Positions 1 through 64,000 of a DNA stretch of 64,000 bases are shown piece by piece. Position 1 is the first letter of the stretch. Every line of letters begins with the position of its first letter. The translations under genes and the position numbers were made by a program. Below the pieces are notes generated by a model, which was given only the letters and a program-made list of their open reading frames with translations, did not search any database and was not told the DNA's origin. Source of the DNA: Chrysophaeum taylorii (Eukaryota; Sar; Pelagophyceae; Pelagomonadales; Pelagomonadaceae); NCBI GenBank assembly GCA_029834535.1, contig JAQMWT010000671.1:124001-188000 (forward strand), given 5' to 3'.

Positions 1-62
1 CTTTTCAAGACAATGTCAATAATTCGTAAAACACGGCGATTCAGGTATCAATGATGCGATTT

Positions 63-87
63 CGGACGGACCGACGGACGGACGGAC
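63..87. repeat. Tetranucleotide (CGGA)n microsatellite
   Basis: Imperfect run of about six cgga units. Similar short runs occur in non-coding DNA at 2725-2748 and around 40840-40856, so this is a recurrent intergenic microsatellite. Confidence 0.8.
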
Positions 88-97
88 TTCATCAAGT

Positions 98-670
98 TCA
101 GCACCCCCAAACAGTTGAGGCGAAAGTGCCGACCAGTTTCCTAAATTGCGGCGTTCTGGTGAAGATCAACCAATGGCTGTCGATGAGAGTTGGGGGCGCG
201 TGATCACGCGGCGGACCCACTACCATCGATCTTAAAGTGGAATCACCTCTGCTTCTTTTTTTTTGGGTTCGCGGTCGCGCCCGCGCCGCCACCAAACTTG
301 CACTCGTGAATCTTTTGATGTTGAATTTGGGCAGGTCGCAGGCTTTCTTGAGACGGTGGCAGTCTTGATGACCTCGTACTCGAAGGCAACGAACTCCATG
401 CCCTCCGCCGAGTTGAAGCCGCCAATAAAATGGACAAAGGTCAGCCTCGGTCTCGTCGACAGACGCCAGACCAGTCCTTCCACAGCCATGGCGCTGCTCG
501 AGCTCCGCTGTCGTCGACTCGGAGGTGCACAGAAAATTCGCGTCCGCTTTCATAATCTCCACCTTTTTTCGTAGACGAGTTGCTGCGTCAGCCGACTTAG
601 AACGCCGCGCGAAGGAATGCACGAGACGCCAGCGCTTTCGCACAATCCCTTCACTACTACCAAAAAGCAT
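98..670 (-). pseudogene. Possible decayed coding region, unknown protein
   Basis: An open frame starts at an ATG at 668-670 and runs 190 codons on the minus strand. Its first 60 residues (basic, with a KKVEIMKADANF stretch) look protein-like. Further on, a second minus frame at 232-489 looks more natural, with a GFNSAEGMEFVAFEYEV segment, which suggests a frameshift near 440-480. No domain was recognised. It could be a broken gene, a two-exon gene whose intron I could not place, or chance open frame in GC-rich DNA. Confidence 0.25.
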
Positions 671-792
671 GAAGGATGTGGGTGGGTTTGTGGGGTAGGA
701 GGGATGTTTGTTTTTAAATGCCGACTGCTAAGAGGGGGGTGTGTGTGGGGACCATGAAGGATGTGGGTGGGTTTGTGGGGTATGAGGGATGT
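669..792. repeat. Direct repeat pair (about 37 bp, spaced 85 bp)
   Basis: The segment starting atgaaggatgtgggtggg occurs at 669-706 and again at 754-791, differing at one or two positions. Between the copies lies a purine-rich, GT-rich sequence (about 719-752) whose core, aagagggg followed by ggtgtgtgtggg, recurs at about 8111-8145 on the minus strand and 41108-41140 on the plus strand. Confidence 0.8.
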
Positions 793-1540
793 GCCTGACG
801 GGCGGAGATAAGTACGCGGGACCTAGTCGGGGTCATCGCCGAGGCGTGGGGCAGGCGAAGAGAGGACGGGCCCCGCCCGTAAGTCGTACGCATGCTGTTC
901 CTCGATTTAGGGTAAGGATCATGTAGGCCCGCGAGCCAGACATTGATCCTCCAACTAGCCGTCTACGGCGACCTCGCAGACTATTTCCACGACCCGCGGC
1001 GGCTCTTTTAGCCAGCGCGACATTCTCACGCCCCGTCGAAACGATGTTGTCGATGCTGACAACGCGCGCATGGCCGCGGCCTTTTTTTCCCGGAGACGAG
1101 GCGTCGGAGTTCTTTTCGACAGACTAGGTTGGGTCGGAAGACGACGCCTCGCTCTTTACAGTCGAGTTTTCAACTCCCTGACAACCAACGGCATGCTGAC
1201 TTTGATCGCGAGCTTGAAGTCTTCGCTACCTCGACCCGTCGCACGGCCACTGCAACGGTACCAGATACATGATTGATCGTGTCGTTGTCACCGAGGCTCC
1301 TCCAACCTGTATCCCTTAAGGCCCGCCTACGCCAAACGATCAACAAGAGCCAGGGCCAGACGCCCCGCGAGATCCGCGTCCTCTTGCCCACAAGCCCGTC
1401 TTCTGTCACGTCCAGCTCTACGTGGCTCTCTGTCGATCGGCAACCCCGAGAATATGCTCTTCTGAGTCGACGACACCACCCTACCCCACACGTGCTCCGC
1501 AATACTGATAAGCCCCCTCCCGGCGTCTACACGCGTACTG
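793..1540. other. Intergenic, no gene seen
   Basis: Only short overlapping frames of low-complexity, Arg- and Ser-rich composition are present. I see no domain, splice pattern or RNA gene. Confidence 0.5.
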
Positions 1541-1873
1541 TAGGTGAACTTACTGGGACCAGGTGAACTTACTGGGGTTAGAGATTGGGGCTAGGTGAAT
1601 ATAGTGACCAGGTGAACTTACTGGGACCAGGTGAACTTACTGAGGGTTTTAGAGCAAACTCAAGGGTTGGCGGCGCGAGCGGATCAAAGCAGCTTGGATT
1701 GGCGGGGGTGAGAGCGACGAGCTCGAAGGAGTGGTGTGAGGACGAGTGGGTTTACGCCGAACTTACTGGGGTTAGAGATTTGGACAAGGTGAACTTACTG
1801 ACCAGGTGAACTTACTGGGACCAGGTGAACTTACTGGAGTTAGAGATTGGGAGTAGGTGAATTTACTGGCCTG
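1541..1873. repeat. Cluster of about ten degenerate 19-20 bp repeats
   Basis: The unit aggtgaacttactgggacc and variants occur about ten times, at roughly 1541, 1561, 1591, 1608, 1628, 1758, 1787, 1804, 1823 and 1854. Some copies are followed by a gttagagattggg spacer. A unique stretch of about 110 bp splits the array. It ends about 60 bp upstream of the DUF1772 gene start, so it could be a promoter-proximal array or a minisatellite. Confidence 0.85.
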
Positions 1874-1930
1874 CACTTGTAGAATAAAAAAAAGAAGTCC
1901 CGAACCGCAAATCCTTGCTTGACGAGAAGC

Positions 1931-2503
1931 ATGTGGTGGTCGAATGTGGTCGCGTTCCAGGTGGTCGCCGGGTTTTGCGCGATCGCGACGGCCCTGGTCG
2001 GCGGCGTGTTCCTCGCTTTTAGCGATTTCCTGATGTGCTCGCTCGAGCAAATGGACAACGGCAGCGAAACAATGAAGGTTATTAACATCAAGGTCTTCTC
2101 TTTAGTCTTCATGCCGCTGTTTCTGTGGATCGTCCCGATATCCCTCGTCCTTGCGGGCCTCGGCTTGTTCATTCTCTCTCATCGCCCGATGAAGTGGCTC
2201 CTCTTTGCGGGTTCCCTCGCGTACGTTTCCGGCGTCTTTCTGGTCACTGGCGCGGGCAACGTTCCGATGAACAACAGACTCGCAGACCTCAAGCCAGGGC
2301 CCGACACTGAAGACTACTGGCGGTCCACCTACCTCCCCAAGTGGACACTCCTCAACACGGTACGCACCGTCGCCTGCGTTGCTTCTTCCTCGTGCTTTCT
2401 CCTCGCCGTTGCCGTCGCCCCGCGAAACGACCCTGTTCGTCGACCCGCCGCCACGCACGCCGAGGCACCCGCTACCGCTGCCTCACACCTCATCTCCAAG
2501 TAG
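1931..2503 (+). CDS. DUF1772 (anthrone oxygenase-like) membrane protein
   Basis: This 190-residue protein starts at the first ATG in frame (MWWSNVV). It has four hydrophobic segments: residues 4-30, about 55-80, 88-110 and 140-162. The family pattern is visible: GVFLAFSDF near the end of helix 1, a VINIKVFS segment before helix 2, the loop GNVPMNNRLADL, a Trp/Tyr-rich stretch (DYWRSTYLPKWTLLN) and TVRT leading into helix 4. DUF1772 proteins are small four-helix membrane proteins; some fungal members oxidise anthrones in polyketide pathways, but most are uncharacterised. The C-terminal 30 residues are Ala/Pro-rich and probably disordered. A degenerate repeat cluster lies just upstream. The family call is firm; substrate unknown. 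Confidence 0.75.
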   Translation: MWWSNVVAFQVVAGFCAIATALVGGVFLAFSDFLMCSLEQMDNGSETMKVINIKVFSLVFMPLFLWIVPISLVLAGLGLFILSHRPMKWLLFAGSLAYVSGVFLVTGAGNVPMNNRLADLKPGPDTEDYWRSTYLPKWTLLNTVRTVACVASSSCFLLAVAVAPRNDPVRRPAATHAEAPATAASHLISK

Positions 2504-3555
2504 CTCGGTTTTCCCGTCTTTTTTTTTCAAGGGTGGCTCGATCGATTGATGGCTCCACGGAACGAACGAGACAGGCGGTTTAGCCGTCCGTCGACGTGCC
2601 GAAATCGAGCTCGCAATGTACCATCCCGGTCGTACTAGGTACGACGCCATCGCGAATTATATTCGCGATGTCAAGATTCGGTCCTTGAGGAACGAGGAGG
2701 TTGCGCGTCTACGACATCGGCTTTCGACGGACGGACGGACGGACGGACTTTGAGCATCGTACCGTACGACAGACAGACAAAGCGATAATTAATACTGCCT
2801 AATAAGTCATTATTTTTGACAACTCCCAGGCTCAAAGAGGCAACATGGATGAGCGCAGGGAAACAAGGAAGCAGCAAGAATACAAAGGAGACGCTCGTGG
2901 GGGGAACAAGGATGAAGAAGCAAGAACGCGAAGGTAAGAAGAAGAAGAAGGGAGCATTGGTGATGAAGAAAGACACGAGGCGACGACGCTAAACGACGGT
3001 TACAGCATGATACCATACCCCCCAAACAGGCCTCCATAGTTTTGTCCGGGCGAGGCGGCCAAATGTCGCGAGAACACAAGGTAACCACACGTCATCAGCA
3101 TAAACGTCAGAAGCAACAACGATGGATCAATAAGCGCCGCCGGCAAACAAACGCGCACAAAGTCGTCAGAAAGCAGCGTCGGTTCCATATGCGACGGGAA
3201 GGACAGACGAAGGTCGTAAATCAAAGCGTGGGAAGCAGAGAGACGGGAAGTCAACCAGTCCTGTTGTAAAGTCGAGCTTGCGAGTACAAACAGATGGAGC
3301 AGCAGATTAGCCACATAGGCCGTCGTCAAAGTGGGATGTGGTTAGGCAGCTAGAAGATCGTGAAGTAACTCCGAAGAACCAGGACGGCGCGACGCGCGTA
3401 ATCAGGGACAACAAATATAATAAACGAATGGCGGCCCACGAGGACGAAACGCGGCTGGGCGGACGAGTCCGAAAGGGCAACGCGGCGTGACTAACAACAA
3501 CGGGAGAGATTCTGGAACCACGGTTTCAGCAGAAGTACGGAGGGCCAGCTATGTA
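2504..3555. other. Intergenic region
   Basis: It contains a (cgga)n microsatellite at 2725-2748 and an imperfect purine-rich gaagaag tract around 2860-2960. A minus frame at 3000-3329 has hydrophobic stretches but no ATG at its head and no recognisable domain. No gene is called. Confidence 0.4.
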
Positions 3556-5570
3556 TCAACTTTGTTGTGATGGAGGGTCTAGGAGAGGACGACATCCAGC
3601 ACCAGAGAGCTGGCGGTGCGAATCGTCGAGGAAGAAAACGAGTTCCTCTCGGATTACGGTGGCCTGGAAGTACTCGAGGTACGCGTTGAGGCCATCAAGG
3701 ACGGATGGAACCTTGGACTTGTCGATGATCTCGAGAAGGTAGTCTCTGTAGGCCTCGCTGCCGTCGACGTTCGTCGAGCGAAGCCGCTGCTTCGGGGTCT
3801 TGACTTCTGCCGCTTTCGGGTGAATCTCGCAGAGTACCTTATGGAGCCTCTCGAATTCGACGGGTTGAGTAATTGTAGACATTTGGCGACCTCGAGGCGA
3901 ACACTTGTCTTCGACTACGGCCTCGATGACGAGAGTGGTAGAACGGAACCAGGCGAGCGCAGCCTGGAAGCACGAGCCGTTGGCACCCTGGGGGGTCGAG
4001 CTGTCGCAGGTAGCTGTGGAGCGGATAGCAACGGCGAGGTTTTTAAAAGCCACGTAGCGCTCTATGAGAAGACCGCGCTCTGCCGCTTTGAGCGTGGTGA
4101 GTATAAAGGCTCTCTCATCACAACCTTGAGGCTCGGGAAGGTCGAGAGAGGCGTTAAAAGTTCTGCAGCGCGCGAGGACTTGAACCGCAAACCCTAACAA
4201 GTCTTCATACGGGCTTTTGAGGAAACAAGTATGAAAATTGCAACACACTAGGTCGGCCAGTACGTCAGAGCTTTCACCAGCCATGGATTCACAAGTCGAG
4301 TCTAGCCATGCGGTGAGCTCATTGACAGTGTTGCAGTCGTACAATGGATCTCGAGCGCAAGCACGGCGATCCCGGGAATCAAGCTCAGAGATCTTGTTTA
4401 TGACTTCAAGTGGCTGGGGTCGCGCGAGCACTGCCCTGCTGATCTCTCGACTGATGACTAGACCGACCCATGTTAAAAGTACGACACCGGCAATCGCTCC
4501 GACATAGATGGATGCAATGGCTCCAGTTGTCAAAGCGACGGTGGCTTCAACAGTCGTCTCGATGAAGCCCACCGTGGCCGCCGTGCCGATAAGAACGCCA
4601 CATTCGGCAGCGACCAGAATTCCCGCGGCTGCACCCAGGACCTCAACCGACTTGGCGGCCTGGCCCGAATATCGCTTTCCTGTCTTGCACCAGAACGCGA
4701 CAGTCTCGCAACTCTGATGCAGGAGATCGTACTCGAAACGCTCGAGCATGAGGAGCCGTCGCGCGCGCTGAACGACGAGATCCGGCTTACTCGGCAAATC
4801 GCAGTATGACGCGACCAGCTTGGCGCTCGAATAGAGAAAGGTTTCGTTGTACTGTGCCCGTCTGAGGTGTTGATGTTTTTTTGGCAGGAAATCTTCGAGT
4901 CCGCATTCTCGGACGGGCTTTGTTCCATCCTGCACGTCGTCAGGAACTCCGAAGTCTATGATCCGGACGCCTGCCCTGGTGTCGTCGACTGCAACCACGA
5001 TGCCGTGATGCTGAGCTCCAAACGAGTAGTCCATGTAATAGTACCTATGCCGAAGAACAGTTTCTCAGCTCAACGCGTTAACGCGGTAAGGGGGCTACAT
5101 CCTGGCACACCACTCATGATGTTGACACTCGGCTAGTACACGTGGTCGCCTTCGACAAGCTCCTCCCAGGATACATAATGCGAGAATGTAAGCGACACCG
5201 TGTCGTAGAGCTCAGATGCGACGTGCTTCGCATACAACACCGGCGTTTCGAAGACGCCACCCAACTTGGCATTGTACTTTTCACGCTTCGAAGGATCGCT
5301 CAGGATCTCATATGCTGTGTTGAGCTTCGCCGCCACTAGCTCGTGCCCTCGCTTGTCGGGATGCGCGCGCTTCATGAGTCTGAAGAAAGCCCTTCGGATG
5401 TCCTTGTGCGTCGCCGAGTGACTCACGCACAAAAGGCGGTAAAAATCACCCTCGGCCTCAATCGCCCGGACGGTGCTCTCGTCGAACGTGTCGTGCTGCC
5501 AGTACTCGGGTACCTCGATATTCGGCTCTCTCGCCAAGTCGTCTTGAACTATACTCTGGCTGCTGCCCAT
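3556..5570 (-). CDS. J-domain / LRAT-like acyltransferase fusion, probably N-myristoylated (two exons)
   Basis: Two minus-strand frames join through a 95-nt intron (5139-5045). The donor reads GT before GTACTAG and the acceptor GCATAG before G; the join restores the LRAT opening GDHVYYY. Exons 5570-5140 and 5044-3556 give 639 residues. The first ATG gives MGSSQS, an N-myristoylation-type start. Residues about 39-105 form a DnaJ J-domain with HPD (AHPDKRG). Residues about 141-270 match the LRAT/NlpC-P60 fold: GDHVY, AQHHGIVV with the His pair, an RARRLL segment and the catalytic-Cys region SCETVAFWCKTG. A Gly/Ala-rich hydrophobic block at about 278-342 suggests membrane insertion; the C-terminal 300 residues are unrecognised. 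LRAT enzymes move acyl chains on lipids, and J-domains recruit Hsp70. The substrate is unknown. Confidence 0.75.
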
Positions 5571-5682
5571 GACGGCGCTCGAAGCCTGGTTTTTCGTTCC
5601 GTTCGGATCGCGTGGAAGAGGGTTATAATCTTTACCCTTCCACAAAACCGTTGAGTAGCGGAAAACCGTTGAGTCAGTCAGT

Positions 5683-7118
5683 CTTGTTGCGAAAGATCGT
5701 GATGTCGGGCTCGTCCTCGTCAGTGCCTATGCACCGGTCGGTAATACCTCTGCTGGGGCGTGGGCCACTTTCTACGATGATTTAGATACCGCGCTCTAAC
5801 TTGAACGGCGTCACGACACTCTTATCGCGGGGATGGATGGGAACGCCAGCATAAGCGTTCGGGCCGATTTAGATGACAGACAAGTTTGTGGTTCACATGG
5901 GAGGCGGCACGTGAACGACGCGGGTCGGCGGATGCATACCTTTCTCGCCTCGAGGGAACTGGCAGCAGCTGGCACCTTCTTCGCCAAACCCAACTACGGG
6001 ACATGGGTGCATCCTCGTTCGTGTTTACCCCACGAACTCGACCATGTCATCGTGGACCGTCACAAGTTGGGTCGATTTTTGGATGTATGTGCCACTGAGA
6101 GTATTACCGATCCTGATCACCGAGCGCTCAAGTGCATCGTCCGAATCCAGATGTGACTCGCGCGGCCTAACAACGGATGGAAAACCCACCCCCGCCTAGA
6201 CTACTCTCCGCTGCAAACTCCAAATGGTGCGACCAGTTTCTGTCGCGCTGTGCGTACGACCCACCACGCGCTAGCAACGACACCGAAGCAACGGCGAAAC
6301 CAACGGCTTATACCACGCTGAACGGTACCCGACGCAACGAACCGGGTTGGTTCGCAGCTGTAGCTACGATAATATCACCCCTAATTCAAGCGTGCAACTC
6401 GGTTGAGGTCTCTAAGGCCGTGGTACAGGCAAAGGGACACTGGGTCTGCTCGATGTGTGACGGGCTGAATGCCGGCTGCGAGTCGCGCGGTGGCAGGCAG
6501 CGATATTGGGAGATTGTCGGCCCCCTCAAGAGCGGCCTGCTGTCCAAGGGTAGATCGTCACGTCAGACACTCCTGCGCAAGCCGGATGGTACGCGCAGTT
6601 AGTTCAACACCTCAGGAAAATGCCGAAGTGTTCCGTTAGCATTTCATTTTGCGAAGCTTTATCAGCCTTGTTTTGACGCAGAAGTCATTGAGGATATAGA
6701 TCAGCCGTCAATCCGTGATGAACTTGGTCCTGTACCGTCAGATGACGAGCTTCGTCGTGCTGTGCGGCAATTCAATCCTTCTGCTGCTGGAGCAATCGGG
6801 CGTTCGTGCGGAGATATGGCGGACGCTCGCTGGGATTCAGAGCACGTTTAGGATCCTCGGTACAGTAGAGCATGATTTCTGGTCGTCCGAGAATCAACCT
6901 GAAGCAAGGGATATTACCGAAGAAAGGTGACCTTCCGCTCCCAGGTTCCTATCGCGGCGTGATGATGCTCGAGGTCGCGCAAAAGATTGTCTCCAACATA
7001 ACACGCGCGCGTCTCGGTGTCATCTGACCTCGAAAACAAATCGCAGTGCGGCTTTCGGCTGGAACAAGGGACTGCCGACGCAACCTTCAGCCTGAAGATG
7101 GCTTTTTTGACCAGATGA
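5683..7118 (+). mobile_element. Decayed non-LTR (LINE) retrotransposon: endonuclease and N-terminal reverse transcriptase
   Basis: An AP-endonuclease-like frame runs 5683-6153 with one stop at 5798. It shows VLVSAYAPVG, WATFYDDL, HDTLIAG (a worn GDFNA site), NDAGRRMHTFLAS, a THVHPRS-like GTWVHPRS and HELDHVIV, then DPDHRALK. A linker follows at 6177-6602, ending LLSKGRSS and LRKPDG. Reverse-transcriptase N-terminal pieces follow in shifting frames: IRDELGPVPSDDELRRAV at about 6700, LPKKGDLPLPGSYRGVMML at about 6910-6970, and QCGFRLEQGTADATFSLKM at about 7040-7100. Several stops and at least two frameshifts make it dead. It breaks off near 7118, before the catalytic YADD region. Its 5' end lies about 110 bp upstream of the divergent J-LRAT gene. 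Confidence 0.8.
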
Positions 7119-8219
7119 CTTATTATTTTGGATGACCGAATTTCGACAGATTTCGAAATGTTATTTGGTCACAAAACAAAAAGTCATTTGGTCACGGATC
7201 ATTGTTATGACATAAATTTTAAAAGTGACCAATGACATGTTTTGGTTGACCAAACGACACCAATCGAAGAATTAAAACGTATGAAGCGTAGGAGCAATTG
7301 TTCATAGCCTGCAACGGGCTTGATGAGAAGGCACGGATTAGATATCCTTTCTGGCTCGCATTGAAAAGCGTTCAAGCGCTGTCGTGACATCCATCATCGA
7401 CTGATTTGCGATCAAAAGCGGCGACTCCGGGCCGCCAAGATAGAAAGAATGGCGAGAGATATAGACGACAAGGACCAAACGAGATACTTTCCGCGACGCC
7501 CACCTCGGACTTCGGAAAGCCAGCGTGCATCATGACACGGAGGAATGGCCCGGTCAAAGCGGAAGGACGCGCGAGGACGGCTGAAGGGTGGGTCACAATA
7601 GGGTGCCTTGCGTCTGGGTAGCAGCGCATCGACGCCGTGCTTCAGCACATATAGGGTCGAAAGGCCGCTCGGGACAAGGGGGGACGGACCATGTCTGCTG
7701 GTGTTTGCATAGATAGCGACTGGCGAATAAAGCGCACTTCAAGGTCTTTTTTCCGGGTTACCGCCAAGCACAGACCGATGAGCACAAAGACCACGCGCGT
7801 GCCCATCAGCGTCAGCACGCGAGTTGGCGGACCGGTAGAGGCGACGTGCCCATCAAGGCCCAAGCAGAACGACGACTGCGTAGCGGGCGTCGATCATCGA
7901 GGCACGGGATCACAGGTTTCCTGCACCCGAGCAGAGGACAAGCGTGGGTTTAGCCGGAGACAAAAAAATCGTGGGGTCGCGAGCACCGCTGAGCACACAC
8001 ACAACCATCAGAAAACTCTTAGCAGTCGACCATAGCAACCACCATACCCATATACGCCCGTCAGGCACATCCTTCGTGTCCCCGCGCAACGCACCAGAAA
8101 CCTTCAAGCACCCACACGCACCCCCCTCTTATAAGCCGTCGTCGACCTTCCCATCAGAAAAACCCCAAGCAAGGTCTCTAAATTCTAAACCTTGAGTCAC
8201 TCACGCACCCCTTAAGAGG
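7119..8219. other. Intergenic region with a dispersed GT-rich motif
   Basis: There is an AT-richer stretch at 7110-7260 with repeated tggtcac / gaccaaatgac words, just past the LINE breakpoint. Short frames at 7400-8030 show no domain. At 8111-8145 (minus strand) lies a copy of the aagaggggggtgcgtgtggg motif also found at 719-752 and 41108-41140. Confidence 0.4.
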
Positions 8220-8609
8220 ATGATGAGACTTGGCGTGTTGTGGCTCGTTGCCGTGGTGGGCGCGCGCGCGGAGTGCTCGGTGGGGTCGACGACGAGCATT
8301 GTGGTCGCCGACGTGCACGACGGCGACGAAAAGCAGGTTGCGCGGGATGGGAGCGTGTTGACGATCACGCCATACGCAAACAACGAGTCGTGGACAGTCA
8401 TCGCCGCGCTCAACGTGACGAGTTGCTCGGCCGTCGTTGACTTCAACGTCGAGGGCAAGCCCTCACCACCTCCCGTGAACCTTACGGCGACGCTGTACAC
8501 GTTGGCGCCTTCGACACTTGTCGCGATCGGCTTCACGGATCCGTCGGCCACCATCGCGGCCACGCCCGAGTACCCCGTCAACTACTGGATCCAGGTCGCA
8601 GCAGGTTAG
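8220..8609 (+). CDS. Small secreted protein, unknown function
   Basis: This 129-residue protein starts at tandem ATGs (8220 and 8223). Residues 1-17 (MMRLGVLWLVAVVGARA) form a clear signal peptide with cleavage before EC. The rest is rich in beta-branched residues with three cysteines and a Pro-rich GKPSPPPV loop, as in a beta-sandwich. The segment ESWTVIAALNVTSCS faintly resembles EPWTLVAARQIYAAC in the protein at 31431-31766. The reading frame stops at GGTTAG, where the bases CAG/GTTAGT would also make a good splice donor, so a further exon cannot be excluded. No known domain was recognised. Confidence 0.5.
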   Translation: MMRLGVLWLVAVVGARAECSVGSTTSIVVADVHDGDEKQVARDGSVLTITPYANNESWTVIAALNVTSCSAVVDFNVEGKPSPPPVNLTATLYTLAPSTLVAIGFTDPSATIAATPEYPVNYWIQVAAG

Positions 8610-8667
8610 TGCCGAGTGTATGTACCTACCTACCTTGAAGAAAGGGAGAATCGGGGTCGTCACTTAT

Positions 8668-10020
8668 TTATTCACTCCCTCCCCCGGTCGAAGAAGATGA
8701 TGGGAGTGCCGCGGTGGCTCCATCCGCCTTGGCCTCCTCGTCGTCATCGTCGTCGTTTTCGTCGTTTTCGTCGTCGTTTTCGTCGTCGTTTTCGTCGTTT
8801 TGGTGAGGGGGGGGTTCGTAGGAGGAGGAGGAGGAGGAGGGAGGTCGCCGTAGAAAGATGAGAGACGCGAGCGCGAAGAGGAAGGCAAGCATCAGAATCG
8901 AGACGGAAAAGACGAGGCGGCGCCAGCCGAATGCCGCGTAGACGTAGCCCGAGGCGAAAGAAGCGGCACCAGCGATGCCAAAAATGATAAAGTCGTTGAC
9001 CGCCTGGACGCTGAGGGCATCGCCGGGGTCGTGGCAGGACGTGAGGAGGACCGTACCCGAGGAAAAACAGAGGTTCCAGGAGACCCCGCAGAGCATCATG
9101 CCTACCACAAAGGAAGCGAGAGTCCGCGCGGCGGAAGCGAGGGTCGCGATCGACGCGGCGAAGACGGCGAGTCCAATAAGGGAAGCCGCGTAGGGTCCGA
9201 CGGCCTTGATAAGGTTTCCCGTGCCCAGCAATCCGGGGAGATACATGGCCAAAAAGTGGAGTTCGAGGGTGAGGGAGGTGAGCTGGAACGAGAAGCCGTC
9301 GGCGTCCATCGCGATCGTGAGCGGCGACATGAGGCAGACCATGGTCGCGTGCGCGAGGGCGGCGACGCACACGGCGCAGATCACGCGCGGTTTGGAAAAG
9401 ATTTGGGAAAGCGGGGTCGATTTTTCCAACAAGAAAGTGTCCTTCTTCCGAACGTCCTTGAACCTGACGGTGGCGACGAGCGCGAGATTGAGGAGGTTGG
9501 AGACGACGACGAGGACGTAACACCCGGCGTATTCGGCGCTAAGGAGCGCCCGCGAGTGGACCGCCGCCTGGGGCCCCGCAAAGGCGGCGACAATCCCGCC
9601 CGCGAGGACCAGCGTCACGGCGCTGGCTCGGTCCTCGGCGGAGCACAGTTCGGTCGCGGCGAATCGGTAAAACTGGCCCATGCCTTGCGAGGTGCCGACG
9701 AGGAAGCACGCGACAAAGGTTAAAAACCAGAGGTGCGCCGTCATCGCGACCACGCCGACCGCGCCGCCCACGAGCCCAAGCCCGCAGCCGACGGCGAACC
9801 CGTAACCGCGGCCAACGGCCTCGAAGAGCCGATGGGAGGGCGCACTAATGACGGCAGCACCCAGTAAGAACGATCCGACTGTGAATGGTGCGAGGGACTC
9901 GGAGGCCCCCACCGACCGCGCGCTCAAGGGTGCGCACGCGGTCACGAGCGTTGATGCCGTCAAAAGCAACGCCCAGCACCCGCTCAGGGCGACCACCGCG
10001 GCTGGAACGCCGCCGCCCAT
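8668..10020 (-). CDS. Major facilitator superfamily transporter, intronless
   Basis: This 450-residue protein starts at ATG 10020-10018 and has about 12 hydrophobic helices. Helices 2-4 carry a bacterial-MFS look: SFLLGAAVISAP, then GRGYGFAVGCGLGLVGGA (motif-A-like region) and GTSQGMGQFYRFAATE. A central hydrophilic loop (about residues 190-215, RFKDVRKKDTFL) separates the two six-helix halves. The last 55 residues are a disordered Glu/Asp/Asn tail encoded by a trinucleotide array. The NRPS gene lies upstream on the same strand; a copia element inserted 17 bp upstream of this start codon separates them. Export of the NRPS product is the natural inference, but the substrate is unproven and the original promoter has been displaced. 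Confidence 0.8.
   Translation of the reverse strand: MGGGVPAAVVALSGCWALLLTASTLVTACAPLSARSVGASESLAPFTVGSFLLGAAVISAPSHRLFEAVGRGYGFAVGCGLGLVGGAVGVVAMTAHLWFLTFVACFLVGTSQGMGQFYRFAATELCSAEDRASAVTLVLAGGIVAAFAGPQAAVHSRALLSAEYAGCYVLVVVSNLLNLALVATVRFKDVRKKDTFLLEKSTPLSQIFSKPRVICAVCVAALAHATMVCLMSPLTIAMDADGFSFQLTSLTLELHFLAMYLPGLLGTGNLIKAVGPYAASLIGLAVFAASIATLASAARTLASFVVGMMLCGVSWNLCFSSGTVLLTSCHDPGDALSVQAVNDFIIFGIAGAASFASGYVYAAFGWRRLVFSVSILMLAFLFALASLIFLRRPPSSSSSSYEPPPHQNDENDDENDDENDENDDDDDEEAKADGATAALPSSSSTGGGSE
8745..8803. repeat. GTCGTTTTC-type coding microsatellite
   Basis: Interrupted cgt/cgtttt array inside the MFS gene. On the coding strand it reads (gac/gaa/aac)n and encodes the acidic Asp/Glu/Asn tail. 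Confidence 0.85.
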
Positions 10021-10032
10021 CACCCAAACACC

Positions 10033-10037
10033 AGAAG
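10033..10037. other. Target-site duplication, left copy (AGAAG)
   Basis: The 5-bp AGAAG at 10033-10037 is repeated at 15002-15006, immediately outside the two copia LTRs. A 5-bp duplication is the norm for LTR-element integrases. Confidence 0.85.
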
Positions 10038-10112
10038 TGTGAGGAAGCTATGACACTTACCCCTGCACCACGTCCCCATTATAGTTCTCACATCTCCATT
10101 TCAGTTCTCACA
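10038..10112 (+). repeat. Copia 5' LTR (75 bp)
   Basis: Begins TGTGAGGAAGC and ends TTCTCACA, so its ends are inverted TGTGAG/CTCACA. It differs from the 3' LTR at one base (cacttacc against cagttacc). At 75 bp it is far below usual copia LTR lengths. Confidence 0.9.
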
Positions 10113-10130
10113 TGGCACCAGGTGCTCGTT
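10113..10130 (+). other. Probable tRNA primer-binding site
   Basis: TGGCACCAGGTGCTCG starts directly after the 5' LTR. It begins with TGG, the complement of a tRNA CCA end, as expected for a minus-strand primer site. The tRNA was not identified. Confidence 0.6.
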
Positions 10131-11429
10131 CACGATCGAGCCTCTGCTTGACTTCGTGGCGACACCTCCTCGGCTTCAGTTCATTGCTACGTGTTCGGTT
10201 CGTTTCGTCTACCATGTCCTCGATCGAAATTAAAGATAGCAAGCTTTCGCAAAACCTTGATGCCTTCAGCGGTGAGCGACATTTTTTTTTTTTTCCACCA
10301 ATGGACACGTCGTCGCGAACATGATCATCTCTACCGGCGATCACATTATCTCGACCAACGATCCTTGGACTAGCATCTCAGCATCTCGCTCTGCAGAAGC
10401 ATCTCGCTGCTCTGAAGAAGAATTTCGCGTCAAGCAACAACGTTGATATCCATGAAAACCGCGACATGAACTTCAAGCGAACAACATGACAACCGCGACA
10501 TGAACTTCACGCGACTTTACAAGCGCATTACCGATGTCTACATGGGCCGTGGGGATCGCGTAGCGAACTTCCTCAACAAGTTCATCATCGGAGTATACAA
10601 GTTGCTCGGCATTGTACCTATCAAAGGAGTTCAAGTTGCTCGGCATTGTACCTGATCCGACGTACCCTCGAGTGTGTCCTCGCATTTGACTACGTGCATC
10701 GTGCTTCAAGCCTTACTGGCTTTGTTTTATCGTCTCGCGTTTCGTACCGATGAATGTGGTTCTACCCTTGAGAAGTTCAACAACAACGATGAATGTGGTT
10801 CTACCCTTGAGTAGTTCAACAACAATCAATTTCGATGGCATGCACAACCACTTCCGCCGCGCTATCCGCCGCGTCGTCAACCACGACTTCAGACTCTTCC
10901 AACTGACCTACCCTAGACGCTCCCCTTTCCCAACAACCTGGCTCTGCTCGATTCCGACGCACTACCCGATGTCCTTTTGGCGGCTGCAAGGATCACTTTA
11001 AGGGGGACTGCCGCAAGTTTCAAAGTTCCTAGCTATTCCACGACAACGCCCTACCCACCATCGCCGTTCTTCTCAACAGCGCAGCACTTCCAATGACTCC
11101 AAAAACACCCAACAACACCAACACAAACCCACCACCACTAACAATGCCTTTTCTGCTCCTATGCCTACTCCCACCTTGACTGATTCTAGTTCCACTCCGC
11201 CGCTTTTCTTAATACCACCATCTATTCCACCCCCTTCACCGCCTTAAACGGCCACACCCACCGTCTCACATACCCCTCCCGATACTCTGTCTCATGCCAA
11301 TCAAGTTAATTCCAAGTCAGCGTGTGTACCGCCGAATGTCTGATGCAAGCACATCAACAACCCCATCCCACGGAAGCCCCTCGTTTTTGTTTTTAGCTCC
11401 CATTGCACAGGCGCCTCGTTCTGTATTTT

Positions 11430-11610
11430 CCGCTATTCGTTGCTCAGCCCCTCGTTCTGTATTTCCCCCTCGTCGTTGCTCCTCTCCTCGTTCTGTCTTT
11501 TCACCTCGTCGTTGCTCCCCTCCTCGTTCTGTATTTCGCCTATTCGTTGCTCCACTCCCCGTTGTGCATTTTCAGCTATTCGTTGATCCACTCCTCGTTG
11601 TGCTTGTCGG
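11430..11610 (+). repeat. Minisatellite of about five 36-bp units inside the copia element
   Basis: Units of the form cgttgctc-cctcctcgttctgt-tttcacctcgt repeat about five times with substitutions. The open frame through it gives repeated SAPRSVF/PPRSVF peptides. It probably lies in the remnant of the gag/protease region. Confidence 0.75.
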
Positions 11611-12790
11611 TTTTGGTAAAACCAGTGAATCACGTTCCATCGCACATTTCACCTGCCACAACTAAGCTGTGCCTCTAAATTTTTCGCGTGCGCAGTTTTC
11701 GTGCTTCCTATGTGGTTGGATCGCTCATCTTCGGGATCCTGGACAGACGCTTCTTTGCTGTGTGATTTGTGGTTCTCCTTCACGCACTTTTTCGCCGTTT
11801 TTCTGACCTTTAAAATTCGGTTTTGCTATCGACGTGAATTCCGTGTTCCGCACCCGCGACGCTATCTGCAAGCTATCTGCAACGTTCTTACGTGCCACAA
11901 CTGTTTTGCCACTGTCTCCAACTTCTACCGCAGCCTATTCGAGTATGACAAGCGAAGCTCGCCGCTTGCTCCTCCAACGTTGGCCCATATGGCAATTTCG
12001 TTCTTGCGACTGCGAAAACGGGCCACTTTCTTATCTGTCACAGCAGGCTGGCATACAGCAGCCTGGTCTACCTGTGTTCGTTCCTTACACCGCTGGCGCG
12101 TCCGAAGTCTTCCATCTTCGCGTACAGGACGCGGTCTTGCTCATGGCAACTTGCTCGCGCCACAAAAGCCAAACACCCACGTTCGCATCAAACCTGTTTA
12201 CGCCTGTTTTGGATTCTGTCGACTCCGACCATCGTCATACCCTGGTCACCATGCAACATATCTGCCCAAAGGCCATGTTCTCATCAGACGTCTGGTACAC
12301 CGCCATCATATGTACCAGCTTGTGTTTCCGCTATCTTTGCCCCGCTGCGATCCTCAGTGGCAACAATCGTCTAACGCACGTCATCCCAGGCACTTTTGTC
12401 GCTATCGTTCTTCAGACCTCGATTTTGCTGACAGTTTCACTTACCCGATTTCCTGCAATGTCAACCACCGAAGGAACTTCAACGTTGTTCTGACTTTCTC
12501 GAATCACGCTTCCAAGCTCTCGTCTACCGTTGCCCCATTGTCACCTGTTCTTCCGCTGTTGCCCCCTTGTTCGCTGTTGCCCCCTTGCCCCTTGTTTGAT
12601 GAGAATGCGCCGGTTTCACTGGGACTGATCACCCCATCACGTGAACCGACCATTCTACGAGCTCGAGAGAAAACAACTGAAAGTGCAAAAGAGAGAAAAC
12701 AACAGAAAGTGCAAAACAAAGTCGTGCCAAACGGGGCCGACCGCGCAAAGTCGACCAACGCGCGTTGCAACAACCAACAAACTTTTTTTT

Positions 12791-13030
12791 TTACGGGCCA
12801 TTCTGTTTCATCCTGTCACAATGTTGATACGGGCCATTCTAATGTTGATACGGGCCATTCTGATGTTGATACGGGCCATTCTGATGTTGATACGGGGCCA
12901 TTCTGATGTTGATACGGGCCATTCTGATGTCGATACGGGCCATTCTGATGTCGATACGGGCCATTCTGTATACGGGCCATTCTGATGTTGATACGGGCCA
13001 TTCTGATGTCGATACGGGCCATTCTGTTTC
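12791..13030 (+). repeat. 21-bp minisatellite, about eleven copies, inside the copia element
   Basis: Units share gatacgggccattctg preceded by atgtt or atgtc. About eleven copies are present, two shortened. It is inserted just upstream of the reverse transcriptase part, where integrase-coding sequence would be expected. Confidence 0.9.
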
Positions 13031-14823
13031 CCCCTGTAACTCTTTGTATGTCTCTTCTGTTAGCTTTCATTTGTTAGTTCATTGTGTCTTCCTTCCCCTT
13101 TGTTTAGCTAACACCCTTGTTGATCCCCATGCACACGTTTATTACTCTGCTTCTGAAGAAATCTCTCAGTATTACCTTGACGAAACTACTATTACTTCCA
13201 TTTACGTGAAGCTTTAGCTCCGACCAATCCTGAGCGTCCTGGCTGGTTGCAAGCCATCGCTAACGAATACAGCTCTCTTGGTCAGCTTGGTTGCTGGGAT
13301 GTTGTGCGCCTTCCTTCGACGTTTTCTGGCAACATTTGTACTCTCAAGTGGATCCTCCGCAAGAAGTGTGACTCTGGCCGCTTCAAATCGTACAAGGCTC
13401 GCCTCGTTGTCCGCGGTTACACGCAGGTTCACGGCATTGATTATCATGACACCTACTCACCGGTTGCCAACATCGTCACCGGTTGCCAACATCGTCACGA
13501 TCCGTTTCTTTCTAACCTTTGTCGCTGTTCATGACTGGGATTTGCACAAGTTGGATGTCAGCTCCGCCTTTATTCAAGCTCCCACTACCCACCGATGGTT
13601 CCAAAATCGTTTACAAGCTCCGTCGCTCTTGGTATGGTTGCAAACAAGCTTGTCGTAATTAGTGACTTTATTTGGCACGCTTTCTCGTCAATGACTGTGG
13701 CTTCGTCCGCGGATCTGGTGACACTTGCCATTACAAGCTCGTGCTCAATTCTACGGTCCTTCTACGTCTCGTTCTGGTCGTTGATGATCTTCTTGTGGCG
13801 CACCCTCGTCATTGCATTGGCCATTACCAAGCCTTTTTCCTCCGTTTCCGCGCTTTCACTGACGTCAATGATCTTGATCTCACCTCTTACGTTGGTCTTT
13901 GCATCACGCGTGCTCGCCCTCGGAGAACCCTCACTCTTGACCAATCCCATGCTATCCGTGAAATCCTTACCGAACATCGCTTCATCAACAGTAAACCCGA
14001 ACTCACTCCCGCTCCCAAAGGTCTTCATCTTTCTGCGGCTGTTTGTCCGGCTCCTGGTTCTCCAGATCACATCTTCATGGCACGCATCCCTTTTCGCCGT
14101 ATTGTTGGCTGTGTCCTCTTCATCTCCATCATGACTCGTCCTGATATCACTTGGTCCGTCAATCAGTGTGCGCGTTTTGCACACAATCCTGGTAAACCCC
14201 ACTGGCACGCTTGGCACGCTTTATCTTCCACTCTACGTTGTCTCAATGGCTCTCACGATCTTGCCCTTGTTCTTGGTCGCGATTCTACCCTTCGTCTCTG
14301 TGGTTATTCCGACTCCAGCTGGGCCGACGACCCTGATGACCGCCACTCCACAGCTGTTTCTTTGTTTTCTCTGCTGGCTCTATGATCGCCTACTGCTCCC
14401 GCTCGCAGTACTTACTTGCTCGCTCTTCTTTTGAAGCTGAATTGCTCGCTCTTTACGCCGCTACTGCTGAGCTCTCTTGGTTTCTCAAACTTTTGTGATG
14501 ACTTTGATCTCCCTCGTCACACCGTCCCAATGTATGATGATAATAGCACCACCGTCACCCAAGTCCGTCTCCAATGTCTCACACGGCGCACCCGCCATAT
14601 TGACATTCGCTTTTACAGTACCGCCGAATATCATCGCAACCACATCATTGATCTCAAACACATACCCCGCCTTCACAATCTTAGCGACATTTTCACCCGC
14701 AGTACGGAAGCTCCTTCCTTCCTCCGGCTTCGCGCTCTTTACCTCACTTCGTGATCTTCGCCCTGATCTCTGCTGTTTTCTTGCCACAATGCCTCTGTGA
14801 CGTCTTTCTTCAAGCTTCTCCTC

Positions 14824-14926
14824 TGTGAGGATCTCACTTACCCCTTTTTCCTTTTCTTTCTTTTTCCAGCACCTGTGTGAGGACCTCACTTACCCCTTTT
14901 TCCTTTTCTTTCTTTTCCAGCACCTG
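14824..14926 (+). repeat. Two 51-52 bp tandem units that mimic the LTR start
   Basis: Units at 14824-14875 and 14876-14926 each begin TGTGAGGA-CTCACTTACCCC and continue with a T/C-rich tract ending ccagcacc. The true 3' LTR then starts with the same TGTGAGGA. A polypyrimidine tract sits where a plus-strand polypurine tract is expected. Confidence 0.85.
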
Positions 14927-15001
14927 TGTGAGGAAGCTATGACAGTTACCCCTGCACCACGTCCCCATTATAGTTCTCACATCTCCATTTCAGTTCTCAC
15001 A
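14927..15001 (+). repeat. Copia 3' LTR (75 bp)
   Basis: Matches the 5' LTR at all but one position, starts TGTGAGG and ends CTCACA, and is followed by the AGAAG duplication at 15002-15006. Confidence 0.9.
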
Positions 15002-15055
15002 AGAAGGTTTGGGTCTTTTTCTCCTTGCTCTAAAAACCCTTATAGTTGATTGAGT

Positions 15056-18000
15056 TTAGGAGGAGGCCCACCATTTGCGGATGGCCTCGTGGGCTTTGGC
15101 CTGGGCGTCGAGCATGGACCAGTGGTTTGTTTCCGGGAGGTACGCGAGGGTGGCCTCGGGGATCACCCGGAGACGATCGCGGCGGCGGGTAGAAGAAGGT
15201 CTGAGGTCGAGGATTTTCTTGGTGGTGATGATGGATTCGGAGTTCTTCTCGTTCTTCTTTTCGTGGTAGGCGCGGAGGAGACCGGTCGCTTGTTCGAAGT
15301 GTCGACTAGCGGCTGACGAAAAATCGTCGTCGAAGTGGGGGGGGTTGGAATCGACGACGGCGGCCTCGAGGGGGGCGTCGACGAGCACGAGACCGTCGAC
15401 GACGACGTCGCGTAATAAGCGGGCAACCTCGTAGGCGAGGACGCCGCCGTAGGACCAGCCTCCCAGGACGAGAAATTTCGATTTCGGGAGCGCACGGACG
15501 GCGTCGGCCGCGCGCGAAGCCGCCTCCTGGATGGACTCGAAAGGGAGATCGGTCGTTCGACCGGACACGACGCCGTCGTCGAGAGCCGTCACCCGCCAAT
15601 CACCACCAGAAGCAATATCATCATCATCGTCGGGGGAAAGTTTCGCGGCCAAGGGAAGGTAGCAGAGACCCGAGGCGCCCGCGGGATTGAAGAGAACGAG
15701 GAGGACGTCGCCGGACGCGGCGAGAGCGAGAGGTTCGAAGGGGTTGTTCTCGGCGGGTCGTTCGGTCGCCGCGAGGGCCGCGACCGTGGGTCGTTCGAGG
15801 AGATCGCGAATAGAAAAAGTGCTGTTTCCAAATTCGGCGTTCAGGTCCGCGAGGAGTCGAAGCCCGGAGAGCGAGGTGCCGCCCGCGCGGAAGAAGTCTG
15901 TCTCGGAGCCGCAGTCGCGACCGAGGTGTTTGGCGAACGCCGCTCGGATTCGCCGCTCGACGTCCGACTCGGGTTTTGATGATGATGATGATGATGATGC
16001 GAGAGAGGAGACTCTGGGGGGGGGTGTAGTAGGAGTAGGAGTACGGGGGAGCATGTCGCGGCGGACCTTGCCGTTGGAAGAGAGAGGGAGCGAATCGACG
16101 CGAACGACGCGGGACGGAAGCATGTAGGTCGGAAGGCGGCGCGTTAGGGAATCGCGGACGAGGCCGTCGTCGCCAACCACGAACGCTAGGAGTACATCGT
16201 CGCGAACGACCGAGGCCGCCGCCGTCACTCCGGGAACGTCGAGGAGGGCCGCGTCTATTTCCCCCAATTCGACGCGGTTTCCCCTCAATTTGACTCGCGA
16301 GTCTTCGCGTCCGAGAATCTCGACCACCCAATCGCCCGGTTCTTCCGCTTCCCGTAGTCTTCCGAGGTCGCCCGTGCGGAAGAGGTTGTTTTCGACGAAC
16401 TGCTGCTTTGAGGACTCGAGATTGCGGTGGTAGCCGAAAGCGACGCCGACGCCGCCGATGTAGATTGGACCAACGACGTAACAAGGAAGCGGTTCTAAAG
16501 TCCGATCGTCGAGAATGTGTAGCGATTGGCCGTATAGCGGTCGTCCGTAGGGCCACGAAGTCCACCCCGAAGGCGGGACGCCGGTTTCGGGGACGACGAA
16601 CTCGTTGCTCCAGACGGCTGCCTCGGTCGCGCCGCCCATGATCACGACGTCTCGAATACCAGAACGTTTGGCTTTGAGCGGCAGGGTGAGCGGAACGACG
16701 TCGCCGGAGAGCATCGCGAGCCGGAGACTTGTTGGCTTTTTTTGTCCAAAAAATGATAACGCGAGCTCGAAAAGCGCGGGGACCGAGTTCCAGATCGTCG
16801 CTCCCGCCCGGTTCGCGAGGTCGACCCAGGCCTTGGGGTCCATTTCTGCGGGGAGCACGAGTCTCGCGCCCGCCATCGCCGCCCCAAAAATATCAAAGAC
16901 CGAAAGATCGAAGGCGAGCGACGAGATGCCAAAGATAGCGTCGGAGGGTCCGATACCCCACCTCTCGACGATGTCCGAAATCGTGTTGACGGCGCCTTTG
17001 TGGTGGCACGCGACGCCCTTTGGTTTGCCGGTCGATCCGGAAGTGTAGATGACGTAGGCCAGTTTGTTGTTGGGAGTCGGTATCCTTTTAGGAACCACCA
17101 CAACCCTCCTACCATCCTGGTAGTAGTATTCGTCGCCGTCCAGAACTCGTCGGATCAAATTCTTATCGACCAGAGCGCGGCCCGCAGAATCGACGATGGC
17201 CAGGTCAGCAGCAGCATGGGTCATCACGTAAGAAACGCGGTCGGCAGGCCACGAAGTCGCGTCGATCGGAAGGTAGGCAGCGCCCGCGAGCAAAACAGCG
17301 TGGACGGCGACTATCTGGCGCCAGCCCTTGCGCATCACGACCGCAACGATCTCGTTGTTGTTGTTGTTGTTGTCCTCCTCTTCAATGACGTAAGCTGCGA
17401 GGCTCCTCGCGCGCGCGGCAACCTCTCGGTACGTCATCGTCGTCGAAGATTCCGCGACGACGAAAACGGATTCACCATCTTCTTCTTCTTCGCGGTGAAA
17501 GAGAGCGTCGTGGAGGAGGGTCGAGTCGGGGAGACCGAGGCGGTACTTTTCGAAAGGCGTCGCGGCAACCGAAGACCCGCAGCAGCGGAATTCTACGGGT
17601 CGATCCCAATCCCTCAAGGCGAGGTGGTCGAGAACCGTCTCGTAAGCGTCGACGATCGATGCCAGAAGGGGCTCGGGAAAGAGTCCTTTCAGAAAATCGA
17701 GCGACGCGCGAGCGGTGCCGCTCGGATCGTCCTTCACGGCATTAACGCAGGCCGAGTGCGGCACGCGTTCGGTAAAACGAGTTTCTCGGAAGAACCAGTT
17801 GTTCCGGTCGTGCGCGAGGAGCGATCCCTCGACGCCGACGGGGGTCGTGAATACGAAGGGCGCGACGGCTTTCTCGAAGGTCGCCTCGGTCTCTCGATTC
17901 AGGAGCGCCATGACCTGAAGGCCGTCGAATGCCGCGTGCTCGAGGGATACGGCGAGAGACGCCGCGATTCTCGCGACCGCATCTTTCAAGGAATTCGCGT

Positions 18001-21000
18001 TACGAAGATCGATTTCCACCAAGACCGTAGAGCTACAGTTGCCGATTATTTTGAGAACGTCGGGGTGCACGCGGAACCTCTCGCACAACAAAACGTTGAG
18101 AAGAAAGGGTTCTTCTGCCGAATGTCGCGCGAGCGCCATCGCGTAGGCGGTCAGAAGTGCCGACGGAATCGTGGCGTTACGTTTTCGGCAAGCGTCGCGG
18201 AGCGCCTCCCATCGTTCGATGGAAAAATCCACCGCACGATTTTCGAAAGTCGTTGCGGCGGTTTCGAGAGTGAATAAAGACGGACCAGCCCGCGGGAAGT
18301 CGGGATCTTTTAGTCGCGAAACCCAGTAATCGCGCGCTACGCGATATTCGCCGCCGCCGCTGCTACTACTCCTCCTCCTCGAGGCCGCCGCCGATACCAA
18401 AGACCTCGCGTAGCGGCCAAACCTAAGGGACAACCGCGGCAGCGACTCGCAATAATTGTTGTTGTCGTCGTAAAGGTCGCTCAACTCCGAGCGGAAGACG
18501 AGGTCGCCGACCGCATCCATCAGAAACAAGCTCACGGCGACGCGGATTTTGTCGCCGTTCTCGACGACGCCGACCGCGAAGAGCGGCCACTCGAAGACAG
18601 AACCTATCGCTCGTCCGGACTCGAAGTAGTCGCGCGACGCGTTCTCGAGAATCAAGACCGGTCTCGTCTCGACGATTTTCAGCGTTGCTTTGTCCGTCAC
18701 GACGCACTGGAGCGTATCGTGGCGCGATACGAGGACGTCGAACGCTCTCGCGAGTCGAGACGCGTCGATTCGATGCTGCTTTGGGACCCACTCCCAACAG
18801 ATTTGGGGAGCGATCGGCTCGGAACCTACGGTTGCGGCGTGAAGGCCCACGAAGTGCGCGGCTCCGACCCCAAAGAGAGGGTACTCGTCATCATCATTAT
18901 CGTCGTCGTCCAAGAGCTCGAACGGAGCTTTTTTGTGGGTCGAGGCGAGGACGCCGCCCCTTCGCGCGGCCAATCCTCGGACGGTCGGGGTCTCGAGGAG
19001 GTTCCGGAGCGAGAGGCCCGTACCCGAGAGAATTCTCATCGCTTTCAGGGAATCAACGCCGAGCGAAAATAAATTTGCCTCGGGATCCACCTCTTCTCCC
19101 AACTCGAGGGCAAACATGCTCGACAGCGTCGACTCGTCTACCGAGATGATGGTGGTGGTGGTGGTGGTCACTTCTTGTTGTTTCACCACCTCGACGTCGC
19201 GGTAACTACTACCACCACCCAAGCTCAGGACGAACGGAAGAAGCTCGAGGGTCGCGCCCTTCGCGAGGGCTTCCAAACACACGTCCAAGGCACGAACGAC
19301 GCGACGGAGCGTATCCTCGTCGACGTCCGTCGACTCCGAGACCGCCGAAAGGTCGTACCGGTCGCCGTGGCGAACGCACCGCACGGACAGCGCGAAACCG
19401 GCCGCGTCGTGGATGATCTTGCCGTCTTCGACAAAACCCGCCAAAGATACCCACGTTTTCGGTCCGGGCTGGTAGTCGAAGAGTACCGAGCAACGAGTCG
19501 TCCCTCGGACGGTCGCGCGCGCAGCAGCAGCAGCAGCAGCAGCAGCTCCTCCTCCTCTGATCGCGCGCGCGATGCCGTCGAGGTCGCGCTTCCGCGCGAG
19601 CGCGACCGTCGCGAGCGCCGGTCCCACGACATTATTCTCTCGCACCGCAAAAGTCGCCGCGTACGAGTCCAAATCGTCGAATCCGGCAGAGTCCATCGCC
19701 GCGAGAAACGCGGCGTGCGCGATAGCTGGAGGTTGAGGCGCCATTTCCGCGGAACGTCGCGAGGCGCGGACCGGGGCGACCGCGTCGAACCGCGGTCCTC
19801 GCAGACTACTACTACTACTGTTCGTCGTCAAAGTCAAAGTCGTCGTCGAAAATGATGATGATGATGGAACCTTCTGCCGTGCGGCGGCGGCGGAAAAGGC
19901 ATAATCGCGCCACCGCGGCGCCGGATTGGACGGTTTTTCGTCTCCGAGGAAGACGAAAAGGTCGTCGAGGACAGTTCTGAGCGAGAGTCCGTCTATCACG
20001 AGGTGATGGAAAGTCGCCACGAGTCGATCCCCAATAACGCCCAGGCGCGCGAGGCACGGTTCGCCGCGTTCCAGAGCCGCCAAAACCTCCTTCCGCTGCT
20101 GCCGCGCCCCCGAATCCGTAGCCCCCACCCTCGCCGACACCTCGTCCCAGACGCGCTGCGTCGTTCCGCCGTGGAACGAAGACCGAAGCGATTCGTGACG
20201 CTGCACGACCAACTCCCACGCGGTTTGGAGTTTCGAGGCAGATGTCTTCATCACTAACCGCCACTCGAACGTAGCGAGAAACAACGACGGCCGCGCCAGC
20301 ATCGACTTCTGCAACGGGGTCGCCTCGAACTCGTTTGGAATTTCGTGCTTCTCTTTGCTACTACAAGAAGCGGCGGCCTTGACGATATCGGCGACCGCGG
20401 TGGCCTCGAGGACGACGGTCGGCGGGATATCGATGCCGTGGTCTCTCGCCAGCGCACCGACAAACTCCAACGCGGCCAACGAGTCGAGCGCGTCGAAACT
20501 ATTGCTCTCACCCAAAACCTCCCGCAGCGCGAAAAGCACGGCCTTCTCGGTAAGGTCTGCTGCTGCTGCTGCTGCAACCGGAAGAAATATCGGCGTTTTC
20601 CGCGGGGTACCGACGACGGTCGTCACAACGGAAACTCTTGGGCCTGCCCCAAACGCAGCCAACACGAGCCTCTCCCCCGGACGCGGGCGAGCCTCGACCA
20701 GCGCCGTAGGCACCGAGGCAGCGCCGCAGTTTCCCGTCGATCCAACGCACGACGGAACTTTTACGCCGCCGCCGCCGCCGCCGCCGCCGTCGTCGTCGTC
20801 GTCAAAAACCCCCAGGCTCCGCGAAATAGCATCGAGGATGCGCTTGTTTGCCTGGTGCAAGACGTACTTGTCGGCCGAGTCCCAGCCCGCCTTGTTTAAA
20901 GCCTCGGCGATCGCCGGCGGAGCCGCGCGAGTCGCAAACTCAAAAACCTCGGCGCCGCGCATGCGCGTGGGCGCGTACGAAAGACCTCCCTTCTCTAACG

Positions 21001-21559
21001 GCGCCGCGAGGGCGTCGGGGCTCGCCTCCGGAAACCCTCGAACCACCGCCACCGTATCCACTCCCGAAGCCCGCTCGAAGACCGCGGCGGCCGCGCCGTC
21101 CCCGAACAGCACCGCCGTACTCCGGTCGGTCCAGTCGGTGAGCCGCGAGCCCAGAGCATCGCACCCAACCACGCACGCGCGCGTCGCGCCGAGCCCAGCC
21201 GCGACGGCGACCGCGTCCACGAAACCACAGCAAGCCGACCTCACGTCGAGACTTCCGCACTCGGCCGTCGCGAGACCTTTACCGCGCAACGCGCGCGCGA
21301 CGGCGGCGGCGTCTCCGAAGGCGTCGGCGGGCGTGCTCGTCGCCACCACTACCAAGTCCACGGGACCCGTCCCCGCGCAGGCCTCGCATGCGCTGCGTAT
21401 CGCGAGCGACAACAACGACTCTTCATCGCCAAGCAGTCGCCGCGATTCGATCCCGGTGCGCTGCCGGATCCAGGCGTCCGTCGTATCGAGCTGCCTCTCC
21501 AACTCGCTGTTGGCCACGGCCCGACCGCCGAGGGCACGGCCCCACCCAATCAGCAGCAT
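15056..21559 (-). CDS. KASIII-ACP-C-PCP-Cy-A-PCP-TE megasynthase (FabH/NRPS hybrid)
   Basis: This is a 2167-residue intronless reading frame from an ATG. Residues 1-320 are a complete FabH-like KASIII with the Cys110 (RSACCGF), His235 (LHQAN) and Asn277 (GNCGAAS) triad. A carrier domain follows with DSLAALEF (Ser360). A condensation domain spans about 410-790 with HHLVIDG at 518-524, then a carrier GVDSLKA (Ser837). A second domain at 890-1312 has the layout of a heterocyclisation domain (YPLFGVGAAHFVG, LLCERFRVHPDV), but its DxxxxDxxS motif is worn (SLFLMDAVGD). The adenylation domain (about 1345-1840) has TSGSTGKPKG, FDLSVFDIFG, GGATEAAVW, RTGDLGRL and NGKVRRDML. Then come a carrier (GGTSL) and a thioesterase (GWSYGG, NHWSML). 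Visible specificity residues resemble cysteine-type codes. No transit peptide is visible, so it is probably cytosolic. Confidence 0.88.
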   Translation of the reverse strand: MLLIGWGRALGGRAVANSELERQLDTTDAWIRQRTGIESRRLLGDEESLLSLAIRSACEACAGTGPVDLVVVATSTPADAFGDAAAVARALRGKGLATAECGSLDVRSACCGFVDAVAVAAGLGATRACVVGCDALGSRLTDWTDRSTAVLFGDGAAAAVFERASGVDTVAVVRGFPEASPDALAAPLEKGGLSYAPTRMRGAEVFEFATRAAPPAIAEALNKAGWDSADKYVLHQANKRILDAISRSLGVFDDDDDGGGGGGGGVKVPSCVGSTGNCGAASVPTALVEARPRPGERLVLAAFGAGPRVSVVTTVVGTPRKTPIFLPVAAAAAADLTEKAVLFALREVLGESNSFDALDSLAALEFVGALARDHGIDIPPTVVLEATAVADIVKAAASCSSKEKHEIPNEFEATPLQKSMLARPSLFLATFEWRLVMKTSASKLQTAWELVVQRHESLRSSFHGGTTQRVWDEVSARVGATDSGARQQRKEVLAALERGEPCLARLGVIGDRLVATFHHLVIDGLSLRTVLDDLFVFLGDEKPSNPAPRWRDYAFSAAAARQKVPSSSSFSTTTLTLTTNSSSSSLRGPRFDAVAPVRASRRSAEMAPQPPAIAHAAFLAAMDSAGFDDLDSYAATFAVRENNVVGPALATVALARKRDLDGIARAIRGGGAAAAAAAAARATVRGTTRCSVLFDYQPGPKTWVSLAGFVEDGKIIHDAAGFALSVRCVRHGDRYDLSAVSESTDVDEDTLRRVVRALDVCLEALAKGATLELLPFVLSLGGGSSYRDVEVVKQQEVTTTTTTIISVDESTLSSMFALELGEEVDPEANLFSLGVDSLKAMRILSGTGLSLRNLLETPTVRGLAARRGGVLASTHKKAPFELLDDDDNDDDEYPLFGVGAAHFVGLHAATVGSEPIAPQICWEWVPKQHRIDASRLARAFDVLVSRHDTLQCVVTDKATLKIVETRPVLILENASRDYFESGRAIGSVFEWPLFAVGVVENGDKIRVAVSLFLMDAVGDLVFRSELSDLYDDNNNYCESLPRLSLRFGRYARSLVSAAASRRRSSSSGGGEYRVARDYWVSRLKDPDFPRAGPSLFTLETAATTFENRAVDFSIERWEALRDACRKRNATIPSALLTAYAMALARHSAEEPFLLNVLLCERFRVHPDVLKIIGNCSSTVLVEIDLRNANSLKDAVARIAASLAVSLEHAAFDGLQVMALLNRETEATFEKAVAPFVFTTPVGVEGSLLAHDRNNWFFRETRFTERVPHSACVNAVKDDPSGTARASLDFLKGLFPEPLLASIVDAYETVLDHLALRDWDRPVEFRCCGSSVAATPFEKYRLGLPDSTLLHDALFHREEEEDGESVFVVAESSTTMTYREVAARARSLAAYVIEEEDNNNNNNEIVAVVMRKGWRQIVAVHAVLLAGAAYLPIDATSWPADRVSYVMTHAAADLAIVDSAGRALVDKNLIRRVLDGDEYYYQDGRRVVVVPKRIPTPNNKLAYVIYTSGSTGKPKGVACHHKGAVNTISDIVERWGIGPSDAIFGISSLAFDLSVFDIFGAAMAGARLVLPAEMDPKAWVDLANRAGATIWNSVPALFELALSFFGQKKPTSLRLAMLSGDVVPLTLPLKAKRSGIRDVVIMGGATEAAVWSNEFVVPETGVPPSGWTSWPYGRPLYGQSLHILDDRTLEPLPCYVVGPIYIGGVGVAFGYHRNLESSKQQFVENNLFRTGDLGRLREAEEPGDWVVEILGREDSRVKLRGNRVELGEIDAALLDVPGVTAAASVVRDDVLLAFVVGDDGLVRDSLTRRLPTYMLPSRVVRVDSLPLSSNGKVRRDMLPRTPTPTTPPPRVSSLASSSSSSSKPESDVERRIRAAFAKHLGRDCGSETDFFRAGGTSLSGLRLLADLNAEFGNSTFSIRDLLERPTVAALAATERPAENNPFEPLALAASGDVLLVLFNPAGASGLCYLPLAAKLSPDDDDDIASGGDWRVTALDDGVVSGRTTDLPFESIQEAASRAADAVRALPKSKFLVLGGWSYGGVLAYEVARLLRDVVVDGLVLVDAPLEAAVVDSNPPHFDDDFSSAASRHFEQATGLLRAYHEKKNEKNSESIITTKKILDLRPSSTRRRDRLRVIPEATLAYLPETNHWSMLDAQAKAHEAIRKWWASS

Positions 21560-21705
21560 CCGTCTTGCTCCTAGACCGACCAGAGCGACGAAATTGAACC
21601 CGCTCGAATCATTTCATTGGCTCACGTCATTCATTCATTCATTTATTTCGAGGAGGAGGGTTCCTTCCATAAGGGTTCGTTTTTTTTCAATCCTAGGCAG
21701 CAGTA

Positions 21706-21744
<39 letters not shown>

Positions 21745-22089
21745 ACAGAGAACAGCACCAAAAAAAACACGCTTCTGCCATTCTTTTTCGTCGTCGTCGT
21801 CGTCGTCGTCAAAGACGCACGCCCGCTTGCTCGCTCGCTCTCTATCGCAGCAGCCGCGCGCTACCATATGTCGGACTGACAGCCTAACCCACAAAAAACG
21901 ACAACAACGTCGTCGGCAATAAAGAAATAAATAAATAAATAAATAAATAATCGTGGGCCGCGATTCCGTAGCGTAAAAAAACCTGGGGGGGGGAGGCGGC
22001 GGCTCTGCCTCTGGAATCTGGATGGATCGCGGTGGTGGTGGTGGTGGTGGTTTTCAGTTGTTCTTCTTGATATAATTAAAGAAGTAGTA
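21560..22089. other. Intergenic spacer with microsatellites
   Basis: The 530 bp upstream of the NRPS start hold (ct)n at about 21711-21742, (gtc)n at about 21789-21812, (aaat)n at about 21926-21949 and (ggt)n at about 22030-22050. No gene was recognised; the NRPS promoter must lie here. Confidence 0.6.
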
Positions 22090-24228
22090 CTATTGCGAGG
22101 AGGAGGCGAGGACGGAGGAGTGTCGGAAGTAGGCGATACGGCGGTAAATGGTCGCGGGCGAGGGGGCGTTGAACCAGAACTTGGATGCGAGGGTAGTGGC
22201 GTAGGAGTAGCCCATGGGGTCGTCCGAGGGGGTGGGTCGGATTTCCCAGGGCGAGATTTGGACTTCGCCCTTGCGGAGGGGGGAGAGATCCTCGAAGCGC
22301 GCGGCGGCCGAGGGGTGGCCACCCGGCGACTGGTCGAAGCGGGGGGGCTCGAGGACGTACGGCCTCCCTACGTCGGCGGGGACGACGGCCCCGACGCGGA
22401 CCCAGTCGGAATTTGTGGTGATCGCCGAGGTCTGTCGACGCGGAGGGGACTGGACGTGGTGGTCGGCGGTAAAGAGGACGGGGTCGCAGGTCGCGCAGAG
22501 CGCAAAGTTGTTCAAGAACATGTCCAAGTAGGTGCGGTAGACGCGCTTTTCGTAGACGACGACGACGTGACGTCGGAGGTTGTCGAGGGCGCGCGCCTCG
22601 CTGGACTTGGCAACCCAGGCCTGCGCCTTGAGGGTCGCCTCGGTGAGGCCGCCGTCCTCGTCGTACAAAGGCAGGCTCAGAGTTTGGAACGGCGAGTCGT
22701 CGGCAAACGTATCTTCGGCGAAAAATTGGCGGAGGTGGTCGTTTTTTGGGGTTACGTCGTCGTCGTTTTCCGGCGGCGGAACCGCAACTTCCGGAACCAA
22801 GGGACCGGCCAAAGAAGCGAGGTCGGGGACGACGGCGTAGGCGAGAATGCTGTCGTCGTCGTCGCCGCCGTTCTCGGCGTCGTGGACGGCGACGACGATC
22901 TTCGTTCGAACCCAGTCTGGTCCGGCGAGGGCCAGCTCGAAGCGGCAGGCAGGGTCCCACCGCGGCGAAAAGGTCCCTGCCCGCTCGCCCGACTTCATCA
23001 CGAACCCCTCGTCGTCGTCGTCGTCGTCGTCCGAGTCGGCCGCGACGACCTCGTCTTCTTCCTCGTCCGCGACGCGAAGCGTCACGAAGACGCGCGCCCG
23101 GCTTTCCGGACGGCCGAACCAAGACTCGGTCAAGCCCACAACCTCCGTCAGCCGGAAGACGAGCACGCGACCCTCGAGTTCGGGAACCTGCCTCGCCGCC
23201 GGAAGAGAATCGAGGAATTTTCCTACGTTGTCGTAGCCCGTCGACAGCCGCTCCATCGCTGCCGCCGAGCTCGCCTTCCGCGCAGATAATGCCCTCGGCG
23301 TGGTCGTCATCGGTCCGGAAACAAAGACCGAAGAGTCCCGCGCGAGGTTCTTGAACCACTCGGCCACCAAGAGCTGCGCGGCAACTTCGAGCTGGGGGAG
23401 CGCGGCGACGACCGCGCCCGCGTACGCGCTCAGCTTCAAGTTCCGGTCCTCGGGGTGCAAGGTCCAGCGCCGCGGAAAGGATGGGAGCAACATCTTCGCA
23501 GACCGCCGGTCCGCGCTCGCGAGCTGCTTGTGGAGTTGGCGAAATTTTGAAATTTTTACCGCCGCGCACGTCATCTCGCAGCCGTGAGGCCGCGACGAAA
23601 CGGTCGTCGCGTACTCCGACTGATCGATGGAGTCCACCGAGGTCCAGGCGTCACCCCCCCCCAGCAGCACCCACCGCACGATCTCCACATCGATGTCGCG
23701 CCAGCACACCACCTCCTTCTTCCGGAAATGGGCGAGCCGGTTCTCCGCGTCGACCCACAACGTCGCGCGCTCCGGCGCGTTCGCCGCCGCCTTCGCCAAC
23801 ACCTTTTCCGGAACATCGCCCAGATCCACGGCCTTGTCCTCGACGAGGTCGTGCAGCCGCTCGGCATCCAGACCCGGCGCGAGCACGCGGCCTACTGCTG
23901 CCAGTCGTTCGATCCGCGATACGCACCGCCACGTCCCGTCCTTCGTTTTCACCGTCACCTCCACCGCCTCCCCGCGCACCACGGCGCTCGTTTCGGGGGG
24001 CGGCCCGGTCGGTCGCATCTGCACGTGCACGATGTGCGCGACGGCGTGCGGGAGCCCGTACGTCCGAACGATGCGCCACGAACTCCCTTCCCACGAGAAC
24101 AGCACCGATGCGTACCGCATGGGCAGCTTGCGCCACGCCTTCCGCGCCTCCCCGAGGCTCTTGAATCGCTCCTCCCGCACCACCCCGAACTGGTCGCTCA
24201 CGATCATCGCGGACCCCGACGCGTACAT
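22090..24228 (-). CDS. PX and C2 domain protein with dysferlin-like C terminus
   Basis: This 712-residue protein starts at the first ATG in frame (MYASGSAMIVSDQFG). Around residues 215-300, FRQLHKQL ... LLPSFPRR ... EDRNLKLSAYAGAVVAALPQL resembles the C-terminal half of a phosphoinositide-binding PX domain. Residues about 345-490 look like a C2 domain: RVLVFRLTEVVGL, an acidic insertion, then FSPRWDPACRFELAL and KIVVAVHDAENG. Near the C terminus, SPWEIRPTPSDDPMGYSYATT with a following FW and RRIAYFR resembles the DysF motif of ferlin and peroxin proteins. Such combinations act in membrane traffic or lipid binding. It is intronless, with poly-Asp tracts in the C2 region. PX and C2 are fairly sure; DysF is tentative. 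Confidence 0.65.
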   Translation of the reverse strand: MYASGSAMIVSDQFGVVREERFKSLGEARKAWRKLPMRYASVLFSWEGSSWRIVRTYGLPHAVAHIVHVQMRPTGPPPETSAVVRGEAVEVTVKTKDGTWRCVSRIERLAAVGRVLAPGLDAERLHDLVEDKAVDLGDVPEKVLAKAAANAPERATLWVDAENRLAHFRKKEVVCWRDIDVEIVRWVLLGGGDAWTSVDSIDQSEYATTVSSRPHGCEMTCAAVKISKFRQLHKQLASADRRSAKMLLPSFPRRWTLHPEDRNLKLSAYAGAVVAALPQLEVAAQLLVAEWFKNLARDSSVFVSGPMTTTPRALSARKASSAAAMERLSTGYDNVGKFLDSLPAARQVPELEGRVLVFRLTEVVGLTESWFGRPESRARVFVTLRVADEEEDEVVAADSDDDDDDDEGFVMKSGERAGTFSPRWDPACRFELALAGPDWVRTKIVVAVHDAENGGDDDDSILAYAVVPDLASLAGPLVPEVAVPPPENDDDVTPKNDHLRQFFAEDTFADDSPFQTLSLPLYDEDGGLTEATLKAQAWVAKSSEARALDNLRRHVVVVYEKRVYRTYLDMFLNNFALCATCDPVLFTADHHVQSPPRRQTSAITTNSDWVRVGAVVPADVGRPYVLEPPRFDQSPGGHPSAAARFEDLSPLRKGEVQISPWEIRPTPSDDPMGYSYATTLASKFWFNAPSPATIYRRIAYFRHSSVLASSSQ

Positions 24229-25535
24229 CCTTCTCCCCTCGGCGCGGCCGCGCGGCTTATTTATTGGTGTTGTGTGCACACCACAAAAACAAAACAAAGT
24301 TTCTGTTGTCCTTTCTGTTCATTCATTCATTCATTCAAACCCCTACTTTCTTTTCTTTTATTTTATTTTTATTTTCGGGGAACACGTGTTCCTCCTTCCC
24401 TTCCTTCCTTCCTTCCTTCCTTCCTTCCTTCCTTCCTTCCAACGTTTCATTTCATTTCGTGTGCAATGTGAAATGAACCAACTCGCCGACATCATCGTAC
24501 GATGTATAGCCGAAACAAACAACCCGTCAGGCGTTTAGGTTGAGTTCACGAACGATGTGGGAAGACGCCGGTACGCAGTAGGAGCGTCTCTCTTCGCCTG
24601 GTCACCCTCACCGCGTCGGCTTTCTCGGGGTCGTGCCTTCTCGGTCGGGGTCGGCAAAAGAAAAAATAACGTTTGGAAAAAAATTAGTAGTCGAAGTGAC
24701 GCCACAAATTCTTTCGCGAGAAAGTGAAGTCGGGATGCTCAATTTTCTGTGGTGTACTTTCCACGAGCTGATCCGACCGACGACGGAGCGGTAAGCAACG
24801 GCGCCATTATAATCTTCGTCTTTCCACTCCGTTTTCTACCGAAGACGATTCTCCAAAGTGGCTCCAACAAAAGAGCGATTATTTTCGAATAATCTCGTCG
24901 CAAAAAAGACGCGCGCGGCGCGTTGGGTATCTACCCAACACTCGTGACTCGAGAGTCGTCGTTGTCCCGTTTTTTTGGAACAAACGGCGCATCCTGGGCC
25001 CACGCAACACCTTTTATTATTATTATTATTAGAGAGAAAAGGATGCGTCCTCTGTGAAAAGGACATTTTCTTCTTATCGCTCGAAGTGCGACGCGGTGCA
25101 TTCGCAGCCTCCCCTCGTCGTCGGTGGGGTATCGCAGCAGCGGCTGTAGGACAGCTGCTGCTGCTGCTGCTGCTGCGCGCGAGAACGAACAAACAAACAA
25201 CCCGGCGTCTCACGAGCATCAAGCGTGTCGGCGAGGCCGCCGGAGTACATTGGAGATCGGGGTCGGCATTCCTCCTTCCTGCATGTTCTTCATGATAGGA
25301 AGTAGGAGGAGCTCGCGGAACCCTAATATTGGCGGCGGCGGCGGCAGTAGGTGCTGCGGATGATATTATCGTGGGAACCTCATATAATAGGCAACAACAA
25401 CAACAACCAACAGCGCGCTCGCGTCGCCCGATCGTCCTTATGGATCCGGACGGCGTTGATGAAGGTAAACGAAACGATGGGCGTGCATAATAATAATAAA
25501 CGTAATGTGCGGCGCATAAATAAAATTAAAAAAAA
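24229..25535. other. Intergenic region with microsatellites
   Basis: Contains an att-rich tract near 24350, (ttcc)n at about 24395-24440, (tat)n at about 25015-25030 and (ctg)n at about 25154-25176. Short minus frames at 24836-25222 consist of homopolymer runs and are not credible genes. Confidence 0.55.
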
Positions 25536-26549
25536 CTAAGGGGCACCGGCTTTTTTTTGTTTCGAGAGGAGGGGTCGATCGGGACCGGCCGAGTCGAGGC
25601 TGTCCTGTTCACGGAGGGAGAGGATTGCGCGAGTCCACTTGGACCTAGAATCTATGGAGTCGGTGGCAACGATGAGCTCGGTGACGGACTGGCCGTCGCG
25701 CCTGCTGATGGCCATGCCGTAGGCCGGGACGCCGGGCGCGTTGAGCTGGAGTTGCAATACCCGAATCTCGGCGCCTCTCAAGTCGAGCGAGCCCCGTGCG
25801 GGGGCGGCGGTGCTCGTCGACCAGCGGAGCTCACCATCCGTGGTGAGAACGAAGTACCTCGAGTTCCAGCGCTTTAAGTAGGTGGTCTGCTTCATGAGCC
25901 AACCGGCGAGGAGCTCGCCGCGCCTGCGCGGTTCGGGGGCTCCGGAGGGGGGGCTCGCGAATCCTTCGTTCTGCAAATAAGAAATCTCGATGAAATCCTC
26001 GCGGCGGAGGCCGAACTGCTTGAAACTGAATTTGTCGGTGACGCGAAGAATGCAACGATACGTAGCGAGGACGAAAGCGAGGAAAACGGCCGCGACGGGA
26101 ACAGACACGACGGGGGGGTACCGCCAGGCCGCGAGGGCCGAGGCCTGCACGACTTTGCACAAGAGTCCGCCCCAAAATAAGCGCAGAGCGAGCTTGCGTT
26201 GCACGAAAATTCGGGATACGGCTAGGGGCATCGAGCCCGCGGGACCCCTGATGGCGAGCGCCGGTCCGTAAAGCATCGCGTGGATTGCCACGAGCAGCGT
26301 CAGCAAGTTGAGGGATATCGTGACTGCGCTCAACGCCCAACACGCCGTCGAGAACATGTTCTTGGGGTCGCCCTTGGCTACGGTCTCGGGTTCGATGTAG
26401 AGCGAGTCCAGGGACGTCTCGGCGAAGAACGCGGCGAGGGACGCGATCACGCCCAAGTTGTCCGTGAAGAGCGTCAGCTCCTTGAACCGGATTTCGGTGG
26501 CCCTTTGGTTCACCATCGTCTGCGTCGACGACACGTTCGCCTGGATCAT
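25536..26549 (-). CDS. Four-helix membrane protein with C-terminal PH domain
   Basis: The first ATG in frame gives a 337-residue protein (MIQANVSSTQ). Hydrophobic segments lie at about residues 26-45, 65-95, 122-145 and 150-178. The second contains SAVTISLNLLTLLVAIHAMLY and is followed by a conserved-looking GPALAIRGPAGSM loop. From about residue 225 a pleckstrin-homology domain is evident: LLAGWLMKQT, RWNSRYFVLT, GSLDLRGAEI and the terminal helix SRSKWTRAIL with its invariant Trp. PH domains bind phosphoinositides or partner proteins, here presumably tethering the cytosolic tail at a membrane. The membrane part was not identified. The DMSP-lyase-like gene begins its coding region 1.25 kb upstream on the same strand and stops 219 bp before this start. 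Confidence 0.65.
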   Translation of the reverse strand: MIQANVSSTQTMVNQRATEIRFKELTLFTDNLGVIASLAAFFAETSLDSLYIEPETVAKGDPKNMFSTACWALSAVTISLNLLTLLVAIHAMLYGPALAIRGPAGSMPLAVSRIFVQRKLALRLFWGGLLCKVVQASALAAWRYPPVVSVPVAAVFLAFVLATYRCILRVTDKFSFKQFGLRREDFIEISYLQNEGFASPPSGAPEPRRRGELLAGWLMKQTTYLKRWNSRYFVLTTDGELRWSTSTAAPARGSLDLRGAEIRVLQLQLNAPGVPAYGMAISRRDGQSVTELIVATDSIDSRSKWTRAILSLREQDSLDSAGPDRPLLSKQKKAGAP

Positions 26550-26768
26550 CTTTGCAGGTGTACGTCGTCGATTGGTCAAACCAACTTTTTTAACCGTTAA
26601 AGCCAGCCAGCCAGCTAGCCCCCAGAGGTCCGACGGCACCAAGGTGTGGTGTGGTTTCGTCCCCACAACAACAACACACAACAACCTTGCGTTCGGGAGA
26701 ATATTCGAACCAACCGGCTGACCACCACCACCACCACCACCACAATTGTGACTGGAACGCCTTATTTG

Positions 26769-27803
26769 CTAGCAGCGGCGGCGGTGTTCGTCATCGAGTT
26801 CGGGGAGTTGGAGGACCGTTCCCGTGTCGGTGTCGGGGATCCGGTCTGTCGTGCCGCAGGAGGTGACGTTGAGCCTGGCCTTTCTTACCTCGGGGACCCA
26901 GCTGTAGTCGTTTGGAATCGTCGAGTCGAGGCCCCACCAGTAGATGAGGACCATCGGGGCATCATCGGCCGTGGTGTCGAATTCGTGGGGGTGTTCGCGC
27001 TGGTTGACGTGGATCGCATGCTTGGCGCCCTTGAGGTCGATCTCGGTGGTGAGGTGGTAGTGGCCGTCGACTTCGTGCCAGTCCCAGGTCCGCCATCGCC
27101 CCCCTCCTGCAATTTGCCAATAGGCTTCGTCGGCTTGATGGGCGTGTGCTGGATAGCAAACGCCCGGTTCGATCGCGGCAAAGCCGAGAACTGCCGTCTT
27201 GGTGCCGTGGCGACACTGGAGGACGTTGAAATACCCACTCAACCTCGAGACGCAGTCGACCCAGTATTGGTAGGCGCGTCGTTCTTCGGGACTAAGGTCG
27301 AGGAAGGCCTCGAACCCGCCCGCGACGGGCATCCCGCACCATCGTCCCTTCGACGCGCGATACCCGTCGCCGCTGAATATCGCCATCGACCGCAACTCCT
27401 CCACCGTCGTCCCCGTCTCCTTGGCGAGCAACGTGAGCACGGTCTTGGAGGGCCGGTACCCGAGGTTTTCGTGGCCGCGGATCGGGAACACGGGGTTCAA
27501 CAGACTCTGGCCGCACTGCCAGTCGCTCGTCCGCTTCGCAATTTCGTACTTGTCTATGCGCATGCACCTGCCGCCGAGCCGCTCTTTCACGTGTTCGGGA
27601 AGATGGAGGTGCCCGCGATGGTCACTCACGACGGGCCTCACGTACTTGACCAGAGCGACGGGGATGTTGGCTCGAGTCGGATACACCAACAACGCGACGG
27701 CCACTGCGAACACCAACAACGCCAAAATCACCACTCTGCGCTTCCTCGACCGCTTCTTCACGACGAACACGCTGTGCCGAGGGACAGCCCCATAGACCAC
27801 CAT
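26769..27803 (-). CDS. DMSP lyase-like cupin, N-terminal membrane anchor
   Basis: The first ATG gives 344 residues (MVVYGAVPRH). A Lys/Arg-rich stretch followed by the hydrophobic VVILALLVFAVAVALLVY (residues about 25-42) suggests a type II anchor or signal anchor. The C-terminal half is a cupin with the pattern of bacterial DddL/DddQ DMSP lyases: PGVCYPAHAHQADEAYW holds the HxHxxxxExY metal and catalytic set, followed by GGGRWRTW, and a second histidine motif HPHEFDT near IYWWGLD. Such enzymes split dimethylsulfoniopropionate into dimethylsulfide and acrylate. Fold and metal site are well supported; activity is inferred. Known algal DMSP lyases of the Alma type belong to another family, so a eukaryotic cupin would be notable. 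Confidence 0.7.
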   Translation of the reverse strand: MVVYGAVPRHSVFVVKKRSRKRRVVILALLVFAVAVALLVYPTRANIPVALVKYVRPVVSDHRGHLHLPEHVKERLGGRCMRIDKYEIAKRTSDWQCGQSLLNPVFPIRGHENLGYRPSKTVLTLLAKETGTTVEELRSMAIFSGDGYRASKGRWCGMPVAGGFEAFLDLSPEERRAYQYWVDCVSRLSGYFNVLQCRHGTKTAVLGFAAIEPGVCYPAHAHQADEAYWQIAGGGRWRTWDWHEVDGHYHLTTEIDLKGAKHAIHVNQREHPHEFDTTADDAPMVLIYWWGLDSTIPNDYSWVPEVRKARLNVTSCGTTDRIPDTDTGTVLQLPELDDEHRRRC

Positions 27804-28790
27804 CTTCGGTGTCAAGGAGAAGAATGAGCCTGCCTGTTCTTCTTCAGAGCTAGTTAGCGCAAATGCGTAACGCCTGGCGGGAATCTTCGTACGTTCAGGG
27901 GTTTAGGAGGAGGAGTCAAAAAACGGACTCTCTCCCATCCTATTTGTATTGATTCTCGAAGGAAATGCAAGTTGTACACAGTGTGAGGGCAAGCTGACCC
28001 TAATGATTATCTGGAAACTTGTAAATTTGGGACGATTCGTTCATTAAAGACCCTAATCGTTATTACACTTCAAATTGATTCGGCAATTAAACACGTTTGT
28101 TTGTTTTCTGCAACAACGAAAAAAAAAACCACTCCTTCACATAATAACTATAAATTTCTTCTTGTCGTCGAGATTTCTGACGACTTCCGCCATTGTAGTA
28201 CTTTGATCACCGCGCGAAAGCAACATAAAAATTCGAGGCCGCCAATGCATCATCGACCTCACGCAGATTGCGCGGACATCAAAAACACACGCGGCGGACC
28301 AAGGGCGTCAATGCCCTGTGGATCACTGTTCAGGTCGAGATCCGGGGGTGTGGACTTAGTAGTCAAGAGGGGGGGGACTCGCAATTCTCTTTCCACATCT
28401 AGATCTCGTCCATTCGAGCCTCCTATCCTACCATACCCTATCTACCGGCAGACGAAAATCGGGCGGTTGTCCACGCGCGAGAAAAAAGGCGAGCAGGCTC
28501 GCCACTGGAGGCCGGTTTTTTTTTGCGACCGACCGTCCTTGGAGTTTTCGTCGTCGAATACCGCCTCGATGGTACCGGGTAGCAACAAGGATGACCCAAC
28601 AACTCCCAGAGAATCTCGACGCGCGACCCAACCAACATCCTCGGTAGCTTCGAGCTGCCACTCGTTGTCCGCTTCCTCGGGTGGCGAGTCCCAACCTAGG
28701 CCTTGACCTCGTCAACGCTCGAGTGGCCGCCTCGCGTCCAGTTCGAGACGCTGGGTCGTCGCGGTCCGGAGCACTGGCAGCCTTGGACGC
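27804..28790. other. Intergenic region
   Basis: AT-richer from 27940 to 28200. Frames on both strands at 28100-28715 have no recognisable domain. No gene is called; the promoter of the DMSP-lyase-like gene should lie near 27804-28000. Confidence 0.45.
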
Positions 28791-31000
28791 TCACAACTCG
28801 CGGGAGTTGGTTTTGATCTGTTCGTAGACGTACTCGAGGTGCGCGGTGAGGAATTCGACGTTTTCCTTGGAACCGGTGGCCTGGTCGATCATCGGGTGGT
28901 CCTTGCACGAGGCGAAGGACTTGGGTTGGAGGTCGCCCATGCCCACGACTTACACGTTCACCTCGAGGACGTTGGACCGCGCAGCGTCGCTCGGGAGCTG
29001 CTTGAGAGTCGCCTCTCGAGAGCTGGATCCCCCAGAAGAGGCATGCTCGTCGACGACAGGGTCGACTTTCGTGGCCTCCTCCGAGGCCGTGGAGTACTCG
29101 TTCACACGGCGCTCGAGGGTCTTCTCCTCGGCGATGGTGCTCCATCAACGCCTCCCGGCGCGCGGCAGCTCGCGCTCCGAGGCTCTGCCGATCACACCTC
29201 CAACAGCTTACTACTTAAACGTCGTCGCCGAGAGCGGCGAGGCGTCCTCCACCAACTCGATCTGGCATTCATCGTTCGAACCTCGTCGGCGACACGTCGC
29301 TGGCGCTAGGTCGCAAAACTCGAAGAAGATGATACGGTCCCGTTGGCACGAGACGACGCCGGACTCGCAGCTTTCGACGCTCGCGTTAAAGAAGGCGGCG
29401 TTGTAATACTTCAAGGTGCCAAACTCGAGTTCCACCGCGCCATCGAAGGCCGTCTGGAGCTCCGACGTCTGGTTGACCACCGCGAGGTCGCCGTCGCCAA
29501 AGAAGCGCGTAGACACCCGTAAACGTGCGGCGCGTGCCCCAGGCCCGGAGCGCGTCGAGCAAGGTCTTGGTCTCTGGATCATTGTCGTCAGTCGGAGAGC
29601 AGAGTCGCGCCTGAACAGCCGCGACGTCGTCGTGGATCGTGGACTGGCCGTCGACGATCAACATCGCCGACCCGGCCCGCATATCGAGAGGAACTCATCG
29701 CGTGGGGAGATCTCGGTATCGGAGGCCTCGTCCTCGGAGGTCGCGACGAGTTGTGGATTATCCTGGCAGGCTCCGAAGAAGAAGGCGGCTCGCGTTCGGT
29801 CGCAGCGTCGGCTCCGTTGCACTCCTGGTGAACTTGACGGACGAGCTGTAGCGCTCGATTCAGGTCGCCAAACCGATCTGCGATCGCCTCGCCCTCGCCA
29901 GCCGCGCTCTGTTCGGAGATCTCGTACGCGCTGAGCGTCCAGTTCCCCATCTCGCCGCCTTATTCTCCGAAAACCTGGGTGGTCGCGATCTCTTTGTAGT
30001 CGAGCGGCAACGCGTCCGTCGGAGCATCGACGACGTTATCGAACGCCAGCGCGAGGGCGACGGCGGTCTCGCGAAGGACGCCCATCTCGGAACCCCCTGA
30101 AGCGTTCTTCGGACGGGAGCTCCGCGTCGCTCCGAGGCGGCGACCGGCACGCTGGTTGACTATGGCGTATTTGTCCTTGAGTTGTCGAATAGCCCGATTT
30201 CTTCTGGCGGTTCCTCTTCCTCTCATCAGCCGCCGCCGATGCAGCCTGTCTTTCCGCCTCCTTCGACTGAGCCTTGGTCGAGCTCGTCGATTGCTGCACC
30301 TTCGCAGCATCGCGGTCGCGCTGCTTCTCCCTCCCTCGCGGGAAACTTGGCGCTCGTTCCTGACACAGAGTCGCTCCTACCGACGTGCAGCATCCCGAAC
30401 CTTGTACATCCGCTCTGCCTCCTCGAGACGCACCACCTTGGCCTCAGCCAACTCCGCTCGGTATCGAGAGCCTCGGCGTGGTACAGGTTTCACACTCGCT
30501 CGGCTGCGGCAGCGCGCCCTTCTTGCACCACATTGGCCGTCTTGAGTTGCTGGATCTGGTTGTTTCTCAGCGCAAGCGCGAGCGCTCGCTTTTTTAGCTT
30601 TGTGATGGCGACCGTGGTTGTGAGGACTCTCTTCGAGCACGCGAACGAATCGGCTGGAGGGGCTAGCGGCTCGTCGCTCGGATCGTCGGACGCGGGACGC
30701 GATTCTCCGCGTCGCCCGCCACGATGCCCTTGAGCTCGACGGTGACGGTCTGAGTGATCGCCTCGTTGCGAAAAGTAGTCTCGGTGCCCGCGGCGCGTGC
30801 TCTCGACAGTCCCCAGCACCTTCTTGGACAATTCTCCCCGCCGAGAAGTCCTGAACGACCTCGACCGAGTCGCAGGACGAATCGACGTAGTCTTCGAGTG
30901 CCGCGTAGGAGCGTCCAAGATCCGACAGATGATTGCTCGTAATCTCGATTATTCTCCAGCGCCAGAAGATCCCTTTGACAACGGTCCGTCGAGCAGACAA
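28791..31000 (-). pseudogene. Frameshifted coiled-coil protein gene, unknown family
   Basis: Protein-like sequence jumps between the three minus frames at intervals too short for introns. In order: HLSDLGRSYAALEDYV and EVVQDFSAG (about 30930-30840), GELSKKVLGTVES, TETTFRNEAITQTVTVELKG (about 30780-30720), SKRVLTTTVAITKLKKRAL (about 30630-30580), a charged helix RAELAEAKVVRLEEAERM (about 30430), KEAERQAASAAADERKRN (about 30250-30200), LPLDYKEIATTQVFGE (about 30000), ISEQSAAGEGEAIADRFG (about 29910), LIVDGQSTIHDDVAAVQ (about 29650), VELEFGTLKYYNAAFFNAS (about 29420) and a C terminus KENVEFLTAHLEYVYEQIK ending at a TGA at 28791-28793. The central part is Glu/Lys/Arg/Ala-rich, as in coiled coils. 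Either a pseudogene with many indels or a poorly assembled real gene; no family recognised. Confidence 0.55.
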
Positions 31001-31054
31001 AAAAGCGGATCGGCAAGTCGCCCGACATGCACAACAAGATCCGTTCGAGATCCA

Positions 31055-31100
31055 GAGGCGCCCCCCGTTTATTTTATTTTATTTTATTTTATTTATTGAC
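31055..31100. repeat. (attt)n-rich tract
   Basis: Run of ttattttattttattttattt between the pseudogene and the small hypothetical gene, an AT island in GC-rich DNA. Confidence 0.8.
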
Positions 31101-31430
31101 CGAAAGCGTCTTCACGCAGCATGTGCACTTGCCATCAACCAAATCGTCGCGCCGTTCGCGCCTCTACCGGCAGGCTTCTTCGGCCGTTGGGCTTTCGCCG
31201 CCGCCGCCGCCGCCGACTCTGCCCGGTCGGATGGGTCCGTGTGGGTGGGTGCGAAACCGCCTCCGGCCACGCTTCGACAGCCTCTGTGCGTCGTTCTGCG
31301 GCGGAGAATAATAATATCGGGTGGTGCGATTTTGTTTCTCGAGGGAGATTTTGTGTTGTCGCGCAACTGGAGGGTAGGGTCTCCTACAGTCGTTTTAAGA
31401 ATTCTTGTCCTCCTTCCATTTAGGGTAAGG

Positions 31431-31766
31431 ATGATATCGAGCCTTCAAGGCGAGATCGAGGGCGTCGCCGTGAGCTGCACCCTCTTCGCCGACAGCGCCG
31501 TTGTGGGGGTGTCTGAGTTTGAGGGCGTCGGAAGCGTCGTTGTCGCGAGCCCCTCTCTCGATGGACCTGCGATCTCGGTGAAGGTGGGGGCGCGCGAGGA
31601 CGAGCCGTGGACACTCGTCGCCGCGCGGCAGATCTACGCCGCGTGCGGGCGGCAGAGGCTCGTGCTGACGATCGCCGTGAGGCGCCTCGACAAGGAGCTG
31701 ATCGGCAAAGTGGTCGAGTTTGTCCTCAGAGGGCGATCTGCCGATACGTCTTCCTGCGGCCCGTAG
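31431..31766 (+). CDS. Small hypothetical protein
   Basis: A 111-residue frame from an ATG, rich in Val/Ile/Ala with three cysteines and beta-strand-like composition. EPWTLVAARQIYAAC weakly resembles ESWTVIAALNVTSCS of the secreted protein at 8220-8609, but there is no signal peptide at this start. Its last 41 bases overlap the 3' end of the convergent PC-esterase gene, so the C terminus or the gene itself is doubtful. Confidence 0.35.
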   Translation: MISSLQGEIEGVAVSCTLFADSAVVGVSEFEGVGSVVVASPSLDGPAISVKVGAREDEPWTLVAARQIYAACGRQRLVLTIAVRRLDKELIGKVVEFVLRGRSADTSSCGP

Positions 31767-33405
31767 AGAGGGACGGGAGGTCTCGGGGTCTCGCGCAGAG
31801 GACGTTGAGGAGGAGCGTTGCTGCCGTTGTCGCAACCGTCTGGCCGTAGTGGACACCGTCTAAGGTAGCGTCGAATCTCGCCTTGGTGAGGTTGCCGAGG
31901 TCGAGGACGGAAGTGTTGGCCATCTTGCGGAGCCATCGGGGCTTGTCGTTGCGGGCGAGAGCGCGCAGGAGGTTGCGTATGTGGGGGGCAAAGGTCTGGC
32001 CCTTGAAGGTAGTCATGCCGGGGTTGCGGCTCGCAAGGACGGCGGAGGGCGTGACGAGGACGAGGTCGGTGATCTTGCGGGGCGCGAAAACGGCGCCCAC
32101 GGCCGCGAGGCCGCGAGGGAGGAGGTCGGCGAAGGCGCCGCCACACGCGGCGTGGAGAAGGTGCTCCGCGCCCAAGTTGGCGACGACCACGAGGCGGGTG
32201 GTCGGGTGCTTGTCGGGGAAGGAAGCCCACGCCTTGCGGAGGACCGCGGTCATCTTGGAGAGCTCGCCGGCGAACCACATCTGGGCGTAGGCGAGTCTCG
32301 CGCGGTGGGGTCGGATCGCGACGTCGAAGAGGATCTGGTGGCTCGCCCCGTTCTTGGTCATCAGGGTCGCTTTGAGTTTGGCATCGTCGAGGTCGCCGCC
32401 CATCAGGCGGCCGAGGTTGGCGAAGAGTCCGCGCATCAGGGAGTCGCCCACGAAGGCGACGAAGGTCGGCGCCTCGAGAGAAAGGCATGCGCGGGCTTCG
32501 GAAGAGCGGAAGAAGTGGTAGGCGCAATCGGGTCTCGAGAAGAGCCACGGAAACATCTTGGGATCGTCGCGGTGGACCGACTGCTCTATGAGGACCATCG
32601 GGTCCCCCGTGTAATAAGCTCTATGATCCTCGGCGGTGGTGGCGGCGGCGGCTCCCAAAAAGTTGCGCCAGGTCCCTGCGGCCGTCTCGCCGTCGCGACA
32701 CTGCGGCGGCGGGTCTTTTCGGCGGCGGCGGCGGAGGAGATGGCCGTCGTCGCCGTCGACGACGACGACCGAGGTGGGCGCGAGCGGGAGGCGAGAGACC
32801 TTGTCGCAGGTGGGGTCCAATCTCGGCGACGCGCACGAGGCGGCGCATCTCGGTTCGGACGGGCCTAAGTAGAGCGCGTCGCCGCGGCAGCGGTCGTTCA
32901 AAAAGTGGAGACGCGCGTCGATCGTGTAGTTGCCGGGGGCCGGGGGTGTCCAGGCGACGGCGCCGCCGCCGACTCGGAGGTCGGTCTCCGCGAAGAATGC
33001 GTCGCGGACGTTGGGGGATCGCAAAGTGACGAAGGTCGTCAGCGTATTCTCGTCTCGACCGCACGGTCTTACGGAGAATAGAGTGCCGCGTTGCCCGGCG
33101 CGCATGATGAGCCCTCCATTTTTTTCCGGAGGCACGGCGACGACCTCGAGGCCCTTGTCGCGCTTCAAGAGACGCCAGCCGCGGCATTTTCCAGGGGGGT
33201 TGAATGGTTTCGAGGCATTTGCCAGCCGCACCTTGCCCTCCCTTGCCACTTGGATCGACTCGTAGGCCCCGCACAGCACCGTGAGGTTGGTCTCGCCATT
33301 GCGCAGCCACGCATCGGGGGGCCTCCTCATTTTCTTCTTCCTAGGAGCGGCGGGCAGCGCCTCGAGCAGCCACCACGCTACGAGTTGTAGGAAAACACAA
33401 AACAT
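31726..33405 (-). CDS. PC-esterase / SGNH-type acyltransferase, secretory pathway
   Basis: The first ATG gives 559 residues. An N-terminal hydrophobic MFCVFLQLVAWWLLEALP is a signal peptide or signal anchor. Residues about 25-225 are Cys-containing and beta-rich. The SGNH block I is FVAFVGDSLMRGLF (about residue 310), and the C-terminal catalytic pair is in FDATLDGVHYGQTV (Asp-x-x-His), followed by LLLNVLC, as in PC-esterase/TBL-type proteins that acetylate or de-acetylate polysaccharides in the Golgi. It is intronless. Its ATG is only 46 bp from the divergent EF-hand gene, so the two share a very small promoter region. The fold is well supported; substrate unknown. Confidence 0.75.
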   Translation of the reverse strand: MFCVFLQLVAWWLLEALPAAPRKKKMRRPPDAWLRNGETNLTVLCGAYESIQVAREGKVRLANASKPFNPPGKCRGWRLLKRDKGLEVVAVPPEKNGGLIMRAGQRGTLFSVRPCGRDENTLTTFVTLRSPNVRDAFFAETDLRVGGGAVAWTPPAPGNYTIDARLHFLNDRCRGDALYLGPSEPRCAASCASPRLDPTCDKVSRLPLAPTSVVVVDGDDGHLLRRRRRKDPPPQCRDGETAAGTWRNFLGAAAATTAEDHRAYYTGDPMVLIEQSVHRDDPKMFPWLFSRPDCAYHFFRSSEARACLSLEAPTFVAFVGDSLMRGLFANLGRLMGGDLDDAKLKATLMTKNGASHQILFDVAIRPHRARLAYAQMWFAGELSKMTAVLRKAWASFPDKHPTTRLVVVANLGAEHLLHAACGGAFADLLPRGLAAVGAVFAPRKITDLVLVTPSAVLASRNPGMTTFKGQTFAPHIRNLLRALARNDKPRWLRKMANTSVLDLGNLTKARFDATLDGVHYGQTVATTAATLLLNVLCARPRDLPSLSTGRRKTYRQIAL

Positions 33406-33451
33406 AACCGTTTCCACAACGGACGCACGGTAGGGAGGTTCCTAAAAAGCA
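33406..33451. promoter_or_regulatory. 46-bp bidirectional intergenic region
   Basis: The minus-strand PC-esterase gene and the plus-strand EF-hand gene start 46 bp apart. Any core promoter and both 5' leaders must overlap here or within the coding regions. No TATA box was seen. Confidence 0.5.
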
Positions 33452-34303
33452 ATGGGGTGCGGCGGAAGTAGATGTACCAACGCCGTCATTGGCGGCGGCG
33501 GAAACGGCGGCGAAAGCCATCGGAAGAGCAAGGAGGCAAGAGATCTCCGGGAGCGCATCGTGCAGATGCTGAAGATAAAGAAGTCCGAGCTTTCGAAGCA
33601 GGAGCAAAAGGTGACGTTCTGGCAGATACTGATGAAGGCAAAGAGTTTGAACAAAACGTACAAGCGAATAACCACCGTGTACAAGTCGCTCGATGCCAAT
33701 GGGGACGGCCACCTCGACGACGCGGAGCTCCAGCAGATGGTGAACGAGCTTGGTATTTCCGAAGAAGTGACGGCGACTGATCTCAAGAATATTATCGAAT
33801 TGTGCGACATCGACGGCGACAGGACGATCAGCCTCAAAGAATTTATTGTTGCCTTGACCATCCTCTACCTCCTCAAGGCTGTTCCCAGCATCATGACCCA
33901 GACCTCGCCCTACAAGAAGGTGGCGAAACCGTCGAGAGACCAGCTCGACGCGGTTCGAGACGCGCAGCGCGACGACGGCACGGCCAGCCCCTCTCCGACC
34001 GCCGCGGGGGGAAAACAGCAAGTTTTTTTGGGATGCTCGAACGACATCAACTACCTCGTCCACTGGGTCGTGGCGGCTTACCTAATTTTCGACGTCGACT
34101 GCACCGGCCACATAGACAAGGCGACGGTTCAGAAGATGCAACGACAAAACGAGAAAGAAAACGGCTCGGACCTCTTCCTCTCCGAAGACCGATGGGGCGA
34201 GATAGACTGGGATAAAAACGGCCAAGTTGACTTCGAGGAGTTCGTCTTCGCCTTTTCCGAGTGGATCAAAGACTTCAGCCACGACGCCACCGACGACGCC
34301 TAG
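33452..34303 (+). CDS. EF-hand calcium sensor, probably myristoylated and palmitoylated
   Basis: This 283-residue protein starts MGCGGSRC: Gly2 with Ser6 fits N-myristoylation, and Cys3 and Cys8 could be palmitoylated, so it is probably membrane-bound. Four EF-hand loops are readable: DANGDGHLDDAE, DIDGDRTISLKE, a weaker DVDCTGHIDKAT and DWDKNGQVDFEE. Loops 1 and 2 form one lobe (residues about 75-145); a 60-residue linker with low-complexity Ser/Pro leads to the second lobe. No kinase or other catalytic domain is attached, so it is a sensor or adaptor. It is transcribed divergently from the PC-esterase gene. Confidence 0.85.
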   Translation: MGCGGSRCTNAVIGGGGNGGESHRKSKEARDLRERIVQMLKIKKSELSKQEQKVTFWQILMKAKSLNKTYKRITTVYKSLDANGDGHLDDAELQQMVNELGISEEVTATDLKNIIELCDIDGDRTISLKEFIVALTILYLLKAVPSIMTQTSPYKKVAKPSRDQLDAVRDAQRDDGTASPSPTAAGGKQQVFLGCSNDINYLVHWVVAAYLIFDVDCTGHIDKATVQKMQRQNEKENGSDLFLSEDRWGEIDWDKNGQVDFEEFVFAFSEWIKDFSHDATDDA

Positions 34304-34637
34304 CGCGACCTCCGCGACCCCGAGGAGACCCCTCCGTGTTGTGGTATGTGTGTTGAAGAAGCTATATATCTTCCTTTCTTTTCTTTCTTTCCGTTGTTCT
34401 CTCTCTCTCTCTCTCTCTCTCTCTCCACTTGGCGCCGCGCGGCGGGCCCACCACCGCCGCCTTTCCTTTTTGGTTGGATTCAATCTCTCGTCCTTCGGGC
34501 CCCCCCTTCAGGCGCCGCTACTACCGATCATCGTCCCGCCCTCCTAAATAATAAAAAAAAAAGATGTCGTCGTTGTTGTCGTGGTCGTCGTCTATCCGTT
34601 GTTGGTGCAGAAAGATCGCAACGGATCATCCCCATCC
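34304..34637. other. Short intergenic region with (CT)n
   Basis: Holds (tc)n at about 34400-34425 and pyrimidine-rich DNA upstream of the isochorismatase-GS start. No gene is visible. Confidence 0.6.
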
Positions 34638-36611
34638 ATGAACGCCGCCTCGTTCTCGCCGCGGACCGAGGCCCGGGAGACGGGCCTTTTGGCAGCGGAG
34701 ACGACCGCCGTATTGGTCGTGGACGTGCAGAACTACTGCTGCCACCGCGAGGGCGCCGATTGGAAGGATCGCAAAACCGAATTTTACTGGCGCGCGGTGT
34801 CGCGGTCTGTCGAGCGCATCTCCGCCCTCATCCACAAGGCCCGCAAGGTTGGGGTCGAGGTCATGTACACCGTGATCGAGTCTCTGACGCTCGACGGGCG
34901 CGACCGGTCCCTCGACTACAAGATCTCGGGGTTCAACGTGCCGCGGGGGTCGTGGGCGGGTCGCGTCGTCTCTTCGATCGCGCCCGCGGGCGACGAGATC
35001 GTCTTCCCCAAGACTTCGTGCGACGTGTTCGTGGCCACCAACATCGACTTCGTGCTCCGGAACCTCGGGACCAAGCAGCTCGTGATCTGCGGCGGGCTCA
35101 CGGACCAGTGCGTCGAGTCGGCCACGCGACACGCCTGCGACAGGGGCTACCTCGTGACGCTCGCGACCGACGCGTGCTACGCAGAAACGCAGGATCGCCA
35201 GGACGCGGCGCTCCGGGGGCTCGGGGGCTTTTGCCGCCAGCGCGAGGTAAGCGCCCTCGTAGAGGAGCTCGACGCCTTTCCCGAGGTGGTAGCAGCAGCA
35301 GCAGCAGCATCGCCGAGCGGAGGAATAGTTCCGGGCGGGCGGCGCTACGTCCGGTTCGAGCTCGCCGACCTCAACTGCAAGAGCCTGTCGAAGGTAGTCC
35401 CCGACCGGAACAAGGAGAAGGCGGTCTACATGTATAGCGGCGTGTTGGCCATGGGCGCCAACTCGGAGGTGCTGTGCTTCCCGCCCGAAATCGCCGCGGC
35501 CGGGTGTCCGAACTTTTTGCTCGACCCAAAGTGGGAGACGGCGACGCCGCTCCCGTGGGCGCCCGAGGTCGTCCGCGTCATCTGCGAGATGGACCAGTGT
35601 CCGGCTGTCCCGAGGACAATCTGCCGGCGCCTCGCCGAACGCCTGAAACGGACCCACGGCCTGGAGGTCCTCGCCGCGTGCGAGTACGAGTTCACCGTCG
35701 CGTTCGAGAAGGACGGCTCGTGGGCTCCGGCGTTCGACGGCGTCGACATCTTCGCGACCCTCCAGCACGCCAAGGTCGCGGATCTCACGTACGAGATCGA
35801 GGATGCGATGCACCGCGTCGGGGTCGACATCCTTACGATCAACGCCGAGTACGGCCCGCAGCTCGAGATGACCTTTAAGCCCGCGTTCGGCGTCGAGAGC
35901 GGCGACCAGGCCGCGACCTTCAAGGAGGGCGTCAAGGAAATCTGCATGAAGAAGGGCCTCCGCGCGACCTTTATGACCAAGCCCTTCGGAGTCAAGGGCA
36001 TCGGCAACGGCGGCCACTGGAACCACTCGCTCTGGAAGGACGGCCGCAACGCGACGGGCGACGGACCGAGTAACGAACGTCTCTCGTCGATCGGAGAGGC
36101 GTGGGTCGCGGGCATCCTCAAGCACGCTCCCGCCCTCGAGGCGATCTGCGCGCCGACCCCGCCCTGCTACTGCCGCCACGGCAACTGGGCCCCGACGCAC
36201 GCCGACTGGGGCTACGACGATCGCATGGCCGCTGTTCGCGTCAAGCGCGAGAACCAGGACGACAATTTCTACGTCGAGCTCCGGATGCCCTCGGCGAGCT
36301 CGAACCCCTACCTCGTTATGGCTGCTACGATCGCCGCGGGCCTCGACGGCCTCGACTCCCAGGCGACCCTCCCGCCGGACCGCAAGGCGGCCAAGGACGC
36401 CACCACGCCACTTCCCACCAATCTTGAGGACGCCCTCCGCGCCCTCGAGCAGGACGCCTACATGCAACATGCCCTCGGGCCCGACTTTGTGCGCTGGTTC
36501 ACTCTCGTCAAGCGCGCCGAGATCGAGACGATTAACTCCAAGTACCGCGCCTCCGACACCGACGCCGACACCTCGCGAGCCTGGCAGCGCATGTACATGG
36601 AGTACATTTAA
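34638..36611 (+). CDS. Isochorismatase-like hydrolase fused to glutamine synthetase-like domain
   Basis: The first ATG in frame (MNAASFSPRT) gives 657 residues. Residues about 20-205 form a cysteine-hydrolase (isochorismatase-like) domain with the triad Asp (LVVDVQN), Lys (VFPKTSCD) and Cys (GGLTDQCVESATRHA), then GYLVTLATDACYA. After an Ala/Ser linker, residues about 225-657 match the glutamine synthetase / lengsin fold: EMDQCPAVPRTICR, a GS-core NAEYGPQLEMTFKP, the GNGGHWNHSLW signature and VELRMPSASSNPYLVMAA. Isochorismatase-family amidases release ammonia from amides, and GS-like domains ligate ammonia or amines to carboxylates, so coupled nitrogen transfer is an attractive inference. Intronless; EFG1 begins 19 bp after the stop. 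Confidence 0.82.
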   Translation: MNAASFSPRTEARETGLLAAETTAVLVVDVQNYCCHREGADWKDRKTEFYWRAVSRSVERISALIHKARKVGVEVMYTVIESLTLDGRDRSLDYKISGFNVPRGSWAGRVVSSIAPAGDEIVFPKTSCDVFVATNIDFVLRNLGTKQLVICGGLTDQCVESATRHACDRGYLVTLATDACYAETQDRQDAALRGLGGFCRQREVSALVEELDAFPEVVAAAAAASPSGGIVPGGRRYVRFELADLNCKSLSKVVPDRNKEKAVYMYSGVLAMGANSEVLCFPPEIAAAGCPNFLLDPKWETATPLPWAPEVVRVICEMDQCPAVPRTICRRLAERLKRTHGLEVLAACEYEFTVAFEKDGSWAPAFDGVDIFATLQHAKVADLTYEIEDAMHRVGVDILTINAEYGPQLEMTFKPAFGVESGDQAATFKEGVKEICMKKGLRATFMTKPFGVKGIGNGGHWNHSLWKDGRNATGDGPSNERLSSIGEAWVAGILKHAPALEAICAPTPPCYCRHGNWAPTHADWGYDDRMAAVRVKRENQDDNFYVELRMPSASSNPYLVMAATIAAGLDGLDSQATLPPDRKAAKDATTPLPTNLEDALRALEQDAYMQHALGPDFVRWFTLVKRAEIETINSKYRASDTDADTSRAWQRMYMEYI

Positions 36612-36630
36612 AACAACAAGTATTAATTAC

Positions 36631-37092
36631 ATGAAGAAGAAGAACTGGAAGAAGAAGAACAACAAGGCGCTCAAGGAGCGTCGGACGGAGCGGTCGCTGC
36701 CGCGGACGAAGAAGACGCTCAAAAACCGGATTCGCGACCTGCGTCGCCTCGCCGACCGGCGACCGGCGGAGAACCTCGAGAAGGAGATCGAGGCGCTCTC
36801 CGAGTCGTTGGAAGGCGCCTCTGCGAATCGGCGTCGCGTCGAGGTCGAGAGAAAGAACGCCAAGCGGTACCACAAAATAAAGTTCTTCGAGCGACAGAAG
36901 CTCCACCGCAAGCTGCGGCAAGTGCGAAGGAACCTCGCGGAGGCCGCGACGCCCGAGCTCCGAGGTATTGAAGCCAAGATCCTCGAGGACCTCGCCTACG
37001 TCGAGTACTATCCCAAGACGAAAAAGTACATCAGCCTCTTCGTGGAGGGCGACGACAAGACCAGGAGGCGCCGCGCGAAGATGCGCGAGATG

Positions 37093-37123
<31 letters not shown>

Positions 37124-37152
37124 CGTCATCCGAGAAGGAAAAAAAGGAATTG

Positions 37153-37194
<42 letters not shown>

Positions 37195-37212
37195 TTTTTC
37201 GTGGCGTGTTAA
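36631..37212 (+). CDS. EFG1-like rRNA-processing protein
   Basis: This 193-residue, very basic and helical protein starts at MKKKNWKKKNN. The EFG1 family pattern is visible: KTLKNRIRDLRRL, a long charged coil, then KRYHKIKFFERQKLHRKLRQ and, after a spacer, YVEYYPKTKKYISLF. Yeast EFG1 is a nucleolar factor for 18S rRNA maturation. The C terminus carries poly-Ala and a run of about 14 Asp encoded by a gac array, then FFVAC. It begins 19 bp after the stop of the preceding gene on the same strand and ends 29 bp from the stop of the convergent gene. The assignment rests on the KYHKIKFFERQK region. Confidence 0.75.
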
Positions 37213-37241
37213 TTAATTATCTTCTTAAGTAGGCGCCCTTC

Positions 37242-38744
37242 TTAAGTAGACGCGGTGTTCACGGGCGCCGGGCGGCGGAGGTAGGCGTATCGGGGATCTC
37301 GGAGGTCGACGCGCGCCCCGCCGTGCTCGTCGAGCCGGGCGACGTAGGAGCACTCCTTCCCGTAGGTCCGATTGAGCGAAGCCCAAGGGTCGTTCGGGAT
37401 GTTGACTCTGAGATCGTAGATCTGCATTTCCCGGATCGGAAAAAACTCGGTGGCGCGGAAGTACTCTTGGTGAAAGTAGGAGACGCGGGGGCCATTCCAA
37501 ACGTTGGCTTCCCCCCACCGCGACCGGTCGGCGCAAAGCTGCTTGGTCCAGACGTCCTCGGGAATAACGAGGAATGATGAATCGTCTCGAAAGATGTTGT
37601 CGGCGATCTTCGCGGCGGGGAGGCCCCAGGGCGGCCAGAGCGGCGTCTCGGCGTGGACCCAGGGCGCGTACGAGGCGTTCGCGAGCACGAGGACGTCGAG
37701 TTCGCAGGCCGAGTCAAATCTGTGAAAGAGTTTAAAACCAAAGCCGCAGCAGGGCCGGCCCTCGGCGTCGACCATACCCCGAAACTCGAGGACCTCGTTC
37801 TTCCTTTGGACCCGGCGCAGCAGCTCGAAGGCGTCGCCGGCAATCACGTAGACGTCGACGTCGCGCTCCCACGCGAGCAGGCCTCCGGCGCGCATCGCGC
37901 CCAACAACGTTCCGGCGCCGAGGGTCCACTCGAGATGTGTAGCCACGCGCGAAAAGTCCCGCAGCACCTCGTAGTTGCACTGAGCCGTGCCCGGGCGCGG
38001 CTCGAGGGACGCCTCCGCGGGGATGGGGGGGGCGTCGTCGTCTCGAACCGCGAGCCAACCCGCGATAATAAAAACAAAAATACCGAAAAAAGACAAGCGT
38101 AAACGTCGCCGTACGACGTAGACGTACACATAAGTCGTTCCCGACGTCGTGGCAACGGGGAGCTTGTGGGTAGCGACATCGCGATTCCCAAAAAAAAACA
38201 ACCGCGTCTCAGGTTGGCCGAACGAAACGCACGCGAAAACGCGGCCCGCGCGACAACACTCGGCCACCAACTGCTTGCCTTTTCCCTTGTCGGCGTTGCA
38301 GGCGAGGGCGTCGAGGGTGCCCTTGTCGAGGACCAGGTCGAACCCCCGGAATTCCGGCATCGCCGTCGCGTCGCTCGCCTCCCACGAGTTTTCGGGCCAG
38401 GCCTCGCGCATCGCGACTATCGCCTCGCTGCTCGCGTCAGCGTTCACCACCTCCCACCCCGTCTCCCGCGCCATCTCCACGCCCAACACCGAGGTCCCGC
38501 ACCCCACGTGCAGCACGCGCCGCGTTTTTTTTGGGGCGGCACGCATCACCGTCTCTTTCACCGTCCCCCAATCGCACAACCAATCGAATTCGGACCCCTT
38601 CGACGCGTGATACCGCTCCTCCCAGTACGCCACCTCTCCGTACCGGGCCTGCTTCAACTTCTCCACGTCCTCCAAGGTCCACACGACCTCCAGACGACCC
38701 GCCCGCCGCTTCTTCAGCTCACACGCCAGCGCGACGGGGTCCAT
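37242..38744 (-). CDS. SAM methyltransferase fused to membrane-anchored LicD/fukutin-like domain
   Basis: One 500-residue frame from ATG. Residues about 30-205 form a class I methyltransferase close to the eEF1A-lysine / METTL13-like group: YWEERYHASK, FDWLCDWGTV, motif I VLHVGCGTSVLG, VVNADAS, DLVLDKGTLDAL and FACVSFGQPETR. A hydrophobic helix follows (about 212-233, LSFFGIFVFIIAGWLAV). Then a LicD/fukutin-type domain: LEWTLGAGTLLGAMRAGGLLAWERDVDVYV, with the WxDDxD-like acidic site as WERDVD. LicD proteins transfer phosphocholine or ribitol phosphate to glycans in the Golgi. A soluble cytosolic methyltransferase ahead of a type II transferase is an odd fusion; two formerly separate genes read as one, or an unseen intron, remain possible. 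Confidence 0.72.
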   Translation of the reverse strand: MDPVALACELKKRRAGRLEVVWTLEDVEKLKQARYGEVAYWEERYHASKGSEFDWLCDWGTVKETVMRAAPKKTRRVLHVGCGTSVLGVEMARETGWEVVNADASSEAIVAMREAWPENSWEASDATAMPEFRGFDLVLDKGTLDALACNADKGKGKQLVAECCRAGRVFACVSFGQPETRLFFFGNRDVATHKLPVATTSGTTYVYVYVVRRRLRLSFFGIFVFIIAGWLAVRDDDAPPIPAEASLEPRPGTAQCNYEVLRDFSRVATHLEWTLGAGTLLGAMRAGGLLAWERDVDVYVIAGDAFELLRRVQRKNEVLEFRGMVDAEGRPCCGFGFKLFHRFDSACELDVLVLANASYAPWVHAETPLWPPWGLPAAKIADNIFRDDSSFLVIPEDVWTKQLCADRSRWGEANVWNGPRVSYFHQEYFRATEFFPIREMQIYDLRVNIPNDPWASLNRTYGKECSYVARLDEHGGARVDLRDPRYAYLRRPAPVNTAST

Positions 38745-38818
38745 CGTGAGTCCGTTGAGAAGAAGGGAAGAATTAAAAAAGGTTTATTATAGGTTGAAGT
38801 TGGTTGTTGTGTAGACAG

Positions 38819-39763
38819 ATGGCGGGTCTAGGAGGAGTACGCCTTCTGCTAGAGCACGGCGAAAAACTCGACCAGACCGTGTACGCCTCGGCGCTCTCCC
38901 GTGCGATCGAGAGGGGTTACGACGATGTCGCAGGCCTTCTGCTAGAATACGTCGCAGACATCAACCAGGTTACGTGCTGCGGCTCCTCGGCGCTCTTTAT
39001 TGCGAGCAGGAGCTGTCGCGTCGATACCGTACGCCTTCTGATTGAGCGCGGCGCAGACGTCAACCAGGCCAACGAAGATGGCTCCACGCCGCTCTACATT
39101 GCGAGCCTTTATAATCGCGTCGACGTCGTACGAGTTCTGCTCGAGCACGGCGCAAACGCAAACCATTCCACGAACAACGGGGTCTCGTTGCTATTCGCTG
39201 CAATCGAGAGAGCTCAGGTCCATCTCGTTCGCCTTCTGCTCGAACACGGTGCTAGCGTCAGCCAGGTCGATAGACAAGGAAACTCATCGCTTTGCGTCGC
39301 GAGCAGTAGGGGTGATCACAGAATCGCACGCATTCTTCTCCAGCACGATTCGCCGCCGAACCGCCCGAATAACAAGGGGCTCACGCCTCTTGCGTGTGCC
39401 TGCATGAATGGCAAGTTCGGGACGGTGAGAGTCCTCCTCGCTCATCGGCACGACATTCGGCACGAGGCCATGACGAACATGAAGTCGATTCTTTACATCG
39501 TGCACATGCGTGGGTTTTTGCGGGGTTTGCCGTGGCTGCCGTACGCCGACACGACGCATCTCGTTTTCAGTAGTAATCAGAGCATTCGAGACTTGGCGGC
39601 GAATCACCCTGCTGTTGTACGACTTCTCGACAACGACCACGACGGCGACCAAGCCATCCGTCTGAGTAAGCGCGCCAGACGAAAGAGGAGAAAGCAAGAA
39701 AGCAAAGTCATCCGTCCGAGTAAGCGCGCCAGACGAAAGAGGAGAAAGCAAGAAAGCAAATGA
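38819..39763 (+). CDS. Ankyrin repeat protein, short paralogue
   Basis: This 314-residue protein starts at MAGLGGVRLLLEHG, followed by seven to eight ankyrin repeats of 33 residues (for example SSALFIASRSCRVDTVRLLI). A unique C-terminal part (MRGFLRGLPWLPYADTTH, then NQSIRDLAANHPAVVRLL) is followed by a duplicated basic tail (SKRARRKRRKQESK twice, from a 54-bp tandem repeat). It is nearly identical over most of its length to the last third of the large ankyrin protein ending at 50585, so it is a partial tandem duplicate. Ankyrin repeats mediate protein binding; the basic tail could be a nuclear signal. It starts 74 bp from the divergent methyltransferase-LicD gene. Confidence 0.75.
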   Translation: MAGLGGVRLLLEHGEKLDQTVYASALSRAIERGYDDVAGLLLEYVADINQVTCCGSSALFIASRSCRVDTVRLLIERGADVNQANEDGSTPLYIASLYNRVDVVRVLLEHGANANHSTNNGVSLLFAAIERAQVHLVRLLLEHGASVSQVDRQGNSSLCVASSRGDHRIARILLQHDSPPNRPNNKGLTPLACACMNGKFGTVRVLLAHRHDIRHEAMTNMKSILYIVHMRGFLRGLPWLPYADTTHLVFSSNQSIRDLAANHPAVVRLLDNDHDGDQAIRLSKRARRKRRKQESKVIRPSKRARRKRRKQESK

Positions 39764-41647
39764 AGGTGGCACTTCTACGAAAGAGGCAGGGAAATACAGA
39801 AACGCAGTGAAAAGCCGGGTGAGAACAACAAAAATGGCGTGAGGGGGGCGTGGTGAAGAACTAAGGGGGCTGTAGAAGCGACTCGAGTGGGAAAAGTTGG
39901 CGCTTGGGACTTGGTGTTGAAGGAGGGAAAGGCTGGGACTTGGTTCAGATGCAGGATCGCCACAAGCGCCGTTGTCGCCGGTACCACCCGGCGAGACGGC
40001 GCAATTCAAGGCGGGAGATTGACCCCGCCCAGCGCCTGTGACATAGGCAGGTAAATTAAGAAGGGCTAACGCTGGGGCTGTTGATGGTGGCTATCCGTTT
40101 AATAAGTGCGTTGAGAATGATGTGACGTAGGGTAAATGTTGGGGGTTGTAATGAATGGGATGAGGGTTTTGCGAAGATGTTGGAAGAGAAGGTTTGTGTT
40201 CGAGAGGGGCATTGATGGGGGATGATGGTGGTTAGCAGATGGCCTGGATGTCGGTTCTAAATACTAGACGAATGTGGAACGTTCCATTTCATACTCCGAC
40301 AATAGTAGACGGACGGTGGAAGGTTCCATTTCAAGAGTGTTGGGGCCGCGCGGTAGCTTTCAAGAGTGTTGGGGCCGCGCGGTAGCACGACGCTGTCGCG
40401 CGGCTCGCGGTCCTTTTCCTACCGTTGCGGCTGCCCGGTAGCACGACGCTCTCGCGGTCGGTCGCGTTGCTCTTCCTCGTGTTGCGGCCGCGCGGTAGCA
40501 CGAGGCTCTCGCGCTCGGTCGCGCTCCTTTTGCTAGTCTTGCCGCACGCTCCCACGCGATGTCGGTCTTGGTCCGCGTCGAGGTCGCGGTGTTTCTGCTG
40601 CTTCTGCTGCTTCTGAGCTTCGTTCGGGCGGTGCCGCGCAAGCCGCGCGCGTCCCTCGGTGTCGCGGTTCTCTTTAGGCACGAGACGCCGCGGCTCGTCC
40701 CAAGAGGCGTCGCCATCATTTCTTCGGGGCAAGCACGCAAGTTCGATATATATGGGTGGTCGGACGGATGACCACTTAATTTTTCTATGCGTTGGGTGGA
40801 CGGACGAATGACTACTTAATTTTTCTATATGTTGGGTGGACGGACGGACGAATTATTCGATTCGTAGCTGTTGATTCCATCAACAGGACAAAAATGGAAA
40901 CGAACACCAAGAAAATAAATGGAGAGTCGGAGCAAGCGATTTCCAACACGCAATCGTATGCATACAATCGCCACAACGACGGGCCGAGTGGCACTCGAGT
41001 CACTGGCGCACCGAACGCATCAACGCCGAAGTAAAATCTCGCAGGATCGGAACGATGACATAGTGAGCTTGCCCAAGATCCAGCAGACGGACGTGGAAGG
41101 TTTTTTTAAGTCGACTGCTAAGAGGGGAGGTGCGTGCGGGAAGGGTTTTTGATTTAAGATCGAGGAGCGCAGGCCAGCAAGTTCACTTATTAGTCCCAAA
41201 CCTTCGTCGTCTTTGGACCTAGCCTCCACGGGCGAAAAGAACTCCGTCGCCTCGTCTCCGGAAAAGGCCACGGTCATCGTGCGTTGACAGGATCCACAAC
41301 AACCGTTCTCTACAGGCGCCAAATCATCAAAGTTGCAGAATTTGCCAAGTTCTATTTTGTCAACTTTTGATTTTCAGGCCCTTAGAGCCGTTCTCCACCG
41401 GCTTCACATCATCAAAGTTGCAGGATTTGCGAAGTTCGATTTCGTCAACTTTGATTTTCAGGCCCTTATTTTCGAGCCCTAATTAGAGGTCGCGCCGTAG
41501 ACGGTTTGGATCAAGGTCTACCTGAGCCCTAAACCCGATTCGTTTACAGAAACACCAACGGCTCCTACGTCTCTCGGCCGCCGGGTCCCTGGCGGCGCCC
41601 GGACGCTTAGGCGAACGCCTGGCCGTCCCCTAGAATCGGCTTCCGCC
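39764..41647. other. Intergenic DNA rich in local tandem repeats
   Basis: No intact gene. It has a 28-bp direct duplication (ttcaagagtgttggggccg) at 40332-40386; three diverged 45-50 bp units with cggtagcacgacgctctcgcg at about 40370-40540; a tandem pair with gaatgactacttaatttttct at about 40765-40832; and an 82-bp tandem duplication at about 41302-41468 (catcatcaaagttgcag). At 41108-41140 is the third copy of the dispersed aagaggggaggtgcgtgcggg motif. A minus frame at 41160-41322 could be a worn coding piece. Confidence 0.6.
41643..41647. other. Target-site duplication of the gypsy element (CCGCC)
   Basis: CCGCC at 41643-41647 and again at 47573-47577, directly outside the two LTRs. Confidence 0.9.
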
Positions 41648-41982
41648 TGTGGCGGCAACTCCCGCCTCCTAAGGCTTACCCCTCTTCTAGGGCCCCCCTC
41701 ATCAGGAGCACCCTACTCCGTTCCGATGATGTCAGAGTTTTCTCTGACATCATCTTCCTTTTCCGTGACATGTGTCACCCTGATTTCTGATTTCGATTAT
41801 CCTTGATCATAAAGCAACAGCCGATCCTCAAGTTGAGAGGACCAGGCGCAGGAGTTGTTTGTGGTCGCGTGGCGGGAGAACGGCCATCCTCGTCCAGTGA
41901 TCCCACCAAGGGCGCGGACGCGATCGGCGAGCCAGGATTCGAAGGCACGCCAGGTAGCCCCTAAAAATCTCCTTACGCCACA
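41648..41982 (+). repeat. Gypsy 5' LTR
   Basis: 335 bp, starts TGTGGCGGCAACTCCC and ends CCTTACGCCACA. An inverted pair, gatgtcagag / ctctgacatc, inside it (about 41725-41751) could form a hairpin. Confidence 0.92.
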
Positions 41983-42656
41983 GGTGGGTGGTGGATCTGG
42001 TTGGCGGTGTCCGACGCATCGAGTGCTAGCACGACTCGAAACGACGTCCCACACGTTTCGTTGGCTCGTTGGAGACCTAAAGTACTGCCTCCGGCTCCAC
42101 TGAACAGCATCACCACCTTGCGATAAGTGATTGGAAGCCATTGAACCTTTTCATATCGGCGGCGGATCTCCGCTTCGGTGATCTCGCGGCATTTCTTTTC
42201 ATCTTTTTCTGACCTTCGAGCGAAATCGTCGCTGCCTTCAGGTCGTTTGAGGGTGGACTTGTCCGTCATAGCGGTCATAGCGTCCTTCAGCACCGTGCTC
42301 AGCAGCATCGGCGGGGGAGATTCGTCGCATCGCGTCAAATGACTAGCGACAGAAACGGTGAAAGAAAGGTTCCCCTTGTCGTATCCTTCTTCACATTCTT
42401 TCGTAAGTTCGTTGATCGTAGAGACGTTCAACTCATCTTCGTACCTAACGATATCACCAATCGCAAGGGCTTCGCCTTGAGTGACGATCGTCGGCACTTC
42501 TTCCGTGGCAGTAACTGCCACCCGAGCAGCGGACCGGTCGCGCTCTTCGCAAGAAGAACACATTCCTTCGACAACTCCCAACTGCTCGTTCTCAGCAAAC
42601 GTAGCGACGAAAACCTGTCTTCCAGAGATGTTGGGAAGGGAGTCACCGCTAACCAC
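41973..42656 (-). pseudogene. Antisense fragment resembling a DNA (cytosine-5) methyltransferase N terminus
   Basis: A 228-codon minus-strand frame is preceded by a stop and has no ATG at its head. Its C-terminal part reads KVVMLFSGAGGSTLGLQRAN, matching catalytic motif I (LFSGxGG) of C5-methyltransferases, followed by VVLALDASDTANQ, the motif II region. An upstream segment (EALAIGDIVRYEDEL) could be a regulatory domain remnant. The similarity ends exactly where the 5' LTR begins (41983), and the frame stops nine bases inside it. Motifs IV to X, including the Pro-Cys nucleophile, are missing, so it is not an enzyme. It lies antisense to the element and overlaps the sense frame at 42339. Confidence 0.6.
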
Positions 42657-43469
42657 TGGACGATGAAATTATGCAAGATGGCTGGTTTCTTCATGTGGCT
42701 GATAGAGCAGGAGGCTTCGATTATTTCTTACGTTGCACGTTTGCACCCGTACGTATACGTCGTCAATTTTTACGACATAACTCCTAGTTTGATGAGCTGT
42801 CGCGTGCGATTGTTGGTTTCCAGCCATCCGCTCCATTTGCGCGCAGTTCCAAAGACTTGCAAGAATATGCAGCAAAAGTTCGCCGGAGCACTTGGTTACG
42901 CCGACGAACGACATTTACTTCAGATGAACAATTTAGGATCATCACGAGCCGCGACCGACGCAGCTTATACTGTTACGCGTGTCCCGCTTCGCGTAGGACC
43001 GCACCGTTCCGATTACAGATCTCTGAATCTGGAAATGACTTCGGAGTTGCTGACGATGCCCCCTGATTTTGAGTGGGCCGGCTTCTCCAGGACGACCTCG
43101 TTGAAACACTTGGCGTCCGTCGTGCCACCTGACACGATGGCCTTATTAATACTCGATCTGCACAACTCTGTGACCAAGGAATTTCACCTGAGCGGCGAAG
43201 CTTTGCCGTCAGCGTTGAGTCCTGCAGACCGACCGTTTGATTATTATTTACAAATTGATGAAACCACCCTTCGTCACGTACAAGTTCCGCTGTTAAACAC
43301 GCGCACACGTGTCATAAGATGGGTGTCGACTGATGATCTTCAAGATCACACCAAATGGAAACCTCCAGAGGTACCGTTGATTCCGCCTGCAACAGACGAG
43401 CCGGGGACGTCTCATGCTTCTTCTGCTGGGCCCCCGACAACCAAATTTAGACGTTCCGCCAGATCCTGA
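42339..43469 (+). CDS. First sense frame of the gypsy element, unknown function
   Basis: A 376-residue frame from an ATG overlaps the Pol frame by 56 bp in a different phase, so Pol could be made by frameshifting or by internal initiation. The first 105 residues overlap the antisense methyltransferase fragment and are probably not native protein. From about 42690 the sequence looks coding (PLRVGPHRSDYRSLNLEM, DTMALLILDLHNSVTKEF). No zinc knuckle, major homology region or D-S/T-G protease motif is visible. It is probably a remnant or diverged Gag-side protein. Confidence 0.45.
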   Translation: MTSDRNGERKVPLVVSFFTFFRKFVDRRDVQLIFVPNDITNRKGFALSDDRRHFFRGSNCHPSSGPVALFARRTHSFDNSQLLVLSKRSDENLSSRDVGKGVTANHWTMKLCKMAGFFMWLIEQEASIISYVARLHPYVYVVNFYDITPSLMSCRVRLLVSSHPLHLRAVPKTCKNMQQKFAGALGYADERHLLQMNNLGSSRAATDAAYTVTRVPLRVGPHRSDYRSLNLEMTSELLTMPPDFEWAGFSRTTSLKHLASVVPPDTMALLILDLHNSVTKEFHLSGEALPSALSPADRPFDYYLQIDETTLRHVQVPLLNTRTRVIRWVSTDDLQDHTKWKPPEVPLIPPATDEPGTSHASSAGPPTTKFRRSARS

Positions 43470-46400
43470 GCGAGATCGGGAACCAAAGATTAAGAGCGAG
43501 CCGAGTGTTCGTGTCAAAGGCGAGAGGATCAACAAAAGCCACCCGGAAGTGAAACTAAAATACGAGAAAAAGTTCGATGTGCCATGGAAAGATGCGCCGC
43601 GCGATGTCGAGGGTGCACCACTGCCGCAGACTCCTGAGCATGTCAAGGACAACGAAGCGATTAAAGTTAAAATTCCTACGAAGGAAGAAGTTGACAAGGT
43701 TGTACAGGAGTTGGGAATTCCTGACAATCCGCACTTAGATGACGAGGCGAAACTGATGCTCCGTCATTGTGTGCAATATTCTTGGGCCTTTTTCGACCCG
43801 ATTATGAGACCTGTGGACTCACCTCCTGTGTCTCTACGATTCAAAGACGCGAATCCGCGACCGATTAAGATGACGCCCTACCGATTGACGCCTGCGAAGC
43901 TCGATTGTCTCCGCAAGCAGATCAGCGAGTGGTGCCGGGATGGAGTCATTCGTCCGGCCAACTCACCTTGGGGCTTTCCTGTGTTGATGCTTCCGAAGAA
44001 AGGAGCTGAGATTGGAACGTCAAACGCGTTCCGTGCTGCAGTTGACTTACGTCAGCTCAACGATCAATTGGTCAATGACAGTTGGCCAAACATTCGACAA
44101 GATGATGCTTTAGCCTTTCTCGCGATGAGACGATGGCGGACATGCATTGATATTAGGTGGGGATACCACAACCTTCGTCTAGATCCGGCAGCGCAGGACG
44201 CTGTCACGATGGTTAGCCCACTTGGCGCTCACAGTTTCTTGCGATTACCTCTAGGTGTGAAGACAGCCGGAGCTCTTTTCTGCAAGCAAATGGCGAGCGA
44301 CCTTTCGAAATGGATGTATCAAGACTTGGTTGCGTTTGTTGACGATATTATGATGGGATCCGACGATCTTCATCGTCATTTACAAGTTTTGATCGAAGTG
44401 ATGTGTCATTTGGCACAGAGAGGGTACAGCGGTCGAACCGCGAAGTTCCACCTTCTCAAGGATGATATAGAATTTCTGGGACATATTTCTACCCCAGAAG
44501 GCTTGAAGCCGAATCCAAAGACGCTGGAAGCACTGCAGAAGATGCCGATTCCAGGTACTTTACCGAATACTTCCCCGAAGACCCAGATACGCTCTTTCAT
44601 CGGCATGAGTAATTACTGCCGGCGATATGTGAAGGGCTACTCGAAGATTGTGGAACCGTTAAGACGATTATGCCTCGAAGGTGTAAAGTTCGAGTGGACG
44701 CCCGAGTGTCAGAAAGCTTGGGATACGATTATTGAAGCTTTGGTTGATTCCCGTGGAGTCTACCACGCCGATTATGATCTGCCTTTTCAGATCCGATCCG
44801 ATGCTTCCAAGGATGGACTTGGAGCATATCTCTTCCAAATTGTCGAAGTCAAGGACGATGCCGGAAGAGTGACTCGAGAAGAACGAGTAATTGAATACTG
44901 GAGCCGAGCTGTGCCGAAGGAGATGCGAAATTATGAGCCTCGTCGGCTAGAACTGCTGGCAGTTATACTTTCTCTAGAGCACTTTCGAGCCTACATAGAA
45001 GGGCACCGGACTGTTTTGGAGACCGATCACCGAAATTTGACGTTTTTACGTAAGGCGACGCACTCGTCTGGGCAGCTTGCTCGTTGGGCGATGCGCCTCG
45101 CCAATTTTGACCCTGAACTTGGTTACAAGCCGGGAAAGTCACCGGGAATGAGTATCCCTGACTGTCTCTTTCGCAACCCGATTGATTATGTCATCGAGAC
45201 TGACGAGTTTGGAGAACCTTTGAACCACGCGTATTTAGTGTTCCAAGAGCTTCCCCGACCTGTTGATGACCGAGGAGTTCCCGTCTCTGGCTGCCACTTC
45301 ATAATGTCGTTTATCACGACCGAACTGCCGGAAGACGGAGACGAAGACCCTGAAAAGGATCCGATGAAATTGGCTACGTCTCACGCTACGAGACAACGTC
45401 GGAAGAACCGTGCGCGTGATGAGCCACAGATCTTCAAGGACGCAGCCGCTTACAAAGATTATATCGATAAGATACCCGATAATATGACGCTCGCTGAGAT
45501 CGCACGTGAGCAAGAATCTGATGCTACGTGCGAGGATATTCGCTACCGAATGGCCCAAGGTCAGACGCCACGACGTTCCCGAGCGAACGAACGATTCGAA
45601 GTCGTTAAAGATGTTCTTTACCGCATTTCTGCTGATTTGCACCCGATGATTGTTGCACCTGCTACGTTGCGCAAACGCATTATTCGACTCTATCATGACA
45701 CTCCGGTTAACGGTGGTCATATGGGACGTCACAGTACCGTCCAGGCTATCCAAGAACGATTTTGGTGGCCCCACATGTCGAACGAAGTTGGAGTCTTCAT
45801 TGCTGAATGCTTAGTTTGTCAGAAAGCTCGTACGCCTGAGCCGAAACGAGCTGGACTCTTGCAGCAGCCCGTCTACGATGGTGATGGTGCTGTTCTATGC
45901 ATGGATTTATTTGGACCCTTGCCCAGCGCTGGTCCCGAGACGTATCTTCTAGTATTTTTTGATCCGTTCTCGCATTTCTTGATTCTGGATGTTTTGAATG
46001 ATAAGACTGCTGAGTCTGTCCTCGAGTCTTTTGTCATTAACATTCTCCTCAAGGGCTACTTGCCCCAGATGATTCGTACCGACAACGGTAAAGAGTTCGT
46101 GAACAAGTTGATGCGCGAGTTCTGCCATCTCTTTAACACCCGATACCAAACTACGATTCCTTATCATGCCCAGTCGAACCCGGCTGAGCGCGTCAACCGA
46201 TTTATCAAGGCCTTCCTCCGTGTTTGCCTTCAAGGCCGGAACATCACGGATTGGCCTGACTTTGCCCATTATATTGCGTTTTGCTACAACCGCAAGTTTA
46301 TTCCAGGCACGCAGATTTCCCCCTTTATGCTACGCCTGAACCGTCAGCCGATGCTACCGACTGATTACACGCTCATGGATTTTGATACACGATTATTGCC

Positions 46401-47196
46401 GAAGACTCGCTCTGATGCAGTCGCCGAGACTCGCGAACGATTGAAATATTATACACAGATCGTCCGCGAGGCTCGTGATAAAGCTTTGAAGAAACAGCGA
46501 TTGGCTTACAATGCTGATCATGTTGATGTTGAATACAAGGAAGGATCGCACGTTTTGCTCTACATCCCTTTCCTTCAGAACAAACTTCGACCGGAATGGC
46601 GAGGGCCGTTTATTATCAAGGAACGCCTCTCCCCGGTCACCTATAGGATTGAGTCTCTCGACTCTCCGCCCGAAGAAAGACGTGTTCATGTAAGTCAGAT
46701 CACGCCGGTGATGGTACCTCCGATCGTTGATCAAACCATCCGCAAACCCGAAAAAACCTTCCGTGATGATTATCAGCACGGTAAGTTTGTTGTTTTCCGG
46801 ATTCCTGACCGGAAGCGCTCTGATTGGCGCAAGAAGATTTATGTTGCCGAAGTTTACGAGCCTTACGATTATCAGAATGATCGTGTTGCTCTACATTTCT
46901 ATTCCGATTTGGGTCCGAGCGATGATGTCGCTTATTTCAAGCCGACCTCTCACCTTTCGCACCGCAAGCTCAAGCCCGAATTCAAGGACGTTGAAGGTCG
47001 AAGTTTCACCGACAAGTCCCGAATTTCCTCCAACACAACTCCTTGTGTCACGGATTTCGCTCCGCACGAGATTGACGTGTTGGTCCCCAAGTTTACTTTA
47101 CGCAGTGGTCGTGTTCCTGAACCGATCATCACCCGCGTCTACCAGAAGATTCGTTCACGAGATGCTCGTAAGGCGAAGCCGCGCTCCTCGCGCTAG
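43414..47196 (+). CDS. Gypsy Pol polyprotein: reverse transcriptase, RNase H, integrase
   Basis: This is an intact 1260-residue frame from ATG. The reverse transcriptase (about residues 150-350) has SPWGFPVLMLPKK, AVDLRQLN, IDIRWGYHNLRL, FLRLPLGVKTAGALF and the catalytic VAFVDDIMM. RNase H (about 450-600) has FQIRSDASKDGLGAYL, YEPRRLELLAVI and LETDHRNL. The integrase has an H2C2 zinc region (YHDTPVNGGHMGRH ... CLVCQKA) and a DDE triad: CMDLFGPL, IRTDNGKEF and SNPAERVNRF. A GPY/F-like WRGPFIIKERLSPVTYRI module follows, then a 150-residue tail with FVVFRIPDRKRSDWRKKIYVAE that could be a chromo/Tudor-like reader. All catalytic residues seen are intact, so the enzyme part looks functional. Confidence 0.92.
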   Translation: MLLLLGPRQPNLDVPPDPERDREPKIKSEPSVRVKGERINKSHPEVKLKYEKKFDVPWKDAPRDVEGAPLPQTPEHVKDNEAIKVKIPTKEEVDKVVQELGIPDNPHLDDEAKLMLRHCVQYSWAFFDPIMRPVDSPPVSLRFKDANPRPIKMTPYRLTPAKLDCLRKQISEWCRDGVIRPANSPWGFPVLMLPKKGAEIGTSNAFRAAVDLRQLNDQLVNDSWPNIRQDDALAFLAMRRWRTCIDIRWGYHNLRLDPAAQDAVTMVSPLGAHSFLRLPLGVKTAGALFCKQMASDLSKWMYQDLVAFVDDIMMGSDDLHRHLQVLIEVMCHLAQRGYSGRTAKFHLLKDDIEFLGHISTPEGLKPNPKTLEALQKMPIPGTLPNTSPKTQIRSFIGMSNYCRRYVKGYSKIVEPLRRLCLEGVKFEWTPECQKAWDTIIEALVDSRGVYHADYDLPFQIRSDASKDGLGAYLFQIVEVKDDAGRVTREERVIEYWSRAVPKEMRNYEPRRLELLAVILSLEHFRAYIEGHRTVLETDHRNLTFLRKATHSSGQLARWAMRLANFDPELGYKPGKSPGMSIPDCLFRNPIDYVIETDEFGEPLNHAYLVFQELPRPVDDRGVPVSGCHFIMSFITTELPEDGDEDPEKDPMKLATSHATRQRRKNRARDEPQIFKDAAAYKDYIDKIPDNMTLAEIAREQESDATCEDIRYRMAQGQTPRRSRANERFEVVKDVLYRISADLHPMIVAPATLRKRIIRLYHDTPVNGGHMGRHSTVQAIQERFWWPHMSNEVGVFIAECLVCQKARTPEPKRAGLLQQPVYDGDGAVLCMDLFGPLPSAGPETYLLVFFDPFSHFLILDVLNDKTAESVLESFVINILLKGYLPQMIRTDNGKEFVNKLMREFCHLFNTRYQTTIPYHAQSNPAERVNRFIKAFLRVCLQGRNITDWPDFAHYIAFCYNRKFIPGTQISPFMLRLNRQPMLPTDYTLMDFDTRLLPKTRSDAVAETRERLKYYTQIVREARDKALKKQRLAYNADHVDVEYKEGSHVLLYIPFLQNKLRPEWRGPFIIKERLSPVTYRIESLDSPPEERRVHVSQITPVMVPPIVDQTIRKPEKTFRDDYQHGKFVVFRIPDRKRSDWRKKIYVAEVYEPYDYQNDRVALHFYSDLGPSDDVAYFKPTSHLSHRKLKPEFKDVEGRSFTDKSRISSNTTPCVTDFAPHEIDVLVPKFTLRSGRVPEPIITRVYQKIRSRDARKAKPRSSR

Positions 47197-47236
47197 CACC
47201 TCGCTGGGGCAGCTCGAATTCTTACCAGGGGAGTCC

Positions 47237-47572
47237 TGTGGCGGCAACTCCCGCCTCCTAAGGCTTACCCCTCTTCTAGGGCCCCCCCTCATCAGGGGCA
47301 CCCTACTCCGTTCCGATGATGTCAGAGTTTTCTCTGACATCATCTTCCTTTTCCGTGACATGTGTCACCCTGATTTCTGATTTCGATTATCCTTGATCAT
47401 AAAGCAACAGCCGATCCTCAAGTTGAGAGGACCAGGCGCAGGAGTTGTTTGTGGTCGCGTGGCGGGAGAACGGCCATCCTCGTCCAGTGATCCCACCAAG
47501 GGCACGGACGCGATCGGCGAGCCAGGATTCGAAGGCACGCCAGGTAGCCCCTAAAATTCTCCTTACGCCACA
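47237..47572 (+). repeat. Gypsy 3' LTR
   Basis: 336 bp, same ends as the 5' LTR, with one extra C and about three substitutions. It contributes an open frame that runs into the ankyrin gene downstream, but without an ATG. Confidence 0.92.
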
Positions 47573-47617
47573 CCGCCAACGTCCTTCCTCTTATTACTTA
47601 CCCCACTCTCCTTTTAG

Positions 47618-50585
47618 TTCGACGCTCTCACCCCGGCCAATCCAATACTATTGCCTTCTGATCGAGGAAGGCGCGGACGTCAATCGTCTCATGAACGACG
47701 AAGCCTCGCCGCTCATTATTGCGAGCGAGAACGGTAGCATCGATGTCGTTCGCCTTCTGCTCGAGCACGGGGCCAACGTCCACCAAGCTAGGGACGACGG
47801 CGCCTCATCGCTTTTCGTTGCGAGCAAGAACGGCCATGTTGATGTCGTTCGCGTTCTGCTCGAGCACGGCGCGGACGTCTCCGAGACCAATGAAGATGAC
47901 TGCTGCTCGGCGCTCTTTATTGCGAGCAAGAACGGCCACGTTGATGTCGTCCGCCTTCTGCTCGAGTACGACGCAGACGTCGACCAGACCGACATAGAAG
48001 ACTGCTCTCCGCTCTCCGTCGCTAGCGAGAACGGTCGCGTCGATGTCGCTCGTCTTCTGCTCGAGCACGACGCAGACGTCTACCAGGTTATGCCCTGCGG
48101 CTCCTCGTCGCTCATTGTTGCGAGCAAGAACGGCCACGTCGATATCGTCCGCCTTCTGCTCGAGTACCACGCACACGTCAACGAGACAAACGAAGTTGGC
48201 TGCTCTCCGCTCTCCGTTTTTAGCAAGAATAATCACGTCGATGTCGCGCGCCTTCTGCTCGAGCACAATGCAGACGTGGACCCAGATGAGAACGATATCC
48301 CCTCGCCACTCTGCGAAGCGAGCAAGAACGGTCACGTTGATGTCGTTCGCCTTCTGATCGACCACGGCGCAGACGTCAATCAGCTCAACATAGATGGCTG
48401 GTCGGCACTCACCGTCGCGCGAAGGAACGGTCACTTGGATGTCGAACTTCTTCTGATCGAGCGCGGCGCGTACGTCGATCAAACTAGGGACGGCGGCGGC
48501 TCATCGCTCTTCATTGCGAGCGAGCGCGGTGACGTTGATGTCGTAGGCCTTCTGCTCGAGTACGACGCAGATGTCAACCTGACCAACGAAGATGGCTGCT
48601 CGGCACTCATTATTGCAAGCAAGAACGGACACGTTGATGTGGTTCGCCTTCTACTCGAGTACGACGCAGACGTCAACCTGACCAACGAAGATGGCTGCTC
48701 GGCACTCACCGTCGCGCGAGAGAACGGTCACTTGGATGTCGTTCGCCTTCTGATCGAGTACGGCGCGCGCACCAATCGACCTATCGACGACTACTGCGCA
48801 TCGCTCTTCATTGCGAGCAGGGACGGCAACGTTGATTTCGTACGCGTTCTGATCGAGCTCGAAGTAGGCGTTAACCAGGCCAACGACGGTGGCTGCTCGG
48901 CGCTCATGATTGCAAGCAAGAACGGCCACGTTGATGTCGTACGCCTCCTGATAGAGCGTGGCGCGGACGTCAATCATTCCTTGAACAACGGAGCCTCATC
49001 GCTTTTCGTTGCGAGCAAGCGCGGTCACGTTGATGTCGTTCGCGTTCTGCTCGAGCACGACGCAGACGTCGACCATGCCAACGAAGATGGCTCCTCGCCG
49101 CTCATTATTGCGAGCAAGAACGGTCACGTTGATGTCGTCCGCCTTCTGCTTGAGTACGACCCAGACGTCAACCAGACCAACGAAGATGGCTGCTCTCCGC
49201 TCTCCGTTGCTTGCGAGAACCGTCACTTGGATGTCGCGCGTCTTCTGCTCGAGTGCCAAGCAGACGCCGACCAGGTTATGTCTTGCGGCTCCTCGTTGCT
49301 CATTGTTGCGAGCAAGAACGGCCACGTTGATGTCGTCCGCCTTCTGCTCGAGTACGACGCAGACGTGAACCAGTCCAACAAAGATGGCTGCTCTCCGCTC
49401 TCCGTTGCTAGCGAGAAGAATCACGTCGATGTCGCGCGCCTTCTGATCGAGCGCAGGGCCTGCGTCAACCAGGCCAACGAATACGACTACTCGCCGCTGT
49501 GCATTGCGAGCAGGAACGGTCACGTCGATGTCGCGCGCCTTCTGATCGAGCGCGGGGCCAACATCAACGTGACCAAGAACGACGAGATCTTTTCGCTTTT
49601 TGTTGCTATTGAGAATAATCATGTCGATCTCGCGCGCCTCCTGCTCGAGCACGGCGCAAAGGTCAATCAAACAAGCATCGACGGCGCCTTTTTGCTCTGC
49701 AATGCGAGCAAAAACGGTCATATCGAAGCTGCACGCCTTCTGCTCGAGTTGGGAGCCAACGTCAACCAGACGGTCTACGGCGCCGCCTCGGCGCTCTCCA
49801 ATGCGATCGAGAGGGGTTACGACGATGTCGCACGCCTTCTGCTAGAACACGGCGCAGACATCAACCAGGCTATGAACTGCGGCTCCTCGGCGCTCTTTAT
49901 TGCGTGCAGGAGCTGTCGCGTCGATATCGTACGCCTTCTGATTGAGCGCGGCGCAGATGTCAACCAGACCAACGAAGATGGCTCCTCACCGCTCTACATT
50001 GCAAGCCTGCATAATCGCGTCGATGTCGTACGCTTTCTGCTCAAGCACGGCGCAGACGCCAACCATTCCATGAACAACGGGGACTCGTTGCTATTCATTG
50101 CAAGCGAGCGAGGTCAGATCCATCACGTTCGCCTTCTGCTCAAACACGGTGCCAGCGTCAGCCAGGTCGATAATGGAGGCACCTCCTCGCTTTGCATCGC
50201 GAGCCGTAGGGGCCATCACGAAGTCGTGCGCATTCTTCTTGAGCACGATTCGCCGGCGAACCGCCCGAATAGCCAGGGGCTCACGCCTCTTGCGTGTGCG
50301 TGCATGCATGGCAGGTTCGAGACGGTGAGAGTCCTCCTCGCTCATCGGCACGACATTCGGCACGAGGCCATGACGAACATGAAGTCGATTCTTTACATCG
50401 TGCACATGCGTGGGTTTTTGCGGGGTTTGCCGTGGCTGCCGTATGCCGACACGACGCATCTCGTTTTCAGTAGTAATCAGAGCATTCGAGACTTGGCGGC
50501 GAATCACCCTGCTGTTGTACGACTTCTCGACAACGATGGCGACCAAGTCACCCGTCGGAGGAGCAAGCGCGCCAGACGACAGTAG
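47618..50585 (+). CDS. Large ankyrin repeat protein (about 27-28 repeats), 5' end uncertain
   Basis: About 27-28 consecutive 33-residue ankyrin repeats run from residue YYCLLIEEGADVN to LTPLACACMHGRF, many almost identical (SxLxxASKNGHVDVVRLLLE). A unique C terminus (GFLRGLPWLPYADTTH ... LAANHPAVVRLL) ends in the basic tail RRRSKRARRQ. The frame is open back into the gypsy LTR but has no ATG there. A strong acceptor-like signal, polypyrimidine then TTTTAG, ends at 47617, so the true first exon may lie upstream and the element may sit in an intron or the 5' region; otherwise the first in-frame ATG is near 47691. Near-identical repeats imply recent repeat expansion. The function is presumably protein binding. 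Confidence 0.75.
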
Positions 50586-51857
50586 ACAGAGTGTCGTCAC
50601 CAGACTCAACCTATACCTTGGAACGTCGTTGAAGCTGTTGGGCTTTGAACACAAAACCGCGCTGCTCTTCACGCGTGCACCTGAGTATCTGGCATCGTTT
50701 GGACAAACGCGATGAACACCGCATGCGCGTCCGTGTTCAAGGCGATTAGAGAGCGCCTTCACGAACACCGAGGGCCACAGGACCCCCTTGGTTTTGCGAG
50801 TGCATGATTCAATTTGACGTGGTCCCTGCTGGTATCTATCGCTCCTCTTCTGCGCCCTCGAAGTTTTGAATTTTTATTCATGGGCTTGTTGTTGTGCGCA
50901 AATTGGTGCTGCTCGGGTAGGGTCTCGGGATGGATGACATCTTTCACAGCATCTCCTACTACGTACTCGAGGTGATGTTCCTGCCGCGGCTTTGTGATGA
51001 ATGTAGCGGCGCGCAAGGTAGCCTTGGACTCAACGCTCCACCGGACGCGGGATAAACCTGAGGAGCGCCTGCGGGCGTCGGATGGGCCAGGCTTTCCGTG
51101 CCTTCGGGAAAAAAAAATCATCCGAAATTATTAGTTGTGAAATGGACTCGTTTTTTTGACCCACGGTGCCGTATTAAGCAATATTAGGTTGTTGTTTTTT
51201 CCAAACCGATGGTGTGCGGCGGAGAGCGCAATTGCCGGCGGCGAAATCGAAAACGTACTCCCTGGCCTTTTCTCCTTTCTTTTATCTTCCTCTGCACACG
51301 TCCATTCTGGCTTTATGAGTTCACCCGGGAGTTGTTTTAGGGAAAACCTCAATGCTTTTGTGGTAGGCGCCGCGCATTGGAGCCACGGGTCAGAGTTTGG
51401 GCTTGGCGACGGGCGCGTCCGGGGGGGGGGGCGCGCGAGAACAGCGTTTTGCTGGGCGCGGGGGGCGACACCCCTCCGCGCTAAAATCTTGCGCCCGGGG
51501 GGGGGGTGGGTCTGAGACCTCCCAGCACGAAAGTTTCATGCTAGGGGGGTGTCTGACCACCGCGCGCGCACCCGAGAAGACGTCGTAAGCGAGGATTGCT
51601 TACCTTGCTTGCCGTGCACCCAGGTGGCCAGCAGATCTATAGACCAAAGGACGGCCACGGACTGGGGCCGGCGACTCGGCGGAGAGGGAGCGCCTCTGCT
51701 GCTAGCCTCTCGCGCACTTCGCGGGCATAGGCGTAAAAGAATCGGACCAGAAGGAGCGCGGCTGCAGAAAATCACTGTGCCTCAGCCATACGCGCGACTC
51801 CGAGCAGTAAAACTTGATTATCGTACGCGTCCGGCGCGTCCTGTCCTGAAGAAGACA

Positions 51858-52152
51858 ATGATGACGACAACCCTGGTAAACATTGCGATGCCAACGAGCC
51901 AGACTCCGTCGACGAGTCCGCCCTCGAGGACGAGGAGGAGGAGAGCCCCGCTCCCGAGGTGAACCTCCGCGACTACCTCATGGACCTCGGAGACGCCACG
52001 TTCCTTGCGACCCATTCAGCATCGCCACACAACCAACTCGAACCCCAATTTCCCTGTCAAACTGTAGCCTATCTTGTAGAGCCACTCTGGTGCTGCAGTG
52101 CCCGTCGTCCTGGAGGGGGTCACCGTTCCTCCAGCGCTACAGGAAAGGCCTA
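51858..52152 (+). pseudogene. Acidic coding-like fragment
   Basis: One plus frame reads EDNDDDNPGKH, then an acidic DESALEDEEEESPAPEVNLRDYLMDLGDATFLATHSA, ending at a TAG at 52150-52152. The wording is protein-like but begins without an ATG. It may be an exon or a relic of an unknown protein. Confidence 0.35.
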
Positions 52153-52434
52153 GGGGAGGGGACACTGACTGACGCCCCAACGCAATACGGTCGTGTGTGT
52201 GTGTGTGTTTGAGGGTGGGGGAGGTTCGCGTCGTGTTCTCGCGCCCCCACCCCCTCCCCCGGAACGCGGCTGTCGCCAAGCCCTGTAGCCTCTTTTTCTC
52301 GACTTCGTTCTCCGCGATTCGGCTCAATATCATGAGGGGCGCGTGGTCCAAGTGCTTTCTCGATCTGCCGGCAGAGAAGTGGCGGCCCCGGGTCTACGAT
52401 AGCGCAATGTTATACATTTTGCAACGGCCGCTTA

Positions 52435-52630
52435 AAGCTGCGTGGCGTTGATGACCCGGGCCACATCGGGCCTTTGCGTGCCAAACATGGTAGTGGTGAA
52501 CTTTCTGTTGTTCCACTTGACCGCGGTGTGCCGTACGTATTAGGGATCGATCCAGTGGTCCCACGCCAGCGAGTATCTTGACGTTGCCGATTCAATTAGG
52601 GACCTCAAGGCCTTGTGGGTAATCTCCGCG
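52435..52630 (-). pseudogene. Coding-like relic, faintly integrase-like
   Basis: The minus frame reads EITHKALRSLIESATSRYSLAWDHW, one stop, then YVRHTAVKWNN and TTTMFGTQRPDVARVINA. The spacing of E, W and an MFG motif is faintly like the C-terminal part of an LTR-element integrase core. Too short and damaged to name firmly. Confidence 0.25.
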
Positions 52631-54115
52631 CCGTCCCGGCATCTCTAGATAGTACACGCTACCTTCTCGAGCAAAATGGCGCTTTGGTTGCCTATTTTCA
52701 TAAAAAAAACGATTTGTGGATTCTTTGTGGGTTCACTTCAACGTGAAGTCTCTGTTGTTGAAGCGAGCGCGTTTCCCACCGATTGAGCATGGGACACTCC
52801 AAACCCGCCGCAGTACTCATAAGGCGGGAGAATGACCCTACGGAACTCGCGTAGTGTAAACCGGCGGGAAAAAACAACAACAACGAAGAGGAAAAAAGGG
52901 AGAGATGGATCAAGCGAAGCCCACTCAACCGCAATTTGCCAGCGGATACAAGCAGCACGACGAGGGGCCCAGCTGCACACGAACCACGGTAGACTTGAAC
53001 TCTTCCCGCAGGGTCGAAGCGTGCGACGTGCGCCCGCCCATACTCAACGAGGGAGAGGATGTTTTTGGAGGGCGCCAAGAACGCTCGTTTGTGCGAAATC
53101 CTATTCGTGCGAGACGGTCACCTGCTGCGACTAGCAGATCCTAGCGTTGCGATACACGCACAGCATGGGCACTCTCCCATGTAGAAGGAGATCCTAAGGC
53201 AGCGCGGCGATACCTGTAGTCTGGGCAACAACGCGCGGGCTCGCGCAGTAGTACCCCACGGCTTGACGTGTTTAAGCTTCAGCCATTCTCGCACCGTCAT
53301 CGTAGGAGCATCCCAATTCATGACTCACCATGGTGCTCGTCCCGAGATATAGTATAGTCCGCCGTTCTTCGACAACAGCCAGGCATCAGACGTCAGAGGT
53401 TTATGGTCTGCGTGAGACGGATCACCCCACTCTGGATGCTAGAATCCGAGATGGAGAGCGTCTTTGCGAATCGACTCGGGGTCGAGAGCGCGCATAACAT
53501 GTTCTAGGGAGGGTGGTTCTTGGTGCTTATGGGAAGGTGTCATTGCCAGTCTCGTCGAGGCGGCAACCATGTTGCGATGTCGAAGTGCCCTCCGGGCGTT
53601 AATGTGCCATGAGTTCGAAGTTGACGCGGGAGTTTGAAAATGAATGAAATAGTCATGTTGGACGAGAGGAGAACATGGCTAAGTTCTTACGAGTTTATCT
53701 TCTTAGGGCGAGGCTGCGTGGCCAGTCGAGCGGTGGGCGCTTAGGACGTCGTACTCGATGCGGGTCCTGCGCGAAGCCTCCTGTTGCTTTCGTCTTGTGT
53801 CTGTCGGGCGTACATGCCCGATACGGCCGTAAGTCAGATGATCTCGCTGCTGGAAACATTCCTGGAGACTCACACAAAGAAACGCATCGCGTGGACATGG
53901 TTTTCAAATAGCACGACGCCGAGTCGGAAACACAAGGTAAGAAGTAAGCCATATTCAGCTCCGCAAGGATGCCCTTGTCTTCGTCGTTCGCACCATAATG
54001 CTCGGCATTGTGCCCGCATTGCCGTATGCGAAGGCGTAGGTCTTTCTGCAGGAGGTATCATTTCCTGGAATGTAGTCTTCTGGTGCTAGACACAGCAGCT
54101 CATCCGATGCCATCA

Positions 54116-54170
54116 CCCTTACTGATTTGCCACTACTTCCGCCCTTACTGATTTGCCACTACTTCCGAGC
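54116..54170. repeat. 27-bp tandem duplication
   Basis: The sequence cccttactgatttgccac with its continuation occurs twice head to tail. Confidence 0.8.
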
Positions 54171-54479
54171 GCCGTAAGATAATCGAGGGCGGCAGTGAGC
54201 TTGGCGTGTGCAAGGTCGCGCGCTTCTTTGTCTGTTGGCCACCAGAAGGGAAACGAGTAAGTAAACTCTTGTTCCGACTGGTGCTCAGACTTGAGACTCT
54301 TCAGGGGCATCTTTCTTTTTCAGGTCAACTTGTCCCGCGCTAAACAGCCTATTAACGCGGCCGTGCGCTTGCAACGCGAGCTGGCAAGCGTGCAACTCCG
54401 CTTAAGAATATGACAAGTGTGCCCTTCCCCGATCTCAGGAGCATTCCACGAGTCCAACATAGTTTAGTAACAACAAGAT

Positions 54480-54592
54480 TACAAGTTTGATCACAACAAG
54501 TTTGATCGCCAAGCTACGTGTTTGCTCGTATACTTACTGGTTTGATCATAAAACTTTAAGTTTGATCACAAAGCTACAAGATTGATCATACG
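54480..54592. repeat. Degenerate tandem array of aagtttgatca words
   Basis: About six imperfect copies of (c/t)aagtttgatcacaa or close variants lie within 110 bp. AT-rich compared with the surroundings. Confidence 0.65.
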
Positions 54593-55275
54593 CAAGCACT
54601 CGCAGAACAACATGGACAAACAAAGCCCGTACAAGACACCGCTGATACCGTGTTCTTCTCCTCATCCCCCAAGGGTATTGGGATGTGCACCGGACGTGGA
54701 TCTTTTCGACGTAGGATAGGCTGTCGTGGTTCATCTCGTTAAACCATTGGCAGATGATGTTGTTCCGGACGTCTACCAACCGCTTTTGCCGAGTAGAGCC
54801 TCCCGACGTGCCACCGCAGAGCCATTGATGAGGCCGCCACGGCCTCACGGAAGTGCTCTGCGCTACAGTTTGATTTGGGCTGGGTTTCTGACCAGGTGTA
54901 GCCATCAACATGCGTAACGATGAAGCCCATACGCCCATCACGACGAGCAACATGCTTATAGAAGTTTGTGTTTTGCAATAATTTAACGACAACGCCTGTG
55001 TTGTACTTTGCCCGTTGTTTGTCGACCAGCTTCTTTTGCAACTCGGCCATTTCGTGGACACACATACTGAAGTCGGATTTGTTTGGGAAGGTCGAGTGCA
55101 ATAGCATCTCGTCTTCGCACGCTCTGAGCTCACTACTCCCCGACGAGCTCACTCTCGGCACTGCCGCCGCGCTGTCCCAACTTTCGACGGGTGAGAACGA
55201 GCAGGTATGAGTTGGAGTCTGCGTCCTGTGCATCCCCGCGAACGCCAATAACGACGAGTCCTCGCCCGTTGTCAT
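54559..55275 (-). pseudogene. Broken ORF of unknown protein
   Basis: From about 55180 a minus frame reads naturally (LRACEDEMLLHSTFPNKSDF, MCVHEMAELQKKLVDKQRAK, FYKHVARRDGRMGFIVTHVDGYTW) to about 54790. It then appears to shift frame to LVDVRNNIICQWFNEMNHDSL. No family was recognised. It could be a transposase or host gene relic. Confidence 0.35.
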
Positions 55276-55457
55276 CCACGCCCGGCTCGCGTGGGGCTAT
55301 GTGACATCCCGCTCGCGCTTCAATTTGCAGGCGACTCAGAAGTCGGCTACTATCGATGATCTATAAACGCCTTTTGATGGCCTTGGTGCTCCACGCGCAC
55401 TTCAAGCACCTTCAACTCAATGCTTCTTTTCCACGGTCGAATGCATTTGGGCGACCC

Positions 55458-55826
55458 CTAGCATTTTTTTCTTGTCTTTGAAGGGGGAACGCGGGCGAGC
55501 CCATTTTGCTTCATGTATGCGATCGAGTCGACAAAGCGGGAACCGACCCTGATCGCCGATTTCCGTAGGTTGCGTACTACTCGCCACACTTTCGCAATGC
55601 TATAATAGACCCTGACCCTTCCTTGACGATACTGACGCGCATCACCCGCGTCGATCGACGTGCTCTCGTCCGCCTCGCTCGAGACCGACTGGAAGTATGA
55701 CGACCACCATGTCGGCGCGAACATCGACGAGCGAGTTTCAATGCGGCACATGGCGTGGTCTTGCGACTGAGGCTGCAGAGCCCCAGACCCCCTAAAGCGC
55801 ATGCTCCCGAGCACAACGATCCGCAT
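55458..55826 (-). CDS. Doubtful short ORF of unknown function
   Basis: A 122-codon frame from an ATG with mixed composition (VYYSIAKVWRVVRNLRKSA, VGSRFVDSIAYM). No domain was recognised. It ends in a basic KTRKKC tail and lies downstream of the HECT gene in decayed surroundings. Confidence 0.25.
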   Translation of the reverse strand: MRIVVLGSMRFRGSGALQPQSQDHAMCRIETRSSMFAPTWWSSYFQSVSSEADESTSIDAGDARQYRQGRVRVYYSIAKVWRVVRNLRKSAIRVGSRFVDSIAYMKQNGLARVPPSKTRKKC

Positions 55827-55879
55827 GAGAAGAAGGGTTGTTGCCCAAATGAAATTTGGCCATTGTATTAATTTATTTC

Positions 55880-56116
55880 TTAGTCCATGGAAAAGGCCGT
55901 GGCCAACTCCGGGTTGAGGACGAAGTCCAAGGCTGTTGCCAGCTCTGCTTTGGATTTGTACAGGGGAAGGTCAATCCGGTTGAAACACCTGGGGAGGGAC
56001 AAGAGTATTCAGACGGTCGAGGTTCCCAGACGTACGTATGACTTCGGGGATAGCAGGCCTGAGACAGTGCGACGGAGGTGAGCGTGAACTTGCGAATTTC
56101 GCCGTCTCGACCTAAC

Positions 56117-56148
<32 letters not shown>

Positions 56149-59100
56149 ATGCGAAGCAACCGACACAGACCGACCTTGGAGCGAGCCAAAACCCTGGACC
56201 GGCAAGGCGGATGTGCCGGTGCACCACTGCAGGAGACTGGCGCGTTTTTTGTGGTCCCAGTCTTCGAGGACGGCCCAGAACCACTTAACGACTTGATGGT
56301 CGGCACCGGCCTCCTCGAAGGCGCCGCGATAATTGGTGCTTTGCTTCCACTTGGAGACGTCGAGCTCAGGAATGCCGCAGAGCGTGAGTTCGAGCTCATG
56401 GGCGGAAAGAAGCATCAGAACTTCGAGCGGCAGGACGCTGTAGAGACCCTCGAGGCAGGCGTTGAGGCCGCGTTGGCAGACGTCGAGGACGCGTTCCTTA
56501 AGGCGGAGTTCGATGAACTGATCGAGGTTCGCCGAGGTGACGGGCTTATTCGTGCCGCCCGGCACGAGCTCTTTCTCGCTCGCGCCGGCGCTCACGGTCT
56601 GCTGCACGGCAAACGTGAGCTCGAGGCCCTCGATCTCTTCGGGGGTCATTCGTTTCAGGCTGTCGAGGGAGTGCCAGAGGTCGTGATCGAGGGTTTGAAG
56701 GTCATCGAGCTTGAGGGGCTCGCCTGCCATGTGCTTGAGGAGGATAGTGCTCGGGTGCGCGGGCAGGACGTGACCCTCGAGCAGCGCCTTGGCCACGACT
56801 CGACCGACGAACTCGTACCACTGCTCCCAGTCTTCAGGGAAGACGCTCGCGCTATGGGCGTCGTCGGCGAGTTGGTACGAATAGCCACTTCCATACTTGA
56901 AGAGGCCGAACGCCACGTCGAAGAGCTGTGTACTGAGGGCGTGGAAAAATTCGCGCGAGCAGCCGCCAGCGTCGAGCGCTTCTTCTCCGGCGAACCCCGC
57001 GAACCACCGCTTGCGCCAGTCGGCGGCCTCGAGCTCTTTCAGTTTCTCGTACGCGTCCTCGGCCTCGCTCCCGCGCCGCACCGCGAACTCGACGCGGCCG
57101 TGCTGCCACGGGGTGTGTAGCCGCTTCGTTTCGCGCTGAAACGCAGCGACGCGCGCGTCGAAGGTCGTCGCGTGCTCGAGGTCGTGGCGCAGCTTCTCAG
57201 ACGTCGTCTGGAACGAGTCGCTCTCGGGTGGGTGCAAGCGTCCCACGGGGCCCCGGGCCAACGTGAGCGTCATCGACCCAACGGCGAATTGCCGCACGTA
57301 CGTGCGCTCGGAAGTAGCCGCGAACCGAACCGTCGCCGTCGACCAATCTATCCGGCGGTTCCGGGCACGCATCGCGTACGACTCGTGTGGCGCTTTCGGT
57401 GGTCGTCGCTCCTCGTCCACAATTGCGACCAACCCGATTTCGTCCTCCTCCTCCTCCTGTTCGACGGCGGCGAAGCTGTTTGTTGCCGCGGGCCTGATAT
57501 CGTAGTTACTATCCCGCGGAGCGGCGAGCGTCCCGCTCTTATTCTTCTTCAGGCACGACCATGGCAGCCAATGTTTTGTTGCTTGGAGCATGAAGACGAC
57601 GGCACCGAGCAGTACTGCGAGCGAGACAGTGACCACTATAATAGCAACCACGGCACTGTTGTCAGACGACGTCCCGGTCCCTCCCGCGTGAGCGCGCGCC
57701 GACGGTCGTGACGTCGAAGGACGGTTTGTCGGAGGAGCGAGATAGACCACGACGGCTTCGTCGATGGCTCGCAACGACGCCTCGACATCGGCGCCTTCAA
57801 AAGTCCCGTTGATAACCGCTTCTTTAAGGGTGCTTTTGACTTCCTCCAGGAGGAGGAGTTCGCTATCGGCCGACGTCTCGTAAAACACGGCAAACGATAC
57901 CGAAATGTCATCATCATCACCGAAGCTCAGTTCTTGCGTCGAGATCTCTGCGACCTGAGAAACGCTCACTCCCAGCGCCAACGCGATGGATGCTGCGAAT
58001 GCTGCCTCTTCTTCTGCGCCAAACTCGCTAGCCGTCGAGTTCGCGAAGACAATAGCAGCACTCGCCACGACGATTATTAGACTCGCGTCCGGCACCATCG
58101 TCGGCTGTGGCACCGGAGGAGGGGGCTGCCGCCGCGTCGGAACTGCCGTCGCATGAGTTCCAGCTCCTTCTCCTCCTATTTGAGTTGGTGCGACACTACT
58201 AGGCTGAAGACTTTGTGGCCCGCTGCTCGACGGACGCAAGGTCGCTCGTCGCGAGGGCATCGTCGACGGTGCGAACACGGGAGGAGCCGAGCAGCCGCAA
58301 GCCAAACGGCATCGCTCGTAAGCGTACGTGTCGTCGGAGTTTCGAGTGCCGCAGCGATTCCACGGCCGCCGCGCGACCCAATCGCAGTCCTTTGTCGTAT
58401 CGCCAGTTCCGAACCAAGAACTGCTGTCGAAGCAGCCAGATGTCGTCGTCGTCGTCGGCTCGAGACTTGGGTCAACCGTCGGGCTGCGAACTGGATGCTG
58501 CGCTGGGACGGGTGTCGGACCGCGACTAGCTCGTGACGTAGGACCCCTGCGCGAGATTGTCGTCGCTACGACTTTTTACTCTCGAGAATGGTCTCACGTC
58601 GTTGGCTTTAGTGCTGGACGCGGCGCCAGACTTGGCTGCCTTGTCGGTGATGGAGACGGATGGCGCGTTGGAGGCAACGATGGGCCGCCGCTAGGTCGTC
58701 GTGCTGTGGGACCCCTGTGGGAGCGCGTTGACGACGCGCGGTTGCGCGAAGATCCACTCCTCACCTCGTCGGCTTTAGTGATGGGCGTGGAGTCGGCGCC
58801 GGACTTGGCTGCGGCGTCGGGCGCGGTGTGGAGGACCACCTGCGCGAATCTGTTGTTCGCTCGAACTTGACCGCAAGCCAACCTAGTAGGGTCGTAAGTG
58901 GGTTCTCGCGCGGGTCGTGCCCCTACGATGACATGACTTGACTTGACTTGCTGCTCCTCACACAATGCAATTGAAAAAAATGACGCACTTGGGTGCGGCG
59001 TCGGCGAGCGTGTAGAGCTTCGAGCCGGTGAGGGAGTCGGCGGACGAGTGGGTTCTCTAGTCGGCTGCCTGATTGGCCTTGTCGTCGTCGGGGAATACGT

Positions 59101-60234
59101 CGGCCTTTTGCTGGGTTTTTGGGATGGCGCAGACGTCGGTCTGTCGGTTGGGGCTCTCGTCGGTCGTCGCGTTGGCAAGTAGGTCGGTTCTCTCGTGGGT
59201 TCTCCTGTTGGTCGTCTCGTCGGAGTGTAGGTCGGCTTCCGCGTAGGTGATGATGGAAAACTACTCTCGAAGTCATCAGCCTCGTCGCATTTGGTCGGAC
59301 ACGTGCCGTCTATGGGATCGTCATATTTCGCACATTCCGAGCAATCCCAACAGTTGGACGCCGCATCGCAATACTGGGTGGAAGCACAGTCGTCGTGACC
59401 GTCGCAGCCGTTTCCGTCGTCCAAGTCATCGCGATCGTCGTCGTCGTCGTCGTGCTCATCCCAGTAGTCGTCGCCGTAGTCATCGCCACTGCACTTGCTG
59501 GGGCACGTGCCGTCTATGGGGTCATCATAAAATGAGCAGCCCTGGCAAAACCAACAGTTGGTCGCCGTATCGCAATACTTGTCAGAAGGACAATCGTCGT
59601 GGCTGTCGCAATTATCTCCGTCTTGGGCATATACCTTGTCGATTGTTTCGTCGCTGTCGTCATGTAAAGAAACGTAGAGCTCGTGCCATCGGGCCCAGGA
59701 GCTGCCTTGAGTCGAGGTTTCCAGGTAAACGTAGGCCTCATCTTGAAAGGACGCTATGTATACCCAGCCGCCGAAATGGGTTGCGGAGCAGTAACTATCT
59801 CCTGTCCACGCCTCGAGCGTAGCCACATCTTCGGAGATTACCAATTCGAACTCAACTTGGTCGGTTTCTTCGCAGTCAAGTTGTTCGTGATCGAAGTAAA
59901 ATCCAGTGCCATCCCACGCTGCCGAAATTGTCCGAGATGAAGTGACCGGCCAGCTCGCAGACGTCGAGACATGGAACGCAATGCTTTCAACGTCGTCCTC
60001 GGCCTCGAACTTGCCCCACACAATCAGTTGCCCCATGCTGTCGATTCCGTCGTGGTATTGCGCATGGGCCTCTTCACCCCGCATCCTGAAGACGCCGTCG
60101 TCCTCGCCGAAATCGCCGTCGTCGCACGTCCAGCCATCGTTGCAGGGATTTTCATCGAACGACGAATAGGAGATGATCTCATCGCCGTGGGCCGCAAACA
60201 CGAGGAGAAATGCCAGGACCACGCTCAGGACCAT
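55880..60234 (-). CDS. Receptor-like transmembrane HECT E3 ubiquitin ligase (seven exons)
   Basis: Exons 60234-58989, 58922-58883, 58839-58765, 58714-58598, 58546-56175, 56111-56036 and 55988-55880 join in phase to 1344 residues. All introns are GT-AG, of 66, 43, 50, 51, 63 and 47 nt. The protein has a signal peptide (MVLSVVLAFLLVFAAHG) and a 180-residue beta-rich domain. Two cysteine repeats follow, each ending DDPIDGTCP. Next come a Pro-Thr-rich stalk, a Cys domain (CFDSSSWFG, DCDWV, ERCRLACGC), an alpha/beta SEA-like segment and a membrane span at about 790-813. The cytosolic part is a HECT domain (about 960-1344): GEEALDAGGCSREFF, LCGIPELDVSKW, LLQWCTGTSALPVQGFGSL and catalytic Cys1310 (SHTCFNRIDLP), 34 residues from the end. 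HECT enzymes form a ubiquitin thioester. An outside ligand is an inference. Confidence 0.82.
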
Positions 60235-60591
60235 CCCTCGTTGGGGGTGACGATGTTATCGAACTTCACGGACAATAATCTGGCGAAGGGTTTGATCAAA
60301 GATACGCTGGATTAGGGTACATACATACGGGTGCATTATTGTGGTTGAGCCTCAAGATGACGTCATAAAAGGATCACACAACAATACAACAAGTGTTGAA
60401 TTTTTACTCACAGAAACATCTAAGCTATAAAGGCCCGGGCGCGCGGCCGGAAACAAGAATCGGCTACACTCCACCGACGACGAGGACGATTCCACCAGCA
60501 GGTGGTTGTGCTCCTCAACTCAATAATGATGTTAATAAGCCGCGGCTGCATGCAAGGACATTTTGCTGACGATTCCTTTTTTTACTACAGG
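60235..60591. promoter_or_regulatory. Upstream region of the HECT gene with CRE-type palindrome
   Basis: The 357 bp between the PPR stop and the HECT start hold a perfect TGACGTCA palindrome at 60358-60365, about 124 bp upstream of the HECT ATG. This is the classic bZIP core and contains TGACGT, the core reported for heterokont aureochromes. Function is unproven. Confidence 0.4.
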
Positions 60592-63234
60592 CTACGCCAC
60601 TGGGCGGACCACAAGGCACCCAGGATTGTTGTCAACTTGGTGACACTCCACGTGCTCTGCGAATTCAACTCCGCGCAGCATATCGAGGATCGCGGTACGA
60701 ACGAGCGCTGCATTACCCTCGGAATGCTTTCTGCCCCCCGTGATGACAAACAAGTCGCCCTTGACGTCAGTATCGTGAAAGTATCGATCACCAGGTCGAG
60801 ATATCATGTCGCGGATCACCAGGCGAACGATGGCTCTCGCGACCGGCATTGAGAGTTCGCGTACGTTGAGGCGCCCTTCGTTGGTCCAGCAATTCGAATA
60901 AACTCCGGTTCTGATTGAGTGAATAAGCGTTGATTCTGCTGACTGGAGCTGTCCCGCCAATTCACACGCAGTTATCGCCGCATTGTACGCGATCACATCA
61001 GGCTCATGACCATGCCGCCGCATTTCGTCGAGCAGAGCGAGCGCCTTCTCCCACTGGCCGCCCTTCTTGCACGCAACGATCGCTGAAGTGTACGTGACCG
61101 CATCCGGCTCAAGATCGTGTTGCCGCAGTTCGTCGAATAGAACAAGCACCTTCTCCCATTGACCGTCCTTCTCGCATGCCGACATTACAGCAGTGTACGT
61201 TATCAAATCTGGCTCGAGGCCACGTTGTCGCATCTCGTCGAGCAGAACGAGCGCCTTCGTCCACTGGCCTCCCTTCTCGCACGCCGAGATGACTGCATTG
61301 TACGTGATCACGTTCGGCTCAAGGCCATGTTTTGGCATCTCGTGGAAAAGCGACAACGCTCGCTCCCATTGGTTTCCCTTCTCGCACGCAGAGATCGCGG
61401 CGCCGTACGAAATCACGTCCGGCTCGAGGTTGTCGCTCTCGTGCATCTCGTCAATCAGCAAAAGTGCTTTTTCCCAGTGTCCGCCCTTCCGGCACGCTGA
61501 GATCGCCGTGTTGTACGTGATCACGTCAGGTTCGAGATGGTCGCACTGTCGCATCTCGTCGAGCAGCGAAAGTGCCTTCTCCCAGTTCCCGCCCTTCTTG
61601 CACGCCAAGATGGCCGCGTTGTACGTATTGACATTCGGCTCGATATTGTCACGCTGTCGCATCTCGTCAAGTAACGAAATCGCCCTCTCCCACTGGCCGC
61701 CATTTTTGCACGCCGACATTGCGACGTTGTACGAAATAACGTCCGGTTCGAGATTGTAGCGCTGTCGCATTTCGTCGAGCAGAGTAAGAGCCTTCTCCCT
61801 CTGGCCACCCTTGTTGCACGCCGACATCGCTGCGTTGAAAGAGATAACGTCAGGTGTAAGATGGTCACGCTCTCGCATCTCGTCGAGCAGAGCGAGCGCC
61901 TTCTCCCACTCGTTGCCCTTCGCGCACGCCCAGATCGCCGCGTTGTACGTTATGACGTTAGGCTCGAGGTCGTATCGCCGCATCTCGTCGAGCAGCGCGA
62001 GCGCCTTTCCCCACTGTCCGGCCTTCTCGCACGTCGAGATTGCCACGCTATACGAGATCACGTTTGGCTTGATGCCATGTTGTCGCATCTCGTCGAGCAG
62101 CGCGAGCGCCTTTTCCCACTGGAAGCCCTTGTTGCACGCGGAGATCGCAGTGTTGTACGTTATCGAGTTAGGCTCGAGGTTGTGTCGCCGCATCTCGTCG
62201 AGCAGCGCGAGCGCCTTCTCCCACTGCCCGCCCTTATCACACGTCGAGATCGCCACGCTATAGGAGATCACGTTTGGTTCGAGGCCACGCTGTCGCATCT
62301 CGTCGAGGAGCGCGAGCGCCCTTTCCCAGTCTCGGCCCTTTTTGCACGCCGAGATCGCCGAGTTGTACGTGATCTCGTTTGGCTCAAGGCCTCGTCGCGG
62401 CATCTCGTCGAGCAACCAAAGCGCCTTCTCCCACTGGTTTCCCTTTTCGCACGTCGAGATCACCGCGCTGTATGTGACCACGTTTGGCTTGAGACCACGT
62501 CGCCCCATCTCGTCCAGCAGCTCGAGCGCCTTCTCCCATTTGCCGCCCTTCTTACACGCCGAGATCGCGACGCCAAACGTGATATCATCTGGATCGAGGC
62601 CACGGTCTCGCATCTCGTCGAGCAGCGAAAGCGCCCTCTCCCACTGACCGCCCTTATCACACGCCGAGATTGCCGCGTTGTACGTGACCGCGTTCGGGTC
62701 GATATCGTCGCTCCTTCGTACCTCGTCGAGAAGATCGAGGGCTTTTCCCAACTGGCCGCCCTTCTTGCACGCCCAGATCGCCGCGTTGTACGAGATCACG
62801 TCTGGCTTGAGATCATCGCGTCGTAAGTCGTCGAGCAGCGCGAGCGCCTTCTCCCAGCGGCCGCCTTTCTCGCACGCCGAAATTGCCGCGTTGTACGTTA
62901 TCACGTTCGGCTCGAGGCCACACTGTCGCATCTCGTCGAGGAGATCTAAGGCCTTGCCGGTTTCGCGCGTCCGTCCGAAGGCGGAGATGAAGCTCGTGTA
63001 CATTTTCGGGGATCTTAACGGACGCACTTCGTCGAGCAAACTCTCTACTTCAACTGTGTTTCTCGACTGTTTGAGGCGTTTGACCAACGAGTCACTCTTG
63101 TTGTTGTTGTTGTTGTTGTTGGTCGTCGCATCGAGAGGTGTTTTTGTGACGAAGCAAGCGCGCAGCGCGGCGGCATCGAGGCGCCCTGGTATCAGCAGCT
63201 TCCTCGTCGTCGCTCTAGCGCGCGGCGGCATCAT
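60592..63234 (-). CDS. PPR protein with about 20 repeats and C-terminal Smr-like domain
   Basis: The first ATG gives 880 residues (MMPPRARATTRKLLIPGR). The basic N terminus could target an organelle. It is followed by a poly-Asn run and then about 20 tandem 35-36-residue pentatricopeptide repeats of the form TYNAAISACEKGGQWEKALA with LLDEMRQRGLEPNVI. The repeats differ mainly at the residues that read RNA bases. The last 90 residues resemble an Smr domain (LNVRELSMPVARAIVRLV, LFVITGGRKHSEGN). PPR-Smr proteins bind organellar RNA and some cut it. The repeats are unusually uniform, which suggests recent expansion. Intronless; it ends 357 bp from the HECT start. Confidence 0.85.
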   Translation of the reverse strand: MMPPRARATTRKLLIPGRLDAAALRACFVTKTPLDATTNNNNNNNKSDSLVKRLKQSRNTVEVESLLDEVRPLRSPKMYTSFISAFGRTRETGKALDLLDEMRQCGLEPNVITYNAAISACEKGGRWEKALALLDDLRRDDLKPDVISYNAAIWACKKGGQLGKALDLLDEVRRSDDIDPNAVTYNAAISACDKGGQWERALSLLDEMRDRGLDPDDITFGVAISACKKGGKWEKALELLDEMGRRGLKPNVVTYSAVISTCEKGNQWEKALWLLDEMPRRGLEPNEITYNSAISACKKGRDWERALALLDEMRQRGLEPNVISYSVAISTCDKGGQWEKALALLDEMRRHNLEPNSITYNTAISACNKGFQWEKALALLDEMRQHGIKPNVISYSVAISTCEKAGQWGKALALLDEMRRYDLEPNVITYNAAIWACAKGNEWEKALALLDEMRERDHLTPDVISFNAAMSACNKGGQREKALTLLDEMRQRYNLEPDVISYNVAMSACKNGGQWERAISLLDEMRQRDNIEPNVNTYNAAILACKKGGNWEKALSLLDEMRQCDHLEPDVITYNTAISACRKGGHWEKALLLIDEMHESDNLEPDVISYGAAISACEKGNQWERALSLFHEMPKHGLEPNVITYNAVISACEKGGQWTKALVLLDEMRQRGLEPDLITYTAVMSACEKDGQWEKVLVLFDELRQHDLEPDAVTYTSAIVACKKGGQWEKALALLDEMRRHGHEPDVIAYNAAITACELAGQLQSAESTLIHSIRTGVYSNCWTNEGRLNVRELSMPVARAIVRLVIRDMISRPGDRYFHDTDVKGDLFVITGGRKHSEGNAALVRTAILDMLRGVEFAEHVECHQVDNNPGCLVVRPVA

Positions 63235-63327
63235 CGGCACTACTATTTTGTAGGGTAATTGATTAGTTATTATGCGCGCAGGATCAATAATAATAATAAA
63301 ACGGTGGGGTCAAGGCTTGTGTTTTTG

Positions 63328-64000
63328 TTAGTTAAACAAAAACTCGTCCAACGGCGGGGTCGCGTTGCGGAGAATGCGGGCGCGGGAAAAGGGGGACGTG
63401 CCGTCGGTGGTGACGACGTTCGTGGGTCTCGGGCGGAAGACGCGCCGGGTCCTCCTGAGAGAGCGCGTCCTAGCGTGATAGGGGGGGTGGACGAGGTCTT
63501 TCAGGGAGTCGAAAGAAGAGTCGAGAAAGTGGGCCGCTCTGGGGGTGCGGGGTACGAAAGGGGGTTCGAGGTCGTCGTGGAGCTGGAGGAGCATGAGGTA
63601 GGTGTGGCTCTCCGAGCCAAGACCGTCGGCTCGGTGCGCCGGGAGGTGTCTGACGCCCGAATCGAGGCGCAGCGCGTACAAGCGAACGGCTGCTTTCGGG
63701 CAGCAACCGTGGGACGCGAACCGCCGTTTGACGAGATCGCCCGGGGGTGTTGGCGCCTTGGCCGAAGCACCGATCCAGAGGGTCGCCGGGACGTACAAGG
63801 CGAGCGTACACGAGGCGTCGCGCAGGAGCCGTTTGTGTTTGGCTCTGACGAAAAAACAGGTGTCGCGACGGCACGCGTCGCGCAACAATCTAGACCAGGA
63901 ATCGTCGCTGAGGTGGTAGTGGTCGCGGTCGAGATTCGGCCTCGTTAGCTTGGTCGGGTTGGGTTCCAAAACCACGTCGCCGTCGAGCACGAGAGGGGGT
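63328..64000 (-). CDS. Partial hypothetical protein running off the window
   Basis: The minus frame is open from the right edge to a stop at 63328, over 220 codons, with no ATG inside near its head, so the start lies outside the window. The residues include DRDHYHLSDDSWSRLLRDAC, CTLALYVPATLWIGASA and ESHTYLMLLQLHDDLEPPF. No family was recognised. It lies 94 bp upstream of the PPR gene on the same strand. Confidence 0.45.
   Translation of the reverse strand, partial: PPLVLDGDVVLEPNPTKLTRPNLDRDHYHLSDDSWSRLLRDACRRDTCFFVRAKHKRLLRDASCTLALYVPATLWIGASAKAPTPPGDLVKRRFASHGCCPKAAVRLYALRLDSGVRHLPAHRADGLGSESHTYLMLLQLHDDLEPPFVPRTPRAAHFLDSSFDSLKDLVHPPYHARTRSLRRTRRVFRPRPTNVVTTDGTSPFSRARILRNATPPLDEFLFN

Follow-up and report, generated by a model that had tools for sequence, protein, structure and literature searches.

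A FabH-type KASIII domain at the head of an NRPS in the pelagophyte Chrysophaeum taylorii

We analysed a 64,000-nucleotide stretch of Chrysophaeum taylorii contig JAQMWT010000671.1 (hereafter the window). The ORF list contains one uninterrupted frame of 2167 codons on the minus strand at 15056-21559, running from an ATG at 21559 to a stop at 15056-15058. An initial annotation, made from the letters alone, had read this frame as KASIII, ACP, C, PCP, Cy-like, A, PCP and TE, with a C-PCP module devoid of an adenylation domain. Our Pfam search bears out both the order and the missing domain: both parts of KASIII (N and C), three carriers, two Condensation domains, AMP-binding with its C-terminal part and Thioesterase all score above the curated cut-offs. 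Two NCBIfam FabH models (185.9 of 249 and 159.5 of 292.1 bits) and the NCBIfam A-domain model (301.2 of 317.4 bits) fall under their whole-protein cut-offs. The sites described as intact were confirmed by a residue script, namely the KASIII triad (Cys110, His235 and Asn277), the first HHxxxDG (HHLVIDG from residue 518, in C1), the carrier serines Ser360, Ser837 and Ser1896, and the TE GxSxG (Ser2036 in GWSYG, together with Asp2061 and His2146). The NRPS core features C, A and PCP are all found by Pfam and residue check; an A domain in every elongation module is not, as C1-PCP2 has none. The domains are arranged as follows.

15056..21559, minus strand: synthetase with the order KASIII-ACP-C-PCP-Cy (altered)-A-PCP-TE, 2167 aa, single open frame (Pfam and residue script)
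20606..21559, minus strand: KASIII (FabH-type), residues 1-318, with Cys110, His235 and Asn277 (Pfam, fold, residues)
20348..20569, minus strand: ACP1 and its linkers, with Ser360; predicted to carry malonyl/acetoacetyl (Pfam and residue; approximate boundaries)
19160..20347, minus strand: condensation domain C1, with HHLVIDG starting at residue 518 (Pfam and residues; approximate boundaries)
18908..19159, minus strand: PCP2, Ser837, module without A domain (Pfam and residue; approximate boundaries)
17585..18907, minus strand: C2, altered heterocyclization-type (Cy) domain; DxxxxD replaced by SLFLMD (Ser1010), Thr1238 kept, Val1272 at the catalytic Asp position (alignment, fold, residues)
16025..17584, minus strand: adenylation domain, first seven code positions D-L-F-N-M-S-M, Cys-like (Pfam and code alignment)
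15755..16024, minus strand: PCP3, Ser1896 (Pfam and residue; approximate boundaries)
15059..15754, minus strand: thioesterase, Ser2036/Asp2061/His2146 (Pfam and residues)

Twenty of the 85 window ORFs of at least 150 aa were scanned with Pfam. Within this set, PH, HECT, PPR and retroelement frames back the eukaryotic host named in the annotation, the nearest Pfam-matched frame downstream of the synthetase is an MFS 5 kb away, and no tailoring gene tied to the synthetase was seen. The assembly, at 70.8 Mb in 697 contigs, likewise speaks for a eukaryote. The C. taylorii paper describes clustering as not a major feature in that genome.

It is barely credible that the fusion arose from misassembly or faulty gene calling, or that KASIII is transcribed on its own. 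The frame is unbroken, codon-position GC is alike across every domain, and the KASIII-NRPS fusion is conserved in P0002, P0003, P0004, P0031 and, as broken models, in Aureococcus. Seven proteins including the C. taylorii synthetase have the KASIII-headed architecture and form one clade, with pelagophytes (Aureococcus twice, CCMP2097) among the members. P0003 aligns to 99% of the synthetase at 42% identity with the domain order unchanged, so that, on this sequence comparison, a chance fusion is excluded. A full-length profile search scored 7990 candidates and gave 509 matches; among the 120 listed, four carry KASIII according to Pfam, and all four belong to the KASIII-headed family. The KASIII profile run on 173 collected proteins gave nine matches, corresponding to the seven family members and two E1-KASIII fusions, in searches whose candidates were preselected by shared words and length such that a distant fusion could escape. 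A bacterial origin of the fusion was sought in a scan of genome contigs for relatives: in the DNA around the best 80 of at least 586 stretches encoding them, no frame matched the synthetase's C1, C2 or A domain with an E-value of 1e-8 or lower, a cut-off for which the carrier domains are too short. In the literature searched, no NRPS headed by KASIII came up, in keeping with the annotation's suggestion of a new initiation module. For Aureococcus, one paper lists an NRPS with three C domains (PMC4661987), and the sections of another consulted for transcript evidence name no gene that could be tied to the synthetase (PMC10756674).

The KASIII domain is matched by PF08545 and PF08541 above cut-off. 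All 50 Foldseek matches listed for its AlphaFold model are KASIII-family structures, the mean pLDDT of 69.7 (and of 65.6 for the C2 model discussed below) supporting fold class only. All five fused KASIII domains that we compared, as well as the FabH of the C. taylorii genome, have the same Cys, His and Asn in the triad and the same Trp and Arg for CoA contact, with roles and numbering following the E. coli enzyme. Also kept in the five is the Phe at the position of E. coli Phe87, a residue linked to short starters. In the synthetase, an Asp/Gly-rich insert lies shortly ahead of Asn277. Fold, triad and CoA-contact residues are those of bacterial and plastid FabH, from which the synthetase KASIII differs in being fused to an NRPS and in its N-terminus: within this exon it begins directly with the FabH core and has no targeting extension. 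The own-genome FabH frame, by contrast, has about 60 residues from its first Met to the core. In an 87-row tree, the five fused domains form one clade (100/100) on a long stem (0.63), and this clade adjoins its nearest neighbours, the own-genome FabH and cyanobacteria (99/93). The KASIII head groups with plastid/cyanobacterial FabH and appears to have been taken from the enzyme that starts fatty-acid synthesis in the chloroplast. The long stem could also fit a relic, with the C1 donor coming from elsewhere; given that catalytic and CoA-contact residues are unchanged over five diverged domains, we regard this as very improbable.

A sister family of ten proteins shares the altered C2 domain with the KASIII-headed synthetases. 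Pfam detects a KS in six and an AT in five of the ten, and no Pfam ketoreductase match was obtained in the six with a KS; the other four (P0014, P0015, P0017 and P0018) show no KS and are placed by C2 alone. The two proteins with a complete front (P0010 and P0032) start with GNAT-ACP-KS-AT-ACP, not with the KASIII-ACP of our synthetase. The GNAT-like domain of P0032 matches PDB 7uci (2.5e-25), GphF (2.2e-20) and CurA (5.9e-16), and the GNAT-like front of P0010 matches that of P0032 at 1e-10. A GNAT query against the C. taylorii genome gave no match, a negative that carries no weight without a positive control. By established chemistry, a GNAT-ACP-KS-AT-ACP start leads to acetoacetyl-ACP, a product that FabH reaches in a single step. 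Because both starts are expected to give the same acetoacetyl-ACP, the five-domain PKS front and KASIII-ACP look like heads that can be exchanged on a common body, and an acetoacetyl starter is predicted for both families alike. Published accounts describe a CurA-type GNAT that decarboxylates malonyl and leaves acetyl on the ACP (PMC3252866) and an E. coli malonyl-ACP decarboxylase that can replace FabH (PMC8666670). P0010, P0032 and their kin resemble the KASIII-headed proteins in the altered C2, the Cys-like A domain and the expected beta-ketoacyl start. They differ in having a type I PKS front, to which the two most complete proteins add a GNAT loader, and an A domain before C2 in eight of the ten. 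We dropped the idea that KASIII replaced KS-AT: the KASIII clade is weakly nested in the KS-AT group in the C2-only tree (85/34), whereas the KS-AT group forms its own clade in the C2+A tree (96/91).

The initial annotation had proposed that KASIII makes a beta-ketoacyl-ACP starter for C1. The Cys-His-Asn triad in all five domains and the sister family's start, expected to make the same unit, support a KASIII that would act as a condensing starter and pass beta-ketoacyl-ACP to C1. Alternatively, KASIII could be a transacylase or acyltransferase moving an acyl group from CoA directly to ACP1 with no malonyl condensation, so that the chain would start with an acyl and not a beta-ketoacyl unit. 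KASIII-family proteins do stand beside NRPS parts in AFC-BC11 (AfcL) and in the fatuamide cluster (FatG), as separate proteins in both cases, and published accounts describe AfcL as an acyltransferase (PMC12186527) and a slow transacylase activity of FabH (PMC8666670). However, AfcL has a Cys/His/Asp triad (same source), which is absent from the fused domains (Asn in five of five), and the sister KS-AT start is condensing, making a transacylase distinctly unlikely.

C1 has weak PDB matches only (PvdL, 1.5e-7). The closest relatives and fold of C2, by PDB sequence search, tree and fold search, are those of Cy domains: all eight sequence matches in the PDB are Cy-bearing structures, as are the chains of the 18 best fold matches (model mean pLDDT 65.6). 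The 17 C2 domains of the two families (seven KASIII-headed, ten sister) form one clade relative to 60 bacterial rows (100/100). In all 17, DxxxxD has Ser in place of its first Asp and keeps the second; among the non-HH bacterial rows with a letter there, 47 of 52 keep the first Asp. Ser at this position alone is not unique to the algal-type C2, since the bacterial Cy rows P0022 and P0025 share it. At the catalytic Asp position (BmdB D1226), all 14 algal-type C2 domains that extend this far have Val, against Asp in 40 of the 41 bacterial rows that do so, while the active-site Thr (BmdB T1196, Thr1238 here) is kept in 14 of 14. This Asp is described as crucial for ring closure by Cy domains (PMC8807600). 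With the catalytic Asp missing, C2 is probably a heterocyclization domain that condenses without cyclizing. The Cy-only matches, the retained Thr and the Ser of P0022 and P0025 would also suit a C2 that still forms a thiazoline, giving a product with a heterocycle, and C2 may cyclize via another residue; with Val in place of the crucial Asp throughout and Ser for the first DxxxxD Asp in 17 of 17, we consider this outcome unlikely. The algal-type C2 domains would then be Cy domains apparently left with one of their two reactions.

For the A domain we compared the first seven code positions, placed by the usual motif positions, and obtained the Cys-like D-L-F-N-M-S-M. In the sister family, the first and second A domains (A1 and A2) are 82-98% identical in all six proteins with both, and their Cys-like code agrees at the seven positions in five of the six pairs (P0017 differs at one). 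These pairs look homogenized. No first A domain is seen in P0016 and P0032, which could be a gene-calling gap. The annotation had suggested that the A-less module is loaded in trans; given the near-identical sister pairs with their Cys-like code, this is not the simplest reading, and the single A domain probably loads both PCP3 and, upstream across C2, PCP2, by analogy with HMWP2 of yersiniabactin biosynthesis. HMWP2 likewise contains Cy domains, and its one Cys A domain is described as loading two carriers in cis (PCP1 and PCP2) and a third, PCP3, in trans; it differs from our synthetase in using an aryl starter and having no KASIII (PMC9547227). Loading of PCP2 in trans with a different amino acid from a separate A domain, resulting in acetoacetyl-X-Cys, is somewhat unlikely. 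The C-PCP module does lack an A domain, and seven of the nine condensation-domain matches in the C. taylorii genome lie outside the synthetase gene, so further A domains are likely; on the other side, the sister family seems to use one residue twice, and a first A domain is likewise not seen in P0016 and P0032.

We consider it reasonably probable that a plastid/cyanobacterial-type FabH serves here as the built-in start module of a hybrid ketide-peptide megasynthase. KASIII would take acetyl from acetyl-CoA onto Cys110 (the starter could be another short acyl-CoA) and condense it with malonyl, put on ACP1 in trans, to give acetoacetyl-ACP1. C1 would couple the acetoacetyl group to the aminoacyl group that PCP2 carries, predicted to be cysteinyl; the one A domain, of Cys type, would load PCP3 and, most likely, PCP2; C2 without the cyclization Asp would link the two residues with no ring; and the TE would free an acetoacetyl-Cys-Cys-type acyl dipeptide. 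The proposal draws on the architecture, the intact KASIII triad, a sister start that appears chemically equivalent, an A code in common and the absence of the catalytic Asp, all read from sequence, and the product is probably a cysteine-containing metabolite. Also in its favour, the C. taylorii genome itself has four matches to the ACPS family and, in a 347-aa frame (C191) of FabD-like size, one to the acyltransferase family. Tenuazonic acid synthetase TAS1, a eukaryotic hybrid, likewise couples an amino acid with an acetoacetyl unit but is reported to take the latter from acetoacetyl-CoA. TAS1 has a C-terminal KS and is not known to contain a KASIII.

If the proposal is true, hybrid synthetases gain a start module for which we found no published description, and KASIII-ACP would be an apparently compact way to start a metabolite. 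Its counterpart GNAT-ACP-KS-AT-ACP on the same body offers a natural comparison that enzyme engineers could copy. The synthetase also suggests a route for a plastid fatty-acid enzyme into specialized metabolism, and it yields a product prediction for pelagophytes, bloom-forming algae among them. A wider picture can be put forward only tentatively: a plastid-lineage FabH lacking its targeting extension would have been captured as an in-cis priming module, this head and the non-homologous five-domain type I PKS start would be interchangeable on a conserved body, a Cy domain turned plain condensation catalyst would join two cysteines, and an acetoacetyl-Cys-Cys-type thiol metabolite would be widespread in pelagophytes including brown-tide Aureococcus.

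The 2167-codon open frame proposed in the initial annotation is present and uninterrupted on the minus strand (window 15056-21559), and a script confirmed the catalytic residues described there as intact. Within this synthetase (P0001), Pfam recognizes the following features:

Residues 104-164 and 227-306, minus strand: KASIII parts
Three stretches, minus strand: PP-binding
Two stretches, minus strand: Condensation
Residues 1359-1711, minus strand: AMP-binding, accompanied by its C-terminal part
Residues 1954-2075, minus strand: Thioesterase

Codon-position GC is alike across all eight domains. Upstream of the ATG lies an 18-codon run, directly preceded by an in-frame stop. The window belongs to contig C671 of a 70.8 Mb assembly with 697 contigs; the main text on the published C. 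taylorii NIES-1699 genome gives 71 Mbp, 702 contigs and an antiSMASH count of nine NRPS and 13 PKS genes (PMC10366177). Its outline and sections 6 and 17 contain no description of a KASIII-headed NRPS, and its main text has no word starting with 'KAS' (PMC10366177). Searches of open-access paper listings yielded no KASIII-NRPS fusion, and two KASIII cases from NRPS-type pathways are, in the passages describing them, separate proteins and not fusions.

A query with the KASIII region retrieved 7 proteins out of 7979 scored candidates: P0001, P0002, P0003, P0004, P0005 (Aureococcus anophagefferens) and two E1 dehydrogenase-KASIII fusions. The query with C2, the altered heterocyclization (Cy)-type domain, retrieved 55 proteins and added P0020 (Aureococcus) and P0031 (Pelagophyceae sp. 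CCMP2097) to the KASIII-headed family. As far as each extends, all seven members have a whole or partial KASIII, C1 and C2, and none has an A domain between C1 and C2; P0003 has every domain, through to the TE. P0005 and P0020, named 'acyl carrier protein' and 'methyltransferase', seem to be fragmentary models of a single gene, so the seven proteins may represent six genes. The two E1 fusions (P0006 and P0007, outside the window) carry a KASIII fused to lipoyl domains and to alpha-keto acid dehydrogenase E1, as if making and using a branched starter.

Ten further proteins carry the same C2 behind another front (P0010 from EukProt, P0011, P0013-P0019 and P0032). A KS is found in six of them (P0010, P0011, P0013, P0016, P0019 and P0032) and an AT in five; the four without KS are assigned to this sister family by C2. 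Two, P0010 and P0032, extend past the KS to an N-terminal GNAT-like loading domain followed by an ACP, for which Pfam itself gives no GNAT match in either protein and ACP matches under its cut-off. The AT pocket stretches read AFH, AYH, AYH, PFH and AYH; an aromatic residue before the His fits malonyl, not methylmalonyl. No ketoreductase match was obtained in the six KS-bearing proteins. GNAT, KS-AT and ACP without ketoreductase should thus yield acetoacetyl-ACP. FabH forms acetoacetyl-ACP from acetyl-CoA and malonyl-ACP, and in E. coli a malonyl-ACP decarboxylase is able to replace FabH (abstract of PMC8666670). The proposed KASIII start mechanism rests chiefly on the finding that the same body follows two starts that are unrelated yet expected to give one product.

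All eight sequence matches of C2 to structures are Cy-bearing, and Cy-bearing chains hold ranks 1-18 for its six-sequence AlphaFold model. The DxxxxD position reads SLFLMD in 17/17 C2 domains; passages of PMC9547227 assign these aspartates a structural role. Another Asp is described as crucial for Cy ring closure (parts of PMC8807600 and PMC9547227). Its position is Val in all 14 C2 domains reaching that site, and the Asp is kept in 40 of the 41 bacterial rows reaching it. The active-site Thr is kept in 14/14 C2 domains reaching its site. C2 is expected to condense without cyclizing.

The first seven positions of the A code are D-L-F-N-M-S-M in P0001, D-L-F-N-F-S-M in P0002, P0003, P0005 and P0020, and D-L-Y-N-Y-S-M in at least one A domain of 5/9 A-bearing sister proteins. 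P0045, labelled L-cysteine ligase by one source, has D-L-Y-N-L-S-L. Where sister proteins have two A domains (six proteins), the pair is 82-98% identical and the partners adjoin in the tree; the first two A domains of four other proteins in the set share 48, 61, 65 and 100% identity. Given the near-identity in the sister proteins, both modules seem to take the same residue. In the yersiniabactin synthetase HMWP2, as passages of PMC9547227 describe, one A domain loads several PCPs. With this precedent and modules that seem to share a residue, loading of PCP2 and PCP3 by the single A domain is likelier than loading of PCP2 by some other A domain in trans. The near-identical first two A domains of P0010, P0011, P0013, P0014, P0015 and P0017, and of P0026 (100%), look like homogenization.

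In a KASIII tree of 87 rows (79 bacterial), five fused KASIII domains form a single clade (100/100), which adjoins the separate C. taylorii FabH, four cyanobacteria and one Bifidobacterium-labelled bin (99/93). The separate FabH frame has about 60 residues from its first Met to the FabH core. In the exon read, P0001-P0004 and P0031 start at the core or about ten residues away from it at most; further exons may lie upstream. The simplest reading of these sequences is that the fused KASIII would be a plastid-type FabH moved to the cytosol. However, the C. taylorii FabH, the sole algal one sampled, clusters with the cyanobacteria outside the fused clade. The FabH from the bin labelled Bifidobacterium breve (L083) groups with Cyanobium and Vulcanococcus, so its contig is probably mislabelled.

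The C. taylorii genome has 14 acyltransferase-family matches (one within a 347-aa frame), four ACPS-family matches, one match to the C2 of P0001, and two to its KASIII, namely P0001 itself and the FabH on contig C447. Other frames in the window include:

26769-27815, minus strand: DMSP_lyase match (PF16867, E 3.7e-7, above cut-off)
34581-36611, plus strand: isochorismatase domain and glutamine synthetase catalytic domain in one frame
37242-38744, minus strand: single frame matching both LicD and methyltransferase
43414-47196, plus strand: reverse transcriptase, RNase H and integrase domains in a retroelement frame
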